A stretch of 64,000 nt of DNA, from the NCBI GenBank assembly GCA_016199745.1, contig JACQFZ010000071.1, positions 1-64,000 on the forward strand. The letters run 5' to 3'. Positions 1-64,000 of this stretch are shown one piece after another. The stretch's first letter is position 1. Each line of letters begins with the position of its first letter. Source of the stretch: Gammaproteobacteria bacterium. GTDB lineage: Bacteria; Pseudomonadota; Gammaproteobacteria; Acidiferrobacterales; Sulfurifustaceae. The notes under the pieces are model-generated. The model was not told the DNA's origin and searched no databases. It saw only the letters and a list, made by a program, of their open reading frames with translations. The position numbers and the translations under genes are program-made.

Positions 1-396
<396 letters not shown>

Positions 397-522
397 AAAA
401 CTTTGGAGTCTCTTTCGAGACAAAAAACTGCTAAATGACCGGCCGGTTTGCACCGACCAAGTCACCTTTCATTGGATGACCAAAGGCTCGACAAAGCGCC
501 CACACAAATTACTTGATCCGAA

Positions 523-534
523 TTTTTAAAGAGC
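523..534 (-). promoter_or_regulatory. boxA antitermination element of the rRNA leader
   Basis: On the minus strand the leader reads GCTCTTTAAAAA, very close to the E. coli rrn boxA core GCTCTTTAACA. It is followed by TGTGTGGGCGCTT, which resembles the boxC-like segment after boxA in enterobacterial leaders. BoxA recruits NusB-NusE to make transcription of the long rRNA operon resistant to Rho. Confidence 0.8.
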
Positions 535-575
535 TGCCGGCTGATTCACTTACTTGCCGGCCTTGAAGGTCGCGC

Positions 576-603
576 ATTATACGCAGCCACTTAGCTGGGT
601 CAA
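576..603 (-). promoter_or_regulatory. rRNA operon promoter (P1-like)
   Basis: The minus strand shows TTGACC (598-603), a 16-bp spacer and a perfect TATAAT (576-581). A GC-rich discriminator (GCGCGACC) follows, as is typical of stringently controlled rRNA promoters. Upstream, at about 604-625, lies an A-tract-rich stretch that fits an UP element. The start site would be near 569-570. Confidence 0.85.
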
Positions 604-782
604 TGCTTTTTTACAATTTCTTTTCTACGGGGAAGATTGCCAAAGCGGACAACCAAAGCCTTTAGAAAAAACGACTTACAAGGGTTCCTGACTGAGCAGG
701 AGTAACTACATCGAGAAAGCGATTATAAGAAACTTCGCTACGAAGGAGAAGAGAAATATGTCACTTTTATAAAATATAAAAG

Positions 783-2000
783 TTAACGCACCAACACTTT
801 TGCAAATTTGCGTTTGCCGACTTGGACAATGTGGGTTGTACCCGCAGGAATCTCGAGTGCTGGGTCAGATAACTTCTCGCCGTCCAACCGCACGCCCCCT
901 TGGCGAACAAGGCGAATTGCCTCGGAAGTACTTGGTACGAGGCCCGCTTCTTTTAGTAATCGCGGCATTGCGAGCTTCCCATCGACTGCCTGCAGGATCA
1001 CTTCCGGCATATCGTCGGGTAATTCGTCGCGCTGAAAACGCGCAATGAAATCGCGCATTGCGTTATTTCCCGCGGATGAGCCTTTGCCTCCGTGAAATCT
1101 ATTAACTATTTCCTTAGCGAGCTCAAACTTTATGTCCCGCGGGTTAGTGCCCTCATTGATGCTGCACTTCATCGCGTCGATCATTTCCGACGTCTTCTCA
1201 GACAACAACTCAAAATATCTCCACATTAATGTGTCGGAAATCGACATGATTTTTCCGAACATTTCCCCCGGCGGCTCGGTAATGCCGATGTAATTCCCGA
1301 GGGATTTCGACATCTTGTTGACGCCATCGAGGCCTTCCAGCAGCGGCATCGTCATCACGACCTGCGGCCGCTGGCCGTAGTGTTTCTGCAGCTCGCGGCC
1401 GACGAGCAAGTTAAATTTCTGATCAGTGCCGCCGAGCTCAATGTCGGCGCGGAGCGCGACCGAGTCATACCCCTGAATTAACGGATATAGAAACTCGTGG
1501 ATAGCGATTGGTTGACCCGAGCTGTAGCGTTTTTGAAAATCGTCGCGTTCCAGCATCCGCGCCACCGTATGTTTAGCGGCAAGCTGAACCAAATCTGCCG
1601 CCTTCATTTCGACCATCCAGCTCGAATTGAAAACTACCGATGTTTTAGCAGGATCAAGGACTTTATAAATTTGCGCTTCATACGTGCGTGCATTGGCCAA
1701 TACGTCTTCGCGCGAGAGCGGCGGCCGAGTGATGCTCTTACCGGTCGGATCGCCAATCATGCCGGTGAAATCACCAATCAGAAAAAAAACCTGATGCCCG
1801 AGTTCCTGAAATACACGCATCTTCTGCAACAACACCGTATGTCCTAAGTGCAGGTCAGGTGCTGTTGGATCAAAACCGGCCTTCACTCGCAATGGCTTAC
1901 CCATCGCCAACCGCTCAAGCAATTCGCTCTCGAGCAACAGTTCGTCGGTACCGCGTTTCAATATACGCAGGGTATTTTCAGTAGAAATAATTTGGGTCAT
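783..2000 (-). CDS. tyrS: Tyrosyl-tRNA synthetase (TyrZ type)
   Basis: Charges tRNA-Tyr with tyrosine in the cytoplasm. The 405-residue protein has the class I signature as HLGH at residues 51-54 and KMSKS at 229-233. A C-terminal S4 RNA-binding domain covers roughly residues 345-405. The KMSKS sequence and the [10 protein letters not shown] context match the TyrZ/TyrRZ subgroup rather than E. coli TyrS. It lies directly upstream of the 16S gene and is transcribed towards it, an arrangement also known in Pseudomonas. It is divergent from the M23 peptidase gene. No clear terminator separates it from the rRNA promoter. Confidence 0.95.
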
Positions 2001-2116
2001 AACGCAGAAACATCGGTGGAAGCACGGCCAAGCGTATCATCGCTAGCGTTATGCGCACCATAGCAACGCATTCGTGTCAGCGGAAATCCCACACTAGTAG
2101 CTTTTGACGAGGCTCG

Positions 2117-3472
2117 ATGCGACCGATAAATTGGCGACTCGAACGGATTTCGTACTCTATGGCGTTGCTTCAACAATTAAGAAAAAACAGGACGGGGGCG
2201 GTAAGCAATAAGAGCTCAGCGATCGCAGAACGATCACGGTTCAGTACTAGCTCACGTAAGCTCTACGCGCGCCCGCGCAAAATGTGTTTAATCGGCGCCG
2301 GCCTGTTCGCGACGTCGGTCGCGCTCGCGTCAATCCCGCTGCCCGAACCTAATGCCTTGCCAGGTATATTCGCTGCGCCAACGCTTCAGCAGTTACTGGG
2401 GCTCAGCGATATCGGTGATCAAACGTCGACCACAACGACAGAACTGGCGGAGACAGACACGACGCGCAGCGATATTCCGGTCCTTCGCCGGCAATATTGG
2501 TATCAACTTTTCCAAAATCATTCATTGGCGGTGCGAATGGATGCGGTTGGCCAACTTCAAGAACTGGTCGGCCACAACGACGCGCTCCCCAATCTGCCAT
2601 TCGTGCGCACCGCCAGCAACTTGGACGCTAACGAGAGCCAACATGTCGATGTGCGCCTGGCTTATGTAACCGGTCGCATCGAAGAATCCTTCTTCGATCG
2701 TGACGATGCCAACGAACCGACCGATCCTCTGGTTCTCGAGCTCGCGAAGATATTTGGCTGGGACATCGACTTTGCGCTCGACGTCAATGCCGGTGACCGT
2801 TTCGCCGTTATTCACGAAGAAAAATACTGGCGTGGGCAAAAAATCGCTAACGGCGAGATTCTCGCCGCCGAATTTGTGAACCGAGGACAAACGTACCGCG
2901 CCATCGGTTTCCGCGGCCCGGATGGCAAGATCGCTTACTACACTCCGAGTGGCAGCAGTCTACGGCGTGCGTTCCTACGCACGCCGGTCAAATTCAGTCG
3001 AGTCACGTCGCTTTTTTCACGCTTGCGATACCACCCACTGCTAAAAATGTGGCTAGCGCATAACGGCGTCGATTATGCCGCGCCCGAAGGAACGCCGATT
3101 CATGCCACGGCGTCAGGCCGCATTACAGCGCTTGGATGGCAAACGGGGTATGGCAAAACCATCACGATCGATCATGGAAACGCGTTCAGCACGGTATATG
3201 CGCACTTATCGCGCTTTCGTACCAATCTCAAAGTTGGGCAAGAAGTTACCCAAGCCACGATCATCGGCACTGTCGGCAGCACTGGGCTCGCCACTGGACC
3301 GCATCTGCATTACGAGTTGCGCGTCGATGGTCACTATCAAGACCCTCTTACTTTCGAGTTTCCTACGGGTGAGACGATCGCGCCGGAGCTACGTGCTGAC
3401 TTTCAACGCACCACCACTACCGCGCTCACTCAGCTTGATTTTGTGAGCGGTCGCAGCGTGGCTATGCGTTAA
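2117..3472 (+). CDS. M23-family cell-wall endopeptidase (MepM-like)
   Basis: Probably a membrane-anchored murein endopeptidase cutting peptidoglycan cross-links in the periplasm. The 451-residue protein has a basic N-terminus, one membrane segment (about 57-73), an OapA/LysM-like region (about 115-165) and a C-terminal M23 (LytM) domain. All metal ligands are present: H315 and D319 in HNGVD, and the HLH motif at 396-398. The GACGAGG ribosome site at 2106-2112 supports the start used. An alternative ATG lies at 2159. In Pseudomonas the homologue sits between tyrS and anmK; here anmK is absent and the next gene is erpA. Confidence 0.88.
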   Translation: MRPINWRLERISYSMALLQQLRKNRTGAVSNKSSAIAERSRFSTSSRKLYARPRKMCLIGAGLFATSVALASIPLPEPNALPGIFAAPTLQQLLGLSDIGDQTSTTTTELAETDTTRSDIPVLRRQYWYQLFQNHSLAVRMDAVGQLQELVGHNDALPNLPFVRTASNLDANESQHVDVRLAYVTGRIEESFFDRDDANEPTDPLVLELAKIFGWDIDFALDVNAGDRFAVIHEEKYWRGQKIANGEILAAEFVNRGQTYRAIGFRGPDGKIAYYTPSGSSLRRAFLRTPVKFSRVTSLFSRLRYHPLLKMWLAHNGVDYAAPEGTPIHATASGRITALGWQTGYGKTITIDHGNAFSTVYAHLSRFRTNLKVGQEVTQATIIGTVGSTGLATGPHLHYELRVDGHYQDPLTFEFPTGETIAPELRADFQRTTTTALTQLDFVSGRSVAMR

Positions 3473-3552
3473 GTGGGAGAAAGGTAGTGACTAAGCGGCA
3501 TTAATCCCTTGGTCGCGCCGGTATCTCTGCACGATTTATCGAGCGCCAAAGA

Positions 3553-3581
3553 AAAAGGAGGCGACATGCCTCCTTCTTTTA
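3553..3581. terminator. Bidirectional terminator between the M23 peptidase gene and erpA
   Basis: Perfect 8-bp stem AAGGAGGC (3555-3562) / GCCTCCTT (3568-3575) with loop GACAT. The plus strand continues CTTTTAT and the minus strand has a T-run from the A-tract at 3552-3556. It can serve the convergent genes on both sides. Confidence 0.85.
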
Positions 3582-3600
3582 TCACTGCAAGCGATTTCGC

Positions 3601-3954
3601 TTAGGCGTTAAACGAAGAACCGCAGCCGCAGGTTGTTTTCGCATTCGGGTTCTTGATAACGAACTGCGCACCCTCTAAACCTTCCTGATAATCAATTTCC
3701 GCGCCTACCAAGTACTGAAAACTCACCGGATCGACTAAAAACGTTACATCGTTTTTGGTGACGCGAGTGTCGTCGTCGTTGGCGGTTTCTTCGAAAGTGA
3801 AACCATACTGAAATCCGGAACAGCCGCCGCCGGAAACAAAAACGCGCAGCATCAAGTCGGGATTGTTCTCCTCGGTGATCAACTCTTTCACTTTACTGGC
3901 AGCGCTGTCGGTAAAGGTCAGCGGATCAGGCATCACGGGCATAGCGGCGGTCAT
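3601..3954 (-). CDS. erpA: A-type iron-sulfur carrier ErpA
   Basis: Delivers Fe-S clusters to apoproteins, including isoprenoid-synthesis enzymes in E. coli. The 117-residue protein has the three family cysteines, C45 in GGGCSGF and C109/C111 in CGC near the C-terminus. I chose the ATG at 3954 because GAGG stands eight bases upstream and the length matches E. coli ErpA (114 residues); the reading frame continues upstream without similarity. It is the last gene of a minus-strand run with the bactofilin and DUF6776 genes, the order seen in pseudomonads. Confidence 0.95.
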
Positions 3955-4020
3955 GGAACACCTCAACTCATACGGTATAAAACAAATTATCGACCTCGCG
4001 CCCCGCCGGGTCAACGCAAA

Positions 4021-4476
4021 CTATGCCTCTTCCTCGTTCATCGCGCCGCTACCGATAGGTTTTAGTCGGGCGACAGGCGCTTTTTCCCGATTGGTATCGA
4101 TCGATTCGCGCAGCAAATTACCGTTAATCGCTGCCCCGCTCGCCATCTCCATGACCTTGTAGTAGACATCGCCGGTGATCTCGGCTTTAGGCTGGAGTTC
4201 GATGCGTTCAGCCGCGCGCACGGTGCCCTTGATCGTTCCATTGATGATGATATGGGGCACAGTGACATTGCCGATAATTAAGGCGTTCTCGCTCAATATC
4301 AGCGTGCTATTGCCGTCGCCTTTGGCAGTCACATTGCCTTTCAACTTGCCATCGATCCGCAAACCACCGGAAAACGTCAGGTCGCCTTTGAGCTCAGTGC
4401 GCGCGCCTACCAACGTTTCGATGGTATTGCAGGGCTTTTCGTTGTGGCTCTTGCCGAGGGGGTTCAACATCGACAT
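4021..4476 (-). CDS. Bactofilin (polymer-forming cytoskeletal protein)
   Basis: A 151-residue protein with a central bactofilin domain of short beta-strand repeats (about residues 15-110, alternating G and hydrophobic residues, e.g. GDLTFSGGLRIDGKLKGN). Bactofilins form nucleotide-free filaments that scaffold cell-wall or envelope proteins. The ATG at 4476 is preceded by AAGGAGAT. A longer frame to 4566 would overlap the upstream gene and lacks similarity. Its placement between a coiled-coil membrane protein and erpA, with an M23 peptidase nearby, resembles other loci where bactofilins accompany LytM-type peptidases. Confidence 0.9.
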   Translation of the reverse strand: MSMLNPLGKSHNEKPCNTIETLVGARTELKGDLTFSGGLRIDGKLKGNVTAKGDGNSTLILSENALIIGNVTVPHIIINGTIKGTVRAAERIELQPKAEITGDVYYKVMEMASGAAINGNLLRESIDTNREKAPVARLKPIGSGAMNEEEA

Positions 4477-4507
4477 CGCTGATCTCCTTGATTGGTATGT
4501 CAGATTT

Positions 4508-5206
4508 TTAGGCCAGCGGCCAGGGCACGCTTTGCTCGACGGGCGCGCCACTGGTAGGTGTGACATTTACCTTGATCTGCCGCGGTTTGAAGTCTTTCGG
4601 AAGCTCGAACTGTCCTTCGATGTCCTGAAAATATTTCAGGTTCACTTTCGATCCCGGCACTGTTATTACCTTGTCTTCGGCACCCAGAGCGCCGCTGATT
4701 TGGAAATTGACCGAACCGTAAATCGTTTGGTCGTGCTTGAGCGCCTGAATCAACACTAGCTTATAGCGATATTGATTGGCGCCGTTGGCCGGTTGAATGT
4801 CCAAGCTCTGCACGCGCAAGCCGCTTTTTTTGTCGGCCGGCGAGATGATGTTGCGGTAAAAATTGAGCTCTTCGCGCAGTTTGACGATCTCTTGCGCCGA
4901 CGCCTTCAACGAGCGGTCCAATTCCTGGAACGCGGTTTCATCCATTTGCAGGCTGCGTTCAGCGCGGGCCAACGACGCCCGCAGCTCGTCATTCTCGGCG
5001 TTTCGCCGTTGCAGCTCTTCTTCGAGTTTTTGTTGCGCCTGCGTGGCAAAAGAACGTTCGAAGCCGGCGGTGCTGAGGCCGTGGTTGTAAAACCAGCCCG
5101 CCGCCGACACCAGCACTGTTACGCCACCGACGATGAGCAATAGCTTGGTACGCGGCAAGAGTCGCGGCTTGACCACGAGCTCCCCCGTTGCCTGACGTTT
5201 GAACAT
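4508..5206 (-). CDS. Membrane-anchored coiled-coil protein, DUF6776 family
   Basis: Function unknown. The 232-residue protein has a short basic cytoplasmic tail, one membrane segment (about 23-43), a coiled coil rich in E, L, R and Q (about 55-115), and a C-terminal beta-rich domain with many aromatic and charged residues. The predicted topology puts the coiled coil and C-terminus in the periplasm. It lies 31 bases upstream of the bactofilin gene on the same strand, so an operon with bactofilin and erpA is likely. Homologues occupy the same place in pseudomonads (recalled, not searched). Confidence 0.75.
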   Translation of the reverse strand: MFKRQATGELVVKPRLLPRTKLLLIVGGVTVLVSAAGWFYNHGLSTAGFERSFATQAQQKLEEELQRRNAENDELRASLARAERSLQMDETAFQELDRSLKASAQEIVKLREELNFYRNIISPADKKSGLRVQSLDIQPANGANQYRYKLVLIQALKHDQTIYGSVNFQISGALGAEDKVITVPGSKVNLKYFQDIEGQFELPKDFKPRQIKVNVTPTSGAPVEQSVPWPLA

Positions 5207-5254
5207 GAACCCTAAAGCCTCCCGGCGGGCGTTGATGCGGTAGAACTATCGTGA

Positions 5255-5260
5255 ATTATA
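5255..5260 (-). promoter_or_regulatory. Candidate -10 box for the DUF6776-bactofilin-erpA operon
   Basis: A perfect TATAAT on the minus strand lies about 50 bases before the DUF6776 start. A GC-rich palindrome (GCGGCCGTACGGCCGC) occupies its -15 to -30 region. No good -35 hexamer is at standard spacing; TTGCCC is 21 bases away. The palindrome could be an operator, which is inference. Confidence 0.4.
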
Positions 5261-5289
5261 GCGGCCGTACGGCCGCCCGCCGGGCAAGC

Positions 5290-6321
5290 TTAGGGTAAGA
5301 GCGGAGGAAGGCCAAGACCGGAGGTTTCGTCCAGGCCGAACATGATGTTCATATTTTGAATCGCCTGACCGGCGGCGCCTTTAGTCAGATTATCGATGAC
5401 CGACAACACGACGATGGTATCGCTACCTTGCGGCCGATGAACTGCGAGTCGGCAGATATTGGCGCCACGTACCGAACGCGTCTCCGGATGGCTGCCGGCG
5501 GGCATAACATCAACGAACGGCTCGTTGGCGTAACGCTGTTGGTACAGCGCCTGCAGATCGATCTGGGGATTCGTCAGGCGTGCATACAGCGTCGCGTGAA
5601 TGCCGCGGATCATCGGTGTGAGATGCGGCACGAAGGTCAAACCGACCGGCTTGCCACGGACGGCGTCCAGGCCTTGGCGAATTTCCGGCAGGTGGCGGTG
5701 GCCGGCCACGCCATAAGCCTTCATGGAATCGGCAGCCTCGGCAAAAAGCGTGTGCGTCTCCGCCTTGCGACCGGCGCCGCTGACGCCAGATTTAGCATCA
5801 GCGATGAGATACGCCGCATCGACACAGCCACTTTCCAACAGCGGTAAGAACCCCAGCTGGACGGCGGTCGGATAGCAGCCGGGATTCGCTACCAAGCGTG
5901 CTTTGCGGATCTGTTCGCGATTGACCTCGGGTAAGCCATAGACCGCTTCGGCAAGCAGCTCGGGACACGCGTGCGGCATCTTGTACCATTGCTCCCACAG
6001 CTTCGAATCGCGCAGCCGAAAATCGGCGGCCAGATCGATCAGCCGGGTACCAGCAGCGAGCAACTCGCGCGCCTGCGTCATGGCAATACCGTTCGGCGTC
6101 GCCGAGAAGACGACGTCACACGTGCTCAGCTGCTTGGGATCGGGCTCGCTGAACGCAAGATCGACGTAGCCGCGCAAGCTGCCGAAGAGATCGGCGACCT
6201 TCTTACCAGCCTCGCCACGTGAAGTGATGACGGCGAGCTTGACGTGCGGGTGCACCGCCAGCAAACGCAGCAGCTCGACGCCGGTATAACCTGTTCCACC
6301 AATAATTCCGACTTTGATCAT
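5290..6321 (-). CDS. argC: N-acetyl-gamma-glutamyl-phosphate reductase
   Basis: Third step of arginine synthesis: reduces N-acetylglutamyl phosphate to the semialdehyde with NADPH. The 343-residue length is normal. The N-terminal dinucleotide-binding motif is [10 protein letters not shown] (residues 6-15), and the catalytic cysteine C149 sits in NPGCYPT. The gene is monocistronic or leads the DUF6776 operon, 83 bases apart. Regulator genes on the same strand lie upstream behind a probable terminator. Confidence 0.95.
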
Positions 6322-6346
6322 TCTTCGACTGTAACAAAAACAGGCA

Positions 6347-6385
6347 TAAAAAAAACGGGGCTTGAAAAGCTTAAGAATGAGCCCT
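6347..6385 (-). terminator. Probable terminator after the dctS-dctR pair
   Basis: On the minus strand a GGGCT (80-84 of the 6300s) / AGCCC stem with a long AT-rich loop is followed by a C and eight T residues (plus-strand A-run 6348-6355). The stem is short, so efficiency is uncertain. It separates dctR from argC. Confidence 0.5.
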
Positions 6386-6454
6386 GAGAGATAGCCTTTT
6401 ATTCATAGCGTTGTGCAGCTCTGTTTCGTTACAACAACCGCCGCCATCGAAAAT

Positions 6455-7051
6455 TTAGGACCGCCGCGCCAGTCGCTGCGCCAACTCGACCGCTGATTTT
6501 ACGCCCATCTTCTCGAACAGACGTGCGCGATGAACCTCGACCGTACGCATGGCAATGCCGAGCTCGTCGGCAATGACCTTGTTCAGTTTGCCGGCGAGGA
6601 TACGATCCATCACCGCGCGCTCACGTTCCGTCAGTTGCTGCAACCGCGCCTCGACCGACGCTAGGTCAGCGCGTTCGCGGCAATTGCGCGCGTCAAGCTC
6701 GAGCGCGATGAGCACGCGGTTGACCAGTTCGTTGTCGTTGAAGGGTTTCTCGATGAAGTCGTGGGCACCGCGCTTCAACGCTGAAACTGCCATCCCGACA
6801 TCGCCATGGCCGGTCAGGAAGATCACCGGCAAGCGACAATCACGCGCTTGCAACTGCTCGAATAGCTCGAGACCGGTCATACCGTCCATGCGGATATCGA
6901 GCAACAGACAACCGGCCATGCGCGCGGAATAGTCCTCTATAAACTCCTCGGCCGACTGCCATGCCAGTGCCGGTACCGCGCGCGACTTGAACAACCATAA
7001 CAACGCATCGCGGATGGCAGCGTCGTCGTCGACGATATAAGCGGTGCTCAT
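6455..7051 (-). CDS. dctR: FixJ/DctR-type response regulator
   Basis: A 198-residue protein with an N-terminal receiver domain (phospho-acceptor Asp in LLLDIRMDG, conserved Lys in the EKPF motif) and a C-terminal LuxR-type helix-turn-helix (about 135-195; ELGIAMRTVEVHRARLFEKM). It should be phosphorylated by the sensor kinase encoded just upstream; ATG and the kinase TGA overlap as ATGA (7048-7051), so the two are translationally coupled. By analogy with Rhodobacter capsulatus DctSR it probably activates the neighbouring dctPQM genes. The symbol rests on architecture and context. Confidence 0.85.
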   Translation of the reverse strand: MSTAYIVDDDAAIRDALLWLFKSRAVPALAWQSAEEFIEDYSARMAGCLLLDIRMDGMTGLELFEQLQARDCRLPVIFLTGHGDVGMAVSALKRGAHDFIEKPFNDNELVNRVLIALELDARNCRERADLASVEARLQQLTERERAVMDRILAGKLNKVIADELGIAMRTVEVHRARLFEKMGVKSAVELAQRLARRS

Positions 7052-9045
7052 TCGACCGGCAGCCACAGGCTGAAGGTAGTGCCATTACCGTTAGCCCGTT
7101 CCTCGAACCAAAGCCGTCCATGATGCAATTCAGCGATCGACCGACAGATGTTCAGCCCCATGCCCATCCCCTCTTGCTTGGTAGAAAAGAACGGTTCGTA
7201 TAATTGTGCCGCCACTGCCGGCGCGATGCCGGGACCGCGGTCACTCACACTCACACAGACGCCGCGTTCGTGCGATACCGTCGCCACGACCAGCAGGCGC
7301 TGGTCAGCGACCGTCTGCGCCATGGCATCCATCCCGTTGCGAATTAGATTCAATAACAGCTGCTCGATCATCACCTTGTCGACCTGCACCGGTGGCAGAT
7401 TCGGTGCCAAATCAAGCTGCAGCCGCACGCCGCGCCAACGCGCCGCGACCTCTATCAAACCGGTGGCATCTTCCACCACCGTGTTGATCGCACAGGGCTC
7501 TTGCATCGGTTCGCGCCGGCGCACGAATTCGTGTACCCGACGAATCACTTGGCCGGCACGTTGTGCCTGCGCCACCACCTTACGCAGGGTGTGTACAACG
7601 TCGCTTTCGGCGGCCGCGGCACCGTTGCTATCGTCGAGCAAATTGAGACAACCGGTGGCGTAACTGGAGATCGCCGACAGCGGCTGGTTCAACTCGTGCG
7701 CGAGCGTCGACGCCATTTCGCCCATGGTGACCAAACGTGCGGTGAACTGCAGCTTGTCTTGCTGTTGTCGGTAACGCTCTTCCGCACGCTTGCGTTCGGT
7801 GATGTCGAGCATCGACGCCATCCAACCGTGATGCACACCGTTGGCATCGATCAGCGGTGCTTCGTAGATCAGCGCGTCGAAGCGTTCACCGTTCTTACGT
7901 TGAAAGCGCAGCTCGACCGCCTCATGCGGTGCCGTACCGGCCATGATTTGTTCGTATACCGTCAACGTCTGCGCCATTTCTTCCGGCGCCCAGTACGGCA
8001 TCGGTGGCTCACGGCCAATGAGTTCGTCAGCCGACCAACCGACCATCTGACAGAACGCCGGATTGACGTAGACGATGTACCCATCGAGATCGCGCGCTCG
8101 CAAACCGGTGAGCAACGAATCCTCCATGGCCTTGCGAAAGGCGTACTCCTCGCGCAGCGCCTTCTCGGCGACATGGCGTCGTTGCACGTGCCGCTTTACA
8201 GCCCACAGGCTGACCAAGATCGCCACCGTCAGCAGCACGATCGTCATCATCAGCAATGCTGGCAACAGGCGAGTGCCATGGTGGTACGCCACCACCGCCA
8301 ACGTGTAGCCCTGACCCGGTGGATCGAACGCCACTTGGTACGACAAGTCCGAGTCGCTCGTCTGCACCCGTGATTTGGAAGATAAGGTCGCGCCATTGGC
8401 ATCCATCACCGATACGCGGTACTTCTCGGTGAACCACCACGGCACCATCTGATACAACAGCGCGTGTACTGAATAGACGCCGACGATGACATCGGCCGGC
8501 CGATCGTTGTAATGCGGGACAAAAATTGCGAAGCAAGGATCGTCGACGTCGAGATTAAACGGCTTGCTATAGATCGGCTTGTCGAGCTGAACGGCGCGGC
8601 GCGATGCCTCGGTAAAGACGGCGAGCGAGCGTAGCCGCTGCCGTTGATCCGGCGCCGCCGCCGGGGTAACGGACCGCAACCTGCCGATACGATCGAGCCG
8701 AACGATTTGCACCAGCCCGCTGCCGTTTTGGATCAAGGCTTGGGCGCGCGCATCGTAAGTCGGCGTCGCGCGGGTCTCGACGGTGTCGATATTGAGCAGG
8801 CGTAACTGCTCAAGGTTGCGCTCCATTTGGAATCGCAGATTCTGCTCGAGCCAGAGCACATCGCTAATCATCGTTGTGCGCTGGTCGTCGAGGTCGTTGT
8901 GATGCAGCAACCACAATAGTGCGCCGATAACGATTGGCACCAGAATCGCGGCGAGTCGCGGCAATACCCATGCCCAGCGCGGGGCACGCGGTGGCAAATT
9001 TCCGTCTACGGCGATTGCCCGACGCATGAAGACCTTGTCGTTCAT
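7048..9045 (-). CDS. dctS: DctS-like sensor histidine kinase
   Basis: A 665-residue membrane kinase. Membrane segments at about 28-47 and 260-283 flank a ~210-residue periplasmic sensor region. A PAS domain (about 300-420), the dimerisation box with phospho-accepting H450 in LAHELNQPL, and an HATPase domain (N-box NLIRNGMDAM, G-boxes DRGPGIAP and GMGMGLNICRS) follow. The architecture matches DctS/DctB C4-dicarboxylate sensors. The gene is coupled to dctR and diverges from the TRAP transporter genes. The ligand is probably a carboxylate, inferred from context. Confidence 0.88.
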   Translation of the reverse strand: MNDKVFMRRAIAVDGNLPPRAPRWAWVLPRLAAILVPIVIGALLWLLHHNDLDDQRTTMISDVLWLEQNLRFQMERNLEQLRLLNIDTVETRATPTYDARAQALIQNGSGLVQIVRLDRIGRLRSVTPAAAPDQRQRLRSLAVFTEASRRAVQLDKPIYSKPFNLDVDDPCFAIFVPHYNDRPADVIVGVYSVHALLYQMVPWWFTEKYRVSVMDANGATLSSKSRVQTSDSDLSYQVAFDPPGQGYTLAVVAYHHGTRLLPALLMMTIVLLTVAILVSLWAVKRHVQRRHVAEKALREEYAFRKAMEDSLLTGLRARDLDGYIVYVNPAFCQMVGWSADELIGREPPMPYWAPEEMAQTLTVYEQIMAGTAPHEAVELRFQRKNGERFDALIYEAPLIDANGVHHGWMASMLDITERKRAEERYRQQQDKLQFTARLVTMGEMASTLAHELNQPLSAISSYATGCLNLLDDSNGAAAAESDVVHTLRKVVAQAQRAGQVIRRVHEFVRRREPMQEPCAINTVVEDATGLIEVAARWRGVRLQLDLAPNLPPVQVDKVMIEQLLLNLIRNGMDAMAQTVADQRLLVVATVSHERGVCVSVSDRGPGIAPAVAAQLYEPFFSTKQEGMGMGLNICRSIAELHHGRLWFEERANGNGTTFSLWLPVE

Positions 9046-9174
9046 GGTGCCACCCTAGCGCGCGTCTGCGGTCGCCCGCAATGTGGGACTCCACAATGGC
9101 GCTGTCTCGAACGCTCACGGACAGTTACCGGCAAGATTGAGAGCAACCGACGATAAAACCTACACTCGCAGCAG
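9046..9174. promoter_or_regulatory. Divergent control region upstream of dctS
   Basis: No gene is present. A small dyad, TGTGG-GACT-CCACA (9082-9095), lies about 40 bases upstream of the dctS ATG and might be an operator. I see no -24/-12 sigma-54 promoter. The region runs into the relic of a second dctP. Confidence 0.3.
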
Positions 9175-9475
9175 ATGTACGAAGTGCAAAGACATGTAAC
9201 CGTACGAAATCGTGGCTATCTCGGTTCTGCCGTGATCGCTAACAAAAATTGGTCGGATTGCCGCAATTTTTCCACTGAAGAAGAAACCACAAAGCGCTCA
9301 GATGAGCGTGCGCTTCTAAATACAACCCAAGTTCATGAGCTAACGGCAGCCGAGCGCGACGCTTGGCGTAAGGCGCTGCTGCCGGTGCATAAGGAAATGG
9401 AATCGCGTTTTAGTTAAAGGAGCTAATCGAAGCAATCTACAAAAAAGGCAAGGGGCCAGACTTACAAATTTAAAT
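9175..9475 (+). pseudogene. Relic of a second TRAP substrate-binding protein (dctP) gene
   Basis: The translation of 9175-9417 matches the C-terminal third of the intact DctP encoded just downstream: MYEVQRHVTVRNRGYLG against MHEVQKYVTLSNHGYLG, and LTAAERDAWRKALLPVHKE against LTTDEKREWKKALIKVHHE. A middle stretch is lost or scrambled after NKNWSDC. A frameshift near 9413-9417 breaks the end, since the other frame then reads KELIEAIYKK like KELVQSIYQE of DctP and stops near 9472. The N-terminal two thirds, with signal peptide and ligand site, are gone. It cannot make a working binding protein. Confidence 0.85.
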
Positions 9476-9519
9476 TTTGAGCTAAGTATTTTTTTATCGC
9501 AAAAACTAGGAGAAAAAAT

Positions 9520-10539
9520 ATGAATACCAGAAGACGTTTACTAACCGCTTGCGCGGCGTTGATCACCACTGCTGCATTTTCCGGCGTCGCTATTGCCGAT
9601 GAACCGATTGTCATCAAGTTCAGCCACGTCGTCGCCAACGACACACCGAAAGGCAAGGCAGCACTGAAGTTCAAGGAACTGGCCGAGCAACGCACCAACG
9701 GTAAGGTGAAGGTCGAAATCTATCCGAACAGCTCGCTGTACAAAGACAAGGAAGAGCTCGAAGCGCTACAGCTCGGCGCCGTACAGATGCTGGCACCATC
9801 CCTCGCAAAGTTCGGACCCCTCGGTGTGAAAGAGTTCGAAGTATTCGACCTGCCCTACCTGTTCGACGACTACGACCATCTCCACAAAATCACCAACGGT
9901 TCGATCGGTCAGGACTTGCTGAAGAAGCTCCAGCCCAAAGGCATCCTTGGTCTGGCTTACTGGGACAACGGCTTTAAGGTGATGAGCGCCAATAAACCGC
10001 TCAAGAAGCCGGAAGACTGCAAAGGTCTGAAGTTACGTATTCAATCGTCGAAGGTATTGGACGCGCAAATGCGTGCGCTCGGCGCGATTCCGCAAGTGAT
10101 GGCGTTCTCCGAGGTCTATCAAGCGCTACAAACCGGCGTTGTCGACGGCACCGAGAACCCGCCGTCGAACTTGTACACCCAGAAAATGCATGAGGTACAG
10201 AAATACGTAACCCTATCGAACCACGGTTATCTCGGTTATGCCGTCATTACCAACAAGAAGTTCTGGGACAGTCTGCCGGCTGACGTGCGCACACAACTCG
10301 ACAGCGCTATCAAAGACGCCACCCGTTACGCGAATGAGACCGCCAAACAGGAAAACGATGATTCCCTCGAAGCCGTGCGCAAGTCCGGCAAGAGTCAAAT
10401 CATTAGCCTAACGACCGATGAAAAACGCGAATGGAAAAAAGCGCTGATCAAGGTCCACCACGAACAGGAAGAGCGTGTCGGCAAAGAGTTGGTGCAGTCG
10501 ATTTACCAGGAAACCAGCTTCGATCCGAACAAGCTGTAA
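9520..10539 (+). CDS. dctP: TRAP transporter substrate-binding protein, DctP family
   Basis: Periplasmic solute receptor that hands a carboxylate to the DctQM permease. The 339-residue protein has an N-terminal signal peptide (basic start, hydrophobic core ending near ADEP at about residue 28). Family motifs follow, including FSHVVANDTPKG and the conserved arginine region KLRIQSSKV that binds the ligand carboxylate. An AGGAG site precedes the ATG. It is the first gene of dctP-dctQ-dctM. A strong hairpin after it probably allows higher expression of the receptor than of the permease. C4-dicarboxylates are the likely substrate, but other carboxylates are possible. Confidence 0.92.
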   Translation: MNTRRRLLTACAALITTAAFSGVAIADEPIVIKFSHVVANDTPKGKAALKFKELAEQRTNGKVKVEIYPNSSLYKDKEELEALQLGAVQMLAPSLAKFGPLGVKEFEVFDLPYLFDDYDHLHKITNGSIGQDLLKKLQPKGILGLAYWDNGFKVMSANKPLKKPEDCKGLKLRIQSSKVLDAQMRALGAIPQVMAFSEVYQALQTGVVDGTENPPSNLYTQKMHEVQKYVTLSNHGYLGYAVITNKKFWDSLPADVRTQLDSAIKDATRYANETAKQENDDSLEAVRKSGKSQIISLTTDEKREWKKALIKVHHEQEERVGKELVQSIYQETSFDPNKL

Positions 10540-10550
10540 CTCCGTAACCA

Positions 10551-10586
10551 GGCCACGGCGGGAGCGCGCCGTGGCCTTTTCTTTCT
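10551..10586 (+). terminator. Intercistronic hairpin between dctP and dctQ
   Basis: Perfect 10-bp stem GGCCACGGCG (10551-10560) / CGCCGTGGCC (10567-10576) with a 6-base loop, followed by TTTTCTTTCT. It has the form of an intrinsic terminator inside the operon, so partial termination would lower dctQM expression relative to dctP and may also stabilise the dctP mRNA 3' end. Confidence 0.8.
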
Positions 10587-10614
10587 GTGCCGCCAGCCGG
10601 CGGGGATACTCAAT

Positions 10615-11250
10615 ATGAAATTACTTGATCATCTGGAAGAGTGGATCATCACGTTCCTCATGGGAGCGGCCACCCTCGTTATCTTCATTGCCGTGATCCA
10701 TCGCGGCTTGGCCGGACACGCACTGCCATTCGGCATTCAGGATTGGTTGATCGCACTCAACATGAGCTGGGCACAGGAGCTCTGCATCTACATGTTCGTG
10801 TGGATGGCGAAGTTCGGCGCGGCGTATGGCGTTCGCACCGGCATCCACGTCGGTGTCGATGTGCTCGTCAACCGGCTGCCCGAGGAGTGGCGCAAAAAAG
10901 CCGTTCTGCTGGCGCTGCTCTGCGGCGCACTCTTCACCGGCATCATCGGTACGCTCGGCTTACGCTTCATTTGGGAGAACGGCATGCACTACGCCGTGTT
11001 CCACGCGCTGGGTATCGATACCGGCGACCTGCCGCAAGGCCCGACCACGCCTGACCTCGAGTGGCCGACTTGGGTGGTGTACTCAGCGGTGCCGCTTGGC
11101 TCGTACTTGATGTGTTTCCGCTTCTTGCAGGTCACCTGGCACTTCATTCATACCGGCGAACTACCGAGTCACGATCATGCCCACGTTGAAGGATTAGATG
11201 ATGACGATCTAACAGTCGCCGCGACTGTCGCGAAAGGAGATGCGAAATGA
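10615..11250 (+). CDS. dctQ: TRAP transporter small permease subunit
   Basis: A 211-residue inner-membrane protein with four predicted helices (about 12-32, 53-72, 95-118 and 142-165), the DctQ fold. The WAQELCIYMFVWMAKFGAAYGVRTG segment carries the family pattern, here split across helix 2. The C-terminal ~40 residues are hydrophilic and histidine/aspartate-rich. It pairs with DctM. Its stop overlaps the dctM start as ATGA (11247-11250), which indicates translational coupling. Confidence 0.9.
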   Translation: MKLLDHLEEWIITFLMGAATLVIFIAVIHRGLAGHALPFGIQDWLIALNMSWAQELCIYMFVWMAKFGAAYGVRTGIHVGVDVLVNRLPEEWRKKAVLLALLCGALFTGIIGTLGLRFIWENGMHYAVFHALGIDTGDLPQGPTTPDLEWPTWVVYSAVPLGSYLMCFRFLQVTWHFIHTGELPSHDHAHVEGLDDDDLTVAATVAKGDAK

Positions 11251-12644
11251 GCACACCAGCCGCTGCCACTACCACCCTCGCCTTCCCGCCGATGACGAAA
11301 AAGCGCTCGGCCATCTGGCTTACGCTCATTGGCGCCGCCCTATTAGCCCTTTGTTTCATGGGCAAGGTCGGCATCGTGTTTGCGTTACTGATCGCGCTCA
11401 TGCTCACCGGCATTCCGGTCTCGATTGCACTCGGCCTGACCGTGCTGGCGTTTTTATTCTTGCTGACGCACGTGCCCGTCGAAGCGGTGGCGCTGAAACT
11501 TTTCACCGGCATCGAAAAATTCGAGATCATGGCGATCCCGTTTTTTATTCTCGCCGGTACCTTCCTGACACACGGCGGTGTCGCCAAACGCATGGTCGCG
11601 TTCGCTACCAGCCTGGTGGGACATTGGCATGGGGGCCTGGCGCTCGCCGGCATCATCGCCTGCGCGATGTTCGCACTGGTGTGTGGTTCCAGCGTTGCCA
11701 CGGTCGTGGCGATTGGCTCGATCATCCTGCCGGCAATGGTGAAGCAGGGTTACCCAAGGCACTTTGGCGCCGGCGTGATCATCACCGCCGGTTCACTCGG
11801 CATCCTCATGCTGCCGTCGATCCCGAAAGTGATCTACGCCATCTCGACCAACACATCGATCGGCGCGTTGTTTGTCGCCGGGTTGTTTCCCGGAATACTG
11901 CTGACCATCATGCTGTGCGGCGTGACGTGGTATCTGGCAAAAAGAAATAACTACCCGCGCCTGCCCAAAGCAAGCTGGCGCCAGCGCTGGAAAGCGTTTC
12001 GCGAAAGTGTTTGGGGCCTGATGCTGGTCGTGATCATCATCGGTGGAATCTACAGCGGTATCTTCACCGCCACCGAAGCGGCGGCAATGAGCGCGGTGTA
12101 TGCATTCGTGATCTCGGTGTTCGTGTACAAGGACATGCCGCTCAAGAACATACCGAAGGTGCTGATGAATTCGGCGAATTTGAGCGCCATGCTGCTGTAC
12201 ATCATCACCAACGCCGCGCTGTTTTCGTTCCTGATGTCGCACGAGCACATTCCGCAGGCGATGGCTGATTGGATCTTGAGCAAAGACCTTGGTCAGACGA
12301 TGTTCTTGTTGTTCACGAATCTAGTATTGCTACTCGCCGGCAACGTCATGGAGCCGTCGTCGATCATTCTCATCTTCGCGCCGATCCTATTTCCCGCTGC
12401 CATGCGCCTCGGCATCGATCCGGTACACTTCGGCATCTTGATCGACGCCAACATGGAAGTCGGCCTGTGTCATCCACCGGTCGGGCTCAACCTCTACGTC
12501 GCCAGCGGTATCTCCAAGCTCAGTATCACCGAGCTGACGATGGCGGTGCTGCCCTGGCTGACGACGATGCTTGTGTTTCTGGTTATCGTCACGTACTTCC
12601 CGACCCTATCCCTGTGGCTGCCTAGAGCGTTGGGAATGATGTAA
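11247..12644 (+). CDS. dctM: TRAP transporter large permease subunit
   Basis: A 465-residue, multi-helix inner-membrane protein of the DctM / ion-transporter superfamily, driving solute uptake with the sodium or proton gradient. Family features include GIPVSIALGL near residue 52, GSSVATVVAIGSI near residue 150 and the C-terminal MEVGLCHPPVGLNLYV loop. The first ~20 residues before the first helix are longer than usual. It ends the dctPQM operon and converges on tRNA-Gln. Confidence 0.93.
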   Translation: MSTPAAATTTLAFPPMTKKRSAIWLTLIGAALLALCFMGKVGIVFALLIALMLTGIPVSIALGLTVLAFLFLLTHVPVEAVALKLFTGIEKFEIMAIPFFILAGTFLTHGGVAKRMVAFATSLVGHWHGGLALAGIIACAMFALVCGSSVATVVAIGSIILPAMVKQGYPRHFGAGVIITAGSLGILMLPSIPKVIYAISTNTSIGALFVAGLFPGILLTIMLCGVTWYLAKRNNYPRLPKASWRQRWKAFRESVWGLMLVVIIIGGIYSGIFTATEAAAMSAVYAFVISVFVYKDMPLKNIPKVLMNSANLSAMLLYIITNAALFSFLMSHEHIPQAMADWILSKDLGQTMFLLFTNLVLLLAGNVMEPSSIILIFAPILFPAAMRLGIDPVHFGILIDANMEVGLCHPPVGLNLYVASGISKLSITELTMAVLPWLTTMLVFLVIVTYFPTLSLWLPRALGMM

Positions 12645-12671
12645 CGATACCTGCTGACTACGTACACCAAA

Positions 12672-12700
12672 TAAAAAGGCCAGCTAACGCTGGCCTCTTT
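12672..12700. terminator. dctM terminator, first copy of a duplicated hairpin
   Basis: Stem AGGCCAGC (12677-12684) / GCTGGCCT (12689-12696), loop TAAC, with flanking A-run and CTTT. It is nearly identical to the hairpin at 12847-12875. Both copies are followed by the same ATTTGGCTGGGGGACTAGG sequence, so hairpin and tRNA 3' end were duplicated together. Confidence 0.8.
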
Positions 12701-12702
12701 AT

Positions 12703-12832
12703 TTGGCTGGGGGACTAGGATTACTCGGCGCGTCCTGCGCCTCGCCCTTCGGGCCGACGGCGCGTTGCGCCGTCGTTCGGGATCGCTCCCGGCGATCCTC
12801 GTCGAACCCAAGGGTTCTCATCCTAGTCCCCA
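12703..12832. repeat. tRNA-Gln-derived structured element with terminal inverted repeats
   Basis: The left edge repeats the complement of the 3' end of tRNA-Gln (TGGCTGGGGGACTAGGATT at 12703-12722, as at 12879-12897). The right edge carries ATCCTAGTCCCC (about 12820-12831), the exact inverse of GGGGACTAGGAT near the left edge, and a T-arm-like GGGTTCTCATCC. Between them are several GC-rich hairpins: GCCCTTCGGGC, GACGGCGCGTTGCGCCGTC and GGATCGCTCCCGGCGATCC. There is no ORF. It may be a small mobile or MITE-like element or a recombined tRNA fragment. Confidence 0.6.
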
Positions 12833-12846
12833 TTAATAGCGCAAAT

Positions 12847-12875
12847 AAAAAAGGCCAGCATCGCTGGCCTTTTTT
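12847..12875. terminator. tRNA-Gln terminator, second copy of the duplicated hairpin
   Basis: Thirteen-base perfect stem, A6GGCCAGC (12847-12859) / GCTGGCCT6 (12863-12875), with a 3-base loop. It lies four bases beyond the encoded CCA end of tRNA-Gln on the minus strand and has T-runs on both strands. Confidence 0.9.
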
Positions 12876-12878
12876 ATT

Positions 12879-12952
12879 TGGCTGGGGGACTAGGATTCGA
12901 ACCTAGATTGAAGGAGTCAGAGTCCTCCGTCCTACCGTTAGACGATCCCCCA
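12879..12952 (-). tRNA. tRNA-Gln (anticodon CUG)
   Basis: A 74-nt cloverleaf on the minus strand. The acceptor stem is TGGGGGA / TCCCCCA, the D stem GTCT/GGAC, the anticodon stem GAGGA / TCCTT with loop CTCTGAC (anticodon CTG, reading CAG), and the T arm CTAGG-TTCGAAT-CCTAG. The discriminator is G and CCA is encoded (12879-12881). The U1-A72 pair is the usual glutamine identity feature. Confidence 0.95.
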
Positions 12953-12995
12953 AGAAGGATGAAAACGATTTTATCTGCAAAGACACGAAAGACCA

Positions 12996-13023
12996 AAAAC
13001 AAAGAGCCGCATCGCGGCTCTTT
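12996..13023 (-). terminator. Terminator of the rplM-rpsI operon
   Basis: Perfect 10-bp stem AAAGAGCCGC (13001-13010) / GCGGCTCTTT (13014-13023). On the minus strand it is followed by G and a T-run (complement of CAAAAAC). It lies 24 bases after the rpsI stop. Confidence 0.88.
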
Positions 13024-13047
13024 GCATTCGTACCACTCGATTCGCGT

Positions 13048-13443
13048 TTAACGCTTCGAGTACTGTGGACGCTTACGGGCTTTGTGCAGACCCGGCTTCT
13101 TACGCTCAACAGCGCGTGAATCGCGGGTAACAAAACCGGCCTTGCGCAACGTGCGGCGCAATTCCTCGTCAAACTTCATCAGTGCACGGGTAATACCGTG
13201 GCGAATCGCGCCGGCTTGGCCGCTTGGGCCACCGCCGCTAACGTTCACGTTCACGTCGAACCGCTCCATCATGTCGACTGCCGCGAACGGCTGACGCACG
13301 ATCATGCGCGCGGTCTCGCGACCGAAGTATTGGTCGAGCGGGCGATTGTTGACAGTGATGGCGCCTTTGCCGGCGGCCAAGTGGACGCGCGCGGTGGAAG
13401 ATTTGCGACGTCCGGTTCCGTAATAGGTCTGCGTTTGAGCCAT
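13048..13443 (-). CDS. rpsI: 30S ribosomal protein S9 (uS9)
   Basis: Component of the 30S subunit near the P-site. The 131-residue protein begins [14 protein letters not shown] and ends with the basic [17 protein letters not shown] tail that reaches the P-site tRNA, both hallmarks of uS9. It follows rplM by 20 bases, the universal rplM-rpsI pair. Confidence 0.97.
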
Positions 13444-13463
13444 GGAGGAAGTGACTTAGTTCT

Positions 13464-13892
13464 TTAAAGTTCGATCGGCTTCGGACCCTGCGCCGCATGA
13501 CCATGCTCGGCGCCGGCGTAAACCTTAAGCTTGCGGAACATCGCGCGCCCAAGGGGATTCTTCGGCAGCATACCTTTCACGGCGTGTTCGATCACGCGCT
13601 CGGGCTGTCTTGCCTGCAGGTCGGTGAAGTTAATGCGCTTCAAACCGCTCTGATAACCGGAGTAACGGTAGTAAAACTTGTCGCCACCCTTGTCACCGGT
13701 CAAGCGGATCTTTTCCGCATTGATCACGATGATGTAATCGCCGGTGTCGATATTCGGCGTGAACTCCGGCTTATGTTTGCCACGGAGACGGCGCGCTACC
13801 TCGGTCGCTACGCGACCCAAGACTTTGTCAGCGGCATCAATAACATACCACTGGCGCCGAATGTTGCTCGGCTTGGCCCAAAAGGTTTTCAT
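13464..13892 (-). CDS. rplM: 50S ribosomal protein L13 (uL13)
   Basis: Early-assembling 50S protein. From the ATG at 13892 the product is 142 residues (MKTFWAKP...), exactly the usual length; a TTG-initiated extension to 13910 adds six residues of no similarity. Typical motifs are [12 protein letters not shown] and [10 protein letters not shown]. The start has only a weak ribosome site (GGGGT 12 bases away). In E. coli L13 represses its own operon, and a similar leader could exist here. Confidence 0.96.
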
Positions 13893-13922
13893 GCGAGAAC
13901 AATACCCCAAAGAAGGTCGCGC

Positions 13923-13951
13923 ATAGTACAGAATGGATTTGGTCGCTTCAA
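13923..13951 (-). promoter_or_regulatory. Promoter of the rplM-rpsI operon
   Basis: Minus-strand TTGAAG (13946-13951), 17-bp spacer and TACTAT (13923-13928), with a GC-rich stretch (GCGCGACC) after the -10. The same discriminator sequence occurs in the rRNA promoter, which suggests shared growth-rate control. The start site would be about 25 bases upstream of the rplM ATG. Confidence 0.7.
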
Positions 13952-13960
13952 GGGGCGGAT

Positions 13961-13996
13961 AAGTAAAAAAATAGGCGTGGCCCTTGGGACCACGCC
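13961..13996 (-). terminator. Terminator after the 2Fe-2S protein gene
   Basis: Minus-strand stem GGCGTGG-CCC / GGG-CCACGCC (13974-13996, one mismatch) followed by TATTTTTTTACTT. It ends transcripts coming from the gene at 14169-14480 just before the rplM promoter. The ~170 bases between hold no gene I can support. Confidence 0.75.
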
Positions 13997-14168
13997 CGAA
14001 CCACCACTAGGAGGATGGAGGAGCCGTTACAAGAACGTCGCTGCAATCTTGCCAAACAACAGAAACCTGTCTTGAGAATAGCAAAGAAGATTGCGCTTTC
14101 ACGTCCATAATAGCGCCGGCTGACGAACGGAAATAAAATATGCAAGTAACTGTTTCAAAGGAAAAATA

Positions 14169-14480
14169 TCAGATTTTTAGCCGGTCGACCACACGGCCAT
14201 GGAGCAAATGCTGGTCAACGATTTCGTCGATATCGCTCTCGTCGACATAGGTGTACCAAACCCCTTCCGGATATACGACCATTGCCGGCCCTTCCGAACA
14301 GCGATCAAGGCAGCCGGCATTATTGATCCGAACCTTACCCTTGCCGGCTAATCCCAGAGACTTCACTTTGGCCTTGGCATAATCGCGCAACGCCTGGGCG
14401 TTGCCGTTGGCACAACAAGCGCTTCCGTCGTCGCGCTTGTTAGTGCAAAAGAAGACATGGCAGCGATAGTAAGAAGACAT
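14169..14480 (-). CDS. (2Fe-2S) thioredoxin-like ferredoxin domain protein
   Basis: A 103-residue protein of the thioredoxin-fold 2Fe-2S ferredoxin family (NuoE-like). Four cluster cysteines are visible: C12, C22 or C23, C57 and C61 (NNAGCLDRCSEGP). I use the ATG at 14480, since the frame continues 68 codons upstream over the divergent coq7 start without family similarity. Homologues are widespread in proteobacteria as single-domain proteins of unknown role in electron transfer or Fe-S sensing. It has its own terminator and diverges from coq7. Confidence 0.88.
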   Translation of the reverse strand: MSSYYRCHVFFCTNKRDDGSACCANGNAQALRDYAKAKVKSLGLAGKGKVRINNAGCLDRCSEGPAMVVYPEGVWYTYVDESDIDEIVDQHLLHGRVVDRLKI

Positions 14481-14566
14481 GATTGATCCACGCATAACGA
14501 AGAACGGCGAGTATAGGGCAGGACGGCAGTTGCGATGAATCCTGAACGCGAGCAATCTTCGTTGAC

Positions 14567-15214
14567 ATGAAAAATATCCGCACCGTCTCGGCCGTCGACC
14601 AAGTCGTCGGCAATCTCGATCAAGCCCTCCGCCTATTATTCGGTCCAGCACCGCACGCAACGCGTGCCAATCCAGCGGCGGCACTCGCCGAAAATAATCT
14701 CGATACCAGCGAGCGCGAGCTGACCGGGCGCTTAATGCGCGTCAACCATAGCGGTGAAATTTGCGCGCAAGCGCTCTATCAAGGACAAGCCTTAACGGCG
14801 CGGCGTGCAGAAATACGCGGGAAGATGGAACAATCGGCGGCGGAAGAAAACGACCATCTCGCCTGGACCGAGATGCGTATTAACGAGCTCGGCGGTCACA
14901 CGAGCTATCTCAATCCACTGTGGTACACCGGCTCGTTAACGATCGGCGCGATCGCCGGTCTTGCCGGCGATCGCTGGAGCTTAGGATTCCTGGCGGAAAC
15001 CGAGCGGCAAGTCGTGCAACACTTGGAAGGTCATCTCGATCGGCTCCCGGCCACGGATAACAAGAGCCGCGCCATCATCGAACAGATGCGCGCCGATGAA
15101 AGCCGTCACGCCACAGTCGCGGTTGACGCCGGCGCCGCTGAATTACCGACAGTCGTCAAAAAACTGATGCGTCTGACCGCAAAGGTCATGACGACCACTG
15201 CGTACCGAATCTAG
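14567..15214 (+). CDS. coq7: Di-iron demethoxyubiquinone hydroxylase Coq7
   Basis: Hydroxylates the demethoxyquinone precursor in aerobic ubiquinone synthesis, at the inner membrane. The 215-residue protein has all six iron ligands expected for this ferritin-like fold: E64, E94 and H97 (EENDH), E146, E178 and H181 (DESRH). In many gammaproteobacteria Coq7 replaces the flavoprotein UbiF. It diverges from the 2Fe-2S gene by 86 bases and converges on the DUF885 gene. The two stop codons share the tetranucleotide CTAG (15211-15214). Confidence 0.95.
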   Translation: MKNIRTVSAVDQVVGNLDQALRLLFGPAPHATRANPAAALAENNLDTSERELTGRLMRVNHSGEICAQALYQGQALTARRAEIRGKMEQSAAEENDHLAWTEMRINELGGHTSYLNPLWYTGSLTIGAIAGLAGDRWSLGFLAETERQVVQHLEGHLDRLPATDNKSRAIIEQMRADESRHATVAVDAGAAELPTVVKKLMRLTAKVMTTTAYRI

Positions 15215-16872
15215 CCGAATACCTTCCGCCGCACTTCGTTCCATGCCGGTTCGCCGAACACCTGGCGGATGACCATAGGCGCCGCCACCGACCCCACCGA
15301 AAGCAGGCGATCGTGGAATGAACGTAGCGATGTCTGCGGCTCGGCGGTATGAATGTGGTCGCGCAACGCATTGATCAACGCCCAGCCGGTGGCATAACCG
15401 AGCGGGACGGTCGGTGAGCGCGTATACCAAGCAAGATCGGCCAATGCCTGCGAGCGCGGAAAGCCGAGCGCCGCCACCATGCGATCGGCGGCAGCGTCGA
15501 GACTCAAGCCACGTGTGTGCAACTCGATATCGAGCAACACGCGCAACGCACGCCACAACCGGTCACGTAGCAATAACAAACGACTCTCCGGGCGATCGAG
15601 AAATCCTTGCTCGTGCATGAGCTGCTCGACATACAGCGCCCAGCCTTCGTAGAACGTCGCCGATGGGTGCAACAATCGCGACAAGGTACGCGCCGCTGGA
15701 TTCGCGTTCGCCGTCGCGAACTGCAAATGATGGCCGGGATAGGCTTCGTGTACGCAGGTGTGCATCAACCCAACATCGTCATGCTCGGCGAGTTGCTCGG
15801 CATCCGTCGGTGGCGTGACGTAGTAATGACCGATTTGTGCTGGATCGTTCGGCGACGGCTCGCAGTAAGCGGCAAACGGAATTTCATGACGCAAAAAGAT
15901 CGGCGTCTCGACAACCTTCAACTCCTCGGTCGCCGGCAACGTCACCAAGCCCCGCGCCTCGACAAACGCACGTGCCGAGCGCATACGCTCGGTATAAACC
16001 GAGAGTAAGTTTTCCGCTGACGGATGGCTCGTTTGGATCTCGCGCACAGCGCGTACGAAGTCGGTATGACCAAAGCGCTCGCGACAAACCGCCTCGAGTT
16101 GCTGGCGCGTGCTCTCGAACAGACGTTCGCCGAAGGCATGCAATTGATCGACGCCGACGTCTAAAAAATGCCGACGGCGCAATAAACCTTCAAAATATTC
16201 GCTACCACAAGCGAAATCGCCGTGCGCAATCGGCGCCACCATGCGCTCGAGGAAATCGGCGAAGTACACCAGCGCTTCGGCCGCTTTGCCGAGATCGGCC
16301 GCCAACGACTGCCGGTTAGCGAGTGCGGCGACTTTCGGATGCCGTTCCAACGCGCGAAGAAAATCGGCACCGTGTCGCGCCGCCAACACTGCCGAGCTCA
16401 CCCATAGCGGTGGAATCGACGGCGCCCTGGCTTCTAAATTCACTTGCGCGGCACCCAAATGCTCCGGGATAGCTGCCAAGCGGGCGAGCAGCGCTGCTTC
16501 GAAATTTTCGACCGGCCGGATGGTGAGCTGATAGATCGCATCGACCGGCAACCAGCGTCGCGGATCCGGTCGGCGTGATTCGACGTCGAGCAAATATTGA
16601 TTTTCGAGCTGAACTGCACCGCGCAGAATCCGGTAATCCAGAAAACGATCCGGATCGAGCGCGACCGCGTTCAACTCCTCGAGCTCGACGCGCAGCTCGT
16701 CATTGAGGCAAATCAACGCGCCTTTATCCTGTTCCGAGCACGGCGTCAGCAAATGAGCATAACCGGGCACACCGACCTCGACCGCCGCCTCCGGATGAAA
16801 CCGGAACCAAGTCCGGAAATAGGTCCGAACGAGCGCGTCGAACTGCAAACCGACGTCGGCCGGCGTAGTCAC
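15211..16872 (-). CDS. DUF885-family predicted metallopeptidase
   Basis: A 553-residue protein of the DUF885 (PF05960) family. The conserved HEAYPGHHLQF segment (about residue 375) resembles a gluzincin HExxH motif, and a downstream Y/E-rich region (FYEGWALYVE) fits metal binding. No experimentally defined substrate is known to me. I use the GTG at 16872 rather than the upstream ATG at 16941. It has GAGG upstream and overlaps the stop of the osmC-like gene as GTGA, so the two are coupled. No signal peptide is visible, so it is probably cytoplasmic. Confidence 0.85.
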   Translation of the reverse strand: MTTPADVGLQFDALVRTYFRTWFRFHPEAAVEVGVPGYAHLLTPCSEQDKGALICLNDELRVELEELNAVALDPDRFLDYRILRGAVQLENQYLLDVESRRPDPRRWLPVDAIYQLTIRPVENFEAALLARLAAIPEHLGAAQVNLEARAPSIPPLWVSSAVLAARHGADFLRALERHPKVAALANRQSLAADLGKAAEALVYFADFLERMVAPIAHGDFACGSEYFEGLLRRRHFLDVGVDQLHAFGERLFESTRQQLEAVCRERFGHTDFVRAVREIQTSHPSAENLLSVYTERMRSARAFVEARGLVTLPATEELKVVETPIFLRHEIPFAAYCEPSPNDPAQIGHYYVTPPTDAEQLAEHDDVGLMHTCVHEAYPGHHLQFATANANPAARTLSRLLHPSATFYEGWALYVEQLMHEQGFLDRPESRLLLLRDRLWRALRVLLDIELHTRGLSLDAAADRMVAALGFPRSQALADLAWYTRSPTVPLGYATGWALINALRDHIHTAEPQTSLRSFHDRLLSVGSVAAPMVIRQVFGEPAWNEVRRKVFG

Positions 16873-17288
16873 GGTGCCTCGATGATTTCGAAATCGTGGG
16901 TGATGGCGGCAGTCTTGCCGATCATGATCGACGCCGAGCAATACTTGGTCGCCGATAGTTCAATGGCATGCGCGACCTTGCGCGCGTCCAGCTTGCGGCC
17001 GGTAATGCGGAATTTCACGTGAATGCGGGTAAAAACCTTAGGGTCAGCCTCGGCGCGCTCGGCGTCGATGTCGGCGACGCAATCGACAACGTCTTGGCGC
17101 TGCTTGCGCAAAATATGGACCACGTCGAATGCGGTACAGCCACCCATCCCCATCAATACCACTTCCATCGGCCGCGAGCCTTTATTCTGCCCGCCCACCT
17201 CCGGCGACCCGTCCATTACAACATCATGACCACTATCCGCGCGGCCGATAAAACTGACACCGCCGCCCCATCGAATACTCGCCTTCAT
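16869..17288 (-). CDS. OsmC family protein (YhfA-like)
   Basis: A 139-residue OsmC-fold protein. Family members reduce organic hydroperoxides with two cysteines; both are present, C51 (GGCTAFD) and C117 (KYCSAS). The compact N-terminus and the GSRPMEVVLMGMGGC motif match the YhfA branch, whose function is less clear than OsmC/Ohr. It is the first gene of a two-gene unit with the DUF885 protein (4-base overlap). Confidence 0.9.
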   Translation of the reverse strand: MKASIRWGGGVSFIGRADSGHDVVMDGSPEVGGQNKGSRPMEVVLMGMGGCTAFDVVHILRKQRQDVVDCVADIDAERAEADPKVFTRIHVKFRITGRKLDARKVAHAIELSATKYCSASIMIGKTAAITHDFEIIEAP

Positions 17289-17387
17289 GTTGGCTCCCGC
17301 GAATTTTGCTCAGTATATACGGCTTGCCGGCCGCTGCCTGCGGCGCGCACAATACACGTCAATACATAACTAATTTCCGAACGTCCG

Positions 17388-18299
17388 ATGTTGATCGAAG
17401 AGATGCTAGACGCCGCCCTTCAGCACCATTCTTCCGGCAAGCTAGAGCGCGCCGAACAACTCTGTCGGGAAGTACTGGCATACGATGCGAAGAACGGCGA
17501 CGCCCAGCATTTGCTCGGTATCATCGCCTACCAATCCGGTCACTACGACACCGCTATCCAGCTCATCAGCCGCGCGATCAAATCGAGTAGCTGCACGGCG
17601 CTGTACTACAACAGCCTCGGGCTCGCGTTCCACGCCCGGCATTACTACGACGAGGCGGTTCGCGCGTTTCGCCGAGCATTGGCCATGGACCCGAATTTCG
17701 CGGAAGCGTATTGCAACGCCGGACATTCGTTGCGCTGTTGCGGCCAACGCCATTCGGCGTTGACGAGCTATCGACGCGCGATCGAACTGCAGCCGCATCT
17801 GGTGGATGCGTACAGCGGTATGGGACAAGCGCTTTATGAGATGGACCGCTTGGAAGATGCGCTTGGGGCATTGCGTCAGGCGTTGGCACTGGATCCGGAA
17901 TACGCCGCCGCCCATTACGGTCTCGGCCTGCTACGTCAGCAACAGGACCGACTGGATGACGCGATCACCCACTTGCAACGGGCGATCGATCTAAAGCCGG
18001 ACCACGCCGAGGCACACCGCGATTTGGGAAAGATCTTTCAACAACAGGGTAAGCCGCGCGAAGCCATCGACTGCTATCGGCGCGCCTTGGCCATCGGCGC
18101 CCGCCAACCGACGGTGCTACGCGATGAAACCGGTGTGCCGGAACAGCTCAGCCAAACGAGCGCCGGGATCGTCGGCACGCATGAAAGCCTCGCCAACCAA
18201 GAACGCGTGCACGTTGTTGCCACGCATGAGAGCGACGTCCTGCGGGACCAAGATACCGCTCTCGGTAACCACCACACGATCCTTCGGGACCATCGGTAA
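17388..18299 (+). CDS. Tetratricopeptide repeat protein
   Basis: A 303-residue protein with about seven TPR units over residues 5-240 (e.g. [20 protein letters not shown], then [20 protein letters not shown]). No signal peptide, membrane segment or catalytic domain is seen. The last ~61 residues (from about 18117) are non-repetitive and are encoded antisense to the 3' end of trpC, with which the gene converges and overlaps by 183 bases. The natural C-terminus was probably lost and the frame now runs into trpC. TPR arrays of this kind often precede glycosyltransferase domains, so it may be a fragment. Partner unknown. Confidence 0.7.
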
Positions 18300-18932
18300 C
18301 AACCGCAGCGTCGTATCGAGCAGTGTCTCGAACGTGCGCAAGTTGCGGTTGTTGATGCCGATCAACGGCGTCGGCAGCGCCAACGCCCGTTGCAGCTCGT
18401 CGGCATCGTGCACTTCCACCAACACCCCCAGGCCGAGCGTTTGCGCCAACATCGACAGCTCGCGCAATTCGACGTCGTTGAGCGCGGCGACGATCAGCAG
18501 GATGCAATCGGCGCCCAACGCGCGCGCCTCGTACACCTGATAAGCATCGATCGTGAAATCCTTGCGCAATACCGGCAACTGACAGGCCGCTCGTGCCTGT
18601 TGCAAGTGCTCATCGGCGCCCTGAAAAAAATCGACGTCGGTTAGCACCGACAAACAAGCGGCACCATGACGCTCGTAACTGCGAGCGATGTCAGCCGGGC
18701 GAAAATCGGCGCGCAAAATACCTTTGCTGGGCGATGCTTTTTTTATCTCAGAAATGACCGCCGCTTGGCCGGCGGCGATACGGTCGCGAATCGAGCCGAC
18801 GAAATTGCGCGGCGCCGGCATTGCGCCGGCGCGCGCTTGCAGTTGTGCCAGCGATATTCGCTGCGCGCGCTCGGCGATCTCTTCGTGCTTGCGCGCGAGG
18901 ATGCGGCGCAAGATGTCCGGGGTCGCACTCAT
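18117..18932 (-). CDS. trpC: Indole-3-glycerol phosphate synthase
   Basis: Closes the ring of CdRP to indole-glycerol phosphate in tryptophan synthesis. The 271-residue TIM barrel has [10 protein letters not shown] with the substrate-binding lysine, [12 protein letters not shown] with the catalytic lysine, [10 protein letters not shown] and VTESGI. It is a stand-alone enzyme, not fused to TrpF. Its ATG overlaps the trpD stop as ATGA. The last 183 bases are overlapped on the opposite strand by the TPR gene. Confidence 0.96.
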
Positions 18933-19954
18933 GCCGGCAACAACTGCTGCGACAAGCGCGTCAGCGCCTGCAACTTAGCGCGCGCGGCACCGCTGGCGAT
19001 AATCGCGAGCGCGGTCTTTACACCAGCGTCGAGCGTTGCCGCCAAACCGGCTGCATAAATGGCGGCACCGGCGTTGAGCGCGACGATATCGCGTGCTGGG
19101 CCTGCTTTATTTGCAAAGACCGACTCGATCAGCGCCAAACTTTCGACAGCGTTGGTTACCGTCAGCGTTTTGATATCCGCGCGCTTAAAGCCAAATTGTT
19201 CAGGCGTCACGGTGTACTCATGAACGAGGCCGTTACGCAGCTCGGCAACGTGCGTCGGCGCACCGATGGAAATTTCATCCAAGCCATCGGCGGCATGAAC
19301 CACGAGTACGTGTTCGCTGCCCAGCTGCTTCAACACATGCGCTAGCGGCTCGACCCAAGCCTGTGCAAACACACCGATCAATTGATTCGGCGCGCCCGCC
19401 GGATTGGTCAACGGCCCGAGTAGATTGAAGATCGTGCGCACCCCCATTTCGCGACGCGGACCGATGGCGTGCTTCATCGCCGCGTGATGGCTCAGCGCAA
19501 ACATGAAGCCGACACCGACTTCGTTCACGCATTGCGCGACTTGCTCCGGCGCCAGCATAATCTTCACGCCGGCCGCTTCGAGCACATCGGCACTACCGCA
19601 CTTGCTCGACGCCGAGCGATTGCCGTGTTTCGCCACCTTGGCGCCGGCAGCGGCGACGACAAATGCCGACGCGGTGGAGATATTAAAAGTATGGGCGCCG
19701 TCACCGCCGGTGCCGCAGGTGTCGACCAAATGCGGGCCGCTGACATGCACGCGCGTGCACAACTCACGCATCACTTCGACAGCAGCGGCAATCTCGTCGA
19801 CCGTCTCGCCTTTCATACACAAACCGATCAAAAAGCCGCCGATCTGCGCCGGCGTCGCCTGCCCGGTCATGATCGTGCGCATAACGGCACGCATATCGGC
19901 CGACGACAGATGGCGGCGTTCGGTGACGGTGCGTAAGGCAGCGGGCATGTCCAT
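18929..19954 (-). CDS. trpD: Anthranilate phosphoribosyltransferase
   Basis: Transfers phosphoribose from PRPP to anthranilate. The 341-residue protein has the [18 protein letters not shown] loop and [18 protein letters not shown], both diagnostic. I chose the ATG at 19954 because family similarity begins there ([10 protein letters not shown]). The frame stays open upstream to 20332, but that part is antisense-like and overlaps the MFS gene. No strong ribosome site is seen and an ATG six bases further in is possible. It is coupled to trpC by ATGA. Confidence 0.94.
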
Positions 19955-20013
19955 AGCGGCTTTATCAGTTGTGTACGGGTTGATCGGATTCTGTCGTGGA
20001 TCGCGAAAAACGG

Positions 20014-21255
20014 TCAAGCCGGCGGTGCGCCGTGCGCTACCGGCGTTGGCGTGCGCCGCCGGTAACTCGACCAAAACCACAGCGACAGCGCCGCCAACAC
20101 CAATGTCCCGGCGGCGAGCGACCCTAAATGCATCGATAACGGCGGTACTAAAACACCGGCAACGATCGCCATCGTCACCATTTGCACGAAGCTTTGCACC
20201 GCTGCCGCCAATCCGCGTCGGTCCGGCAGACAATCGAGCGCGAGCAGGCTCAAGTTCGGCATAGAGATCGATAGGCCGGCGGAATAAATCATCATCGGTC
20301 CGGCGACGGTCCAGATCTGCGGTGACAACCACAGCGACGCGGCTAGATTAATCACGGCGGCGGACAACATGATGCCGAAACCGATATTCACTGCTTGCTC
20401 GTGTGTATAGCGCCCGGCCAACCGACCAGAAATGAATGCACCGAACATCAAACCGCTTACCAGCGGGACGAATAAATAGCCGAACTGATCGGCACCGAAA
20501 CCGAGGTGCTGATAGAGCACCGCCGGCGAAGCGGCGACATACAAAAACAATCCGCCGAAATTAACCGCCGTGCTCATTACGAGCAACATGAAGCCCTTGT
20601 TCTTGAGTGCGTGCCAATAGGCGATGGCAATAGCACGCGGATGCGCCGTTTGCCGGCCGCCGCGCTTCAGCGTTTCTGGCAACATCGATGCAGTCCACAC
20701 GCACAGCCCTAACCCGAGTACTGTGAGAAACCAGAACACCGAACGCCAGCCGAACGCATCGTGCAAATAACCACCAAGGATCGGCGCGATTGCCGGCGCC
20801 GCACCAAACAGCAACATGATCTGCGACATCACCTTTTGCGCGCGCGCGCCGGAAAACGCATCGCGCACGATGGCGCGGCCGATGACGATCGGTCCGCTCG
20901 CCGCCAACCCCTGACCGATGCGCGCCAACAGCAACCCATGAATATCGGTCGCGAACACGCAGCCGATGGAGCTGATGGTGTAGAACACGAGTGCCGTCAA
21001 CACCACGCGGCGTCGGCCGAACGCGTCGGACAGCGGTCCATAGACCAGCGTCATAGCGGCAAACGCGAGCAGGTACAAACTCAGCGTCTGCTGTAATTGC
21101 CAATCGGCCGCGTTGAGCTCGCGGGCGATGTCGGGGAACGACGGCAAATAAGTGTCGATCGAGAACGGCGCCAGCATCGCCAGCACGGCAATGATCAACG
21201 ACAAACGAAAGCCGCGGCCGTGCTCGTCGGCGGGCGCGGAAGCTTTTGCCGTCAT
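20014..21255 (-). CDS. Bcr/CflA-family drug efflux MFS transporter
   Basis: A 413-residue inner-membrane protein with 12 predicted helices. Markers of the Bcr/CflA branch of drug:proton antiporters are [15 protein letters not shown] in helix 1, [13 protein letters not shown] in the first cytoplasmic loop and the motif C-like [17 protein letters not shown]. It is placed between trpG (6 bases) and trpD (59 bases) on the same strand and is therefore likely co-transcribed with the trp genes. A role in exporting aromatic intermediates or toxic analogues is only inference. Confidence 0.9.
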
Positions 21256-21261
21256 CGCCGA

Positions 21262-21837
21262 TCAGCGGTTGCCGACTTTTAAAAAGTTGGCGAGCAACTC
21301 GTGGCCGTGTTGCGTCAAGATCGATTCCGGATGGAACTGCACGCCCTCGACCGGCAAGGTCTTGTGGCGCACGCCCATGATCTCGCCGTCGTCGGTCCAG
21401 GCGGTGATCTCGAGACACGACGGTAGGCTGTCGCGCTCGATTACCAGCGAGTGATAACGGGTCGCCTCGTACGGGCTCGGCAGGCCAGCGAATACGCCCT
21501 CGCCTTTGTGCTGGATCATCGACGTCTTGCCGTGCATCAACTGCTTGGCGCGAACGATACGGCCGCCGTAAGCCTGGCCGATGCTCTGGTGGCCGAGGCA
21601 GACACCCAAGATCGGAATCTTGCCGGCGAGCTTTGCGATCGTCGGTACCGACACCCCGGCTTCATTCGGCGTACACGGGCCCGGCGAGATGACGATGTGC
21701 GTCGGCTGCAGGCGCGCGATCTCGTCAACCGTGATCTGGTCGTTGCGATAGACCTGTACGTCCTGGCCGAGCTCGCCCAAATACTGCACGAGGTTGTAAG
21801 TAAACGAATCGTAATTATCGATCATCAGGAGCATCAC
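21262..21837 (-). CDS. trpG: Anthranilate synthase component II (glutamine amidotransferase)
   Basis: Supplies ammonia from glutamine to TrpE. The 191-residue class I amidotransferase has the catalytic triad: C80 in GVCLGHQ and the His-Glu pair in QFHPESIL near residues 171-173. Translation probably begins at the GTG at 21837, which overlaps the trpE stop (GTGA) and has GGGGG upstream; an ATG follows immediately. TrpG may also serve folate synthesis if no PabA exists elsewhere. Confidence 0.95.
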
Positions 21838-23336
21838 GCACCCCCATTTAAGCCGCTGACGGCGCGCGCGACCGAACGCAGAATGGCGCGCGCCTTATTC
21901 ATGGTTTCTTCCCATTCGCTCGCTGGTACCGAGTCGGCAACAATGCCGGCGCCGGCCTGAACGTACAGCGTGCCGTCTTTGATGACGGCGGTGCGAATGG
22001 CGATGGCGGTATCCATGTTGCCGCTCCAGCCGATGTAACCGACGGCGCCGGAGTAGACGCCGCGCTTCACCGGCTCAAGCTCGTCGATGATCTCCATCGC
22101 CCGAATCTTCGGTGCACCGCTGACGGTTCCCGCTGGGAAAGTGGCGCGCAGCACGTCGATCGCGTCGAGTTTGTCTTTGAGCCGGCCGACGACGTTAGAG
22201 ACGATGTGCATTACGTGCGAATAGCGCTCGATCACCATGCGATCGGTGACTTGTACACTGCCGGTTTGGGCGATACGGCCGGTGTCGTTGCGACCGAGAT
22301 CGATCAACATCAAATGCTCAGCGCGTTCCTTCGGGTCGGCCAACAACTCCGCGGCCAGTGCTTGATCTTCAGTTTCGTCTTTGCCACGCCGGCGCGTGCC
22401 GGCGATCGGACGCACCGTCACTGTGCCGTCTTCCAGGCGCACAAGAATTTCCGGCGACGAGCCGACGATTTGGAAGTCGCCGAGATCGACGAAGTACATG
22501 TACGGCGACGGATTGAGCGTGCGCAACGCTCGATACAGATCGAGCGGCGGTGCCGTAAACGGAATCGACAACCGCTGCGACAGCACCACTTGCATGATGT
22601 CGCCAGCACGAATGTATTCGCGCGCTTGCTCGACCGCGGCTTCGTAACGCTCGCGCGGAAACTCGGAACGGAAATCGGCTTCGTTGACCGGCTTCGCCGG
22701 CACCTCGGCTTTCGGTAACGGTATGCCATTGCGCAAGCGGCCGATTAATTCATCGAGTCGCGCATTGGCTTTGCGATAAGCGTCGTCGATCTCGGGATTC
22801 ACATGAATAACGACGTACAGCTTGCCGGCCAGGTTATCGAATACCACGACCTCGTCCGACACCATCAACAAGATGTCCGGCACGCCGAGCGCATCCGGCT
22901 TGGCCACGCCGGCGAGCCGCGGCTCCATGAAGCGCACGGTTTCATAGCCGAAGTAACCGACCAGACCGCCGGTGAAACGGGGCAATCCAGCGATTTGTGG
23001 CATGCGATAACGCGCCTTGAAGCGACGCACGTATTCCAGCGGATCGGTCACGCACTCACGCTCGACGATGTCGCCGTCGCGCGTCACCGACACGTCGTGA
23101 TCGCGAATAGAAAGGATGGTGCGGCTCGGCAAACCGATGATCGAATAACGCCCCCACTTCTCGCCGCCTTGCACCGACTCGAACAAATACGAGTACGGAC
23201 CGCCAGCGAGCTTTAAGTAAACGCTAAGGGGAGTATCGAGATCGGCTAACACTTCCCGCGCTAGCGGGATGCGGTTAAAGCCTTGATGACGGTACTGATC
23301 GAATTCAGCTTTGCTTAATGTTGCAGTGGCCGACAT
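21834..23336 (-). CDS. trpE: Anthranilate synthase component I
   Basis: Converts chorismate to anthranilate, the committed step to tryptophan. The 500-residue protein has the N-terminal tryptophan feedback site ([11 protein letters not shown]; the usual LLES is LFES here) and C-terminal chorismate-binding motifs ([54 protein letters not shown]). It is coupled to trpG. I see no trp leader peptide with clustered Trp codons in the 103 bases before it. Confidence 0.96.
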
Positions 23337-23439
23337 GAATCACCATGAGATTACGCGTTAAACGGACGAACACTTGCGATCGCGGCCAGCGGCCACCATC
23401 GCCAAGCATTCGCTCTCCGTTCCTCGTGTCTCATGGCTT

Positions 23440-24129
23440 TCATGCGGTCCATAGGCGTAGATATTGGGGCACTTCGGCGAGTGAATCAACCACTAAATCG
23501 GGATTGAGCTCGCGTACGTCCTGGCCGTGGTTGTAGCCGTAGGTCACGGCGATGGCAGGCATACCGGCGGCACGTGCTGCCATTACATCGTTCGCCGAGT
23601 CGCCGATCAACGTCGCCTGTGCCGGGGGAATGTCGAAATGGCGGCAGGCGTACTGCAGCGGCGCCGGGTCGGGCTTGAGCGCCGGCACCGTATCGCCGGC
23701 GACCACCAGACCGAAATATTTCGCCAAATCCAACTGCGCCAACAACGGCAAAGTAAACCGTTCCGCCTTGTTGGTCACGCACGCCAGCGCATACCCGCGC
23801 GCCGATAATTGCTCGAGCGTCTCGATCGTTCCTGGGAACGGCCGCGTGTGGACAACGAGATTGGCCGCGTAATGTTTCTTGAACAACGCCAGCGCCTGCT
23901 CGAACAACGACGGTTCCGGTTCGCCACCCATCTCGCTGGTCAACACGCGCTTGACCAAGCGCGGCATGCCATTGCCGACCCAATCGATGATTTGCGCCAG
24001 CGGTTGTTCGGCGCGCCCCAATTCCTTCAGCATGTTGTTGACCGCGCGCGCCAAATCCGGCGCGCTGTCGACGAGCGTGCCGTCGAGATCGAAAAGAACA
24101 GCTTTTACGCGTAGCGGGAGAATCGACAA
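23440..24129 (-). CDS. gph: Phosphoglycolate phosphatase
   Basis: HAD hydrolase that removes phosphoglycolate, a product of RuBisCO oxygenation or DNA repair. The 229-residue protein has motif I as LFDLDGTLV (nucleophile D14), a cap domain, motif III lysine (LKPDPAP) and motif IV GDSANDV. It appears to start with TTG at 24129 without a clear ribosome site. The rpe-gph-trpE-trpG order is common in beta- and gammaproteobacteria, and the gene is sometimes named cbbZ in autotrophs. Confidence 0.92.
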   Translation of the reverse strand: MSILPLRVKAVLFDLDGTLVDSAPDLARAVNNMLKELGRAEQPLAQIIDWVGNGMPRLVKRVLTSEMGGEPEPSLFEQALALFKKHYAANLVVHTRPFPGTIETLEQLSARGYALACVTNKAERFTLPLLAQLDLAKYFGLVVAGDTVPALKPDPAPLQYACRHFDIPPAQATLIGDSANDVMAARAAGMPAIAVTYGYNHGQDVRELNPDLVVDSLAEVPQYLRLWTA

Positions 24130-24170
24130 GAAATAATCTCAGAAGAAAATTAAGTAGGGTCGGCTGATCA

Positions 24171-24207
24171 CCCCCACCCTAGCCCTCCCCCGCTTCGCGG
24201 AGGAGGG
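24171..24207. repeat. REP-like palindrome between rpe and gph
   Basis: CCCTCC-C-CCGC / GCGG-A-GGAGGG hairpin with loop TTC, preceded by CACCCCCACCCTAG. It resembles in sequence and layout the palindromes at 54746-54768, 61132-61152 and 61206-61228. It has no T-run, so it is a repeat rather than a terminator. Confidence 0.65.
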
Positions 24208-24219
24208 AACCGGCGGGCG

Positions 24220-24921
24220 TTACGTCACGATGCCGTTGGCCTTAGCGAGTTCGGCGCGTAACGCGGCGATGACGGAATCGTAACGATGGGGGTCGCCGCT
24301 TTTCTTCGCGCCGAAGACTGCGGAACCGGCGACGAATGCATCGGCGCCGGCCTCAGCGATCTTACGGATGTTATCGACCTTCACGCCACCGTCGACTTCG
24401 AGGCGAATGTCGCGGCCGCTGGCATCGATCAAACGGCGCGCCTCGCGCAACTTGGTGAGGGTCGATGGGATGAAGCTCTGGCCGGCGAAGCCGGGGTTGA
24501 CCGACATGATGAGGATCATATCGATCTTGTCCATGACGTAATTCAAGTAATCGAGCGGCGTTGCCGGATTGAATACGAGCCCAGCCTTGCAACCGTGTTC
24601 ACGAATCAACGACAACGAACGGTCGACATGCTCGCTGGCCTCGGGATGAAACGTGATGTAACTCGCGCCGGCGGCGGCGAAATCGGGAATAAGGCGATCG
24701 ACCGGCTTTACCATCAGGTGCACGTCGATGGGGGCGGTTACGCCATGCTTACGTAACGCTTCGCATACCAGCGGGCCGATCGTGAGATTCGGCACGTAGT
24801 GATTATCCATGACATCGAAGTGGACCCAGTCGGCGCCGGCGGCCAGCACTTGCGTGACTTCCTCGCCGAGCCGGGCGAAGTCGGCCGAAAGAATCGAAGG
24901 GGCAAGCTTGTAGTCGCGCAT
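24220..24921 (-). CDS. rpe: Ribulose-phosphate 3-epimerase
   Basis: Interconverts ribulose-5-P and xylulose-5-P in the pentose phosphate and Calvin cycles. From the ATG at 24921 ([16 protein letters not shown]) the 233-residue TIM barrel aligns from its first residue with E. coli Rpe. The frame begins nine codons earlier at 24948, without a ribosome site. Metal-binding motifs [23 protein letters not shown] and VDGGV are present. It heads the rpe-gph-trpEG-trpDC run. Confidence 0.95.
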
Positions 24922-25076
24922 AGGGTCGGCTCGGGACAACGTCGGCATTGCACTTTAACCGATCGGTCTCGGGTTTTCAGCCGGGCGCCGGCCGCCGCCT
25001 CTCCCGCCAGATGCCCCTATGTTAAGATTCCGCGCCCTAAACGCCCAAGCCACGATCAGCAGAGCAACCATCACCG

Positions 25077-25676
25077 ATGCAAGCAGAATCGAAAAGCGTT
25101 ACCAAACGGACCGGTCTGAAGAAATTCCTGCACGATATCGTCCACCGGCGCCATCGCTTCCGTCAGTTCCTCGGCATCGCCATTCTCATCCTGCTGACCA
25201 TCGTCGGTGCGCCGACTCATCGGCCGATGTTTATCGTCGGCGCGATCCTCGCCGTGCTCGGTGTGATCGTTCGGCTGTGGGCCTCGGGCCACGTGAAGAA
25301 AGACAAGGTGCTGGCGACTACCGGACCGTACGCTTATGTGCGCCATCCGCTGTATGTCGGCAATCATTTGCTGATGTTCGGCTTCTGTCTGGCCTCCGGC
25401 TGGTGGTGGAGCTTCATCCTCTTTGTCGCGTTCAATCTGTATTTCTACCCGCAAACCATCCGCCACGAAGATCAATTGCTGGCGCGTCTATTTCCCGGTC
25501 AGTGGGAAGCCTGGAACAAACAGACGCGGGCGCTGATCCCGCGACTGACGCCGTACCAATCCGGCCAGACGTCCGAGTGGTCGTTCACCCAGAGTCTGCG
25601 TAAAAACGGTGAGCCGATCATCGCCGCGCTGTTGGTGTGGTGCTTGTATCTGCTTTATATGCGTCTGCCTGCCTAA
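25077..25676 (+). CDS. Isoprenylcysteine carboxyl methyltransferase-like membrane protein
   Basis: A 199-residue inner-membrane protein with four or five helices and the ICMT/PEMT signature GPYAYVRHPLYVGN (about residues 82-95) followed by EDQLLARLFPGQWEAW. Bacterial members of this superfamily are candidate lipid or small-molecule methyltransferases; the substrate cannot be told from sequence. It diverges from rpe and precedes a kinase-like gene by 10 bases, so the two probably form an operon acting on envelope lipids. Confidence 0.75.
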   Translation: MQAESKSVTKRTGLKKFLHDIVHRRHRFRQFLGIAILILLTIVGAPTHRPMFIVGAILAVLGVIVRLWASGHVKKDKVLATTGPYAYVRHPLYVGNHLLMFGFCLASGWWWSFILFVAFNLYFYPQTIRHEDQLLARLFPGQWEAWNKQTRALIPRLTPYQSGQTSEWSFTQSLRKNGEPIIAALLVWCLYLLYMRLPA

Positions 25677-25686
25677 CGCTTCGACC

Positions 25687-26361
25687 ATGACTTCCCGCCT
25701 CGATGCGGCGACAGCGCAGGCGTTGGTCGAGTGGATCGAGCGGTACACGCGCACCGGCGGCACCGCCCATGCCCGCGGTTATCAAGGCCAGACTTATTTA
25801 TATGAAGCAAACGGCCAGCGACTGATCGTTAAAGTCGCGTTGGGCACCGGTGTGCGTGGTTGGTTTTCGCGCTGGACGTTGCGGCGCGAGCACAATGCGT
25901 ACCAACGGCTCGACGGCTTCGCCGGCAGCCCGCCGTGTCATGGATTGCTAGGCGGGCGCTACCTCGTGCTTGACTACATCGACGGCGTGCCGCTACGCGA
26001 CGCGCCGATTGCGGATCGGCAGCTCTTCTTCGACACGCTGTTGGAATACATCAAGGAACTGCACCAACGCGGTGTGGCGCACGCCGATCTCAAGCGCAAA
26101 GACAACTTATTGGTCATCGACGGTCGTCGGCCGTGCCTGATCGACTACGGCGCCGCCATCGTCCAGAAACGCGGGTTCACGCCGTTCAATCGTTTTTTCT
26201 ACGACCTGGCGCGGCAATTCGATTTCAACGCGTGGGTCAAACTAAAGCATCGTTACATCGAGCAGGCGCCCGCCGCCGACCTCGCCTATTACAAGCTGAC
26301 GCGCATCGAGTGGCTGGCGCGGCGGATCAAGCGGGCGTATCTCGCGATCAAGCCGCGGTAG
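25687..26361 (+). CDS. Small protein kinase-like phosphotransferase (Rio/LPS-kinase type)
   Basis: A 224-residue minimal kinase fold. K49 (LIVKVA) is the ATP lysine, HADLKRKDN at 132-140 is the catalytic loop, and DYG at 153-155 stands for DFG. Length and motifs resemble the WaaP/KdkA-like lipopolysaccharide kinases and RIO-like kinases. The ATG at 25687 is taken because similarity starts there, 10 bases after the preceding stop. Together with the upstream membrane methyltransferase it may modify a lipid, which is inference. Confidence 0.75.
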   Translation: MTSRLDAATAQALVEWIERYTRTGGTAHARGYQGQTYLYEANGQRLIVKVALGTGVRGWFSRWTLRREHNAYQRLDGFAGSPPCHGLLGGRYLVLDYIDGVPLRDAPIADRQLFFDTLLEYIKELHQRGVAHADLKRKDNLLVIDGRRPCLIDYGAAIVQKRGFTPFNRFFYDLARQFDFNAWVKLKHRYIEQAPAADLAYYKLTRIEWLARRIKRAYLAIKPR

Positions 26362-26574
26362 TCATGACTTGTCGGGATCGAGATCGGGATACTGCCGAAT
26401 GATCGGCGTCATGAGCTCGGTGTAAATCCGCCCCATGACTTTCCCGATCTCGCGTCGAACGGCCGATTGTTCGTCCTTGTCGGCAATGTTGTTCGCCAGT
26501 GAGGTGGCAGCGTTCAACGGACCGGTCAGCGCAACGAAATTTTTCATCAGTTGCTCTGCCGTCTTCCGGTCCAT
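26362..26574 (-). CDS. Small conserved hypothetical protein (70 residues)
   Basis: Helical, charged 70-residue protein without cysteine, signal peptide or membrane segment (MDRKTAEQLMKNFV...). The ATG at 26574 has GAGGTAA upstream; the longer frame to 26658 overlaps the neighbouring gene. I do not recognise a family. It ends one base from the stop of the kinase-like gene (convergent) and lies 19 bases after the outer-membrane-like gene on the same strand. Confidence 0.6.
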   Translation of the reverse strand: MDRKTAEQLMKNFVALTGPLNAATSLANNIADKDEQSAVRREIGKVMGRIYTELMTPIIRQYPDLDPDKS

Positions 26575-26593
26575 TGCAGTTACCTCGTAAGGC

Positions 26594-27379
26594 TCAGCGG
26601 AAGTAGATCGTCGCGAACGCGCCGATGACATCCTGACGACTTTCCGGCTGCCAGACAATCACGGAATCATCGCGCTCTTGGTCGGAGGCATCGAAGCGAT
26701 AGCTATCGTAGTAGAGACCGAAACCCCAACGCGGCCGGCCGCCGGCCAAAAAGTCCATGGAGGCACGGGCAAACAGCGAGAGCCGGCCTTTGGGTTCGAG
26801 CGTCACGTCATACGAGTCGGGCAGCTCTTCGGTATAAAGCGGATACTTGAGGCCGGTACGAACGCTGAAACGTGCGGTCGGCGCGGTCCAGTAACCGCCG
26901 GCGCCGCCAACCGCATAAAACACGGTCCAGTCCTCGGTCGCCCCAGAGACGGTATCGCTGCCGTCGATCTTGCGTTTCCAGGTATCGATGCCGCCACCGG
27001 CGAACAACTCGAAACCTGAGGTGCGACCGAACCGGCGCGCCATGGTGGCGCCAAGCTGGAGACCGCTGTATTTCGTTTCCGTCTGGTAAGGCGTGCAACT
27101 ACCGCTGAGGGTACACGCCTGGCCGTCGTAATCGACCGTTCCAAAATAAAGCGTGCCTTGCGCTTCCAATAGCCAACGTTGTTCCGCGAACGGCGTCCGC
27201 CAGATCGCACCGAGGTGGTATCTCGGTCCGTCCTCCTTGAGCAGACGATCGCCGTCGGCGTCGTATTCTTTCCAGGTGAAGTCCTCACGGCGCAATTGCA
27301 GCGCCACTTCGGCGGATGCTTCACCGGCGATGCCAAACACGAGCAGCACCACGCTCGCCAACGGTTTCCAATTCAACAT
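26594..27379 (-). CDS. Predicted outer-membrane beta-barrel protein
   Basis: A 261-residue exported protein. An N-terminal signal peptide (MLNWKPLASVVLLVFG...ASA, cleavage about residue 23-24) is followed by alternating polar/hydrophobic segments rich in G, Y, W and F, typical of a small barrel of about 10-12 strands, ending with IYFR. Start at 27379 because GGGAGG stands just upstream. Function unknown; the two cysteines (ACTLSGSC) could form a loop disulfide. Confidence 0.65.
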   Translation of the reverse strand: MLNWKPLASVVLLVFGIAGEASAEVALQLRREDFTWKEYDADGDRLLKEDGPRYHLGAIWRTPFAEQRWLLEAQGTLYFGTVDYDGQACTLSGSCTPYQTETKYSGLQLGATMARRFGRTSGFELFAGGGIDTWKRKIDGSDTVSGATEDWTVFYAVGGAGGYWTAPTARFSVRTGLKYPLYTEELPDSYDVTLEPKGRLSLFARASMDFLAGGRPRWGFGLYYDSYRFDASDQERDDSVIVWQPESRQDVIGAFATIYFR

Positions 27380-27444
27380 GCAACCTCCCAATTTTTGTTC
27401 ATTACGGTAGACGGCTACCGCGTAATCCTAGCACTCACCGGCGG

Positions 27445-28942
27445 TTATTTGGTGGGCCACTTCCAGTCCCGTACCGCCGGCATATCTTCGCCGTGACGGG
27501 TGATGTAATCGTGGTGTTCGATCAAGCGATCGCGCAGGAATTGCTTGAAGTAGGCGGCGGTCGGACTCAGGCCGGGGACGCGGTCGACGACGTCGCCGGC
27601 CAGGTGATAACGGTCGAGCTCGTTGCGCACGGCCATGTCGAACGGCGTGGTCGTGCTGCCCTCTTCCTTGTAGCCGCGTACGTGCAAATTGTCGTGATTG
27701 GTGCGGCGGTAGGTCAACCGGTGAATCAGCCAGGGGTACCCGTGGTAGGCAAAAATGATCGGCCGGTTAGCGGTGAACAACAGGTCGAAATCGCGATTCG
27801 ACAAACCGTGCGGATGCTCCTCGCGCGGTTGCAGCGTCATGAGGTCGACGACGTTGATCACGCGCACGCGCAATTCCGGCAAGTGCTGACGCAATAGATC
27901 GACCGCGGCCAGCGTCTCGATCGGACGACGTGATCGATGAAACCGGGATCTTGATGCGAGAAGCCGTTGTGATCCTGGCGCCAGACATGCGACGTCAGCA
28001 AATAATTGAACGACGCAATCGCCCGCCGCCACGGCACCGTCTTGCTCACTTTCAGCCACTTCGCATGCTGGTTGAACATCGAGTCGACGATGTGCACAAA
28101 CGCCTCGTAACAAGTGAACAAACCGTGGCGGCCGGTCAAGAGATAACCCTCGAGCCAACCCTGGCACATGTGCTCGGACAAAATTTCCATGTGCGACCGT
28201 TGGCGCTGAGATGATCGTCATGTGGCGCAAGCTCCGCCTGCCAAACCCGATCGGTCACCTCATACATCGCGCTCAACCGATTGGATCCGGCCTCGTCAGG
28301 AGCAACGACGCGAAAATTGACACCGTCCAGATTGCGCGCCATCACGTCGCGCAGAAATTTACCTAACTCACGCGTCGCCTCGGCGTCGCTCGCGCCCGGC
28401 TGCTCGACCGCAACCGCATAGTCGCGAACATCCGGCAATTTCAGCTCGCGCAGCAATAAACCGCCGTTAGCATGCGGATTGGTGCCGAGCCGGCGCGCAC
28501 CCTTCGGCACCAATGCCATAAGCTCGGGCCGCGGCCGGCCGGCGTCGGTGAACAATTGTTCCGGCCGATAACTCTTCAACCAATTTTCCAGCAGCGCCCG
28601 ATGCGCCGGATTGGTTCGCACCTCACCGAATGGAACTTGATGCGAATGCCAATGCCCTTCGACCGGCCGGCCGTCGACCTCCTTCGGCCCAGTCCAACCC
28701 TTGGGGGTACGCAGCACGATCATCGGCCACAGCGGCCGCGCCGGCTTGCCGGTACGACGCGCGGCTTGCTGAAACGCTTGGATCTCGTCGACGATCGCAT
28801 CGAGCGTCGCCGCCATCTGCTCGTGTACCGCTTCCGGCTGCGAGCCTTCGACGAAGTGCGGTCGATAGCCGCAACCGAGAAAATAATCTTCAAGCTCGGT
28901 GCGGCGGACACGTGGTTCCCGTATGACTTCGCTCATCGGCAT
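27445..28942 (-). pseudogene. Ruined phosphoketolase gene (xfp-like)
   Basis: Three frames together match part of a ~790-residue phosphoketolase. 28942 to about 28200 encodes ELEDYFLGCGYRPHFVEG to about [11 protein letters not shown]. After a frameshift near 28195, 28190 to about 27925 encodes [19 protein letters not shown] to [10 protein letters not shown]. Then 27925-27445 encodes [20 protein letters not shown] to the end. The N-terminal TPP domain (roughly the first 250-280 residues) is missing and replaced by a short start with AAGGAGGG. About 100-150 residues are missing at the second junction. The product cannot be active. Phosphoketolase would split xylulose-5-P to acetyl-P. Confidence 0.92.
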
Positions 28943-29088
28943 TCCCTCCTTGGGTTTTGCACATACATTCCAGGGTTAAGGGAGCGCGGTCGCCCAGGCG
29001 TGTGCTCACGGTTCGACGGCGAGCGAGCGGTTGCGTTCCCTTATCAACTGACGTCAATGTGGGAACAGCAAGGAAGCTACGACCGACG
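28943..29088. other. Intergenic region upstream of the phosphoketolase relic
   Basis: Contains the ribosome site of the relic (AAGGAGGG, about 28946-28953). No RNA gene, repeat or convincing ORF is visible; a plus-strand frame from 28957 is unsupported. Confidence 0.5.
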
Positions 29089-29172
29089 TTACTTGCGGCG
29101 ATCGCTCAGCAGGTATTTCACAAGTGCGGCAATGACCAGAATGATGATTACCCAGATAAAAATAGCGCGCAT
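29089..29172 (-). CDS. Putative 27-residue single-helix membrane peptide
   Basis: The minus-strand frame starts at an ATG with GGGGACGG just upstream and encodes one hydrophobic helix (AIFIWVIIILVIAALVKYL) with a basic tail ending DRRK. It lies 28 bases after the cytochrome c gene on the same strand. Size and form recall small subunits of respiratory or electron-transfer complexes, but I cannot assign a family. The helix, basic tail and ribosome site together support a real gene. Confidence 0.5.
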   Translation of the reverse strand: MRAIFIWVIIILVIAALVKYLLSDRRK

Positions 29173-29199
29173 ACCGTCCCCAACCGTCGTTAGAAGAAA

Positions 29200-29649
29200 T
29201 TATCCGCCGCCAGCCGCCGTCTTTTGCCACTGGGCGTATACCTCGGGCGGCCAAAGCGTTTGACACCAGGCGATCACATCGGCGATCTGCGCGTCGGTTA
29301 GGCGACCGTTCCAGACGGGCATTACCAGCTCGCCATCGCGCTTCATGCCGTCCCTAACACTGGCCATGAGCTGCGCGCGCGAGCGCTTCCAGTCGTTGCC
29401 AGTCCCGTTTAGCGGCGGCGCCGCCACCACGCCCGGTGTTTGCCAATCGGGATGCCCTTCGGCCTCGGGTCCGTGGCACTGGGCGCAATGCTCTAGGTAT
29501 AGCTGTGCACCGCCGTCGAGCGACGCTAGTGATTTCATATCGCCGACGGTTAGCACGGTCGACGACTCGGAGGATGTCGGCGTCGGGTCGCGGCTGCAGG
29601 CGCAAACCCACAACCCCAACCCCACCACCACCCATACCGTTTGCTTCAT
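29200..29649 (-). CDS. Class I c-type cytochrome, probable lipoprotein
   Basis: A 149-residue exported monohaem cytochrome. The N-terminal signal has a lipobox-like VCAC, with C18 the likely lipidated residue. A Ser/Thr linker follows, then the haem motif CAQCH (C55, C58, H59) and a candidate axial Met in VMPVW (about 110). The mono-haem domain is of the cytochrome c/CxxCH c5-like type and would sit anchored on the periplasmic side. The partner oxidase or reductase is not in the window. It is probably co-transcribed with the 27-residue peptide. Confidence 0.88.
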   Translation of the reverse strand: MKQTVWVVVGLGLWVCACSRDPTPTSSESSTVLTVGDMKSLASLDGGAQLYLEHCAQCHGPEAEGHPDWQTPGVVAAPPLNGTGNDWKRSRAQLMASVRDGMKRDGELVMPVWNGRLTDAQIADVIAWCQTLWPPEVYAQWQKTAAGGG

Positions 29650-29719
29650 CGCCTGACCCCCGCTGTTCCGTTAATCATAGTGCGGGGATTAGGGGAATTA
29701 GAAGCGCTACTGCCGACCT

Positions 29720-30604
29720 TTACGTGGTCAATCGGCGCAGGGCCTCGCGGTATTTTTCCGCGGTCTTGGTCAGTACGTCGGCCGGCAACTTCGGCGCCGG
29801 CGGCTTCTTGCCCCAACCCAGGCTCTCCAAATAATCACGGACATATTGCTTGTCGAAGCTCGGTGGGTTCGCGCCCGGGCGGTACTGATCGACCGGCCAG
29901 AAACGTGACGAGTCGGGCGTCAGCACTTCGTCGATCAGCGTAATGTTGCCTGGCGCATCGAGGCCGAATTCGAATTTGGTATCGGCGATGATGATGCCGC
30001 GTGTCAGTGCAAACGAAGCCGCCTCTTTATAGAGGGCGATGCTGAGCGCACGCACGCGCTCGGCGATGTCGTTACCGATAATTTGCGCGGCTTTAGCGAA
30101 GTCGATGTTTTCGTCGTGGGCGCCGACGGCCGCCTTGGTCGACGGGGTAAAAATCGGCTCGGGCAAACGATCGGCCTCGCGCAATCCCGGCGGCAGAGCG
30201 ATGCCGCAGACGGTGCCGGACTTCTGATATTCCTTCCAACCGGAGCCCACCAAATAACCGCGCACGATCGCTTCGATCGGCAACGCTTTCAGCTTGCGCA
30301 CGACAACGGCGCGACCTTCGACTTGCTGGCGCTCGGCGGCGTCTTGCAGCACCTGCGCCAGTGACACATCGGTCAATTGATTCGGAATGAGATGGCGCGT
30401 CCGCTCAAACCAGAAGTTCGACATCGCCGTCAACACGGTGCCTTTGCCGGGAATCGGATCCGGCAATACGACGTCGAACGCCGATAACCTGTCGGTGGTA
30501 ACGATCAACATGTGCTGGTCGTCGATGTCGTAAATATCGCGCACCTTGCCGCGATGCCGCAGCGGCAAACTTTTCAGGCTCGATTCGAACAGCGCGTCGG
30601 ACAT
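29720..30604 (-). CDS. purC: SAICAR synthase
   Basis: Joins CAIR and aspartate with ATP in purine synthesis. The 294-residue protein is of the long, yeast-like bacterial form. Motifs include [54 protein letters not shown] and [17 protein letters not shown] stands just before the ATG. It appears monocistronic. Confidence 0.96.
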
Positions 30605-30696
30605 GGTATCTCCTCGTTAAATTTTTGGTCGCGGTGCTGGCGCACCCGCATGGCGATTGGCGCGCATTTTAACCGACGCTTCGAGCACGACCATAC

Positions 30697-31641
30697 TTAC
30701 TTAATCCGCAATACGATCTTGCCGGCAATGTGCCGGCCACGGCTGCGCTCCTGGGCAACCGCCGCCTCTTCCAGACGCATCTCTTCCAGCCGCGGCGGTT
30801 TGATAACGCCGCGTGCCAGCAGATCGGCAATCTGGCTAAGGCGCGTGCCGTCGGGCTGGGCCGACACATAGCCGGTGCGCATTTTTCCCGCTTCGACAAT
30901 ATCCGGTCGATCCACGACCGACACCAACGTACCGCCGCGCTTCAATGCCCGATAGCTCTCGCGTAACACCGGCCCACCGACCGTATCCAGCACGACATCG
31001 ACGCCGCCGGGTTCGCTTTTGTGCAACGCCTGCAGGAAGTTCGTGGCGGAATAATCGATCGCCTGATAAGCACCGAGCCGGCACACATAGTCGTGATTGC
31101 GCTTGCACGCGGTGGTATAGACCTTAGCGCCGATCGACCGCGCCAGCTGAATCGCCATGCCACCGACACCGCCGGCACCGCCATGGATCAACACCGTTTG
31201 CCCCGCCTGGATCTCGGCAAAATCGATCAACGCCTGCCATGCCGTCAGACCGGTCAGCGGAATCGTCGCGGCTTGCGCCAGATTGATAGTTGCCGGTACG
31301 CGCGCGACTGCCGTCACCGGCACACTTACGTACTCGGCATAGGTGCCCCATTGCACCGTCGGCTTGCGCGCGTAGGCAAAGACCCGTTCGCCAACCTTGT
31401 AACCGGTCACACCGGCGCCGAGCTGGCGCACGATCCCAGCCGCATCCCAACCCGGGATCAGCGGGAACATATGCGGCGACGATTCTCGCAGATAACCTTC
31501 GCGGACTTTCCAGTCGCTCGGATTGATGCTGGTATAGGGGAGCTCGATCAGAATCTCGTCGGCGGTAGGCGGCGGCACCGGCCGGTTCACCAGGTGGAGT
31601 TGGCCCGGTCCGCCGAACGCGTCGATCACTATCGCCTTCAT
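30697..31641 (-). CDS. Medium-chain NADPH:quinone reductase / zinc-free alcohol dehydrogenase family
   Basis: A 314-residue MDR-superfamily oxidoreductase. An N-terminal GroES-like domain contains INPSDWKVREG, and a Rossmann domain contains HGGAGGVGGMAIQLA, the NADPH-binding motif of quinone reductases. The catalytic zinc ligands of true alcohol dehydrogenases are absent. Start at 31641 because GAGGAGG precedes it; the frame continues to 31719 without similarity. Substrate unknown. It diverges from cysC. Confidence 0.85.
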   Translation of the reverse strand: MKAIVIDAFGGPGQLHLVNRPVPPPTADEILIELPYTSINPSDWKVREGYLRESSPHMFPLIPGWDAAGIVRQLGAGVTGYKVGERVFAYARKPTVQWGTYAEYVSVPVTAVARVPATINLAQAATIPLTGLTAWQALIDFAEIQAGQTVLIHGGAGGVGGMAIQLARSIGAKVYTTACKRNHDYVCRLGAYQAIDYSATNFLQALHKSEPGGVDVVLDTVGGPVLRESYRALKRGGTLVSVVDRPDIVEAGKMRTGYVSAQPDGTRLSQIADLLARGVIKPPRLEEMRLEEAAVAQERSRGRHIAGKIVLRIK

Positions 31642-31803
31642 GGCAGACACCTCCTCGACAGCAACTGACTTTACTGCGATGTCTTTCACAGGTCGAGATT
31701 GGGGAGACAAAACGCCCACGGAAAAACTGACGGCGAGCTCGTCTTATAAGCTTATGCTCACGAAGCGATTGACAGCAGCGCCGCCGACCGCAATGATTGC
31801 GCC

Positions 31804-32343
31804 ATGCGTAAGGGCTTAACTCTCTGGTTCACCGGCCTATCCGGTGCAGGCAAATCCACTCTCTCCGTACCGGTGGCGGCGTTGCTTGCCGAGCACGGTC
31901 ATCAAGTCGAAGTACTCGACGGCGATGAAGTGCGCACCCATCTGTCGAAAGGCCTCAGCTTTTCGAAAGAAGACCGGGACACCAATATTCGCCGCATCGG
32001 CTGGGTCGCTAAGACACTGTCGAAACACGGTATCGTCGCTATCACTGCCGCTATTTCGCCTTACCGCGAAATTCGCGACGAGGTACGCACGTCGATCGAA
32101 AAAGCCGGTGCCGGCTTTGTCGAAGTGTTCGTGACCTGCCCGATCGACGTGCTGGCCGAACGCGACGTGAAAGGCCTCTACAAAAAAGCCATTGCCGGCG
32201 AAATCAAACACTTCACCGGCGTGTCGGATCCGTACGAGCCGCCAACAAATCCCGACGTCGTCGTCGACTCTTCCAAAGAGAGCATCGACCAGAGCATCCG
32301 CAAGATCGCCGATAAGCTCAAAACGCTCGGTTACCTCGGCTGA
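31804..32343 (+). CDS. cysC: Adenylylsulfate (APS) kinase
   Basis: Phosphorylates APS to PAPS. The 179-residue protein has the P-loop GLSGAGKST (residues 11-19) and the APS-binding [10 protein letters not shown] and [13 protein letters not shown] segments. It is a single-domain enzyme. It is followed after 8 bases by cysH, whose product appears to use APS. PAPS from CysC may instead feed sulfotransferases. Confidence 0.95.
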
Positions 32344-32351
32344 GCTAAGCA

Positions 32352-33065
32352 ATGCTGTTCGACCCCGACACGCTCAAGCGCAAGAGCGGGGAGCTGGAGT
32401 CCGCTTCCCCGCAGGAAATCTTGCGCTTTGCATTCGACACCTACCCGAAGATTGCGATCTCCACCGCTTTCGGCCTCGATGGTTGCGCGCTGATCGATAT
32501 CGCCACCAAGATCAAGCCGGACGTGCAGGTGTTTACGATCGACACCGATTATCTGTTCGCCGAATCGCTGGCGCTACGCGATCGACTGATCGAGAAGTAC
32601 CAGCTGAACTTGACGGTGCTCAAGCCGTTGTTAACGATCGAACAGCAGGCGCAGCAACACGGCGCCGATCTGTATAAATCCGATCCCGACAAGTGCTGCT
32701 CGATCCGCAAGATCGAACCCAATATACGAGCCATCGCCGGACTCGACGCCTGGATCGCTGGCCTAAGACGCGATCAGGCGAGAACGCGCGTCGACATCGA
32801 CATTCTTGAACGCTACGATCATGACGACGGCACGCCGTATGTGAAGATACATCCGTTCGCCAACTGGGATCGCAAAACCATGTGGGCATATGTCATCGTC
32901 AACGAGGTTCCTTACAACCCGTTGCTCGATCAAGGCTACAAGAGTATCGGTTGCTGGCCATGCACAAAGCCGGTAGCCGAGGATGGCAACGAACGTGACG
33001 GCCGCTGGGCTGGTCAGGATAAGCTCGAGTGCGGCATACACACCTTCGCTAAACGAAAAGCATAA
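32352..33065 (+). CDS. cysH: Adenylylsulfate reductase, 4Fe-4S type (assimilatory)
   Basis: Reduces APS to sulfite with thioredoxin. The 237-residue protein has both cysteine pairs that bind a 4Fe-4S cluster in APS-specific enzymes, CC in KCCSIRKIEP and CxxC in GCWPCTKP. It also has the catalytic ECGIH near the C-terminus. PAPS-specific CysH such as that of E. coli lacks the two pairs. The ATP-binding-like STAFGLDG is near residue 38. It forms an operon with cysC and is followed by a strong terminator. Confidence 0.94.
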   Translation: MLFDPDTLKRKSGELESASPQEILRFAFDTYPKIAISTAFGLDGCALIDIATKIKPDVQVFTIDTDYLFAESLALRDRLIEKYQLNLTVLKPLLTIEQQAQQHGADLYKSDPDKCCSIRKIEPNIRAIAGLDAWIAGLRRDQARTRVDIDILERYDHDDGTPYVKIHPFANWDRKTMWAYVIVNEVPYNPLLDQGYKSIGCWPCTKPVAEDGNERDGRWAGQDKLECGIHTFAKRKA

Positions 33066-33098
33066 CGTCGGGTTTACTAACCCGACGTCTCTTCTTCT
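33065..33098. terminator. Terminator after cysCH
   Basis: Perfect 10-bp stem ACGTCGGGTT (33065-33074) / AACCCGACGT (33079-33088) with loop TACT, followed on the plus strand by CTCTTCTTCT. It overlaps the last codons of the convergent gene at 33077. Confidence 0.8.
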
Positions 33099-33646
33099 GC
33101 TTTTGGCTCACCCTGCTCCTCGGTGGGCGCTGTCGGTGAATTATTTTCAGACGGCGACGTCGATGGCGACTTTGCCGATTTGACCAGCCAACCGGTAATG
33201 TCCTTGCCCAATGCTTTCGCACAACGCTCAAAAATTGAGCAAGTGCCGAACTGCATCGGATGACCTTTAGACTGGCGATTTTTGACGACCGAGCTCAGGA
33301 CTTTTCCGTCGCGCTTCAATTCAGCGCGCACCGTGATCGATTTCGCGCCGGTCCACGGACCACCGCCGATACCGCCGACGTTGAGAATCGTTATAGAAAG
33401 GACCTGCCCGCTGGGAACCGGCGCGGCGCTGTCCAACCGCTCGCTCGCGGGAAACCGTTGCTTCACCTGCTCGAGGACGTGCGTATCCAATAATCCTTCG
33501 ATACCACATTCCGTCCGCACTCGACCCATAACATGGGCGGTGGCGTCATATTCAGCCGCTTGGAGGTAGTACTTATCATCGGCATGGGCCAACGCAATCG
33601 ACCCAAACGCCAACATCAACACTACTAAAAGCCGAAAGATCTTCAA
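33077..33646 (-). CDS. Exported protein of unknown function
   Basis: A 189-residue protein with a clear signal peptide (MKIFRLLVVLMLAFGSIALAHA, cleavage about residue 22). A ~125-residue globular domain has two cysteines near FGTCSIFERC and one at ECG. A low-complexity tail rich in S, P, E and T follows. The globular part (QVLSITILNVGGIGGG...SITVRAELK) resembles DUF4410/lipoprotein-like beta domains, but I am not sure of the family. Probably periplasmic. It is convergent with cysH. Confidence 0.6.
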   Translation of the reverse strand: MKIFRLLVVLMLAFGSIALAHADDKYYLQAAEYDATAHVMGRVRTECGIEGLLDTHVLEQVKQRFPASERLDSAAPVPSGQVLSITILNVGGIGGGPWTGAKSITVRAELKRDGKVLSSVVKNRQSKGHPMQFGTCSIFERCAKALGKDITGWLVKSAKSPSTSPSENNSPTAPTEEQGEPKAEEETSG

Positions 33647-33780
33647 TTTCCCAACCCCTACTTAACCACCATTAGTGATGAAGCGCGTCGCCGCTGCGCG
33701 CACTATTTCAGCGCTATGTCGCCTACAAGATTTTCGACAGCGCACCACTCGTTAATTTTCAATTAATAATTGATTTGGTC

Positions 33781-33809
33781 AAAAAACAAGGAGCGTTGCG
33801 CGCTCCTTG
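33781..33809 (-). terminator. Terminator of the class II aldolase gene
   Basis: Perfect 9-bp stem CAAGGAGCG (33787-33795) / CGCTCCTTG (33801-33809), loop TTGCG. On the minus strand it is followed by a run of six T (plus-strand A-run 33781-33786). It lies 35 bases after the fba stop. Confidence 0.88.
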
Positions 33810-33844
33810 TCCTTGCTGACGAACAAAAACATCGCCGACTAATT

Positions 33845-34912
33845 CTAATTAGTGACACGCGGATCGAGCTCGCCTTTGTCGTAGCGCTTGGTCATCGATT
33901 CCAAACCGATCGGCTTAACCTTCGGTGCCTGCCCGGCGCAACCGAACGCTTCATAACGGGCCTTGCAAATTTCCTTCATGCCCTTGGTAGCGACAGCAAG
34001 CCACTTGCGCGGATCGAACTCTTTTTTGTTCTCGTGGAAAAATTTACGCACCGCACCCGTCGATGCCATGCGTAGATCGGTGTCGATGTTGATCTTGCGC
34101 ACGCCATGCTTGATGCCTTCGACGATCTCTTCCACCGGCACGCCATAGGTCTGGCCCATGTCGCCGCCGTAGGTGTTAATGATTTTGAGCCATTCCTGCG
34201 GCACCGAGCTCGAGCCATGCATCACCAGATGCGTGCTCGGAATGCGCTTATGAATTTCTTTGACGCGCTCGATCGCCAGAATGTCACCCGTCGGCGGGCG
34301 CGTGAATTTGTAAGCGCCGTGCGAGGTACCGATGGCGATGGCAAGCGCGTCGACGCGAGTCTTGCGCACGAAATCGGCAGCTTCTTGCGGATCGGTCAGC
34401 AACTGCGAGTGATCGAGCTTACCTTCGGCGCCGACACCGTCTTCTTCGCCGGCCATGCCGCTTTCGAGCGAGCCGAGACAACCGAGCTCACCTTCGACCG
34501 ACACACCGCAGGCGTGCGCCATGTCGACCACGCGCCGCGTCACTTCGACGTTGTAGTCGTACACCGACGGCGTCTTGCCATCTTCTTTCAGCGAACCGTC
34601 CATCATCACCGACGAGAAACCGAGCTGAATCGAACGCTGGCATACCGCCGGCGAGGTGCCGTGGTCTTGGTGCATAACGACGGGGATCTCGGGCCACTCT
34701 TCGATCGCGGCGAGAATAAGATGGCGCAGAAACGGCGCACCGGCGTATTTGCGCGCACCGGCCGAAGCCTGCACGATCACTGGGCTTTGCGTTTCGGCGG
34801 CGGCCTCCATGATCGCGCGCATCTGCTCGAGGTTATTTACGTTAAACGCCGGCACACCGTAACCATGCTCAGCGGCATGGTCTAACAGTTGGCGCATCGA
34901 TACTAAGGCCAT
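33845..34912 (-). CDS. fbaA: Fructose-bisphosphate aldolase, class II (CbbA type)
   Basis: Zinc-dependent aldolase for fructose-1,6- and sedoheptulose-1,7-bisphosphate. The 355-residue protein has zinc-ligand motifs HQDHGTS, VEGELG and VMHGSSSVP and the GTSHGAYKF region. Length and the C-terminal insertion match the CbbA branch of Calvin-cycle organisms. ATG at 34912 is preceded by AAGGAGAA; an upstream extension to 35029 is unsupported. It lies downstream of the tkt-gap-pgk-pyk cluster on the same strand but is separated from it by class I fba and an NlpC/P60 fragment. Confidence 0.95.
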
Positions 34913-35146
34913 AATTTCTCCTTCACTTAATCGACAATAGGTTTTCGAATTCGGCCCCGGGGACAAATGAACGCGCCGATAACGAGATTTTGGGCTTTCC
35001 GGGAGGGGCGACGGCGCGTAGCCTACCAACCCATATTTGCTTCTTCAAGAAATCCGCTTGCCTGGACGGCGGCGGACCGCTCTGGCTAAATCAGATTGCT
35101 CCGTAACCGACCTATTTCCCGCGTAAACCGACATGGAGGGTAGCGT

Positions 35147-36172
35147 ATGAACATTTCCGAACTGCAGGCGACCGCTAAGGCGCTGGTTGCCAAAGGCAAG
35201 GGTCTGATCGCGATGGACGAGAGTGCGCCCACTATCGCCAAGCGCTTCCAAAAAGTCGGCATCGACGACAACGTCAACAACCGCCGGGCGTATCGCGAAT
35301 TGCTGCTCAGCACGCCCGACTTAAATAAATATATCAGCGGTGCGATCCTGTTCGATGAGACTATCCGTCAATCCATGAGCGACGGTGTGCCGTTCGCTAA
35401 ATATATGGAACGCCTCGGCATAATTCCCGGCATCAAGGTCGATAAAGGCACGAAGGACCTCGCTAACTTTCCCGGCGAGAAGGTGACCGAAGGCCTCGAT
35501 GGGCTACGCGAGCGATTGAAGGAGTACCGTGAGATGGGTGCGCGCTTTGCCAAGTGGCGCGCCGTGATCGACATCGGTCCGGGATTGCCGACCCATTTTT
35601 GTTTGGAAGCGAACGCACATGCATTGGCGCGCTACTCGGCACTGTGCCAGGAAGCGAACATTGTGCCGATCGTCGAGCCGGAAGTGTTAATCGACGGCAA
35701 TCACACCCTCGAACAATGCTACGACGCGACCTTGCATATGCTGCGTTTGACGTTCCAACAACTCGCCGAACACCACGTCGCTTTTGAAGGCGTCATTCTG
35801 AAAGCGAGCATGGTGATCTCCGGCTTAGAAGCGCCGAAGCGCGCAAGCGTCGATGAAGTCGCCGATGCAACCGTGCGCTGTCTACTCAACTCGGTACCGG
35901 CATCGCTACCCGGAATCGTGTTTCTCTCCGGTGGTCAAGGCACGGAGGAAGCAACCGCGCACTTGAACGCCATGAACGCGCGCCATCCCAATCTTCCGTG
36001 GCCGTTGACGTTCTCGTATTCGCGCGCGCTGCAACAACCGGTGATGGAAACCTGGCGCGGCAATACGGCGAACGCGGCGGCGGCACAGAAGCAGTTGCAG
36101 CGACGAACGAAATTCAATTCGTTGGCGGCTACCGGGAAGTATCAATCGCAGATGGAACGAGAAGCGGCGTAA
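35147..36172 (+). CDS. Fructose-bisphosphate aldolase, class I
   Basis: Metal-free Schiff-base aldolase. The 341-residue protein has the class I fold of the eukaryotic type: MDESAPTIAKRF near residue 24, the Schiff-base lysine in GVILKASM, and FLSGGQGTEEATAHLNAMN. It has a GGAGGG ribosome site. It diverges from class II fba. A class I enzyme of this kind may have been acquired later and would work without zinc; its direction preference in vivo is unknown. Confidence 0.94.
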   Translation: MNISELQATAKALVAKGKGLIAMDESAPTIAKRFQKVGIDDNVNNRRAYRELLLSTPDLNKYISGAILFDETIRQSMSDGVPFAKYMERLGIIPGIKVDKGTKDLANFPGEKVTEGLDGLRERLKEYREMGARFAKWRAVIDIGPGLPTHFCLEANAHALARYSALCQEANIVPIVEPEVLIDGNHTLEQCYDATLHMLRLTFQQLAEHHVAFEGVILKASMVISGLEAPKRASVDEVADATVRCLLNSVPASLPGIVFLSGGQGTEEATAHLNAMNARHPNLPWPLTFSYSRALQQPVMETWRGNTANAAAAQKQLQRRTKFNSLAATGKYQSQMEREAA

Positions 36173-36191
36173 GCGAAACAGCGGGATGAAA

Positions 36192-36725
36192 TTATATTTT
36201 TGCTTTTAGATGCTTGCCTTTACTCGGACTGCCCACCGGGCCACGCACAAAGCGTGCGTGGCCCGGCAAAAAAGACTCTAGTCGTTTTAGCAAGTAATTA
36301 ATAGCCGGACCGACCGACACAACCGGCGCTGGATCGTTGACGATGCTCCGATACCGATACGGATAGTAAACACCCGGATTCGCCGACCCGTAAGGATACT
36401 TGACGACGTGATAAGCGGTGTTGTTGCCGCTGGCGAGCTCATAGGCGTAGTAGTTGTTGTGTCCCGCGTCCGCCCACTGGTCGAAGATAAGAACATGACC
36501 GTTGTCGCCGCCGGTGCCTGGGCCGATCACGCCGAGAATATCGCCCGCCTGTAGATCTTCTTTGTTAATCCGACTGACGACGTTCGCCAAATCGATGGTG
36601 TTCATACTGCTGGCCAAATGCCACGCCATCGGTACGTAGCCGGAACAATCCGCGCAGTAATTTCTTCCCTGCGAATGCGGCAGGAATTTTTCGAAGCGAT
36701 TACTCGTCGTGCAAATCGGCAACAC
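36192..36725 (-). pseudogene. N-terminally truncated NlpC/P60-like (CHAP-like) hydrolase
   Basis: The frame reads into an amidase/peptidase domain with the catalytic Cys in YCADCSGYVPMAW, the LQAGDILGVIG strand and the His in GHVLIFDQW. The expected N-terminal signal peptide and the start of the domain are missing, because the frame begins inside the 3' end of pyk (apparent GTG at 36725, pyk stop at 36700-36702). A perfect 13-bp inverted repeat sits in its C-terminal codons (36236-36266). It is probably a decayed remnant; translation coupled to pyk cannot be excluded. Confidence 0.6.
36236..36266. repeat. Perfect 13-bp inverted repeat
   Basis: CCGGGCCACGCAC (36236-36248) / GTGCGTGGCCCGG (36254-36266) with a 5-base loop. 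It has no T-run on the correct side for either strand, so it is not a standard intrinsic terminator. It falls within the coding end of the NlpC/P60-like fragment, between convergent genes. Confidence 0.8.
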
Positions 36726-38139
36726 GAATAATCTTCATCGTATTTGTACCGCCCGATTTCGACATCGGCTCGCCGATGGTGAGGATCACGAGATCGTTGT
36801 CATCGACCGCGTGACGCCGGCGCAGTTTACTGATGGCCGCCTTCATCACCGCCGCCGGATCGTCGCTACGCTCGTTGAACGACACCGGATAGACGCCGCG
36901 ATACAGCGTGACCTTGCCTAGCGTATGCGGCTGCGGCGTCATCGCGTAGATAGGCACAGCCGAGCTGATGCGCGACATCCACAAAGCGGTGTTACCTGAC
37001 TCCGTCAGCGCCGCGATTGCTTTTACCGGCAAATGGTTAGCAACGTACATCACCGCCATAGCAATGCCCTCATCGACCCGCTTGAACGGAACATCGCGCC
37101 GCTGGCGCAATAAATGCGCTTCTTCTTCGTGTTCGGCAACGCGGCACACACGATCCATCGCCGCTACCGCCGCCACCGGGTGCTTGCCGCTGGCCGTTTC
37201 GGCCGACAACATCACCGCGTCAGTGCCATCGAGCACGGCGTTGGCAACGTCGGAGACCTCGGCACGCGTCGGGATCGCGTTTTCGATCATCGACTCCATC
37301 ATCTGCGTAGCCGTGATGGCGATCTTGTTCATGCGACGAGCCATGCGAATGATGCGCTTTTGAATCGGCGGCACAGCAGCGTCGCCAACTTCAACGGCGA
37401 GATCGCCGCGCGCGATCATGACGGCGTCGGCCGCATTGACGATTTCGGCGAGCGCGGTAACGGCCTCGGCGCGCTCGATCTTGGCGATGATGCCGCCGTG
37501 ACCGCCGGCGGCGCGCAGCAACTCGCGTGCCTCGTGCACATCGGCGGCGCTACGTGGAAACGAGATCGCCAAGTAATCGGCGCCGAGAGCGGCGGCCGAC
37601 TTGATGTCTTCACGATCTTTCTCGGTTAGCGCCTTCGCCGATAAGCCGCCGCCTTTGCGATTGATGCCTTTGTTGTTGCTCAGCGGGCCGCCGACGACGA
37701 CATGACAGATCACGCGGTTACCGTCGACTTGATCGACCTTGAGCTCAATGCGGCCATCGTCGAGCAGCAGTGTTGCGTCCTGCTCGACGTCTTGCGGTAA
37801 TGTCTTGTACGTCACACCGACGCACTCGGACGTGCCGGCATCGAGCGACATATCGGCGTCGAGCACGAACCGGCTACCTTCGACGAGTTCGATCGGGCTC
37901 TGCTGGAATTTACCGATGCGAATCTTTGGCCCCTGCAGATCGACGACGACACCGATGTAACGACCGTGCGCGTGCGCACGTTCGCGCGCGAGCTGGGCGC
38001 GGAAGGCGTGGACCGTCGGCGTGCCGTGCGAGAAATTAAGGCGGACGACGTCAACACCGGCCTCGACCAGCTTTTCCATCACCTTCGGATCGTCGGTCGC
38101 GGGACCAAGTGTGGCAACGATTTTTGTGCGTCGAAACAT
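36700..38139 (-). CDS. pyk: Pyruvate kinase
   Basis: Converts phosphoenolpyruvate and ADP to pyruvate and ATP. The 479-residue protein has RRTKIVATLGPATDD, the catalytic VVDLQGPKIRIGKF, MIARGDLAVEVG (signature with catalytic residues) and ITATQMMESM. The C-terminal allosteric domain is present. It is the fourth gene of tkt-gap-pgk-pyk. An NlpC/P60 fragment begins where it ends. Confidence 0.96.
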   Translation of the reverse strand: MFRRTKIVATLGPATDDPKVMEKLVEAGVDVVRLNFSHGTPTVHAFRAQLARERAHAHGRYIGVVVDLQGPKIRIGKFQQSPIELVEGSRFVLDADMSLDAGTSECVGVTYKTLPQDVEQDATLLLDDGRIELKVDQVDGNRVICHVVVGGPLSNNKGINRKGGGLSAKALTEKDREDIKSAAALGADYLAISFPRSAADVHEARELLRAAGGHGGIIAKIERAEAVTALAEIVNAADAVMIARGDLAVEVGDAAVPPIQKRIIRMARRMNKIAITATQMMESMIENAIPTRAEVSDVANAVLDGTDAVMLSAETASGKHPVAAVAAMDRVCRVAEHEEEAHLLRQRRDVPFKRVDEGIAMAVMYVANHLPVKAIAALTESGNTALWMSRISSAVPIYAMTPQPHTLGKVTLYRGVYPVSFNERSDDPAAVMKAAISKLRRRHAVDDNDLVILTIGEPMSKSGGTNTMKIIRVADLHDE

Positions 38140-38202
38140 GGGTGCACCTTCGGGTCTTTTTCTTATATGCGGATACGCCAGCGATGCCGGCGCGTGAACG
38201 TG

Positions 38203-39384
38203 CTACTTCTGCGCGCGCGTCTCGAGCATCGCTACCGCCGGCAACTTCTTGCCTTCGAGAAATTCGAGAAACGCGCCGCCGCCGGTGGAGATGTACGACA
38301 CTTTGTCGGCAATCTGGTATTTATCGACCGCCGCCAGCGTATCGCCGCCGCCGGCGATCGAGAACGCCGGGCTCTCGGCAATGGCGTGCGCCAATACTTT
38401 CGTACCTTCGCCAAACTGATCGAACTCGAACACGCCGACCGGACCGTTCCAGACGATGGTACCGGCGCGCTTCAACATATCGGCCAAGCGTTTCGCCGTC
38501 TCCGGGCCGATGTCGAGAATGAGCTCGTCGTCGGCCACGTCGTTCACTTTCTTAACGATAGCTCTCGCCGTCTCGCTAAACTCCTTGGCGACCACCACAT
38601 CGGTCGGCACCGGAATATCGGCACCGCGCGCCTTCGCCTGGCGCATCAACTTCTTGGCGGTGTCGACCAAATCAGCTTCGCACAGCGACTTGCCGACGTT
38701 GTAACCAGCGGCGGCGATAAATGTATTGGCGATACCGCCGCCCACAATCAGTTGATCGACGACGTTCGCCAGATTTTCGAGCACAGTGAGCTTAGTCGAC
38801 ACCTTCGAGCCGGCGACGATCGCCACCAACGGCCGCTTCGGATTCGCCAGCGCTTTGCCGAGCGCTTCGAGCTCGTTGGCTAACAGAATGCCGGCGCTCG
38901 CCACCGGCGCATACATGCCGACGCCGTGGGTCGAGCCTTCGGCGCGATGCGCGGTGCCGAACGCGTCCATCACATACACATCGGCCAGTGCGGCGTATTT
39001 CTTCGCCAACGCTTCGTTGTTCTTCTTCTCGCCTTTGTTAAAGCGCACGTTCTCGAATAACACGACGTCGCCATTGTTGATTGCCGGTGCCTTGTCGAGA
39101 TAATCCTTCACCAGCGGCACCTTCTTGCCGAGCAACTCCGACAACACATCGGCCACCGGCTGCAACGAGTTCTCCTCGCTGTATACACCCTCTTCCGGTC
39201 GCCCGAGGTGCGACATGAGCATAACCTTGGCGCCCTGCTTCATCGCGAACTCGACCGACGGCAACGACGCACGAATGCGTTGAGCGCTCGTCACTTTACC
39301 GTCTTTGACCGGCACGTTGAGGTCGGCGCGGATTAACACGCGTTTACCGGCGAGATTTAAATCAACTAATTTGATTACCGACAT
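38203..39384 (-). CDS. pgk: Phosphoglycerate kinase
   Basis: Works in glycolysis and, in reverse, in the Calvin cycle. The 393-residue protein has [17 protein letters not shown], the SHLGRP motif, the hinge and the ATP-binding [12 protein letters not shown] near the C-terminus. It is in the tkt-gap-pgk-pyk order, 63 bases before pyk. Confidence 0.96.
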
Positions 39385-39406
39385 AAACGACCCTTTGCGA
39401 AAAGAA

Positions 39407-39578
39407 TTACTGACACAGTTGCGCCTTACACTCTTTTTCCATGTCGGCGATAGTCTGTTTCATCTGCGCGCACTCGCCTTGTTGCGATTGCGGCGTCGGA
39501 ACTGACCACAATCAAGCCCGACACTCCGACAGCCCACCAGCCAATGCGTATCCCTCCCTTCTTTGTTATTAAGCTCAT
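39407..39578 (-). pseudogene. Possible frameshifted small exported protein between gap and pgk
   Basis: From the ATG at 39578 the minus-strand frame gives a basic start and a hydrophobic segment (GWWAVGVSGLIVVSS), then diverges. The neighbouring frame, entered by a one-base shift near 39510, reads [23 protein letters not shown] and a stop at 39407. That is an amphipathic helix with three cysteines that looks coding. The two halves may be one small secreted protein broken by a frameshift. It is not a recognised family and could be chance. Confidence 0.3.
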
Positions 39579-39596
39579 CGCTGGTGGGTCCCTTTA

Positions 39597-42664
<3,068 letters not shown>

Positions 42665-42872
42665 GAGGTGTGAGTTGCCAGGTATGCCAAGGATTATTGA
42701 CGGACCGACGTCGCCGCAGGCGCCGTCGAACCCAGGCCGCGAATTCTCGCTCACGGGGCTTTAGGGGGCAAGGTTCGCCACAGGCAAATGACAGTCGGAC
42801 GACAGGTCGACCGACGCTCACGACTAAAGATGCGCTCGAGGGCGCGAAGCCACTAGAATGGGAGTCAATTCC
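42665..42872. promoter_or_regulatory. Divergent control region between tkt and the Hyf-like operon
   Basis: About 210 bases with no gene in either strand that I can support. It must hold the promoters of the CBB/glycolysis cluster and the hyf-like operon. I see no convincing -35/-10 pair and no LysR (T-N11-A) site that I would defend. Confidence 0.4.
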
Positions 42873-42917
42873 ATGACCGCTATTGCAGAAGCTTACTGCC
42901 GGGGCAGCGTCTATTGA
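42873..42917 (+). CDS. Putative 14-residue leader peptide coupled to hyfB
   Basis: ATG at 42873 with GGGAG eight bases upstream opens a 14-codon frame (MTAIAEAYCRGSVY) whose TGA overlaps the hyfB ATG as TGATG. The hyfB start itself has only GGGG 13 bases away, so translation could be coupled. Function, if any, would be to set hyfB expression. No codon clustering suggests attenuation. Confidence 0.4.
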   Translation: MTAIAEAYCRGSVY

Positions 42918-44920
42918 TGGCCGCATTGGGCTCGCCGATCGTCTGGTTTTTGGCCGTCGCCCTCTTTTGGTTCGCACTCGGCGTGCTCGGGTTGGCACGC
43001 TCGCGCAGCATTCTCTATATCGGGCGCATGCTGTTTCCGCTCGGTGCGGTCGGCGGGCTGGTGCTGGCGGCGGTGGCGTTCGGTGCGATCGCTAGTACGC
43101 CGGAAACCTTGGTTCTCCCTATCGGCCTGCCGGATCTACCGTTTCACCTACGCGCCGACGCGCTCACCTGCTTCTTCCTACTATTACTCGGCACTGTCGC
43201 CGCCGGCATCTCGATCTTCGCCGCCGGCTATTTTCGCGCCGGCACCGGTTCGACACCGGGCCTGTTGTGCCTGCAATATCATATGTTCCTGGCGAGCATG
43301 ACGTTGGTGCTGTTGGCTGACGACGCCTATGCGTTCATGGTAGCGTGGGAAACGATGGCGTTGTCATCGTATTTTCTGGTGACGTCGCAGCATCGCGTGC
43401 CGGAGATCCGCCGCGCCGGATTCCTTTATTTACTCATCGCCCACGTCGGCGCTATCGCCATTCTGTTGTGCTTCGGCGTGCTCCAAGGCGGCAGCTGGCA
43501 ATTCACGTTCGACGCCATGCGCACCGCTAATTTGTCGTCGACATGGGCGACGATAGCGTTCCTACTCGCCACCTTCGGCTTCGGCGCCAAGGCCGGGCTC
43601 GTGCCGCTGCACGTGTGGTTACCGGAAGCGCACCCAGCGGCGCCGTCGCCGGTGTCAGCGCTCATGAGCGGCGTGATGCTGAAGACCGCGGTTTACGGTT
43701 TATTGCGCGTCACCTTCGATCTCTTGCACGTACAGACCTGGTGGTGGGGCCTGCTACTGGTCGGGCTCGGCCTGTTTACGGCGTTGTACGGCGTTGTCTT
43801 CGCCGCCGTGCAGACCGACATGAAACGGCTGCTGGCGCACTCGTCGATCGAGAACATCGGCATCATCTTCGCCGCCGTCGGTTTGGCAATCGCGTTCGAT
43901 GCCTATCAGATGCCGGAGTTGGCGGCGATCGCGCTCGCCGCCGGCCTGTTGCACTGTTTGAACCACGCTTACTTCAAGAGCCTGCTGTTCCTGGCCACCG
44001 GTTCGGTGTTGCATGCGACCGGCGAACGCAACCTCGGCAAGCTCGGCGGTCTGGCGCGGCGCATGCCATGGGTCGCCGGGCTTGCGCTCATCGGCACAGC
44101 GGCGATCGCTGGCCTGCCGCCGCTCAACGGCTTTGTGTCGGAGTGGTTGCTACTGCAGGCGTTTCTGTTTACGCCGACGGTTCCACAGCCATTTGTGAAC
44201 ATGCTGCTGCCGCTCGGCGCGGCGCTGCTGGTACTGACGGCGGCGCTCGCCGGCTACGTCATGGTCAAATTCTATGGCGTCATCTTCCTCGGCCAACCGC
44301 GCGAACCGAAACTGGAGCAGGCGCACGACGCCGGCCGGCTCGAACGGCTCGGGCTGTTGTGGCTCGCTGCCGGCTGCGTGCTACTTGGCGTCCTGCCGGT
44401 GCCGGTGTTCGCGCTGCTGAGCCATGTCAGCGAATTTCTTTTAGACACGCCGCTCGCGAACCACACGCCGAGCCTGTGGTTGCTGGCGCCGATATCGGCC
44501 GCGCGCGCGAGCTACAGCCCGCTGATTTTCTTCGTCAGTATCCTGCTCGTGGTGGCGATCGCATTCGTTGTCGTGCGCCGGTTGTATCACGGGCGCGTGC
44601 GCCGGGCGCCGCCGTGGGATTGCGGCTATCCGGCGCTGACGGCGCGCATGCAGGACACCGCCGAAGGATTCGGCCAGCCGATCCGGCAAATCTTCGAATC
44701 GTTCTTCCGCATGACGCGCGAGCTGCCGTCGCCGTTCGACGCACGCCCACACTATCGCGTGCAGGTCGCCGACCGCCTGTGGCACGCGCTCTATCTGCCG
44801 CTCGCCACCGCCGTGCAGCGCACCGCCGAGCTGGTCGGCAAACTACAGCACGGCCGTATCGCCACCTACCTGCTGTACAGCTTCGTGACGCTGCTGGTGT
44901 TATTGATGATCGTCCTATGA
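42917..44920 (+). CDS. hyfB: HyfB/HycC-like antiporter-type membrane subunit
   Basis: A 667-residue inner-membrane protein of the NuoL/M/N-MrpA family with about 16 helices. Conserved charged sites include the Glu in MVAWETMALSSYFL (helix 5 glutamate) and the Lys in GFGAKAGLVPLHVWLPEAH. The LKTAVYGLLRV and HCLNHAYFKSLLFLATGSVLH segments are also characteristic. The C-terminal ~80 residues resemble HycC/HyfB. It should form one ion-translocating channel of the complex. ATG at 42917 chosen over a TTG three bases earlier. Its stop overlaps the next start (ATGA). Confidence 0.93.
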   Translation: MAALGSPIVWFLAVALFWFALGVLGLARSRSILYIGRMLFPLGAVGGLVLAAVAFGAIASTPETLVLPIGLPDLPFHLRADALTCFFLLLLGTVAAGISIFAAGYFRAGTGSTPGLLCLQYHMFLASMTLVLLADDAYAFMVAWETMALSSYFLVTSQHRVPEIRRAGFLYLLIAHVGAIAILLCFGVLQGGSWQFTFDAMRTANLSSTWATIAFLLATFGFGAKAGLVPLHVWLPEAHPAAPSPVSALMSGVMLKTAVYGLLRVTFDLLHVQTWWWGLLLVGLGLFTALYGVVFAAVQTDMKRLLAHSSIENIGIIFAAVGLAIAFDAYQMPELAAIALAAGLLHCLNHAYFKSLLFLATGSVLHATGERNLGKLGGLARRMPWVAGLALIGTAAIAGLPPLNGFVSEWLLLQAFLFTPTVPQPFVNMLLPLGAALLVLTAALAGYVMVKFYGVIFLGQPREPKLEQAHDAGRLERLGLLWLAAGCVLLGVLPVPVFALLSHVSEFLLDTPLANHTPSLWLLAPISAARASYSPLIFFVSILLVVAIAFVVVRRLYHGRVRRAPPWDCGYPALTARMQDTAEGFGQPIRQIFESFFRMTRELPSPFDARPHYRVQVADRLWHALYLPLATAVQRTAELVGKLQHGRIATYLLYSFVTLLVLLMIVL

Positions 44921-45867
44921 ACGCGATCGATGTGCTCACGCAGGTGGTCGAGGTGCTGATCGCGATTGCGGTCGCGCCGCTGTACTTGGGCTGGGTCAAT
45001 CAATGCCGCGCGTGGTTGCAGAATCGCAACGCGCCGCCGCTGCTACAGACATACCGCCTGATCCGCAAGCTGCTGCACAAAGACGCGGTGCTGGCGACAC
45101 ACGCGTCACCGATCTTTCGCGGCGTGCCCTATGTCCTGTTCGGCACGATGGTGCTGGTCGCCGCCATTATCCCGACGATCAGCGTCGACCTGCCGTTTGG
45201 CCGAGTGGCCGATGCCATCGCCCTGGTCGGGTTGTTCGCCACCGCCCGCGTCGCCATTGCCCTGGCGGCGATGGATATCGGCACCGCATTCGGCTCGTTA
45301 GGGGCGCGCCGCGAAATGCTGATCGGCTTCCTGGCGGAGCCGGCGTTGCTGATGGTGTTCTTCACCACCTCGTTGCTGGTCGGCAGCACGGCGCTGCCGG
45401 CGACGGTGGCGGCGCTGGTGCAACACGAACTCGCCATCTATCCGAGCCTCGCGTTCGCGGCGGTAGCCTTCCTGATGGTGCTGCTCGCCGAGAACGCGCG
45501 CATTCCGATCGACAATCCGGCGACCCACCTCGAGCTCACCATGATTCACGAGGCGATGGTGCTCGAATACTCCGCGCGCCACCTGGCACTGATCGAGTGG
45601 GCGTCAGCGCTGAAGTTATTCAACTACGCCTGCATCGGCTTCGCGCTGTTCGTACCGTGGGGTATCGCCGGTGGCGACGCGCCGGTGACGGCGTTGTTGC
45701 CGGCGACGGTATTATTGGCAGCCAAGCTGCTGGTCGCCGGCAGCGGTCTGGCGCTGATCGAGACCGTGAGTGCCAAGCTGCGTATCTTCCGCGCGCCGGA
45801 ATTTCTGGCGACCGCCTTTCTGCTGGCGGTGCTGGGAATGCTCATTCGGTTGTTACTGGGGAGCTGA
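44917..45867 (+). CDS. hyfC: HyfC/HycD-like (NuoH-related) membrane subunit
   Basis: A 316-residue membrane protein with eight helices. It carries the NuoH/HycD loop with conserved acids, AENARIPIDNPATHLELTMIHEAMVLEYS, near residue 190. In complex I and group 4 hydrogenases this subunit links the electron-transfer module to the proton channels. ATGA overlap with hyfB (44917-44920). A much longer frame running in from hyfB is a shadow. Confidence 0.93.
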   Translation: MNAIDVLTQVVEVLIAIAVAPLYLGWVNQCRAWLQNRNAPPLLQTYRLIRKLLHKDAVLATHASPIFRGVPYVLFGTMVLVAAIIPTISVDLPFGRVADAIALVGLFATARVAIALAAMDIGTAFGSLGARREMLIGFLAEPALLMVFFTTSLLVGSTALPATVAALVQHELAIYPSLAFAAVAFLMVLLAENARIPIDNPATHLELTMIHEAMVLEYSARHLALIEWASALKLFNYACIGFALFVPWGIAGGDAPVTALLPATVLLAAKLLVAGSGLALIETVSAKLRIFRAPEFLATAFLLAVLGMLIRLLLGS

Positions 45868-45870
45868 CAC

Positions 45871-46536
45871 ATGAACCCGCTACCACTGTCGTCCCAACTC
45901 ATCAACCTGCTGGCGGCGCTGCTGCTGTTGCTGTCATTCGCCATGCTAGCACAGCGGCGGATCGCGCTGCTGGTGCAATTGCTGGCGTTGCAGGGCCTGG
46001 TGCTGTTTATCTCTACGGTCGTCGTCGCCATCCGCGCCGACCAGCATCATCTTTATTATTCCGCGGCGCTGACGCTCATGCTCAAAGTTATCGTGCTGCC
46101 GTGGATCCTCTATCGCCTGATCCGGCGGCTGCACGTGCAGTGGGACATCGAGACGCTGGTGAAGATACCGACGACGATGTTGCTCGGCCTCATGCTGGTG
46201 GTGTTCGCCTTCGGCCTGGCGCAGCCAATCTCGGCGTTGGCAGTAACGGTTACGCGCAGCACGCTCGGTATCGCGTTGGCGGTGGTGCTGCTGGCGTTCC
46301 TGATGATGATCACCCGGCGCAAGGCGATCGCCCAGGTGATCGGCTTCCTGGCGATGGAAAACGGCCTGTTCTTCGCCGCCACCAGCGCCACCTACGGCAT
46401 GCCGATGGTGGTCGAACTCGGTGTCGCGCTCGACGTGCTGGTCGGCGTGCTGGTGCTCGGCATCTTTCTGTTCCACATTCGCGAGCAGTTCGACAGTCTC
46501 GACCTGCAGCACCTCGAATCGCTGAAGGAACGCTGA
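45871..46536 (+). CDS. hyfE: HyfE-like membrane subunit
   Basis: A 221-residue protein with seven to eight helices; the C-terminal part resembles NuoK/MrpC (FLAMENGLFFAATS with a membrane-embedded glutamate). HyfE is found in hydrogenase-4 complexes but not in FHL-1. It starts three bases after the hyfC stop and is followed by hyfF after one base. Confidence 0.9.
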   Translation: MNPLPLSSQLINLLAALLLLLSFAMLAQRRIALLVQLLALQGLVLFISTVVVAIRADQHHLYYSAALTLMLKVIVLPWILYRLIRRLHVQWDIETLVKIPTTMLLGLMLVVFAFGLAQPISALAVTVTRSTLGIALAVVLLAFLMMITRRKAIAQVIGFLAMENGLFFAATSATYGMPMVVELGVALDVLVGVLVLGIFLFHIREQFDSLDLQHLESLKER

Positions 46537-46537
46537 C

Positions 46538-47989
46538 ATGGAATTACTGGTTCTGCTCGGTGTACCGTTGACCGGGGCGTTGCTGCTGCTCTTGATCGGC
46601 GGGCGCGAACACGCTCCTGAGGTCAACGTACTGGCGAGTACGGCGACGTTGGTCGCGGCGGCGGTACTGACCGTGCGCGTCATTCGCGACGGGCCGATGT
46701 TGGTGTGGAACGATCAGCTGTTCGTCGACTCGTTCAACGTTTTTCTGGTGTCACTCACCGCCCTTGTTGGCTTAACGACGGCGTTGTTCTCACGACCGTA
46801 CATGCGCATTGAAGCCCTTCACGGGCGCGTCACCCACAAACGGCTGCGCCTGTATCACGGCATGTTCCAACTGTTCATGTTCACCATGCTGCTGGCGCTG
46901 CTCACCAACAACCTCGGCATCCTGTGGGTGGCGATGGAAGCGGCGACACTGTCGACGGTGCTGCTGGTATCGCTGTACCGCACGCCGCAAAGTTTAGAAG
47001 CGGCGTGGAAATATTTCATCCTGTGCGGCGTCGGTATCGCGCAAGCGCTGTTCGGCACGATCCTGCTGTACTTCGCCGCCGAGCAGCTGCCCGGCATCGA
47101 AGGCATGAGCGCGCTGCTGTGGACCCACCTGAACGACGTCAAAGGTCAACTCGAGCCGCAGATCCTCGGGCTCGCGTTCGTATTTCTGCTGGTTGGTTAC
47201 GGGACCAAGGTCGGACTCGCACCGGTACACAACTGGCTGCCCGATGCGCACGCCGAAGGTCCGACACCGATCTCGGCGGTGCTGTCCGGGCTGCTGCTCA
47301 ACGTCGCGTTGTACGCGGTGATCCGCTGCAAAGTGCTGGTCGAAGGCGCGTTGCAGTCGACGTTGCCGAGCCAGATGCTGATGGCCTTCGGCTTATTATC
47401 GGTGGTGCTGGCGGCGTTCTTCCTCTGGCGCCAACGCGATATCAAGCGACTGTTTGCCTACTCGTCGATCGAGCATATGGGCATCATCACCTTCGCCTTC
47501 GGTCTCGGCGGGCCGGTGGCAAACTTCGCTGGCCTGCTGCACATGACGGTGCACTCGCTCACCAAGTCGGCGATCTTCTTCGCCGTCGGTCATGCCGCAC
47601 AAAAAGCCGGCACCCAAATCATGGACGACATCCGCGGCTTGGTGACGGTGAGCCCGACGGTCGGCTGGGGCTTGATGTTAGGCACACTGGCGATCCTCGG
47701 CATGCCGCCGTTCGGCGTATTCGCCAGTGAATTTCTGATTCTGACGACGGCGATGCGCGAGCAACCGTGGGCGACGCCGCTGTTGCTGCTCGCGCTCGGC
47801 GTCGCCTTTGCCGCCATCTTCAGTCGTGTGCAACCGATGGTGTTCGGCGAAACCAACGTCGCCCGGTTGCCGCACGCGCCGGCGCTGATTCCGGTGTTCG
47901 TGCATCTGGCGATCGTACTGCTGCTCGGCTTGTATATTCCGCCTTACTTGGCCGATTGGTATCGACAGGCGGCCGAGTTGATCCAATAG
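46538..47989 (+). CDS. hyfF: HyfF-like antiporter-type membrane subunit
   Basis: A 483-residue NuoN/M-like protein with about 14 helices, the second ion-translocating subunit. It keeps the helix 5 glutamate (WVAMEAATLSTVLLVS) and the Lys-containing GYGTKVGLAPVHNWLPDAHAEGPTPISAVLSG loop, split here as GYGTKVGLAP and HNWLPDAHAE. It also has FAYSSIEHMGIITFAFG. This is the fourth gene of hyfBCEFGI; a 60-base gap with a small hairpin separates it from hyfG. Confidence 0.93.
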   Translation: MELLVLLGVPLTGALLLLLIGGREHAPEVNVLASTATLVAAAVLTVRVIRDGPMLVWNDQLFVDSFNVFLVSLTALVGLTTALFSRPYMRIEALHGRVTHKRLRLYHGMFQLFMFTMLLALLTNNLGILWVAMEAATLSTVLLVSLYRTPQSLEAAWKYFILCGVGIAQALFGTILLYFAAEQLPGIEGMSALLWTHLNDVKGQLEPQILGLAFVFLLVGYGTKVGLAPVHNWLPDAHAEGPTPISAVLSGLLLNVALYAVIRCKVLVEGALQSTLPSQMLMAFGLLSVVLAAFFLWRQRDIKRLFAYSSIEHMGIITFAFGLGGPVANFAGLLHMTVHSLTKSAIFFAVGHAAQKAGTQIMDDIRGLVTVSPTVGWGLMLGTLAILGMPPFGVFASEFLILTTAMREQPWATPLLLLALGVAFAAIFSRVQPMVFGETNVARLPHAPALIPVFVHLAIVLLLGLYIPPYLADWYRQAAELIQ

Positions 47990-48052
47990 TGAGTCGCGCG
48001 ATGGAATATTAGGTTCCTTCCCCTGAGGGGAGGAAGAATACAGGAGCAAATT

Positions 48053-49594
48053 CTGAATAAGACAATAGACCGTATCGCCTGGGAATCGCTGACGACCGCC
48101 GTGCCGGTGCGGCGGGCACGCGTCGACGCAGCACAATGGCGCGCATTCACCGCCGCGGTGCGCGACGCCGGCGGCCGGTTGTTAACCCTGTGGGCCAGCG
48201 ATGTACGCGATCTCGCCGGCGGCTTTCTCGTGCGAGCAACGCTGCAGGATCAACAAGGATTGGCGGTGCTGGAATTGCCGCTAACCGAGTCGGCGCCGGA
48301 ATATCCGACGCTCACCCCGACGTTTCCGAACACCGCGCGCATGCAGCGTGCCGCTTATGACATGATCGGTGTACGCGCTGCCGGCGACGATGCGCGTCCA
48401 TGGTTGCGGCACGAAGCTTGGCCGACGAACACGTTTCCGCTACGCCGCGATTTTCCAGCAGCGCACCGTTACGACATCGGTACGCCCGCCTATCCGTTCG
48501 TGCCGGTCGAAGGCGACGGCGTGCACGAGATTCCGGTCGGGCCGGTGCATGCGGGCATCATCGAATCCGGGCATTTTCGTTTTTCGATTGTCGGCGAGAA
48601 AGTGCTGCGCCTCGAGCAGCGCTTGGGCTACGTGCACAAAGGCATCGAAAAGCGCTTCGAGTCAATGACGCTCGGCGACGGCCAGCGACTGGCGGCGCGC
48701 GTGTCCGGCGATTCGGCAGTGGCGTTTTCCTGGGCCTACTGCATGGCACTGGAAAGCCTCTGCCACACGACCCTGTCAGCACGCGCACTGTGGTTGCGCG
48801 CGTTCTGCCTCGAACGCGAGCGCATCGCCAATCATCTCGGCGATCTCGGCGCGCTCGGCAACGACGCCGGCTTCGCTGTCGGTCTGACGCAGTTCTCTTT
48901 GCTGAAGGAAAACGTATTGCAGTCGAACGTCGCCGCTTTCGGCTACCGTTACCCGATGGACTATGTCATCCCCGGCGGCGTCGCTCTCGATCTCGCCGAC
49001 GATGTGCGGACGGCGCTGCTCCGTGAGGGCGAAGCGCTAGCGCGTGATGTCGCCTCGTTGCGCCGAATTTATGACGATCATACCGGCCTACAGGATCGTT
49101 TCATCGGTGCCGGCCGCGTCGAGCCGGCACTGGCGGCGCGACTCGGTCTCACCGGCCTCGCCGGTCGCGCCAGCAGTCAACTATGGGACCTGCGCTGCGA
49201 TCATCCATCGGCGCCGTATAACACGCTCGGCGTACACATGGTGTCGCACCGAAGCGGCGATGTTGCCGCGCGCGTCATTGTCCGCTTCGACGAGGTCGTC
49301 GAGTCGCTGCGGTTGTGCCAGCAACTCCTGGAACAGCTTCCCGGCGGCCCGATCCACAGCGAGCTCGGTGCCACACCGGAAACCGGCTTCGGCACCGGCT
49401 GCGTCGAAGGCTGGCGCGGACCGGTTTTGATCGCACTCGACAATGCCGGCAATATTATCCGCCGCTGTCACGCGCACGATCCATCGTGGCACAACTGGCC
49501 GGTACTCGAACACGCGGTGATCGACAACATCGTTCCGGATTTCCCGTTGATCAACAAATCCTTCAACCTGTCGTACAGCGGTCACGACCTCTAG
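48053..49594 (+). CDS. hyfG: HyfG/HycE-like large subunit without Ni-Fe ligands
   Basis: A fused NuoC-NuoD-like protein of 497 residues from GTG 48101, or 513 from CTG 48053. I prefer CTG because CAGGAG lies six bases upstream and the frame is open; this needs proof. The fold markers GPVHAGIIESGHFRF, RLGYVHKGIE and CLERERIANHLGDLGALGNDAG are intact. In hydrogenases RxCGxC and DPCxxC bind Ni-Fe. Here, in GTG numbering, they read RVSGDS (S202, S205) and LSYSGHDL (S491, G494). All four cysteines are lost, so Ni-Fe catalysis is excluded. It belongs with hydrogenase-related (Ehr) proteins. Usual hyp maturation genes are not nearby. Confidence 0.92.
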   Translation: MNKTIDRIAWESLTTAVPVRRARVDAAQWRAFTAAVRDAGGRLLTLWASDVRDLAGGFLVRATLQDQQGLAVLELPLTESAPEYPTLTPTFPNTARMQRAAYDMIGVRAAGDDARPWLRHEAWPTNTFPLRRDFPAAHRYDIGTPAYPFVPVEGDGVHEIPVGPVHAGIIESGHFRFSIVGEKVLRLEQRLGYVHKGIEKRFESMTLGDGQRLAARVSGDSAVAFSWAYCMALESLCHTTLSARALWLRAFCLERERIANHLGDLGALGNDAGFAVGLTQFSLLKENVLQSNVAAFGYRYPMDYVIPGGVALDLADDVRTALLREGEALARDVASLRRIYDDHTGLQDRFIGAGRVEPALAARLGLTGLAGRASSQLWDLRCDHPSAPYNTLGVHMVSHRSGDVAARVIVRFDEVVESLRLCQQLLEQLPGGPIHSELGATPETGFGTGCVEGWRGPVLIALDNAGNIIRRCHAHDPSWHNWPVLEHAVIDNIVPDFPLINKSFNLSYSGHDL

Positions 49595-49600
49595 GCTGCC

Positions 49601-50116
49601 ATGCTGCGCACACTATTTCGAATTGTCCGAACCGGAGTGGTCAGCGAACCGGCGCCGCCACCGGCGCAAGCGCTGCGTCAACGCGAGGCGCTGCAACAGG
49701 ACATCCTGCGGATCATGGGTCGGGCCCTCTGTATCCGCCACGTCGATGCCGGCTCGTGCAACGGCTGTGAGCTCGAGATCCATGCGCTCAACAATCCGCG
49801 CTATAACATCGAAGGACTTGGCATTAAATTCGTCGCCAGCCCGAGACATGCGGATATGTTGCTGGTAACAGGACCGGTATCAGTCCATATGGAAGTTGCG
49901 CTGAAGCGCACTTATGAAGCGACCGCCGACCCTAAGTTGGTCATCGCCATCGGCGATTGCGGTGCCGATGGCGGCGTCTTCGGCGAGTGCTACGCCAGCC
50001 GCGGGCGCATCGCCAACGTGATTCCGGTCGACGTTGTCGTTCCCGGTTGCCCGCCAACGCCGACGGCGATACTGCAGGGCATCATTACCGCAATTACCGC
50101 TCGCGTCGGCGACTGA
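49601..50116 (+). CDS. hyfI: HyfI/HycG-like small subunit
   Basis: A 171-residue NuoB-like protein holding the proximal 4Fe-4S cluster. All ligands are visible: C53 and C56 (CNGCELE), C120 (GDCGADGG) and C150 (PGCPPTP). So one redox centre of the complex is retained although the large subunit has no Ni-Fe site. It starts 7 bases after hyfG and is the last gene of the operon. The two NuoI/HycF-like ferredoxins that normally feed it are absent. Confidence 0.93.
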   Translation: MLRTLFRIVRTGVVSEPAPPPAQALRQREALQQDILRIMGRALCIRHVDAGSCNGCELEIHALNNPRYNIEGLGIKFVASPRHADMLLVTGPVSVHMEVALKRTYEATADPKLVIAIGDCGADGGVFGECYASRGRIANVIPVDVVVPGCPPTPTAILQGIITAITARVGD

Positions 50117-50182
50117 CGCGGCTCGCCGCTGGCGACAGCGACGCCGAGTTTCCGCACTGTGTCATAAAATTTCCCGCCGCCA

Positions 50183-50224
50183 CTAGTGTTGCGGGTCAAA
50201 TGAATTAATGGCTCGCGACACTAG
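50183..50224. repeat. Stem-loop between hyfI and the thioredoxin-like gene
   Basis: CTAGTGTTGCG (50183-50193) / CGCGACACTAG (50214-50224), 11 bp with one G-T pair and a 20-base AT-rich loop, between convergent genes. No T-run follows, so it is at most a weak terminator. Confidence 0.4.
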
Positions 50225-50231
50225 CGCGCGG

Positions 50232-50786
50232 CTACCCGCCCTTCCACTTAATCGAGCACCCCATGCTCGCCACTTGCTCCGTCGGACCACGTCCGGTCTG
50301 GGCGATCTGCTGCAGCGCTTCATATAAGTCACGCCGCGCATTCGCCACCGGTTCTTTACGCGACGCGTCGAGCCGACCGCGGTACTGCAGCTTTAGCTCT
50401 TTGTTGTAACCGAAGAAGTCCGGCGTACAAACGGCGCCGTAAGCCTTGGCGACTTCCTGCGTTTCGTCGAACACATACGGAAACGGATAGCTGTATTCGT
50501 GCGCGACTTTTTTCATTTTGTCGAACGAATCTTCCGGATAGTCCGCTGGATCGTTCGAGCTGATCGCGATCACGCCGATACCGAGCGCTTTGAGATCGTG
50601 CGTCTCGCGAATCAACCGCGCGCGCACCGCCTTCACGTACGGGCAGTGATTGCAGATGAACATCACTAGCAAACCATTGGCGCCGCGCGCGTCGTTGAGC
50701 GTCCACGTACGACCATCGACACCGGGCAGCTTGAAATCGATCGCCGGCAGGCCAAAATCGCAAATCGGTGTCTCCATCAACGCCAT
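50232..50786 (-). CDS. Thioredoxin-like protein (AhpC/TlpA-type, CxxC)
   Basis: A 184-residue thioredoxin-fold protein with redox pair CNHC in MFICNHCPYVKAV (about residues 44-47) and a cis-proline region VCTPDFFGYN. No signal peptide, so cytoplasmic. Such proteins belong to the thioredoxin-family / peroxiredoxin-like group annotated in many proteobacteria; substrate unknown. ATG 50786 is preceded by GGGAG; the frame begins five codons earlier. Confidence 0.85.
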   Translation of the reverse strand: MALMETPICDFGLPAIDFKLPGVDGRTWTLNDARGANGLLVMFICNHCPYVKAVRARLIRETHDLKALGIGVIAISSNDPADYPEDSFDKMKKVAHEYSYPFPYVFDETQEVAKAYGAVCTPDFFGYNKELKLQYRGRLDASRKEPVANARRDLYEALQQIAQTGRGPTEQVASMGCSIKWKGG

Positions 50787-50893
50787 AACTGCTTCTCCCA
50801 TCGCTGTTTCAGAACGACCTATTATGCGACTCGTCGCTACGCCGGGTCACTCGGCGTCCGCCCTCCTACCGCGGGACCGTCTATTCTTTGGTC

Positions 50894-51703
50894 ATGGCCT
50901 TTAAAAATAGACGCCGACGGTGGGCATTTTTGCTCGCCGCGGTATTGCTGCCGGTAACGACGTTCGCCGATGAGCCGCTGGTACTGTTGCTGCAACCGCT
51001 CATGCATCACCCCGCCGAGCAAGGTTATCGCCCACTGACCCAACATTTAAAAGCACTAACCGGACACGACTGGGTCGTGCAGGCGCCGACCGAATTCGTC
51101 GTTTACTGGGAGACGCTGCGCCGCAACGCCTACGACTTGGCGCTCGATGCACCGCACTTCACCGATTATCGTGCGCGCAAATTCGGTTTTACCGTGCTCG
51201 CCAAAGTGCCGGACACGTTGAGCTACAGCCTGCTCGTGCGCGCCGACCAACGCATCGCCGACCCGACCACGCTCGCCAACAAACGCATCGTTACGCTCGG
51301 CTTCCCGCACATGGGCCCGGCGCGATTGCAGGCGATATTTCCCAATCCGCTACGACAACCTGTCGTCATCGAAACCGCCGACGCCGTTGCCGCCATCGAA
51401 TCGCTGCTCAGCCAAAAAGCCGATGCCGCGCTGTTACCGGCGACCTTCGTCAGCGAACGTATGGAGCAAGGCGGCCTAACGGTTGTGTTGAGCACCGAAC
51501 CGTTGCCACAGCTGGCGCTGTCAGCATCACCGCGGCTATCGAGCGCTATGCAAAACGCCATCCGCGATGGCTTTCTCGAAGCCCACAAAAACATGGGTGG
51601 CCGCAAGATGTTGCAAATCCTCGGCGTCGACCGCTTCGAACCCGCTACCGCCGAGCTCTTTTTAAATCAAGGAAACATTCTTAAAAGTTACTGGGGGTAC
51701 TAA
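50894..51703 (+). CDS. PhnD/SsuA-like periplasmic solute-binding protein
   Basis: A 269-residue exported protein. Signal peptide (basic FKNRRRRWAF, hydrophobic core, cleavage near TTFADEP) precedes a type II binding fold of the phosphate/phosphonate-binding (PF12974) family with VVYWETLRRNAYDLALDAPHF and DAVAAIESLLSQKADAALLPA. No ABC permease or ATPase gene is adjacent, so it may be an orphan receptor or serve a sensor. Start at ATG 50894; a TTG two codons earlier is possible. The ligand is unknown. Confidence 0.75.
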   Translation: MAFKNRRRRWAFLLAAVLLPVTTFADEPLVLLLQPLMHHPAEQGYRPLTQHLKALTGHDWVVQAPTEFVVYWETLRRNAYDLALDAPHFTDYRARKFGFTVLAKVPDTLSYSLLVRADQRIADPTTLANKRIVTLGFPHMGPARLQAIFPNPLRQPVVIETADAVAAIESLLSQKADAALLPATFVSERMEQGGLTVVLSTEPLPQLALSASPRLSSAMQNAIRDGFLEAHKNMGGRKMLQILGVDRFEPATAELFLNQGNILKSYWGY

Positions 51704-51733
51704 CATGTCACCCGGAAACTCCGGGAACAGGCA

Positions 51734-53086
51734 ATGAACCACCAGCAACTGATCGAGCGCGACCTGCGCGTCCTCTGGCACCCCTGTACGCAAATGCGCG
51801 ACCACGAAGAAACGGCGCCGATCGCGATTCGGCGTGGTTACGGGGTGTGGCTCGAAGATTACGACGGTCGGCGTTATCTCGATGCTGTCAGCTCGTGGTG
51901 GGTAAATTTGTTCGGCCATGCAAACCCACGCATCAACAACGCCATTACCGCCCAGCTCGAACAGCTCGAACACGTCATCCTCGCCGGCTTTACGCACGAA
52001 CCGGTGGTACAACTCTCCGAGCAATTAATCGAGCTGGCACCGTCGGGCTTGGCGCGCTGCTTCTATGCCTCCGACGGTTCCGGCGCGATCGAGATTGCGC
52101 TCAAGATGAGCTTCCACTACTGGCGCAATCGCGGCGAGTCGCAACGCACGCGTTACATCAACTTGAGCAACAGTTATCACGGTGAAACTCTCGGCGCGCT
52201 GGCCATGGGCGACGTGCAGCTCTACAAAGAAACTTACGAACCGCTGCTGCTCAAACCGATCACCGTACGTTCGCCCGATTGCTATTACCGCGAAGCCGGT
52301 GAATCGTGGGAGTCGTATTCGCAGCGGACGTTCGCCGAGATGGAAGCAACGTTGGCACAGCACGCGCACGAAGTTTGCGCCGTGATCATCGAACCGCTGG
52401 TGCAATGCGCCGGTTCGATGCGCATGTACCACCCGATATATCTGCAACTGCTGCGCGCTGCCTGCGATCGTTACGGTGTGCACATGATCGCCGACGAAAT
52501 TGCGGTCGGCTTCGGCCGCACCGGCACCCTGTTCGCGTGCGAGCAGGCGGCGATCACTCCCGATTTTTTGTGCCTCGGCAAAGGCCTCACCGGCGGTTAT
52601 CTGCCGCTATCGGTATGCCTGACCACCGACAAGATTTATCAGGCGTTCTATGCCGAATACACCGCGCGGCGCGCGTTCCTACACTCGCACTCGTACACCG
52701 GTAACCCGCTCGCTTGCGCCGCGGCGTTGGCAACGCTCTCGATCTTTCGCGACGACGATATCGTAACGCGTAACTGCATGTTGGCGGCGCACATGACGCA
52801 AGCGACAGCGCCGTTGCAAGACCATCCGCATATTGCCGAGGTGCGACAAACCGGCATGATCGTCGCCATCGAGATGGTGCAGAATAAAAAGACCGGCGAA
52901 CCGTTCCCGTGGCACCAACGACGCGGGCGTGCGGTTCATCGTTATGCATTGGAACACGGCGCACTACTACGGCCGCTGGGCGACGTTGTTTACTTCATGC
53001 CACCGTACGTCATTACGCCAGAGCAAATCGATCAGCTAGCGAGAATTGCGCATGATGGGATTGAACAGACAACAAAACCGCTGTGA
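51734..53086 (+). CDS. bioA: Adenosylmethionine-8-amino-7-oxononanoate aminotransferase
   Basis: PLP aminotransferase of biotin synthesis, converting KAPA to DAPA with SAM as amino donor. The 450-residue protein has HPCTQMRDHE, RRYLDAVSSWWVNLFGHANP and YASDGSGAIEIALKMS. The PLP lysine is in LCLGKGLTGGYLPLS, and HSHSYTGNPLACAAAL also fits. No other bio genes are in the window. It is separated by 30 bases from the solute-binding-protein gene. Confidence 0.95.
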   Translation: MNHQQLIERDLRVLWHPCTQMRDHEETAPIAIRRGYGVWLEDYDGRRYLDAVSSWWVNLFGHANPRINNAITAQLEQLEHVILAGFTHEPVVQLSEQLIELAPSGLARCFYASDGSGAIEIALKMSFHYWRNRGESQRTRYINLSNSYHGETLGALAMGDVQLYKETYEPLLLKPITVRSPDCYYREAGESWESYSQRTFAEMEATLAQHAHEVCAVIIEPLVQCAGSMRMYHPIYLQLLRAACDRYGVHMIADEIAVGFGRTGTLFACEQAAITPDFLCLGKGLTGGYLPLSVCLTTDKIYQAFYAEYTARRAFLHSHSYTGNPLACAAALATLSIFRDDDIVTRNCMLAAHMTQATAPLQDHPHIAEVRQTGMIVAIEMVQNKKTGEPFPWHQRRGRAVHRYALEHGALLRPLGDVVYFMPPYVITPEQIDQLARIAHDGIEQTTKPL

Positions 53087-53252
53087 TTCGCCACGACGGC
53101 TCAACAGCGCTCACCACCGACCGCCGCAAAGTATCAACCTCATTGCCGGCGGCGCTGTACTATTAATCGAGCAATCAGGCCGAACGAAGTGGATATCGAC
53201 ACACGGACAGACAGCTATCGATCAGCTGCACAACTCATAGGAGGAGATAACG

Positions 53253-54202
53253 ATGATTTTGTTCACGCATCAGCGGTTGTCGGCAATAGGTTCGAGCATT
53301 GGTAGCCGGTGCGCGCTATGACGGAATCTCCTCAATGTCGCAAAGTGAACTTCGCCGACGTTCGTTGGGCCGATATCACGGCAACTACCTCGCTTGCATC
53401 GATCGTGCTCAAAGGGCTCGGTTATACGCCCAGCAAAACCCTCGTCTTGGTGCCGAAGGTTTTCGAGCACCTCAAGCATAAAACCTTCGACATCTTCCTC
53501 GGCTACTGGAATCCCACCATGACGCCGATCATTGAGCCTTATTTGCAAGAGGGTTCGGTGAAGCTGTTGGACATACCTAATCTGACCGGCGCCAAGTTTA
53601 CGCTGGCGGTACCGACCTACGCGGTCGGTGTCGGGCTCAAAGATTTTGCCGATATCCATAAGTTCCGCGATCAGCTCGACAACAAGATATATGGGCTCGA
53701 GCCCGGTAACGACGGCAACGCGCTCCTTCGGAAAATGATCAACCACAACGATTTTGGACTGAAGGGCTTCGAGCTTGTCGAATCGAGCGAAAACTTTCTG
53801 CTGCCGACAGTAGATCGTGCCATTCAGCAAAAGAAGTTGATTGTGTTTCTCGGCTGGGCGCCGCACCCGATGAACGAGCTATTCAAGATCACCTATTTAT
53901 CGGGCGGCGACAAAATCTTCGGCGCCAACTACGGCGGCGCATCGATCTACACCGTGGTATCGGCCGATTTTCTCGATCGCTGCCCGAATGTCGGGAGCTT
54001 TATGAAAAATCTGCGATTCACGGTGCCCATGGAAAACCAAGTCATGGCACTCATCGTCGACGGATACGATCCGATGGCGGCGGCTAAAGAATGGCTTAAG
54101 CAACATCACGATGTGCTGAGCCGATGGCTGAAAGGAGTGAATACCGTCGACGGCAAAAACGGACTCGTTGCCGTCAAAAGCTTTCTCGGGATAACGGGAT
54201 AA
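53253..54202 (+). pseudogene. Choline-type ABC substrate-binding protein (ChoX-like) with broken start
   Basis: From the ATG at 53318 a 294-residue product matches ChoX/OpuAC-family choline-binding proteins (ADITATTSLASIVLKGLGY, DIFLGYWNPTMTPIIEPYL, IVFLGWAPHPMNELF, IYGLEPGNDGNALL). These proteins need an N-terminal signal peptide, and none is present. A strong ribosome site (AGGAGGAG) stands before an ATG at 53253, but that frame encodes 22 non-hydrophobic residues and stops at 53319-53321, overlapping the next ATG as ATGA. A frameshift in the signal region is likely. The body is intact, so decay is recent or the protein is intracellular. No ABC transporter genes adjoin. Confidence 0.8.
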
Positions 54203-54247
54203 CGGATTCACCAACAAAGGGTCCAACAGGAAGAACAACAACGACAG

Positions 54248-54709
54248 CTACGGATAAAACGCCTTCCGCAATGCGTCGAAATCGGGGATCAGTAGCGTGC
54301 GCTCTTTCAGCTTGAGGCCGCTGGCGATAAAGGGCGAATCGAGCAACGCATCGTTGTCCAACGATTCGATCGATTCAGCGGTAATCGATTGTGGACGCGG
54401 TTCGCCAGCGGACAGCAGTCCGAAGAATTCCATGTCTTTAGCGCCGCGTAGCGGATAGAACACGACGATCTTGGCGCCCTCGACGTGCGACGCCACCGTT
54501 TGCCCCATCAATACCTCGAGCGACACGATCGGGACCGTCTGCAGGCGCCAACCGAATACACCGAGCAACCACGGCGGGCCACCAGGTACCGGCGATAGTG
54601 CCGCTGGATTAGTGACCTCGGCCACCGCTGCGCTCGGCAACAATAACGAAATGCCCTTCAGCGGAATCTCCAAGCTATGAATGCGCTCTTGTGTCGTACG
54701 CCGGCTCAT
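54248..54709 (-). CDS. CheW-like coupling protein (ChpC type)
   Basis: A 153-residue CheW-domain protein (LEIPLKGISLLLPSAAVAEV, PPWLLGVFGWRLQTVPIVSLE). It would couple receptor and kinase in the chemosensory array. ChpC is the CheW-like gene after chpA/chpB in Pseudomonas. Here it is the last gene of the operon, downstream of another CheW-like gene. The leader between them holds a REP-like palindrome. Confidence 0.8.
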   Translation of the reverse strand: MSRRTTQERIHSLEIPLKGISLLLPSAAVAEVTNPAALSPVPGGPPWLLGVFGWRLQTVPIVSLEVLMGQTVASHVEGAKIVVFYPLRGAKDMEFFGLLSAGEPRPQSITAESIESLDNDALLDSPFIASGLKLKERTLLIPDFDALRKAFYP

Positions 54710-54745
54710 TGGCCCACCCTTAGAAGCGCGAAGCGAACCAACTCC

Positions 54746-54768
54746 CCCTCTCCCCTTGCGGGAGAGGG
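54746..54768. repeat. REP-like palindrome between the two CheW-like genes
   Basis: Perfect 9-bp stem CCCTCTCCC (54746-54754) / GGGAGAGGG (54760-54768) with loop CTTGC, preceded by AACTCC and followed by TAAGGGGAGAG. It is in the same orientation as the copy at 61132 and matches it closely. Confidence 0.85.
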
Positions 54769-54836
54769 TAAGGGGAGAGAGAGCGTAGTGCGAAGACGAA
54801 ATCGCTTCAGAGGCACAGCTCGTAATATCAGTGCGC

Positions 54837-55280
54837 TCATACAGCCTCCCCCAGACTGCGCAAATAGGCTGCCAATACCAGCGGATCGAATATCAAGGTC
54901 ACGACACTACCGTCCACCCATGCCGCGTTAAAGAAATGACCGAAGCGCGACGACTTCGGGCCGAGCGGCGTAAACGGCGCTACGTGGATGTCATTACGAT
55001 TGAGCAACTGAATTTCGTCGGCGACTAAACCGACGGCTTGCGGCTTGGCTTCGATGAAGACCGCGCGCTGCCATTGCTGCGTGCGCAGCGGCTTCAGTGT
55101 CGAATCCAAGGCAAACGCCGGCCAACGCCCCTGCCGTGCCGGCCGCCAAGCGGTGACCAAGCTATCGCTATCATCGGTAACAAGCGCGTCGCGCTGCTCG
55201 ATGGCCAAGCTCGCACTACCCGGCAGCAAAAAGTTGACGCCTTGAAAAGCAATGCGCAGAAATTGATTGGCGTCGGCCAC
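54837..55280 (-). CDS. CheW-like domain protein
   Basis: A 147-residue CheW-domain protein, between chpA and the ChpC-like gene. The CheW fold is seen in FLRIAFQGVNFLLPG and AVGLVADEIQLLNR, though the sequence is divergent. It is 29 bases downstream of chpA. Which of the two CheW-like proteins pairs with which receptor cannot be told. Confidence 0.75.
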   Translation of the reverse strand: MADANQFLRIAFQGVNFLLPGSASLAIEQRDALVTDDSDSLVTAWRPARQGRWPAFALDSTLKPLRTQQWQRAVFIEAKPQAVGLVADEIQLLNRNDIHVAPFTPLGPKSSRFGHFFNAAWVDGSVVTLIFDPLVLAAYLRSLGEAV

Positions 55281-55309
55281 CGTCGGTTATCTCGTGCGCC
55301 AGGTCGACG

Positions 55310-58300
55310 TCACTTTATCCGGCCTTTCGCCAGCAGCGCGTCGATGTTCTTGAACAACTCTTCTTCTTGGTACGGCTTGCTCATGTACATGTCGACGCCG
55401 AGCTCGAAGGCCTTCTGCCGATGTTTAGCGCCGGCACGCGAAGTGATCATGATGATCGGGATATGTTTCAAGCGTGCTTCCGAGCGCACGCGGCCGGTGA
55501 GCTCGTAACCGTCCATGCGCGGCATTTCGATGTCGACCAGCATGAGATCGGGCTCGGCGTTGCGCAATTGCTCGACCGCGTCGACACCGTCCTTCGCCAC
55601 CATGACGTCGAAACCGCGCTTTTGCAGATGCTTGCCGGTGACTTTGCGCACAGTAAGCGAGTCGTCGACCACCATGACGATCGGACGTTCGCGAACCGGC
55701 GCCGCCGGCTCGACTGCCTGCAGCCGGCTGTGCTCGACGCGCAGCAGCATGTCTTCCGAATGCCATAAGCCGGCGATGTCCAAGATCAGCACCACGCGGC
55801 CGTCGCCCATGATGGTGGCGCCGGATACGCCTTTGATCTCTACCAGCTGCGGCCCGAGGGCTTTGATGACGATTTCGCGCGTGCCGCCGAGACCGTCGAC
55901 GTGCAGTGCAACGTCGCGCGTACCGGCGCGGGCCAACAATACCGGCACTTTACGACTGCTGCGACCGCTCGGCGTGGAAGTTATGCCGAGGCGCGCACCT
56001 AAGTTCATGTACGAGTACAGCTGATCGTTATGATTCAGCAGCGGATGCTTACCCACCGACATCTTGGTGAGTTGCTCGACCGGGCACTCGATGATGTTGG
56101 CGACCGACGCGATCGGGATCGCGTACTGATGCTCACCGACATAAACCATTAGCGCCTGCGCGATCGACAACGTCAGCGGCAGGCGAATGTGGAAGGTCGT
56201 ACCTTTGCCCGGCTCGGTCTTGACCACCATGCTGCCACCAAGCTGTTTCACTTCGCTATGGACGACGTCCATACCGACGCCACGGCCGGACACTTGCGTA
56301 ATGGTAGCGGCGGTCGAGAAGCCGGACAGCAGCACGAACTGCAAGATGTCTTCTTCCGTAAGATTCGCGTCGACGGTAACGAGACCGCGCTCGATCGCCT
56401 TAGCGCGAATGCGGTCGAGGTTCATGCCGGCACCGTCGTCGCCGAAGCGGATGACGATTTCGCTGCCTTCTTGCGCAGTGTGGATCGTAATGCGGCCGGC
56501 CGGCGGCTTGCCGAGACTGACACGATCGGCCTCGGATTCGATGCCGTGATCCAAGCTGTTGCGGATCATGTGCTCGAACGGGCCGATCATGCGCTCCAAC
56601 ACTGTACGATCGATCTGCACGTCGGCGCCGGCGATATCGAGTTCGCAGCGTTTGCCGAGATCACGCGCCGTTTGCCGCACGATGTGACGCAGTCGCGCCG
56701 CTTGGGTCGAGAACTCGACCATGCGCGTGCGCATCAAGCCTTCTTGCAAATCGGTGTTGAGGCGCGCTTGTTGTTGCAAGACGGTCTCGGCCTCGCCGAC
56801 GAAAGCGCCCATGTTCAATTGGATCGTCGTCAAGTCGTGCAAGCTTTCGGTCAAGCTGCGCGTCAGTTGTTGCAACTTCGAGAACCGGTCGAACTCGAGC
56901 GGATCGAAATCGACCCCCGACGTCTCGCCACTCTCGACGCGATAAAGAATTTGCGACTCGGATTGGATTTCGAGCTCGCGCAGCTGCTCGCGGAAACGCG
57001 TGACGTTGCGCCGCAGCTCGGCTAAGTTGTCGCGGAAGCCATAGATCTGCTGCTCCATGCGCGCGCGTGAGATCGACACTTCACCGGCGTAATTAACGAG
57101 GTTGTTGAGCAGGTCGGTGCGAACACGAATTTGGCCTTGCCCCTGCCCTTGGCGATCGGCACCGCGCCGATCGGCGATGCCTTCGCCTTCGGCCGGCGGC
57201 GGCGTGATGTCTTGTGCCTCGGCGGCAATTCGTACGGGTGCGGCGACTTTGGGCGTCGACGTCGGAACGGGCGTAATCGGCGCTACCGGTCGCGGCGTTG
57301 GTTCCGGCGGGCGCGCGACAACCGGCGGGGCAACAGGAGCGGCCGGAATGACCGGCGGCGGCGAGCTACGCTCGATCACCGGCTCCGGCACATCGATCAA
57401 CATTTCCGGCTCGAATTCCGCGACCGGTTCGAGATCGATCTCCGACTCAGGTTCCGATGTGGATTCCGACTCGGGCTCGGTGGCGGCGGTCGGTGCCGGT
57501 TCTTCGGCCATTGGCGGTGCGGGTGCGAACACCGGCGGTTCCGCGGCACGCTCGGCGACCATAGGGCGACCGGCAGCAACGGCGTTTAACCGCTCGGTCA
57601 GCGCGTCCAAGCCAGGTTGCGGCTCGCCACTACCGATATGGCCCAACATCGACACTAATAGATCGTGCGACTCCTCTAGCAGGTCGAACAGTACCGGCCC
57701 TGGGGTAAGGGTGCGGCTTTCTACCTGCATGAGCAATGATTCGGTGATATGGCTCAGGTTACCCATATCGAGCGCCCCGGCCATGCGCGCGCCGCCTTTC
57801 AGGGTATGCAACGCGCGCTTAAGCTCCGGCAACGGGCTCATATTGTCCGGCTGTGCCCGCCACGCGCCGACCATTTGCTCGACCGTATTGAGGATGTCTG
57901 CCGCCTCTTCGCGGAAGATTTCCAATAATTCCTGGTCGATCACCGATTCGGGAACGGCGCTTATCGGCGCTGCCGGCGGCGGCGGTGCAATCGGTGTGGC
58001 AGCGATCGGCGGTGGCGCTGGTGCGACCTCGACCACTTCGTACGCCGATTCGTCATCGACTGTCGGCTCAGAGGCGCCGATCAACTCGATGCCATCGTCG
58101 GCATTATCGGCAACGACGATGTCGTCGATCTCGGCGGCGTTGATCTCCGGCGCTTCCGGCAATTCGATCGATTCGTGCTCGGCTTTCGCCGAGCGCGCAA
58201 TTTGGTCGAAGCGCCCGGTCAAATCATCCGACGCCCCCATTCCGCTCGCGACCGCATCGACTAGGTCATTGACCGAACCGGTAAAACTCTCGAAGTAACC

Positions 58301-61093
58301 AAGATGCGCATCGACCAGCGGTAAGTGCCGCGCTTGCAGCGCGTGCAACAGTTTTTCCAGCTCGGCGCAAGCGTCGGCCATCATCGGAATGCCAAGCGAG
58401 CGTGCGTTACCTTGTAAGGTATGAATCGAACGCATCAGGCTGCCGGTCGGCAGGCCGGTGCCACCGGCGCCGCGGAATCCGGCGATTTCGGTTTGAATGC
58501 TGCGAACGTGGCCGCGCGCTTCGTTGGTGAAAATTTCCAGCAGCGGCCCATCGAGCTTGGGCAACGGCTTACTTGTCGGCGTCGCCGGCTTGGTCGAAGC
58601 ACCGCGATTCTCTACTAGGTCGTGCGCACGCCGTTCCAGCGCGGCGATGTCGACATCGGGCGCCGGTCCGCCTTCGAGCTGCGCCACCATCAACGGCAGC
58701 ACTGCCAGCGATTGATCGATGATTTCGAACATCATTGGCGACGTTTGGATCTTGCCGTCGCGCACGTGGTTCAGCATGTTCTCGACCGACCAGGCGAACT
58801 CGGCGATGACCGTCGCGCCGACCATGCGGCCGCTGCCTTTTAACGTGTGATAGCCACGACGCACGTCGGCGAGGGCAGTATGATTGTCCGGCTTAGCGCG
58901 CCAGCCGGGATACTCGCGACCGATATTGCCGAGCACGTCGCGCGCGTCTTCGATAAAAATCTGCAGAATTTCTTCGTCGAAATCGTCGGCCGGTGCAGCG
59001 GGCGTCGGCTTTGCGGGCGGTGGCGACGCTGGTGCGGCAGCCGGAACTGACGACGGTACCGACGCACGCTGACCGAGAGCATCGCACGAGGCACGCAGCG
59101 TAAGCCGCACTTCAGCCGACAACGCCGACGGATCTTCGGCAACCAACTCAAGCAACCGATCCATCTCCGCAACAATCTGCCGGGTACGCTCCGGATCGTG
59201 GGTCAATTGCGTCGACACGTCGGTCAGTGCATTTTGTACCGCAGCAAATGCATCGGCGGCACTCGGCTCGGCCAGCCAAGCATCGAGGGACATACGCAAC
59301 GTCGTTAACGGATCGTTGCCGGCAGCACTGTGGCCACCCATCTTGCTCTGCACCGCCACACGCATTTCGCGCAGCGCGGATTCGATAAGCGGATCGAGAT
59401 TCTTGCGGCCGGCACGCAGACCATCGACGTAGGCGCCGATGGTGCCGATACAAACGGCGAGGCCGTCGAGAATCGCCGAATCCGCCGTCAGCGTCTTGCG
59501 GCGGATATCTTCGACGTGTTGTCGCGTCGCCGACGTCAGCTCGACCACGCGTTCGACGCCGAGCAATACTTCCAACGCGCCTTGAATCTGGCCCAACTGC
59601 TTTGGCACGTCGTCCAAACGCTCCAACTGCGTGTTGTGCGTCGCAAAACCTTCGAGCGCTTCTTCGATCTTGGTGAGGTTCACGCCGACTTCAGTCGCGA
59701 CCACACCCAGTAACTGCTTGTAGTCGCTCTCGGTCAGCTCGGCCTCGCTGACATCGATGTCCTCGACCGGTGGACCTTCGCTCGGGATGTACAACGACCG
59801 TAGCGCCACGATCGCTTGATCGATCTGGTGCTTCCAGTCGGCAACCGAACCATGGACATCGCGCGCACCGGCTTCGATCAGCACCAACGTTTCCGCCATC
59901 GGCATTGACGCCGCCGGCGGATTCTCGATCTGACCTTCGCCCAACGCCTCGCACGTCGCCAAGAATTCTTCGACCAGCCGCCGCAACAGCGGCATGCCCA
60001 TCATTTCGAGCGTGCCGGCCATCTTGCGCAGCAACTCGCGTAACGGCGCGAGCGACGCTGCGTCGGTCTGTCCCGAGTCGAACGCGCTCGCCAACAAGTC
60101 TTGTGCCTGCTCGATCTCTTTGGCGAGCACGCGCGACACCGATTCCATAACCTCGGGCGAGGATTGATCATCGCCCGCGTTCGGTTCGTCGTCGATGCGA
60201 CCAAGCAGCGCATCCAGGCCAAACGCCTGCTTGAGTTGACGAACCTTAGGACTGTCGGAGCCTACCTGCGCCAAGTCGAACAACACCGAACGCACCAACG
60301 CCTCGGACGAGCTACGTAACATCGACTTCTCGGCGCCGTCGACAATCTTTTTAATCTGTTGATCGACGCGCGCCAACAGCTTCTTACGTTCGGCGGTGGG
60401 TTCGAGATCGCCATCGATCATGCCCGCCAGCAAACCGCCGGCAACCCAGAATAATTGCTCGAGCACGCCCATGCCGGCCTGAAGCTGCAGCTCATCGAGC
60501 GCGCCGGCGATAGTCTGCAACGGCGGCTTGTCGTTGGTGTCGCGCAACCAGCTGAGCAACGCTCCTTGGAAGCTCGGGCGCAGTTGCCGCGCCAACGCCG
60601 CATAGTCGGCGTCGGTTAGACGCTCGCGTGGCGCCGCCGGTGTTGGCGGTCGCACGGAAAGATCGGGTTGAAAAAATTCGAGCTCGGACACCGGCTCCGC
60701 TTTGCGGGCGGCGCGCAACTCATTAAGTAAGGGTAAGTGCTTGAGCGGAACGTCGGGATAACCGACCTGCAACCGCGCCAAGTAATCGGGCAGGATGAGA
60801 ATGCCGCGGGTCAGCGCTTCGAGAACTTCGTGCGACGGCTCGACCTTCTCGTCGAACACCGACTCGGCCAGCGCTTCGACCTCGCGCGCCATCATGGCGG
60901 CGCCGTCGAGTTCGACCATCAACAACGTACCGACGACTTGATGCAAATGCGTAATACAAAAGCGCAGGCGAGCGCGATCGACCGGGTTCTCGACGAATTC
61001 CTCCAAGGCGACACGCGCCTGCTTGAGGGTCTCGTCGATTTCGTTTTTGACCCAGCCGAGTGTGCTGGGGTCGACCTTTCTGAACGTGCTCAT
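55310..61093 (-). CDS. chpA: ChpA-type multi-HPt CheA histidine kinase
   Basis: The 1,927-residue hub of Pil-Chp signalling, controlling twitching motility or cAMP in Pseudomonas. It has several HPt-like domains: an N-terminal one with ITHLHQVVG (about residue 49), and repeats with phospho-His motifs HTLKGSGRM (about 748), IHTLQGNAR (about 889) and ALHTLKGGARM (about 1093). A proline-rich linker follows (about 1190-1320). The P4 ATPase (IRNSLDHGIE, about 1500), a CheW-like P5 domain and a C-terminal receiver with VDIEMPRMDG (phospho-Asp about 1850) complete it. It phosphorylates the PilG/PilH regulators. Confidence 0.93.
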   Translation of the reverse strand: MSTFRKVDPSTLGWVKNEIDETLKQARVALEEFVENPVDRARLRFCITHLHQVVGTLLMVELDGAAMMAREVEALAESVFDEKVEPSHEVLEALTRGILILPDYLARLQVGYPDVPLKHLPLLNELRAARKAEPVSELEFFQPDLSVRPPTPAAPRERLTDADYAALARQLRPSFQGALLSWLRDTNDKPPLQTIAGALDELQLQAGMGVLEQLFWVAGGLLAGMIDGDLEPTAERKKLLARVDQQIKKIVDGAEKSMLRSSSEALVRSVLFDLAQVGSDSPKVRQLKQAFGLDALLGRIDDEPNAGDDQSSPEVMESVSRVLAKEIEQAQDLLASAFDSGQTDAASLAPLRELLRKMAGTLEMMGMPLLRRLVEEFLATCEALGEGQIENPPAASMPMAETLVLIEAGARDVHGSVADWKHQIDQAIVALRSLYIPSEGPPVEDIDVSEAELTESDYKQLLGVVATEVGVNLTKIEEALEGFATHNTQLERLDDVPKQLGQIQGALEVLLGVERVVELTSATRQHVEDIRRKTLTADSAILDGLAVCIGTIGAYVDGLRAGRKNLDPLIESALREMRVAVQSKMGGHSAAGNDPLTTLRMSLDAWLAEPSAADAFAAVQNALTDVSTQLTHDPERTRQIVAEMDRLLELVAEDPSALSAEVRLTLRASCDALGQRASVPSSVPAAAPASPPPAKPTPAAPADDFDEEILQIFIEDARDVLGNIGREYPGWRAKPDNHTALADVRRGYHTLKGSGRMVGATVIAEFAWSVENMLNHVRDGKIQTSPMMFEIIDQSLAVLPLMVAQLEGGPAPDVDIAALERRAHDLVENRGASTKPATPTSKPLPKLDGPLLEIFTNEARGHVRSIQTEIAGFRGAGGTGLPTGSLMRSIHTLQGNARSLGIPMMADACAELEKLLHALQARHLPLVDAHLGYFESFTGSVNDLVDAVASGMGASDDLTGRFDQIARSAKAEHESIELPEAPEINAAEIDDIVVADNADDGIELIGASEPTVDDESAYEVVEVAPAPPPIAATPIAPPPPAAPISAVPESVIDQELLEIFREEAADILNTVEQMVGAWRAQPDNMSPLPELKRALHTLKGGARMAGALDMGNLSHITESLLMQVESRTLTPGPVLFDLLEESHDLLVSMLGHIGSGEPQPGLDALTERLNAVAAGRPMVAERAAEPPVFAPAPPMAEEPAPTAATEPESESTSEPESEIDLEPVAEFEPEMLIDVPEPVIERSSPPPVIPAAPVAPPVVARPPEPTPRPVAPITPVPTSTPKVAAPVRIAAEAQDITPPPAEGEGIADRRGADRQGQGQGQIRVRTDLLNNLVNYAGEVSISRARMEQQIYGFRDNLAELRRNVTRFREQLRELEIQSESQILYRVESGETSGVDFDPLEFDRFSKLQQLTRSLTESLHDLTTIQLNMGAFVGEAETVLQQQARLNTDLQEGLMRTRMVEFSTQAARLRHIVRQTARDLGKRCELDIAGADVQIDRTVLERMIGPFEHMIRNSLDHGIESEADRVSLGKPPAGRITIHTAQEGSEIVIRFGDDGAGMNLDRIRAKAIERGLVTVDANLTEEDILQFVLLSGFSTAATITQVSGRGVGMDVVHSEVKQLGGSMVVKTEPGKGTTFHIRLPLTLSIAQALMVYVGEHQYAIPIASVANIIECPVEQLTKMSVGKHPLLNHNDQLYSYMNLGARLGITSTPSGRSSRKVPVLLARAGTRDVALHVDGLGGTREIVIKALGPQLVEIKGVSGATIMGDGRVVLILDIAGLWHSEDMLLRVEHSRLQAVEPAAPVRERPIVMVVDDSLTVRKVTGKHLQKRGFDVMVAKDGVDAVEQLRNAEPDLMLVDIEMPRMDGYELTGRVRSEARLKHIPIIMITSRAGAKHRQKAFELGVDMYMSKPYQEEELFKNIDALLAKGRIK

Positions 61094-61131
61094 GGCAATT
61101 AGTTAAGGATCCGCATCAGCGCACCAACTCC

Positions 61132-61152
61132 CCCTCTCCCTCCGGGAGAGGG
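61132..61152. repeat. REP-like palindrome, first of an inverted pair before chpA
   Basis: CCCTCTCCC (61132-61140) / GGGAGAGGG (61144-61152), loop TCC, followed by ATGGGGTGAGGGA. It faces the copy at 61206 in inverted orientation. Confidence 0.85.
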
Positions 61153-61205
61153 ATGGGGTGAGGGATGCGAATGATCTTCCCGTGCCCAATTTCCCTCACC
61201 CCCAA

Positions 61206-61228
61206 CCCCTCTCCCGGCGGGAGAGGGG
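61206..61228. repeat. REP-like palindrome, second of an inverted pair before chpA
   Basis: CCCCTCTCCC (61206-61215) / GGGAGAGGGG (61219-61228), loop GGC, preceded by TCCCTCACCCCCAA. Together with 61132 it forms a BIME-like inverted pair. Confidence 0.85.
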
Positions 61229-61238
61229 AGCGAATGGC

Positions 61239-63368
61239 TTAAGCCGGCAGCTTGAAGCCGGCGACCGACGCCTGCAATTCGCGCGCGAGGTCGGACAACT
61301 TACCGATGGACTCGGCCGTCTGCCGCGTACCGGTCGACGTGAGACTCGTCGTCTCTTGAATCTTCGCCATACTGGTCGACACGCCGGTCGCTGCTGCCGA
61401 CTGTTGATGCGCGTCGCGCGAGATCGACACAATCAGGCTCGAGAGCTGTTCCGACACCGATTCGATTTCGCCGAGCGATTGACCGGCGGCATCGGCGAGG
61501 CGCGTTGTTTCGACCACGCCGTTGGTGGCTTGCTCCATCGACGCCACCGCTTCGTTGGTGTCCGCTTGAATCGTCTTAACGAGGTCGGCGATCTGCTTGG
61601 TCGCTTCCGCCGAGCGTTCCGCGAGTCGTTGAACTTCGTCCGCGACCACCGCGAAGCCGCGGCCCGCTTCACCGGCCATGGCCGCTTGAATCGCCGCGTT
61701 CAGCGACAAGATGTTGGTTTGTTCGGCGATGTCGTTGATCAGCTCGACGATTTCACCGATCTGTTGCGACGACTCACCAAGACGCTTAATACGTTTCGCG
61801 GTCTCTTGAATCTGCTCGCGCATCGAGTCCATACCGCGGATCGTGTTCTGCACCGCCTCGGTTCCGCGCTTCGCCGTGTCGACCGAGCCGCGCGCCACTT
61901 CGGCCGCGGTTTCCGCCGACATCGCCACCTCGTTCATCGAGGTCGCCATTTCTTTCATCTTCACCGTCTGCTCGGTGATCTGCGCCGCTTGCCGCAGCGC
62001 CGCTTCGGTCAGCTCGGTCGCCGTTTGCCGCGCGTGCTCGGATGACACCGCCACCTGTTGCGACGCGTTTTTGATACGCGTTACTAGGTTGCGCATTTCG
62101 CGCACGGCGTAATTGATAGAGTCGGCGATCGCACCGGTGATTTGTTCGGTCACCTCCGGCTGAATCGTCAAGTCACCGTCGGCCAAGTCGCCCATTTCGT
62201 CGAGCAGCTTGAGAATGGCGTCCTGCGTCTGGCGGTTCTGCTCCATCGATTGTTTGGCACGTTCGCGGGCGTCGACAACCAACTTGAACGCCAACATGAT
62301 CATGAACGCCAAGGAGAAGACGGCGGCGACGATCGTCGCAATCTGCAGACCGATACGGGCTTGCGCCAAAGCGGTATAGGCATCGACCAACGAGCGCGAA
62401 CGCGCCAGCATCGGATCGGATAATTGGAACACCTGTTGGCTCGCGCGTTGCGACACGAACAACTCGGCGGCGCTGCCCAAAATGCCTTCGATGTGGGTAT
62501 TAATTTCACCGAACACGGTCGACGCTTCGTCTAACTTCGGCTCCAACGCCTTCGGAATCGACGTGCGCAACTTGGTCTCGGTTTCTTTAAAGAGTTTGGC
62601 GTCGCGACCGAACTGGGCCGCGGCGACACCGGATTCGACACCGCCTTGCGCGTACAAGTTAACGTCCTTGGCGATACGTTGCGACAACATGCCTTGGCGG
62701 CCGGCGAGGTACAGGTTGTCCTGCTTCATGCCGGATTCGGCGCCGAGCTCGACGATTTCGTCGGAGATCGATAGCAGCAGCGGCGCCATTTGGTTAATCG
62801 CGACCACGTGATCGTGCATCGCGAACAACGCTTTTTCTTGCGACAGAATTTGGTCGACTTCGACGCGCAGGCCTTCGGTCGGGCTCGGCGTCCACATGGT
62901 GATAACTTCTTTGAGCTCGGCGTCTTGGATAGCCTGCGGGCTCGACGTGATGTTTCTGGCCGGGTCGCCGGTACTCAAGGTGTTAATGATTTGATCGAAC
63001 AAGTCGCGCGACTCTTTCAGCGTCTTGAACGCGATCGGCTGACCGAGCACCGCTTCGCGCGCGTCCTTGGCGAGGCGTTGCGACAACATCAGCAGCTGCG
63101 ACGATTGCTCGATGTATTTGGCTTCGAGCTCGGCTTGGCGACCGTTGGAGATCAACAACCAAACCAGGGCGAAGATCGAGAACGAGAAACCACCCAAGAT
63201 GAATGGGAAGCCGGTGAATATGCTTTTGATTCGACCCAGCAGCGACGGACCGCTCTCTGCCGCCGCTTCGAATTCGGTGCTTGCCGGATCGGCAATGCGC
63301 GCATCGGCGAGGTCAATGATGTCCTCGGACGGTTGGTCGATTAAATTTTCTTTGGTTACTTTTGCCAT
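61239..63368 (-). CDS. pilJ: PilJ-type methyl-accepting chemotaxis protein
   Basis: A 709-residue transmembrane receptor of the Pil-Chp system. Membrane segments lie at about residues 54-76 and 345-372. The periplasmic part contains two PilJ-type repeats ([15 protein letters not shown] and [15 protein letters not shown]). A HAMP-like region and a C-terminal signalling domain with [18 protein letters not shown] follow. ATG at 63368 is preferred over 63374 because GAGG is at proper spacing. It sits between pilI and chpA with a repeat-bearing gap. Confidence 0.95.
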
Positions 63369-63396
63369 TGTCATCTACCTCTACTCGTTATCTCTC

Positions 63397-63939
63397 CTAC
63401 GCCGCCACATGCTTGAATGTGACGCTCTCCGCTAGCGACCTCATGTCGAACACGCTCCATAGTTGGTCGTCCCTAATGAACGCCCCGTTCAAATGCGCCA
63501 TCACCGGATCTTCCATGTCAGGGAGTTTTTGCCGCTCGACGTCCTGGTCGAAGTGACGCAACCCCAATACCTCATGGACCAACAGACCGGCGTGAAGCTC
63601 GGGTATGTTCATCACCAACAAGCGGGCCTCATCATCTAAATGCACCGGCGGCTTGCCGAAGTATTCCGGCAAGTCGACGATCGTGATGAGATTCCCGCGG
63701 ATGTTCGCCACCCCCTTAATCCACGGCTTGGTGCTCGGCACCCAGGTAAATTCTGGGAACGGCAGCACTTCCAACACCTCGTCGAGCTGCGTAACTAACC
63801 GCAAATCGGCAATACGAAACGCAACGCCAGACCATAAGGTCGCCGCCTGCACTTCTTGCGGCAATCCCGGAGCGTTTTGGATGCTCTCCTGTTGGATCTT
63901 GCGCAGTAGCGCAATGGGGTCTTGGCGGGTACGAGCCAT
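63397..63939 (-). CDS. pilI: PilI-type CheW coupling protein
   Basis: A 180-residue CheW-domain protein (GVAFRIADLRLVTQLDEV, WIKGVANIRGNLITIVDLPEYFG) that links PilJ to ChpA. Its ATG overlaps the stop of the upstream response-regulator gene (TAATG). Genes pilH-pilI-pilJ-chpA follow the pseudomonad order. Confidence 0.93.
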   Translation of the reverse strand: MARTRQDPIALLRKIQQESIQNAPGLPQEVQAATLWSGVAFRIADLRLVTQLDEVLEVLPFPEFTWVPSTKPWIKGVANIRGNLITIVDLPEYFGKPPVHLDDEARLLVMNIPELHAGLLVHEVLGLRHFDQDVERQKLPDMEDPVMAHLNGAFIRDDQLWSVFDMRSLAESVTFKHVAA

Positions 63940-64000
63940 TAAAGGGCCTTTAATTTCTCGATCAACACTTTTTCGTTGATCGGTTTGACCAGATAGTCCT
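63939..64000 (-). CDS. pilH: Response regulator, 3' end only (PilH-like; gene continues right of the window)
   Basis: The last 20 codons read DYLVKPINEKVLIEKLKAL and stop, the end of a CheY-like receiver with the conserved lysine-proline (KP) after beta-5. Position immediately upstream of pilI, with overlapping stop/start, matches pilH of the pilGHIJ operon. The phospho-acceptor region is outside the window, so the symbol is by position. Confidence 0.75.
   Translation of the reverse strand, partial: DYLVKPINEKVLIEKLKAL

Follow-up and report, generated by a model that had tools for sequence, protein, structure and literature searches.

Analyses of the window (the whole 64,000-nucleotide stretch of DNA studied here) identified six close-set genes, hyfB-C-E-F-G-I, all on one strand at positions 42914-50116 (+) (Table 1). 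The first two genes overlap by 4 bp, and the spacing is 3 bp between hyfC and hyfE, 1 bp between hyfE and hyfF, and 6 bp between hyfG and hyfI. HyfB, HyfE and HyfF matched hydrogenase-4 models, with the HyfE score against the hydrogenase-4 membrane-subunit model (101 bits) being below the cut-off of 136. The coordinates and family matches bore out the six-gene operon described in an earlier note on this DNA. The first ATG/GTG/TTG start of hyfG is the GTG at 48101. As the alignment of its relatives reaches upstream of that codon, a start at CTG 48053 or ATT 48050, downstream of an AGGAG (48042), appeared likelier; a start at 48050 would leave 60 bp between hyfF and hyfG. Residue numbers in HyfG are counted from 48065. 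The hairpin in the hyfF-hyfG gap had a z of -0.9 relative to shuffles and no T run. FNR/FixK-type boxes upstream of hyfB were not enriched, with a best score of at least 8/10 in 13/90 regions (L031 and L152 carry the same operon) compared with approximately 15% of 1800 random stretches from the same loci, and therefore gave no hint of anaerobic control.

Table 1. Genes and selected residues of the hyf locus (positions in the window).
Feature	Position	Strand	Description
hyfB	42914 (TTG) or 42917 (ATG)..44920	+	NuoL/HycC-type antiporter-like subunit with C-terminal extension; Proton_antipo_M
hyfC	44917..45867	+	NuoH/HycD-like subunit; family NADHdh
hyfE	45871..46536	+	HyfE-like membrane subunit
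hyfF	46538..47989	+	Second antiporter-like subunit; Proton_antipo_M
hyfG	~48050..49594	+	Large subunit, 30-kDa + 49-kDa fusion (Complex1_30kDa + 49kDa), without [NiFe] ligands; start uncertain
HyfG E167	48563..48565	+	Proton-donor Glu of the beta1-beta2 loop (HycE E193), 125/125; neighbor I166
HyfG R212-V-S-G-D-S217	48698..48715	+	Site of hydrogenase L1 motif RVCGIC; D216 in place of Ile
HyfG R451	49415..49417	+	Canopy Arg (HycE R478), 125/125
HyfG N488-IVPDFPLINKSFNLSYSGHD-L509	49526..49591	+	Site of L2 motif DPCxxCxxR; K498 new; G506 in place of C534
hyfI	49601..50116	+	Small subunit, Oxidored_q6
HyfI cluster cysteines	C53 49757, C56 49766, C120 49958, C150 50048	+	Proximal [4Fe-4S] cluster

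The best match to HyfG among solved structures was HycE of the E. coli FHL, by sequence and also by fold (TM 0.85). In the alignment of the two proteins, C241, C244, C531 and C534 of HycE correspond to S214, S217, S503 and G506 of HyfG, and the motifs at these sites read RVSGDS and NLSYSGHDL. All four [NiFe] cysteines are thus replaced, in agreement with what the earlier note had read from the two CxxC pairs. The ligand set was absent in 125/125 HyfG rows, a set from which rows with identical last 150 residues had been removed (including two of three Pseudogulbenkiania copies). The position of C534 was Gly in 125/125 rows and that of C531 was Cys in 0/125, and single cysteines of the first pair occurred in at most 12 rows and of the second pair in none. 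A sequencing error at the ligand sites is very unlikely because the remaining 124 HyfG rows, which come from different contigs and genomes, also lack the set. In addition, HyfG ended one residue past YxGxD in 125/125 rows, at the point of maturation trimming in hydrogenases, whereas HycE and HyfG of E. coli continue for 33 residues past this motif.

Searches of the window's genome (98% complete) gave no match to the PF00374 [NiFe] subunit or to HypD, a search for hyp genes elsewhere in the genome having been proposed in the earlier note. The operon contains no second large subunit; the only other PF00346 match in the genome, at C22, was taken as NuoD. In a tree with a small reference set, 70 rows of the ligand-less type formed one clade (support 99/95) and four hydrogenases another (support 100/99), placing HyfG outside the hydrogenase branch. 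We infer, rather than observe, that the ligands were "lost", as the root of this tree was placed for drawing only. Together, the absence of the ligands, of a C-terminal extension and of HypD and PF00374 matches, and the position in the tree, supported the previous claim that hydrogenase activity is ruled out, and an active hydrogenase was rejected.

A canonical quinone site in HyfG was also rejected, based on the absence of the complex I His and Tyr: the His position was Ile (I166) and the Tyr position (G215) was Gly or Ala, each in 125/125 rows. The canopy Asp, described as strictly conserved in an FHL structure paper, was Asn (N501) in 124/125 rows. With this residue neutralized, the proton chemistry cannot be quite the same as in hydrogenase or complex I. 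The residues forming the proton route, E167, H257, R368, E410 and R451, were invariant (125/125 rows), with the roles of the proton-donor Glu and canopy Arg being those given in PMC9474812, and canopy N256, which matches an Asn of complex I (PMC9474812), was found in 122/125 rows. Consequently, of the quinone/proton-path fold that had been proposed to be retained, most of the proton path stood and the quinone-site His and Tyr did not.

Four further HyfG residues, D216, D472, N497 and K498, were new and near-invariant. The mean conservation of segment 490-508 was 0.90, compared with 0.64 for the whole protein (rank 17 of 466 windows along it), which argues for selection and not decay. Judged from these conservation patterns, the HyfG pocket is rebuilt rather than decayed. 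A His-x-His metal site (R-C-H-x-H-D-P-S-W) was considered and dropped because the motif, present in 81 close rows and elsewhere often Y-F-V-R or C-H-L-R, was not kept across the wider family. Two AlphaFold runs of HyfG, one using 23 sequences and one 64, gave a good overall fold but no usable model of the pocket, with pLDDT below 50 in both at about residues 143-192 and 482-509.

Analyses of the small subunit (140 rows, 129 distinct) identified C53 and C56 in 140/140 rows and C120 and C150 in 138/138 full rows, the two other rows stopping before the last two cysteines. The four cysteines of the proximal cluster are therefore kept, as had been claimed, which argues for a redox function. For the membrane subunits and HyfI, relatives covering less than 85% of a subunit were removed, leaving 78 (HyfI), 71 (HyfB), 77 (HyfF), 75 (HyfC) and 76 (HyfE) rows; the same filter removed no HyfG rows. 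The key Glu and Lys residues of the antiporter-type subunits, noted earlier in the single sequences, proved invariant in HyfB (E146, K226, K304, K355 and E410; 71 rows) and HyfF (E134, K224, K303, K343 and E398; 77/77), as were K72, E163, E182 and D188 in HyfE (76/76). The E-channel residues R111, E133, E141, E192, E206 and E212 of HyfC were kept. Some positions were unlike those of HycD: HyfC has His204 at the E201 position and Gly105 at the Y102 position (both 75/75), and a variable A202 at the E199 position. By alignment, the FHL proton-route residues not kept here were HycD E199, E201 and Y102 and HycC H291, D354 and C430. Based on the antiporter transmembrane Glu/Lys and the E-channel Glu, the membrane arm is predicted to be ion-pumping.

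The complex combines a group 4-type large subunit without Ni/Fe-binding residues (S214/S217/S503/G506; 125 rows) with a small subunit and Mrp/NuoL-, NuoH- and HyfE-like membrane subunits, the last below the cut-off. By this composition and the missing ligands it is of the Ehr (energy-converting hydrogenase-related) type, a published and widespread class, an assignment made with relatives from the window's phylum and with named Ehr complexes compared by description only. Examples are Geobacter GSU0739-45, Methylacidiphilum ehrABCDLS, and those of Sulfobacillus and M. tuberculosis (Rv0081-Rv0087), for which the text available from the source papers presents function as not established and at most suggested (PMC7894505, PMC6688271, PMC4378227, PMC6728331). 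Both the Ehr-type pattern and the unsettled role proposed earlier thus agree with the literature descriptions. Ehr complexes have been named for nitrifiers, methanotrophs, acidophiles, metal reducers and mycobacteria; the accessible part of a Gallionellaceae paper yielded nothing on them, and literature searches by term returned no transposon-mutant phenotypes of the operon and no further structural or mechanistic Ehr work among the papers listed.

In 398 genomes sampled from the phylum, with at most three candidates scored per genome, at least 62 had the ligand-less type and at least 10 had Hyf/Hyc-level matches, two of which were read. The identical six-gene order was found in 72/80 loci and in 15/17 further loci, with loci of the window's own genome (L081-L083, L087) excluded from the counts; in L023 a hyfF match was absent in the 1.1 kb before hyfG. 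All six genes occur in Cupriavidus metallidurans CH34 and in Paraburkholderia xenovorans LB400, the latter carrying two copies. HypD was present in 20/35 carrier genomes and not found in 15/35. No match to HyfA, HyfH or HyfJ, or to NuoF or NuoI (the only NDH-1 probes), was detected within the window. A separate NuoI/HyfH was found in neither the window nor the 17 loci, and in 1/80 loci only within a second cluster, to which the NuoI match of L031 belongs. The flanks of the operon yielded no substrate, no donor and no gene for a redox partner recurring between loci. A DUF1275 membrane protein was a recurring neighbor in some lineages, such neighbor clusters being leads only, as ORF picking often took antisense frames in the G+C-rich DNA.

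Based on these observations, we lean slightly toward the complex being a proton pump whose driving substrate is not H2 and not a quinone bound in the normal way. For such a pump, we infer direct electron exchange of the exposed HyfI [4Fe-4S] cluster with a soluble redox partner, there being no HyfA or HyfH relay encoded nearby. In the HyfG pocket, D216, N497, K498, N501, R451 and D472 would hold a small polar substrate that is reduced or oxidized, and proton movement through E167, R451, H257, E410 and R368, together with the E-channel, would power HyfB and HyfF to translocate H+ (or Na+). The HyfG head may even represent a third type of active site within the complex I superfamily, based on neither [NiFe] nor quinone: a pocket with the canopy Asp now Asn and with D216 and K498 new, which would act on a small substrate and power an unchanged proton pump. 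We regard this as a real possibility, somewhat short of probable.

Several observations were counted against the proposed pump. The HyfI cluster may be retained for structure alone, and non-canonical quinone binding is possible. The missing FHL proton-route residues, HypD in 20/35 carriers, and the lack of a partner gene and of an FNR-box hint were likewise set on this side, as were the neutralized canopy Asp (N501) and the low pLDDT of the pocket in both AlphaFold runs.

It is unlikely, in our view, that the complex is a quinone-linked minimal complex I, in which electrons would flow from a soluble donor through the HyfI cluster to an unusually bound membrane quinone with proton pumping. HyfG and HyfC are homologs of NuoCD and NuoH, respectively, N256 matches the complex I Asn (PMC9474812), and a quinone pool would account for the absent fixed partner gene. 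However, the His and Tyr positions are changed, as is the canopy Asp that complex I retains, and a separate NuoI/HyfH is wanting in all but the one locus with a second cluster. We similarly doubt a redox-independent ion or solute transporter, with HyfG and HyfI as a regulatory or substrate-binding head on the antiporter-like arm, and hold its example roles (pH or cation homeostasis, or coupling to hydration of a small molecule) to be just as doubtful. The complete membrane arm, an operon without an electron-input subunit, the recurrence of DUF1275 and the pH homeostasis suggested for Methylacidiphilum ehrABCDLS (PMC6688271) are consistent with a transporter, yet the invariant cluster cysteines and proton-donor residues go beyond the needs of a passive one.

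A formate-linked complex with a separately encoded formate dehydrogenase seems less likely still. An FDH-Ehr has been proposed for Margulisbacteria and relatives (PMC6349859), and Geobacter Ehr proteins were reported as more abundant on formate (PMC7894505); against this, probes for NuoF and HyfA gave no match in the window or the available flanks of the 80 + 17 loci. To a degenerate relic of a hydrogenase we give hardly any credence. Every metal ligand is absent, as expected of a relic, but the residues in their place hardly vary across 125 rows drawn from many genomes of the phylum, the plasmid copies of Rhizobium and Azospirillum share the HyfG tail, and the six genes are intact and in order, with membrane subunits 57-80% identical among named relatives. 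A pseudogene was rejected, the pocket being among the more conserved parts of HyfG.

The Ehr class itself is already published; what is new in this analysis is the residue-level picture of the rebuilt pocket, which makes predictions on that pocket and the HyfI cysteines testable. It sharpens the question to which substrate serves a pocket that lacks the two chemistries known in this superfamily yet retains most of the proton path. In database records the genes are labeled hydrogenase-4, hydrogenase expression protein HypE or nickel-dependent hydrogenase, and such names misguide metabolic inference on H2. If a third kind of active site is indeed present, the complex would be among the commonest of its sort in Proteobacteria and would have escaped notice under its database names, hydrogenase-4 or NADH dehydrogenase.

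Compared with known systems, the window's complex is closest in description to the Ehr complexes, which likewise have a group 4-type large subunit without Ni-Fe ligands, Mrp/NuoL-, NuoH- or HyfE-like subunits and a small subunit. With complex I (NDH-1) it shares the superfamily, the NuoB-type cluster, the NuoH E-channel, the antiporter Lys/Glu and the canopy Asn256, but it has no NuoF/NuoI match and lacks the quinone-site His and Tyr. It shares the proton-donor Glu, canopy Arg and proton path with E. coli Hyf (hydrogenase-4/FHL-2) and Hyc (FHL-1), and differs from them in lacking the Cys ligands, a HyfA/H/J match and the C-terminal extension, in having two antiporter genes and not three, in its canopy Asn for Asp, and in its separate tree branch. 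Ferredoxin-linked relatives have like subunits and altered or absent ligands; in the tree, eight of their 10 clusters had a HyfH match, one a NuoI match only, and one had neither, this being a second cluster in L155 that is truncated where its stretch ends. Their CGSR type (L152/L153) keeps the canopy Asp and has a single Cys per motif, of which the second does not occupy a ligand position, and their EASFGLT type (L143, L154-L159) has mostly the gene order C-E-F-G-H-I-B.

The operon lies on contig C71 of a 72-contig, 4.26 Mb genome (98% complete), and is flanked on one side by a predicted transketolase gene on the opposite strand and on the other by an AhpC/TSA-type gene. The top match to HyfG among solved chains was E. 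coli HycE, both by sequence (E 3e-55) and by fold (TM 0.85). The hairpin between hyfF and hyfG was no better than shuffles (z -0.9) and had no T run. Further along the window, the CheA-like kinase and PilJ-type chemoreceptor (55310-63374) probably form a chemosensory cluster for type IV pili.

Features of the window, with subunit types from Pfam and NCBIfam
Feature	Position	Strand	Description
hyfB-C-E-F-G-I	42914-50116	+	Six closely packed genes
HyfB, HyfF			Proton_antipo_M subunits
HyfC			NuoH-like subunit
HyfE			HyfE-like subunit; score under the model's cut-off
HyfG			30-kDa/49-kDa fusion
HyfI			NuoB-like small subunit
hyfF-hyfG hairpin	48014-48035		TTCCTTCCCCTGAGGGGAGGAA
Periplasmic binding protein	50888-51703	+	Phosphonate-type; between redoxin and class-III aminotransferase
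CheA-like kinase	55310-61093	-	1927 residues; three Hpt stretches, HATPase, CheW, receiver
PilJ-type chemoreceptor	61239-63374	-	Adjoins the CheA-like kinase

The absence of Ni-Fe ligands from HyfG, claimed in the earlier note, was borne out. HycE C241, C244, C531 and C534 aligned with HyfG S214, S217, S503 and G506. Of 125 HyfG rows (one from the window, 78 from the 80 named relatives with copies removed, and 46 from further genomes of the phylum), Cys occurred at these positions in 9, 3, 0 and 0, respectively; the ligand set was missing throughout and no row retained a second-pair cysteine. All 125 rows ended one residue past YxGxD, whereas E. coli HycE and HyfG have 33 residues past this motif. 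The Pectobacterium HyfG is described, in an excerpted report, as having a 32-residue tail taken off (PMC7384014). The Ehr-type terminus thus matches that of a mature hydrogenase, and a maturation protease would not be needed.

Conservation, measured as the average share of rows with the most common residue at each HyfG position above 25, was 0.64 for the whole protein, and 0.94, 0.84, 0.90, 0.91 and 0.90 for residues 156-173, 212-217, 448-453, 471-475 and 490-508, respectively. The proton-handling residues of the superfamily are given in the relevant passages of the FHL structure paper (PMC9474812). The equivalents of the HycE proton-donor Glu (E193), canopy Arg (R478), and H284, E437 and R395 were each present in 125/125 HyfG rows. 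The position of canopy D529, strictly conserved according to the same passages (PMC9474812), was Asn in 124 rows and His in one. At the canopy S283 position, 122 of the 125 rows had Asn, as does complex I. A Tyr of complex I has a role in its quinone site. The 49-kDa His is described as proton donor to the quinone (PMC9474812, in part). These two residues, NuoCD H224 and Y273 in E. coli by alignment, were replaced in HyfG by Ile (125/125) and by Gly (119) or Ala (six), respectively, and D216, D472 (124/125, Glu once), N497 and K498 were new and near-invariant. As judged from the alignments, the HyfG pocket is rebuilt: with the Glu, Arg and H-E-R residues kept and the ligand cysteines and complex I His and Tyr gone, the proton route is mostly retained and both known site chemistries are removed. 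The earlier suggestion of a retained quinone/proton-path fold stood for most of the proton route, but not for the quinone-site residues.

The earlier claims regarding the membrane arm and the HyfI cluster also held. HyfB E146, K226, K304, K355 and E410 were invariant in 71 rows, as were HyfF E134, K224, K303, K343 and E398 in 77, and the four HyfI cysteines were found in 140/140 rows (129 distinct), except that two truncated rows lack the final pair. The HyfC E-channel was mostly retained (R111, E133, E141, E192, E206 and E212). Differences from FHL-1 were that HyfB K226 occupies the position of Leu208 in HycC, that HycC H291, D354 and C430 were also not retained, and that in HyfC the HycD E201 and Y102 positions were His and Gly, respectively (both 75/75 rows), and the E199 position was variable.

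Within the 64-kb window there were no matches to HyfA, HyfH, HyfJ, HypC, HypD, NuoI or NuoF, and a HyfD probe matched hyfB and hyfF only. The six genes were complete and in order in 72/80 named loci (a contig end cuts seven of the others, the eighth being L023) and complete in 15/17 further loci, none of which had a separate HyfA, HyfH, HyfJ, HypD, HypC, NuoI or NuoF match. A HyfH/NuoI match occurred in one of the 80 named loci (stretch searched: median 20 kb, shortest 3.4 kb), inside a second cluster beside the Ehr operon of L031. The two CxxC relatives inspected, L144 and L145, carry HyfA, D, H and J. In keeping with a complex that is not a hydrogenase, neither HypD nor a PF00374 protein was found in the own genome, and its HyfH matches were one ~6 kb from nuoD, presumably NuoI, and one further weak match. 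HypD was present in 20/35 carrier genomes and not in 15 (genome completeness not given).

Several genes recurred near the operon. A DUF1275 membrane protein was upstream in L034, L041, L046, L047, L052, L059, L063 and L147, and 33 bp downstream in L017 and L036; it was present in 19/35 carrier genomes, 14 of them with a copy ~12 kb or less from hyfG. At least three arrangements were seen, and many of these carriers are related Burkholderiaceae. In the own genome it sits on a contig other than C71. Spermidine-synthase-like genes adjoined the operon in 20/80 loci by ORF clusters (e.g., L016, L021, L034, L041, L059, L061, also L151), and pairs with DUF1275 occurred also distant from it (G448, G468). 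A small, putatively CopG-like ribbon-helix-helix protein was divergent, 38-260 bp upstream of hyfB, in L002, L008, L013, L025 and L048, and farther away in others of the 15/80 loci having it.

Our survey drew 398 genomes from Pseudomonadota, the phylum of the window going by its named relatives, with at most three candidates scored per genome. At least 62, counting the own genome, matched the family profile at >= 400 bits, and none of the 37 inspected (30 with loci and seven more) had the ligand set; in one additional genome the match was interrupted by a contig end. At least ten matched at 266-297 bits, and both of those inspected were CxxC hydrogenases. Nevskia, Rhodoferax, Paraburkholderia, Cupriavidus, Azospirillum, Rhizobium and Methylocalor are among the named carriers. 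A tree built from 85 large subunits placed 70 Ehr-type rows in one clade (support 99/95); the CGSR pair grouped with this clade (100/98), and the EASFGLT group and four hydrogenases stood apart. Because the tree was rooted only for display, NuoCD was a very long branch and the motif columns were included, we leave the ligand change undirected. Together, the subunit composition and the missing ligand set bore out the assignment to a real, conserved Ehr-type complex.

Two other cluster types with altered motifs were observed. The CGSR type (L152:1807-8881 and L153), a second cluster with a HyfH ferredoxin subunit, has the HyfG motifs RVCGSR or RVCGNR / KSFDLSYCGNDL, with one Cys left per motif, and is a possible intermediate; in L152 it is convergent to the Ehr operon, and L151 shows the end of a comparable G-HyfH-I cluster upstream of its Ehr operon. 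The third type (L143, L154-L159) lacks the ligand set, with motifs mostly RVSGVGS / EASFGLTxAGCDR, and usually has HyfH and the gene order C-E-F-G-H-I-B; it coexists with the Ehr type in some genomes, and G440 has two copies.

The window HyfG was 67% identical to Nevskia HyfG, and only 44-45% to those of four genomes, one from the same genus as the window and three from the same family (G398, L125; G401, L124; G402, L123; G403, L140), which lie on a different tree branch. The operon likely reached its host by horizontal transfer; losing one of two old copies would give the same pattern. As to function, we propose that redox occurs at the HyfI cluster, that a small polar substrate may occupy the rebuilt HyfG pocket, that protonation would run via E167 and the H-E-R path, and that HyfB and HyfF would do the pumping. 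With no HyfH or HyfA encoded in the window, a soluble partner would hand electrons straight over. The complex could instead be a plain transporter; we prefer a redox machine mainly because the HyfI cluster is conserved.

The founding Ehr analysis is reportedly that of Marreiros in 2013. Ligand-less Ehr complexes are described, in the excerpts cited, from sister lineages of Cyanobacteria (PMC6349859), from comammox Nitrospira (PMC10284858), from ammonia-oxidising archaea (PMC10432482) and from Sulfobacillus (PMC4378227). Those of Methylacidiphilum (PMC6688271) and Geobacter (PMC7894505) are alike by description, the ligand state not being given in those excerpts, and the case in M. tuberculosis rests on missing assembly genes (PMC6728331). 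The same passages of all seven papers treat Ehr function as unknown or merely suggested. By its sequence, the window operon is a member of this known Ehr class, to which our analyses add a sharper picture of its site.
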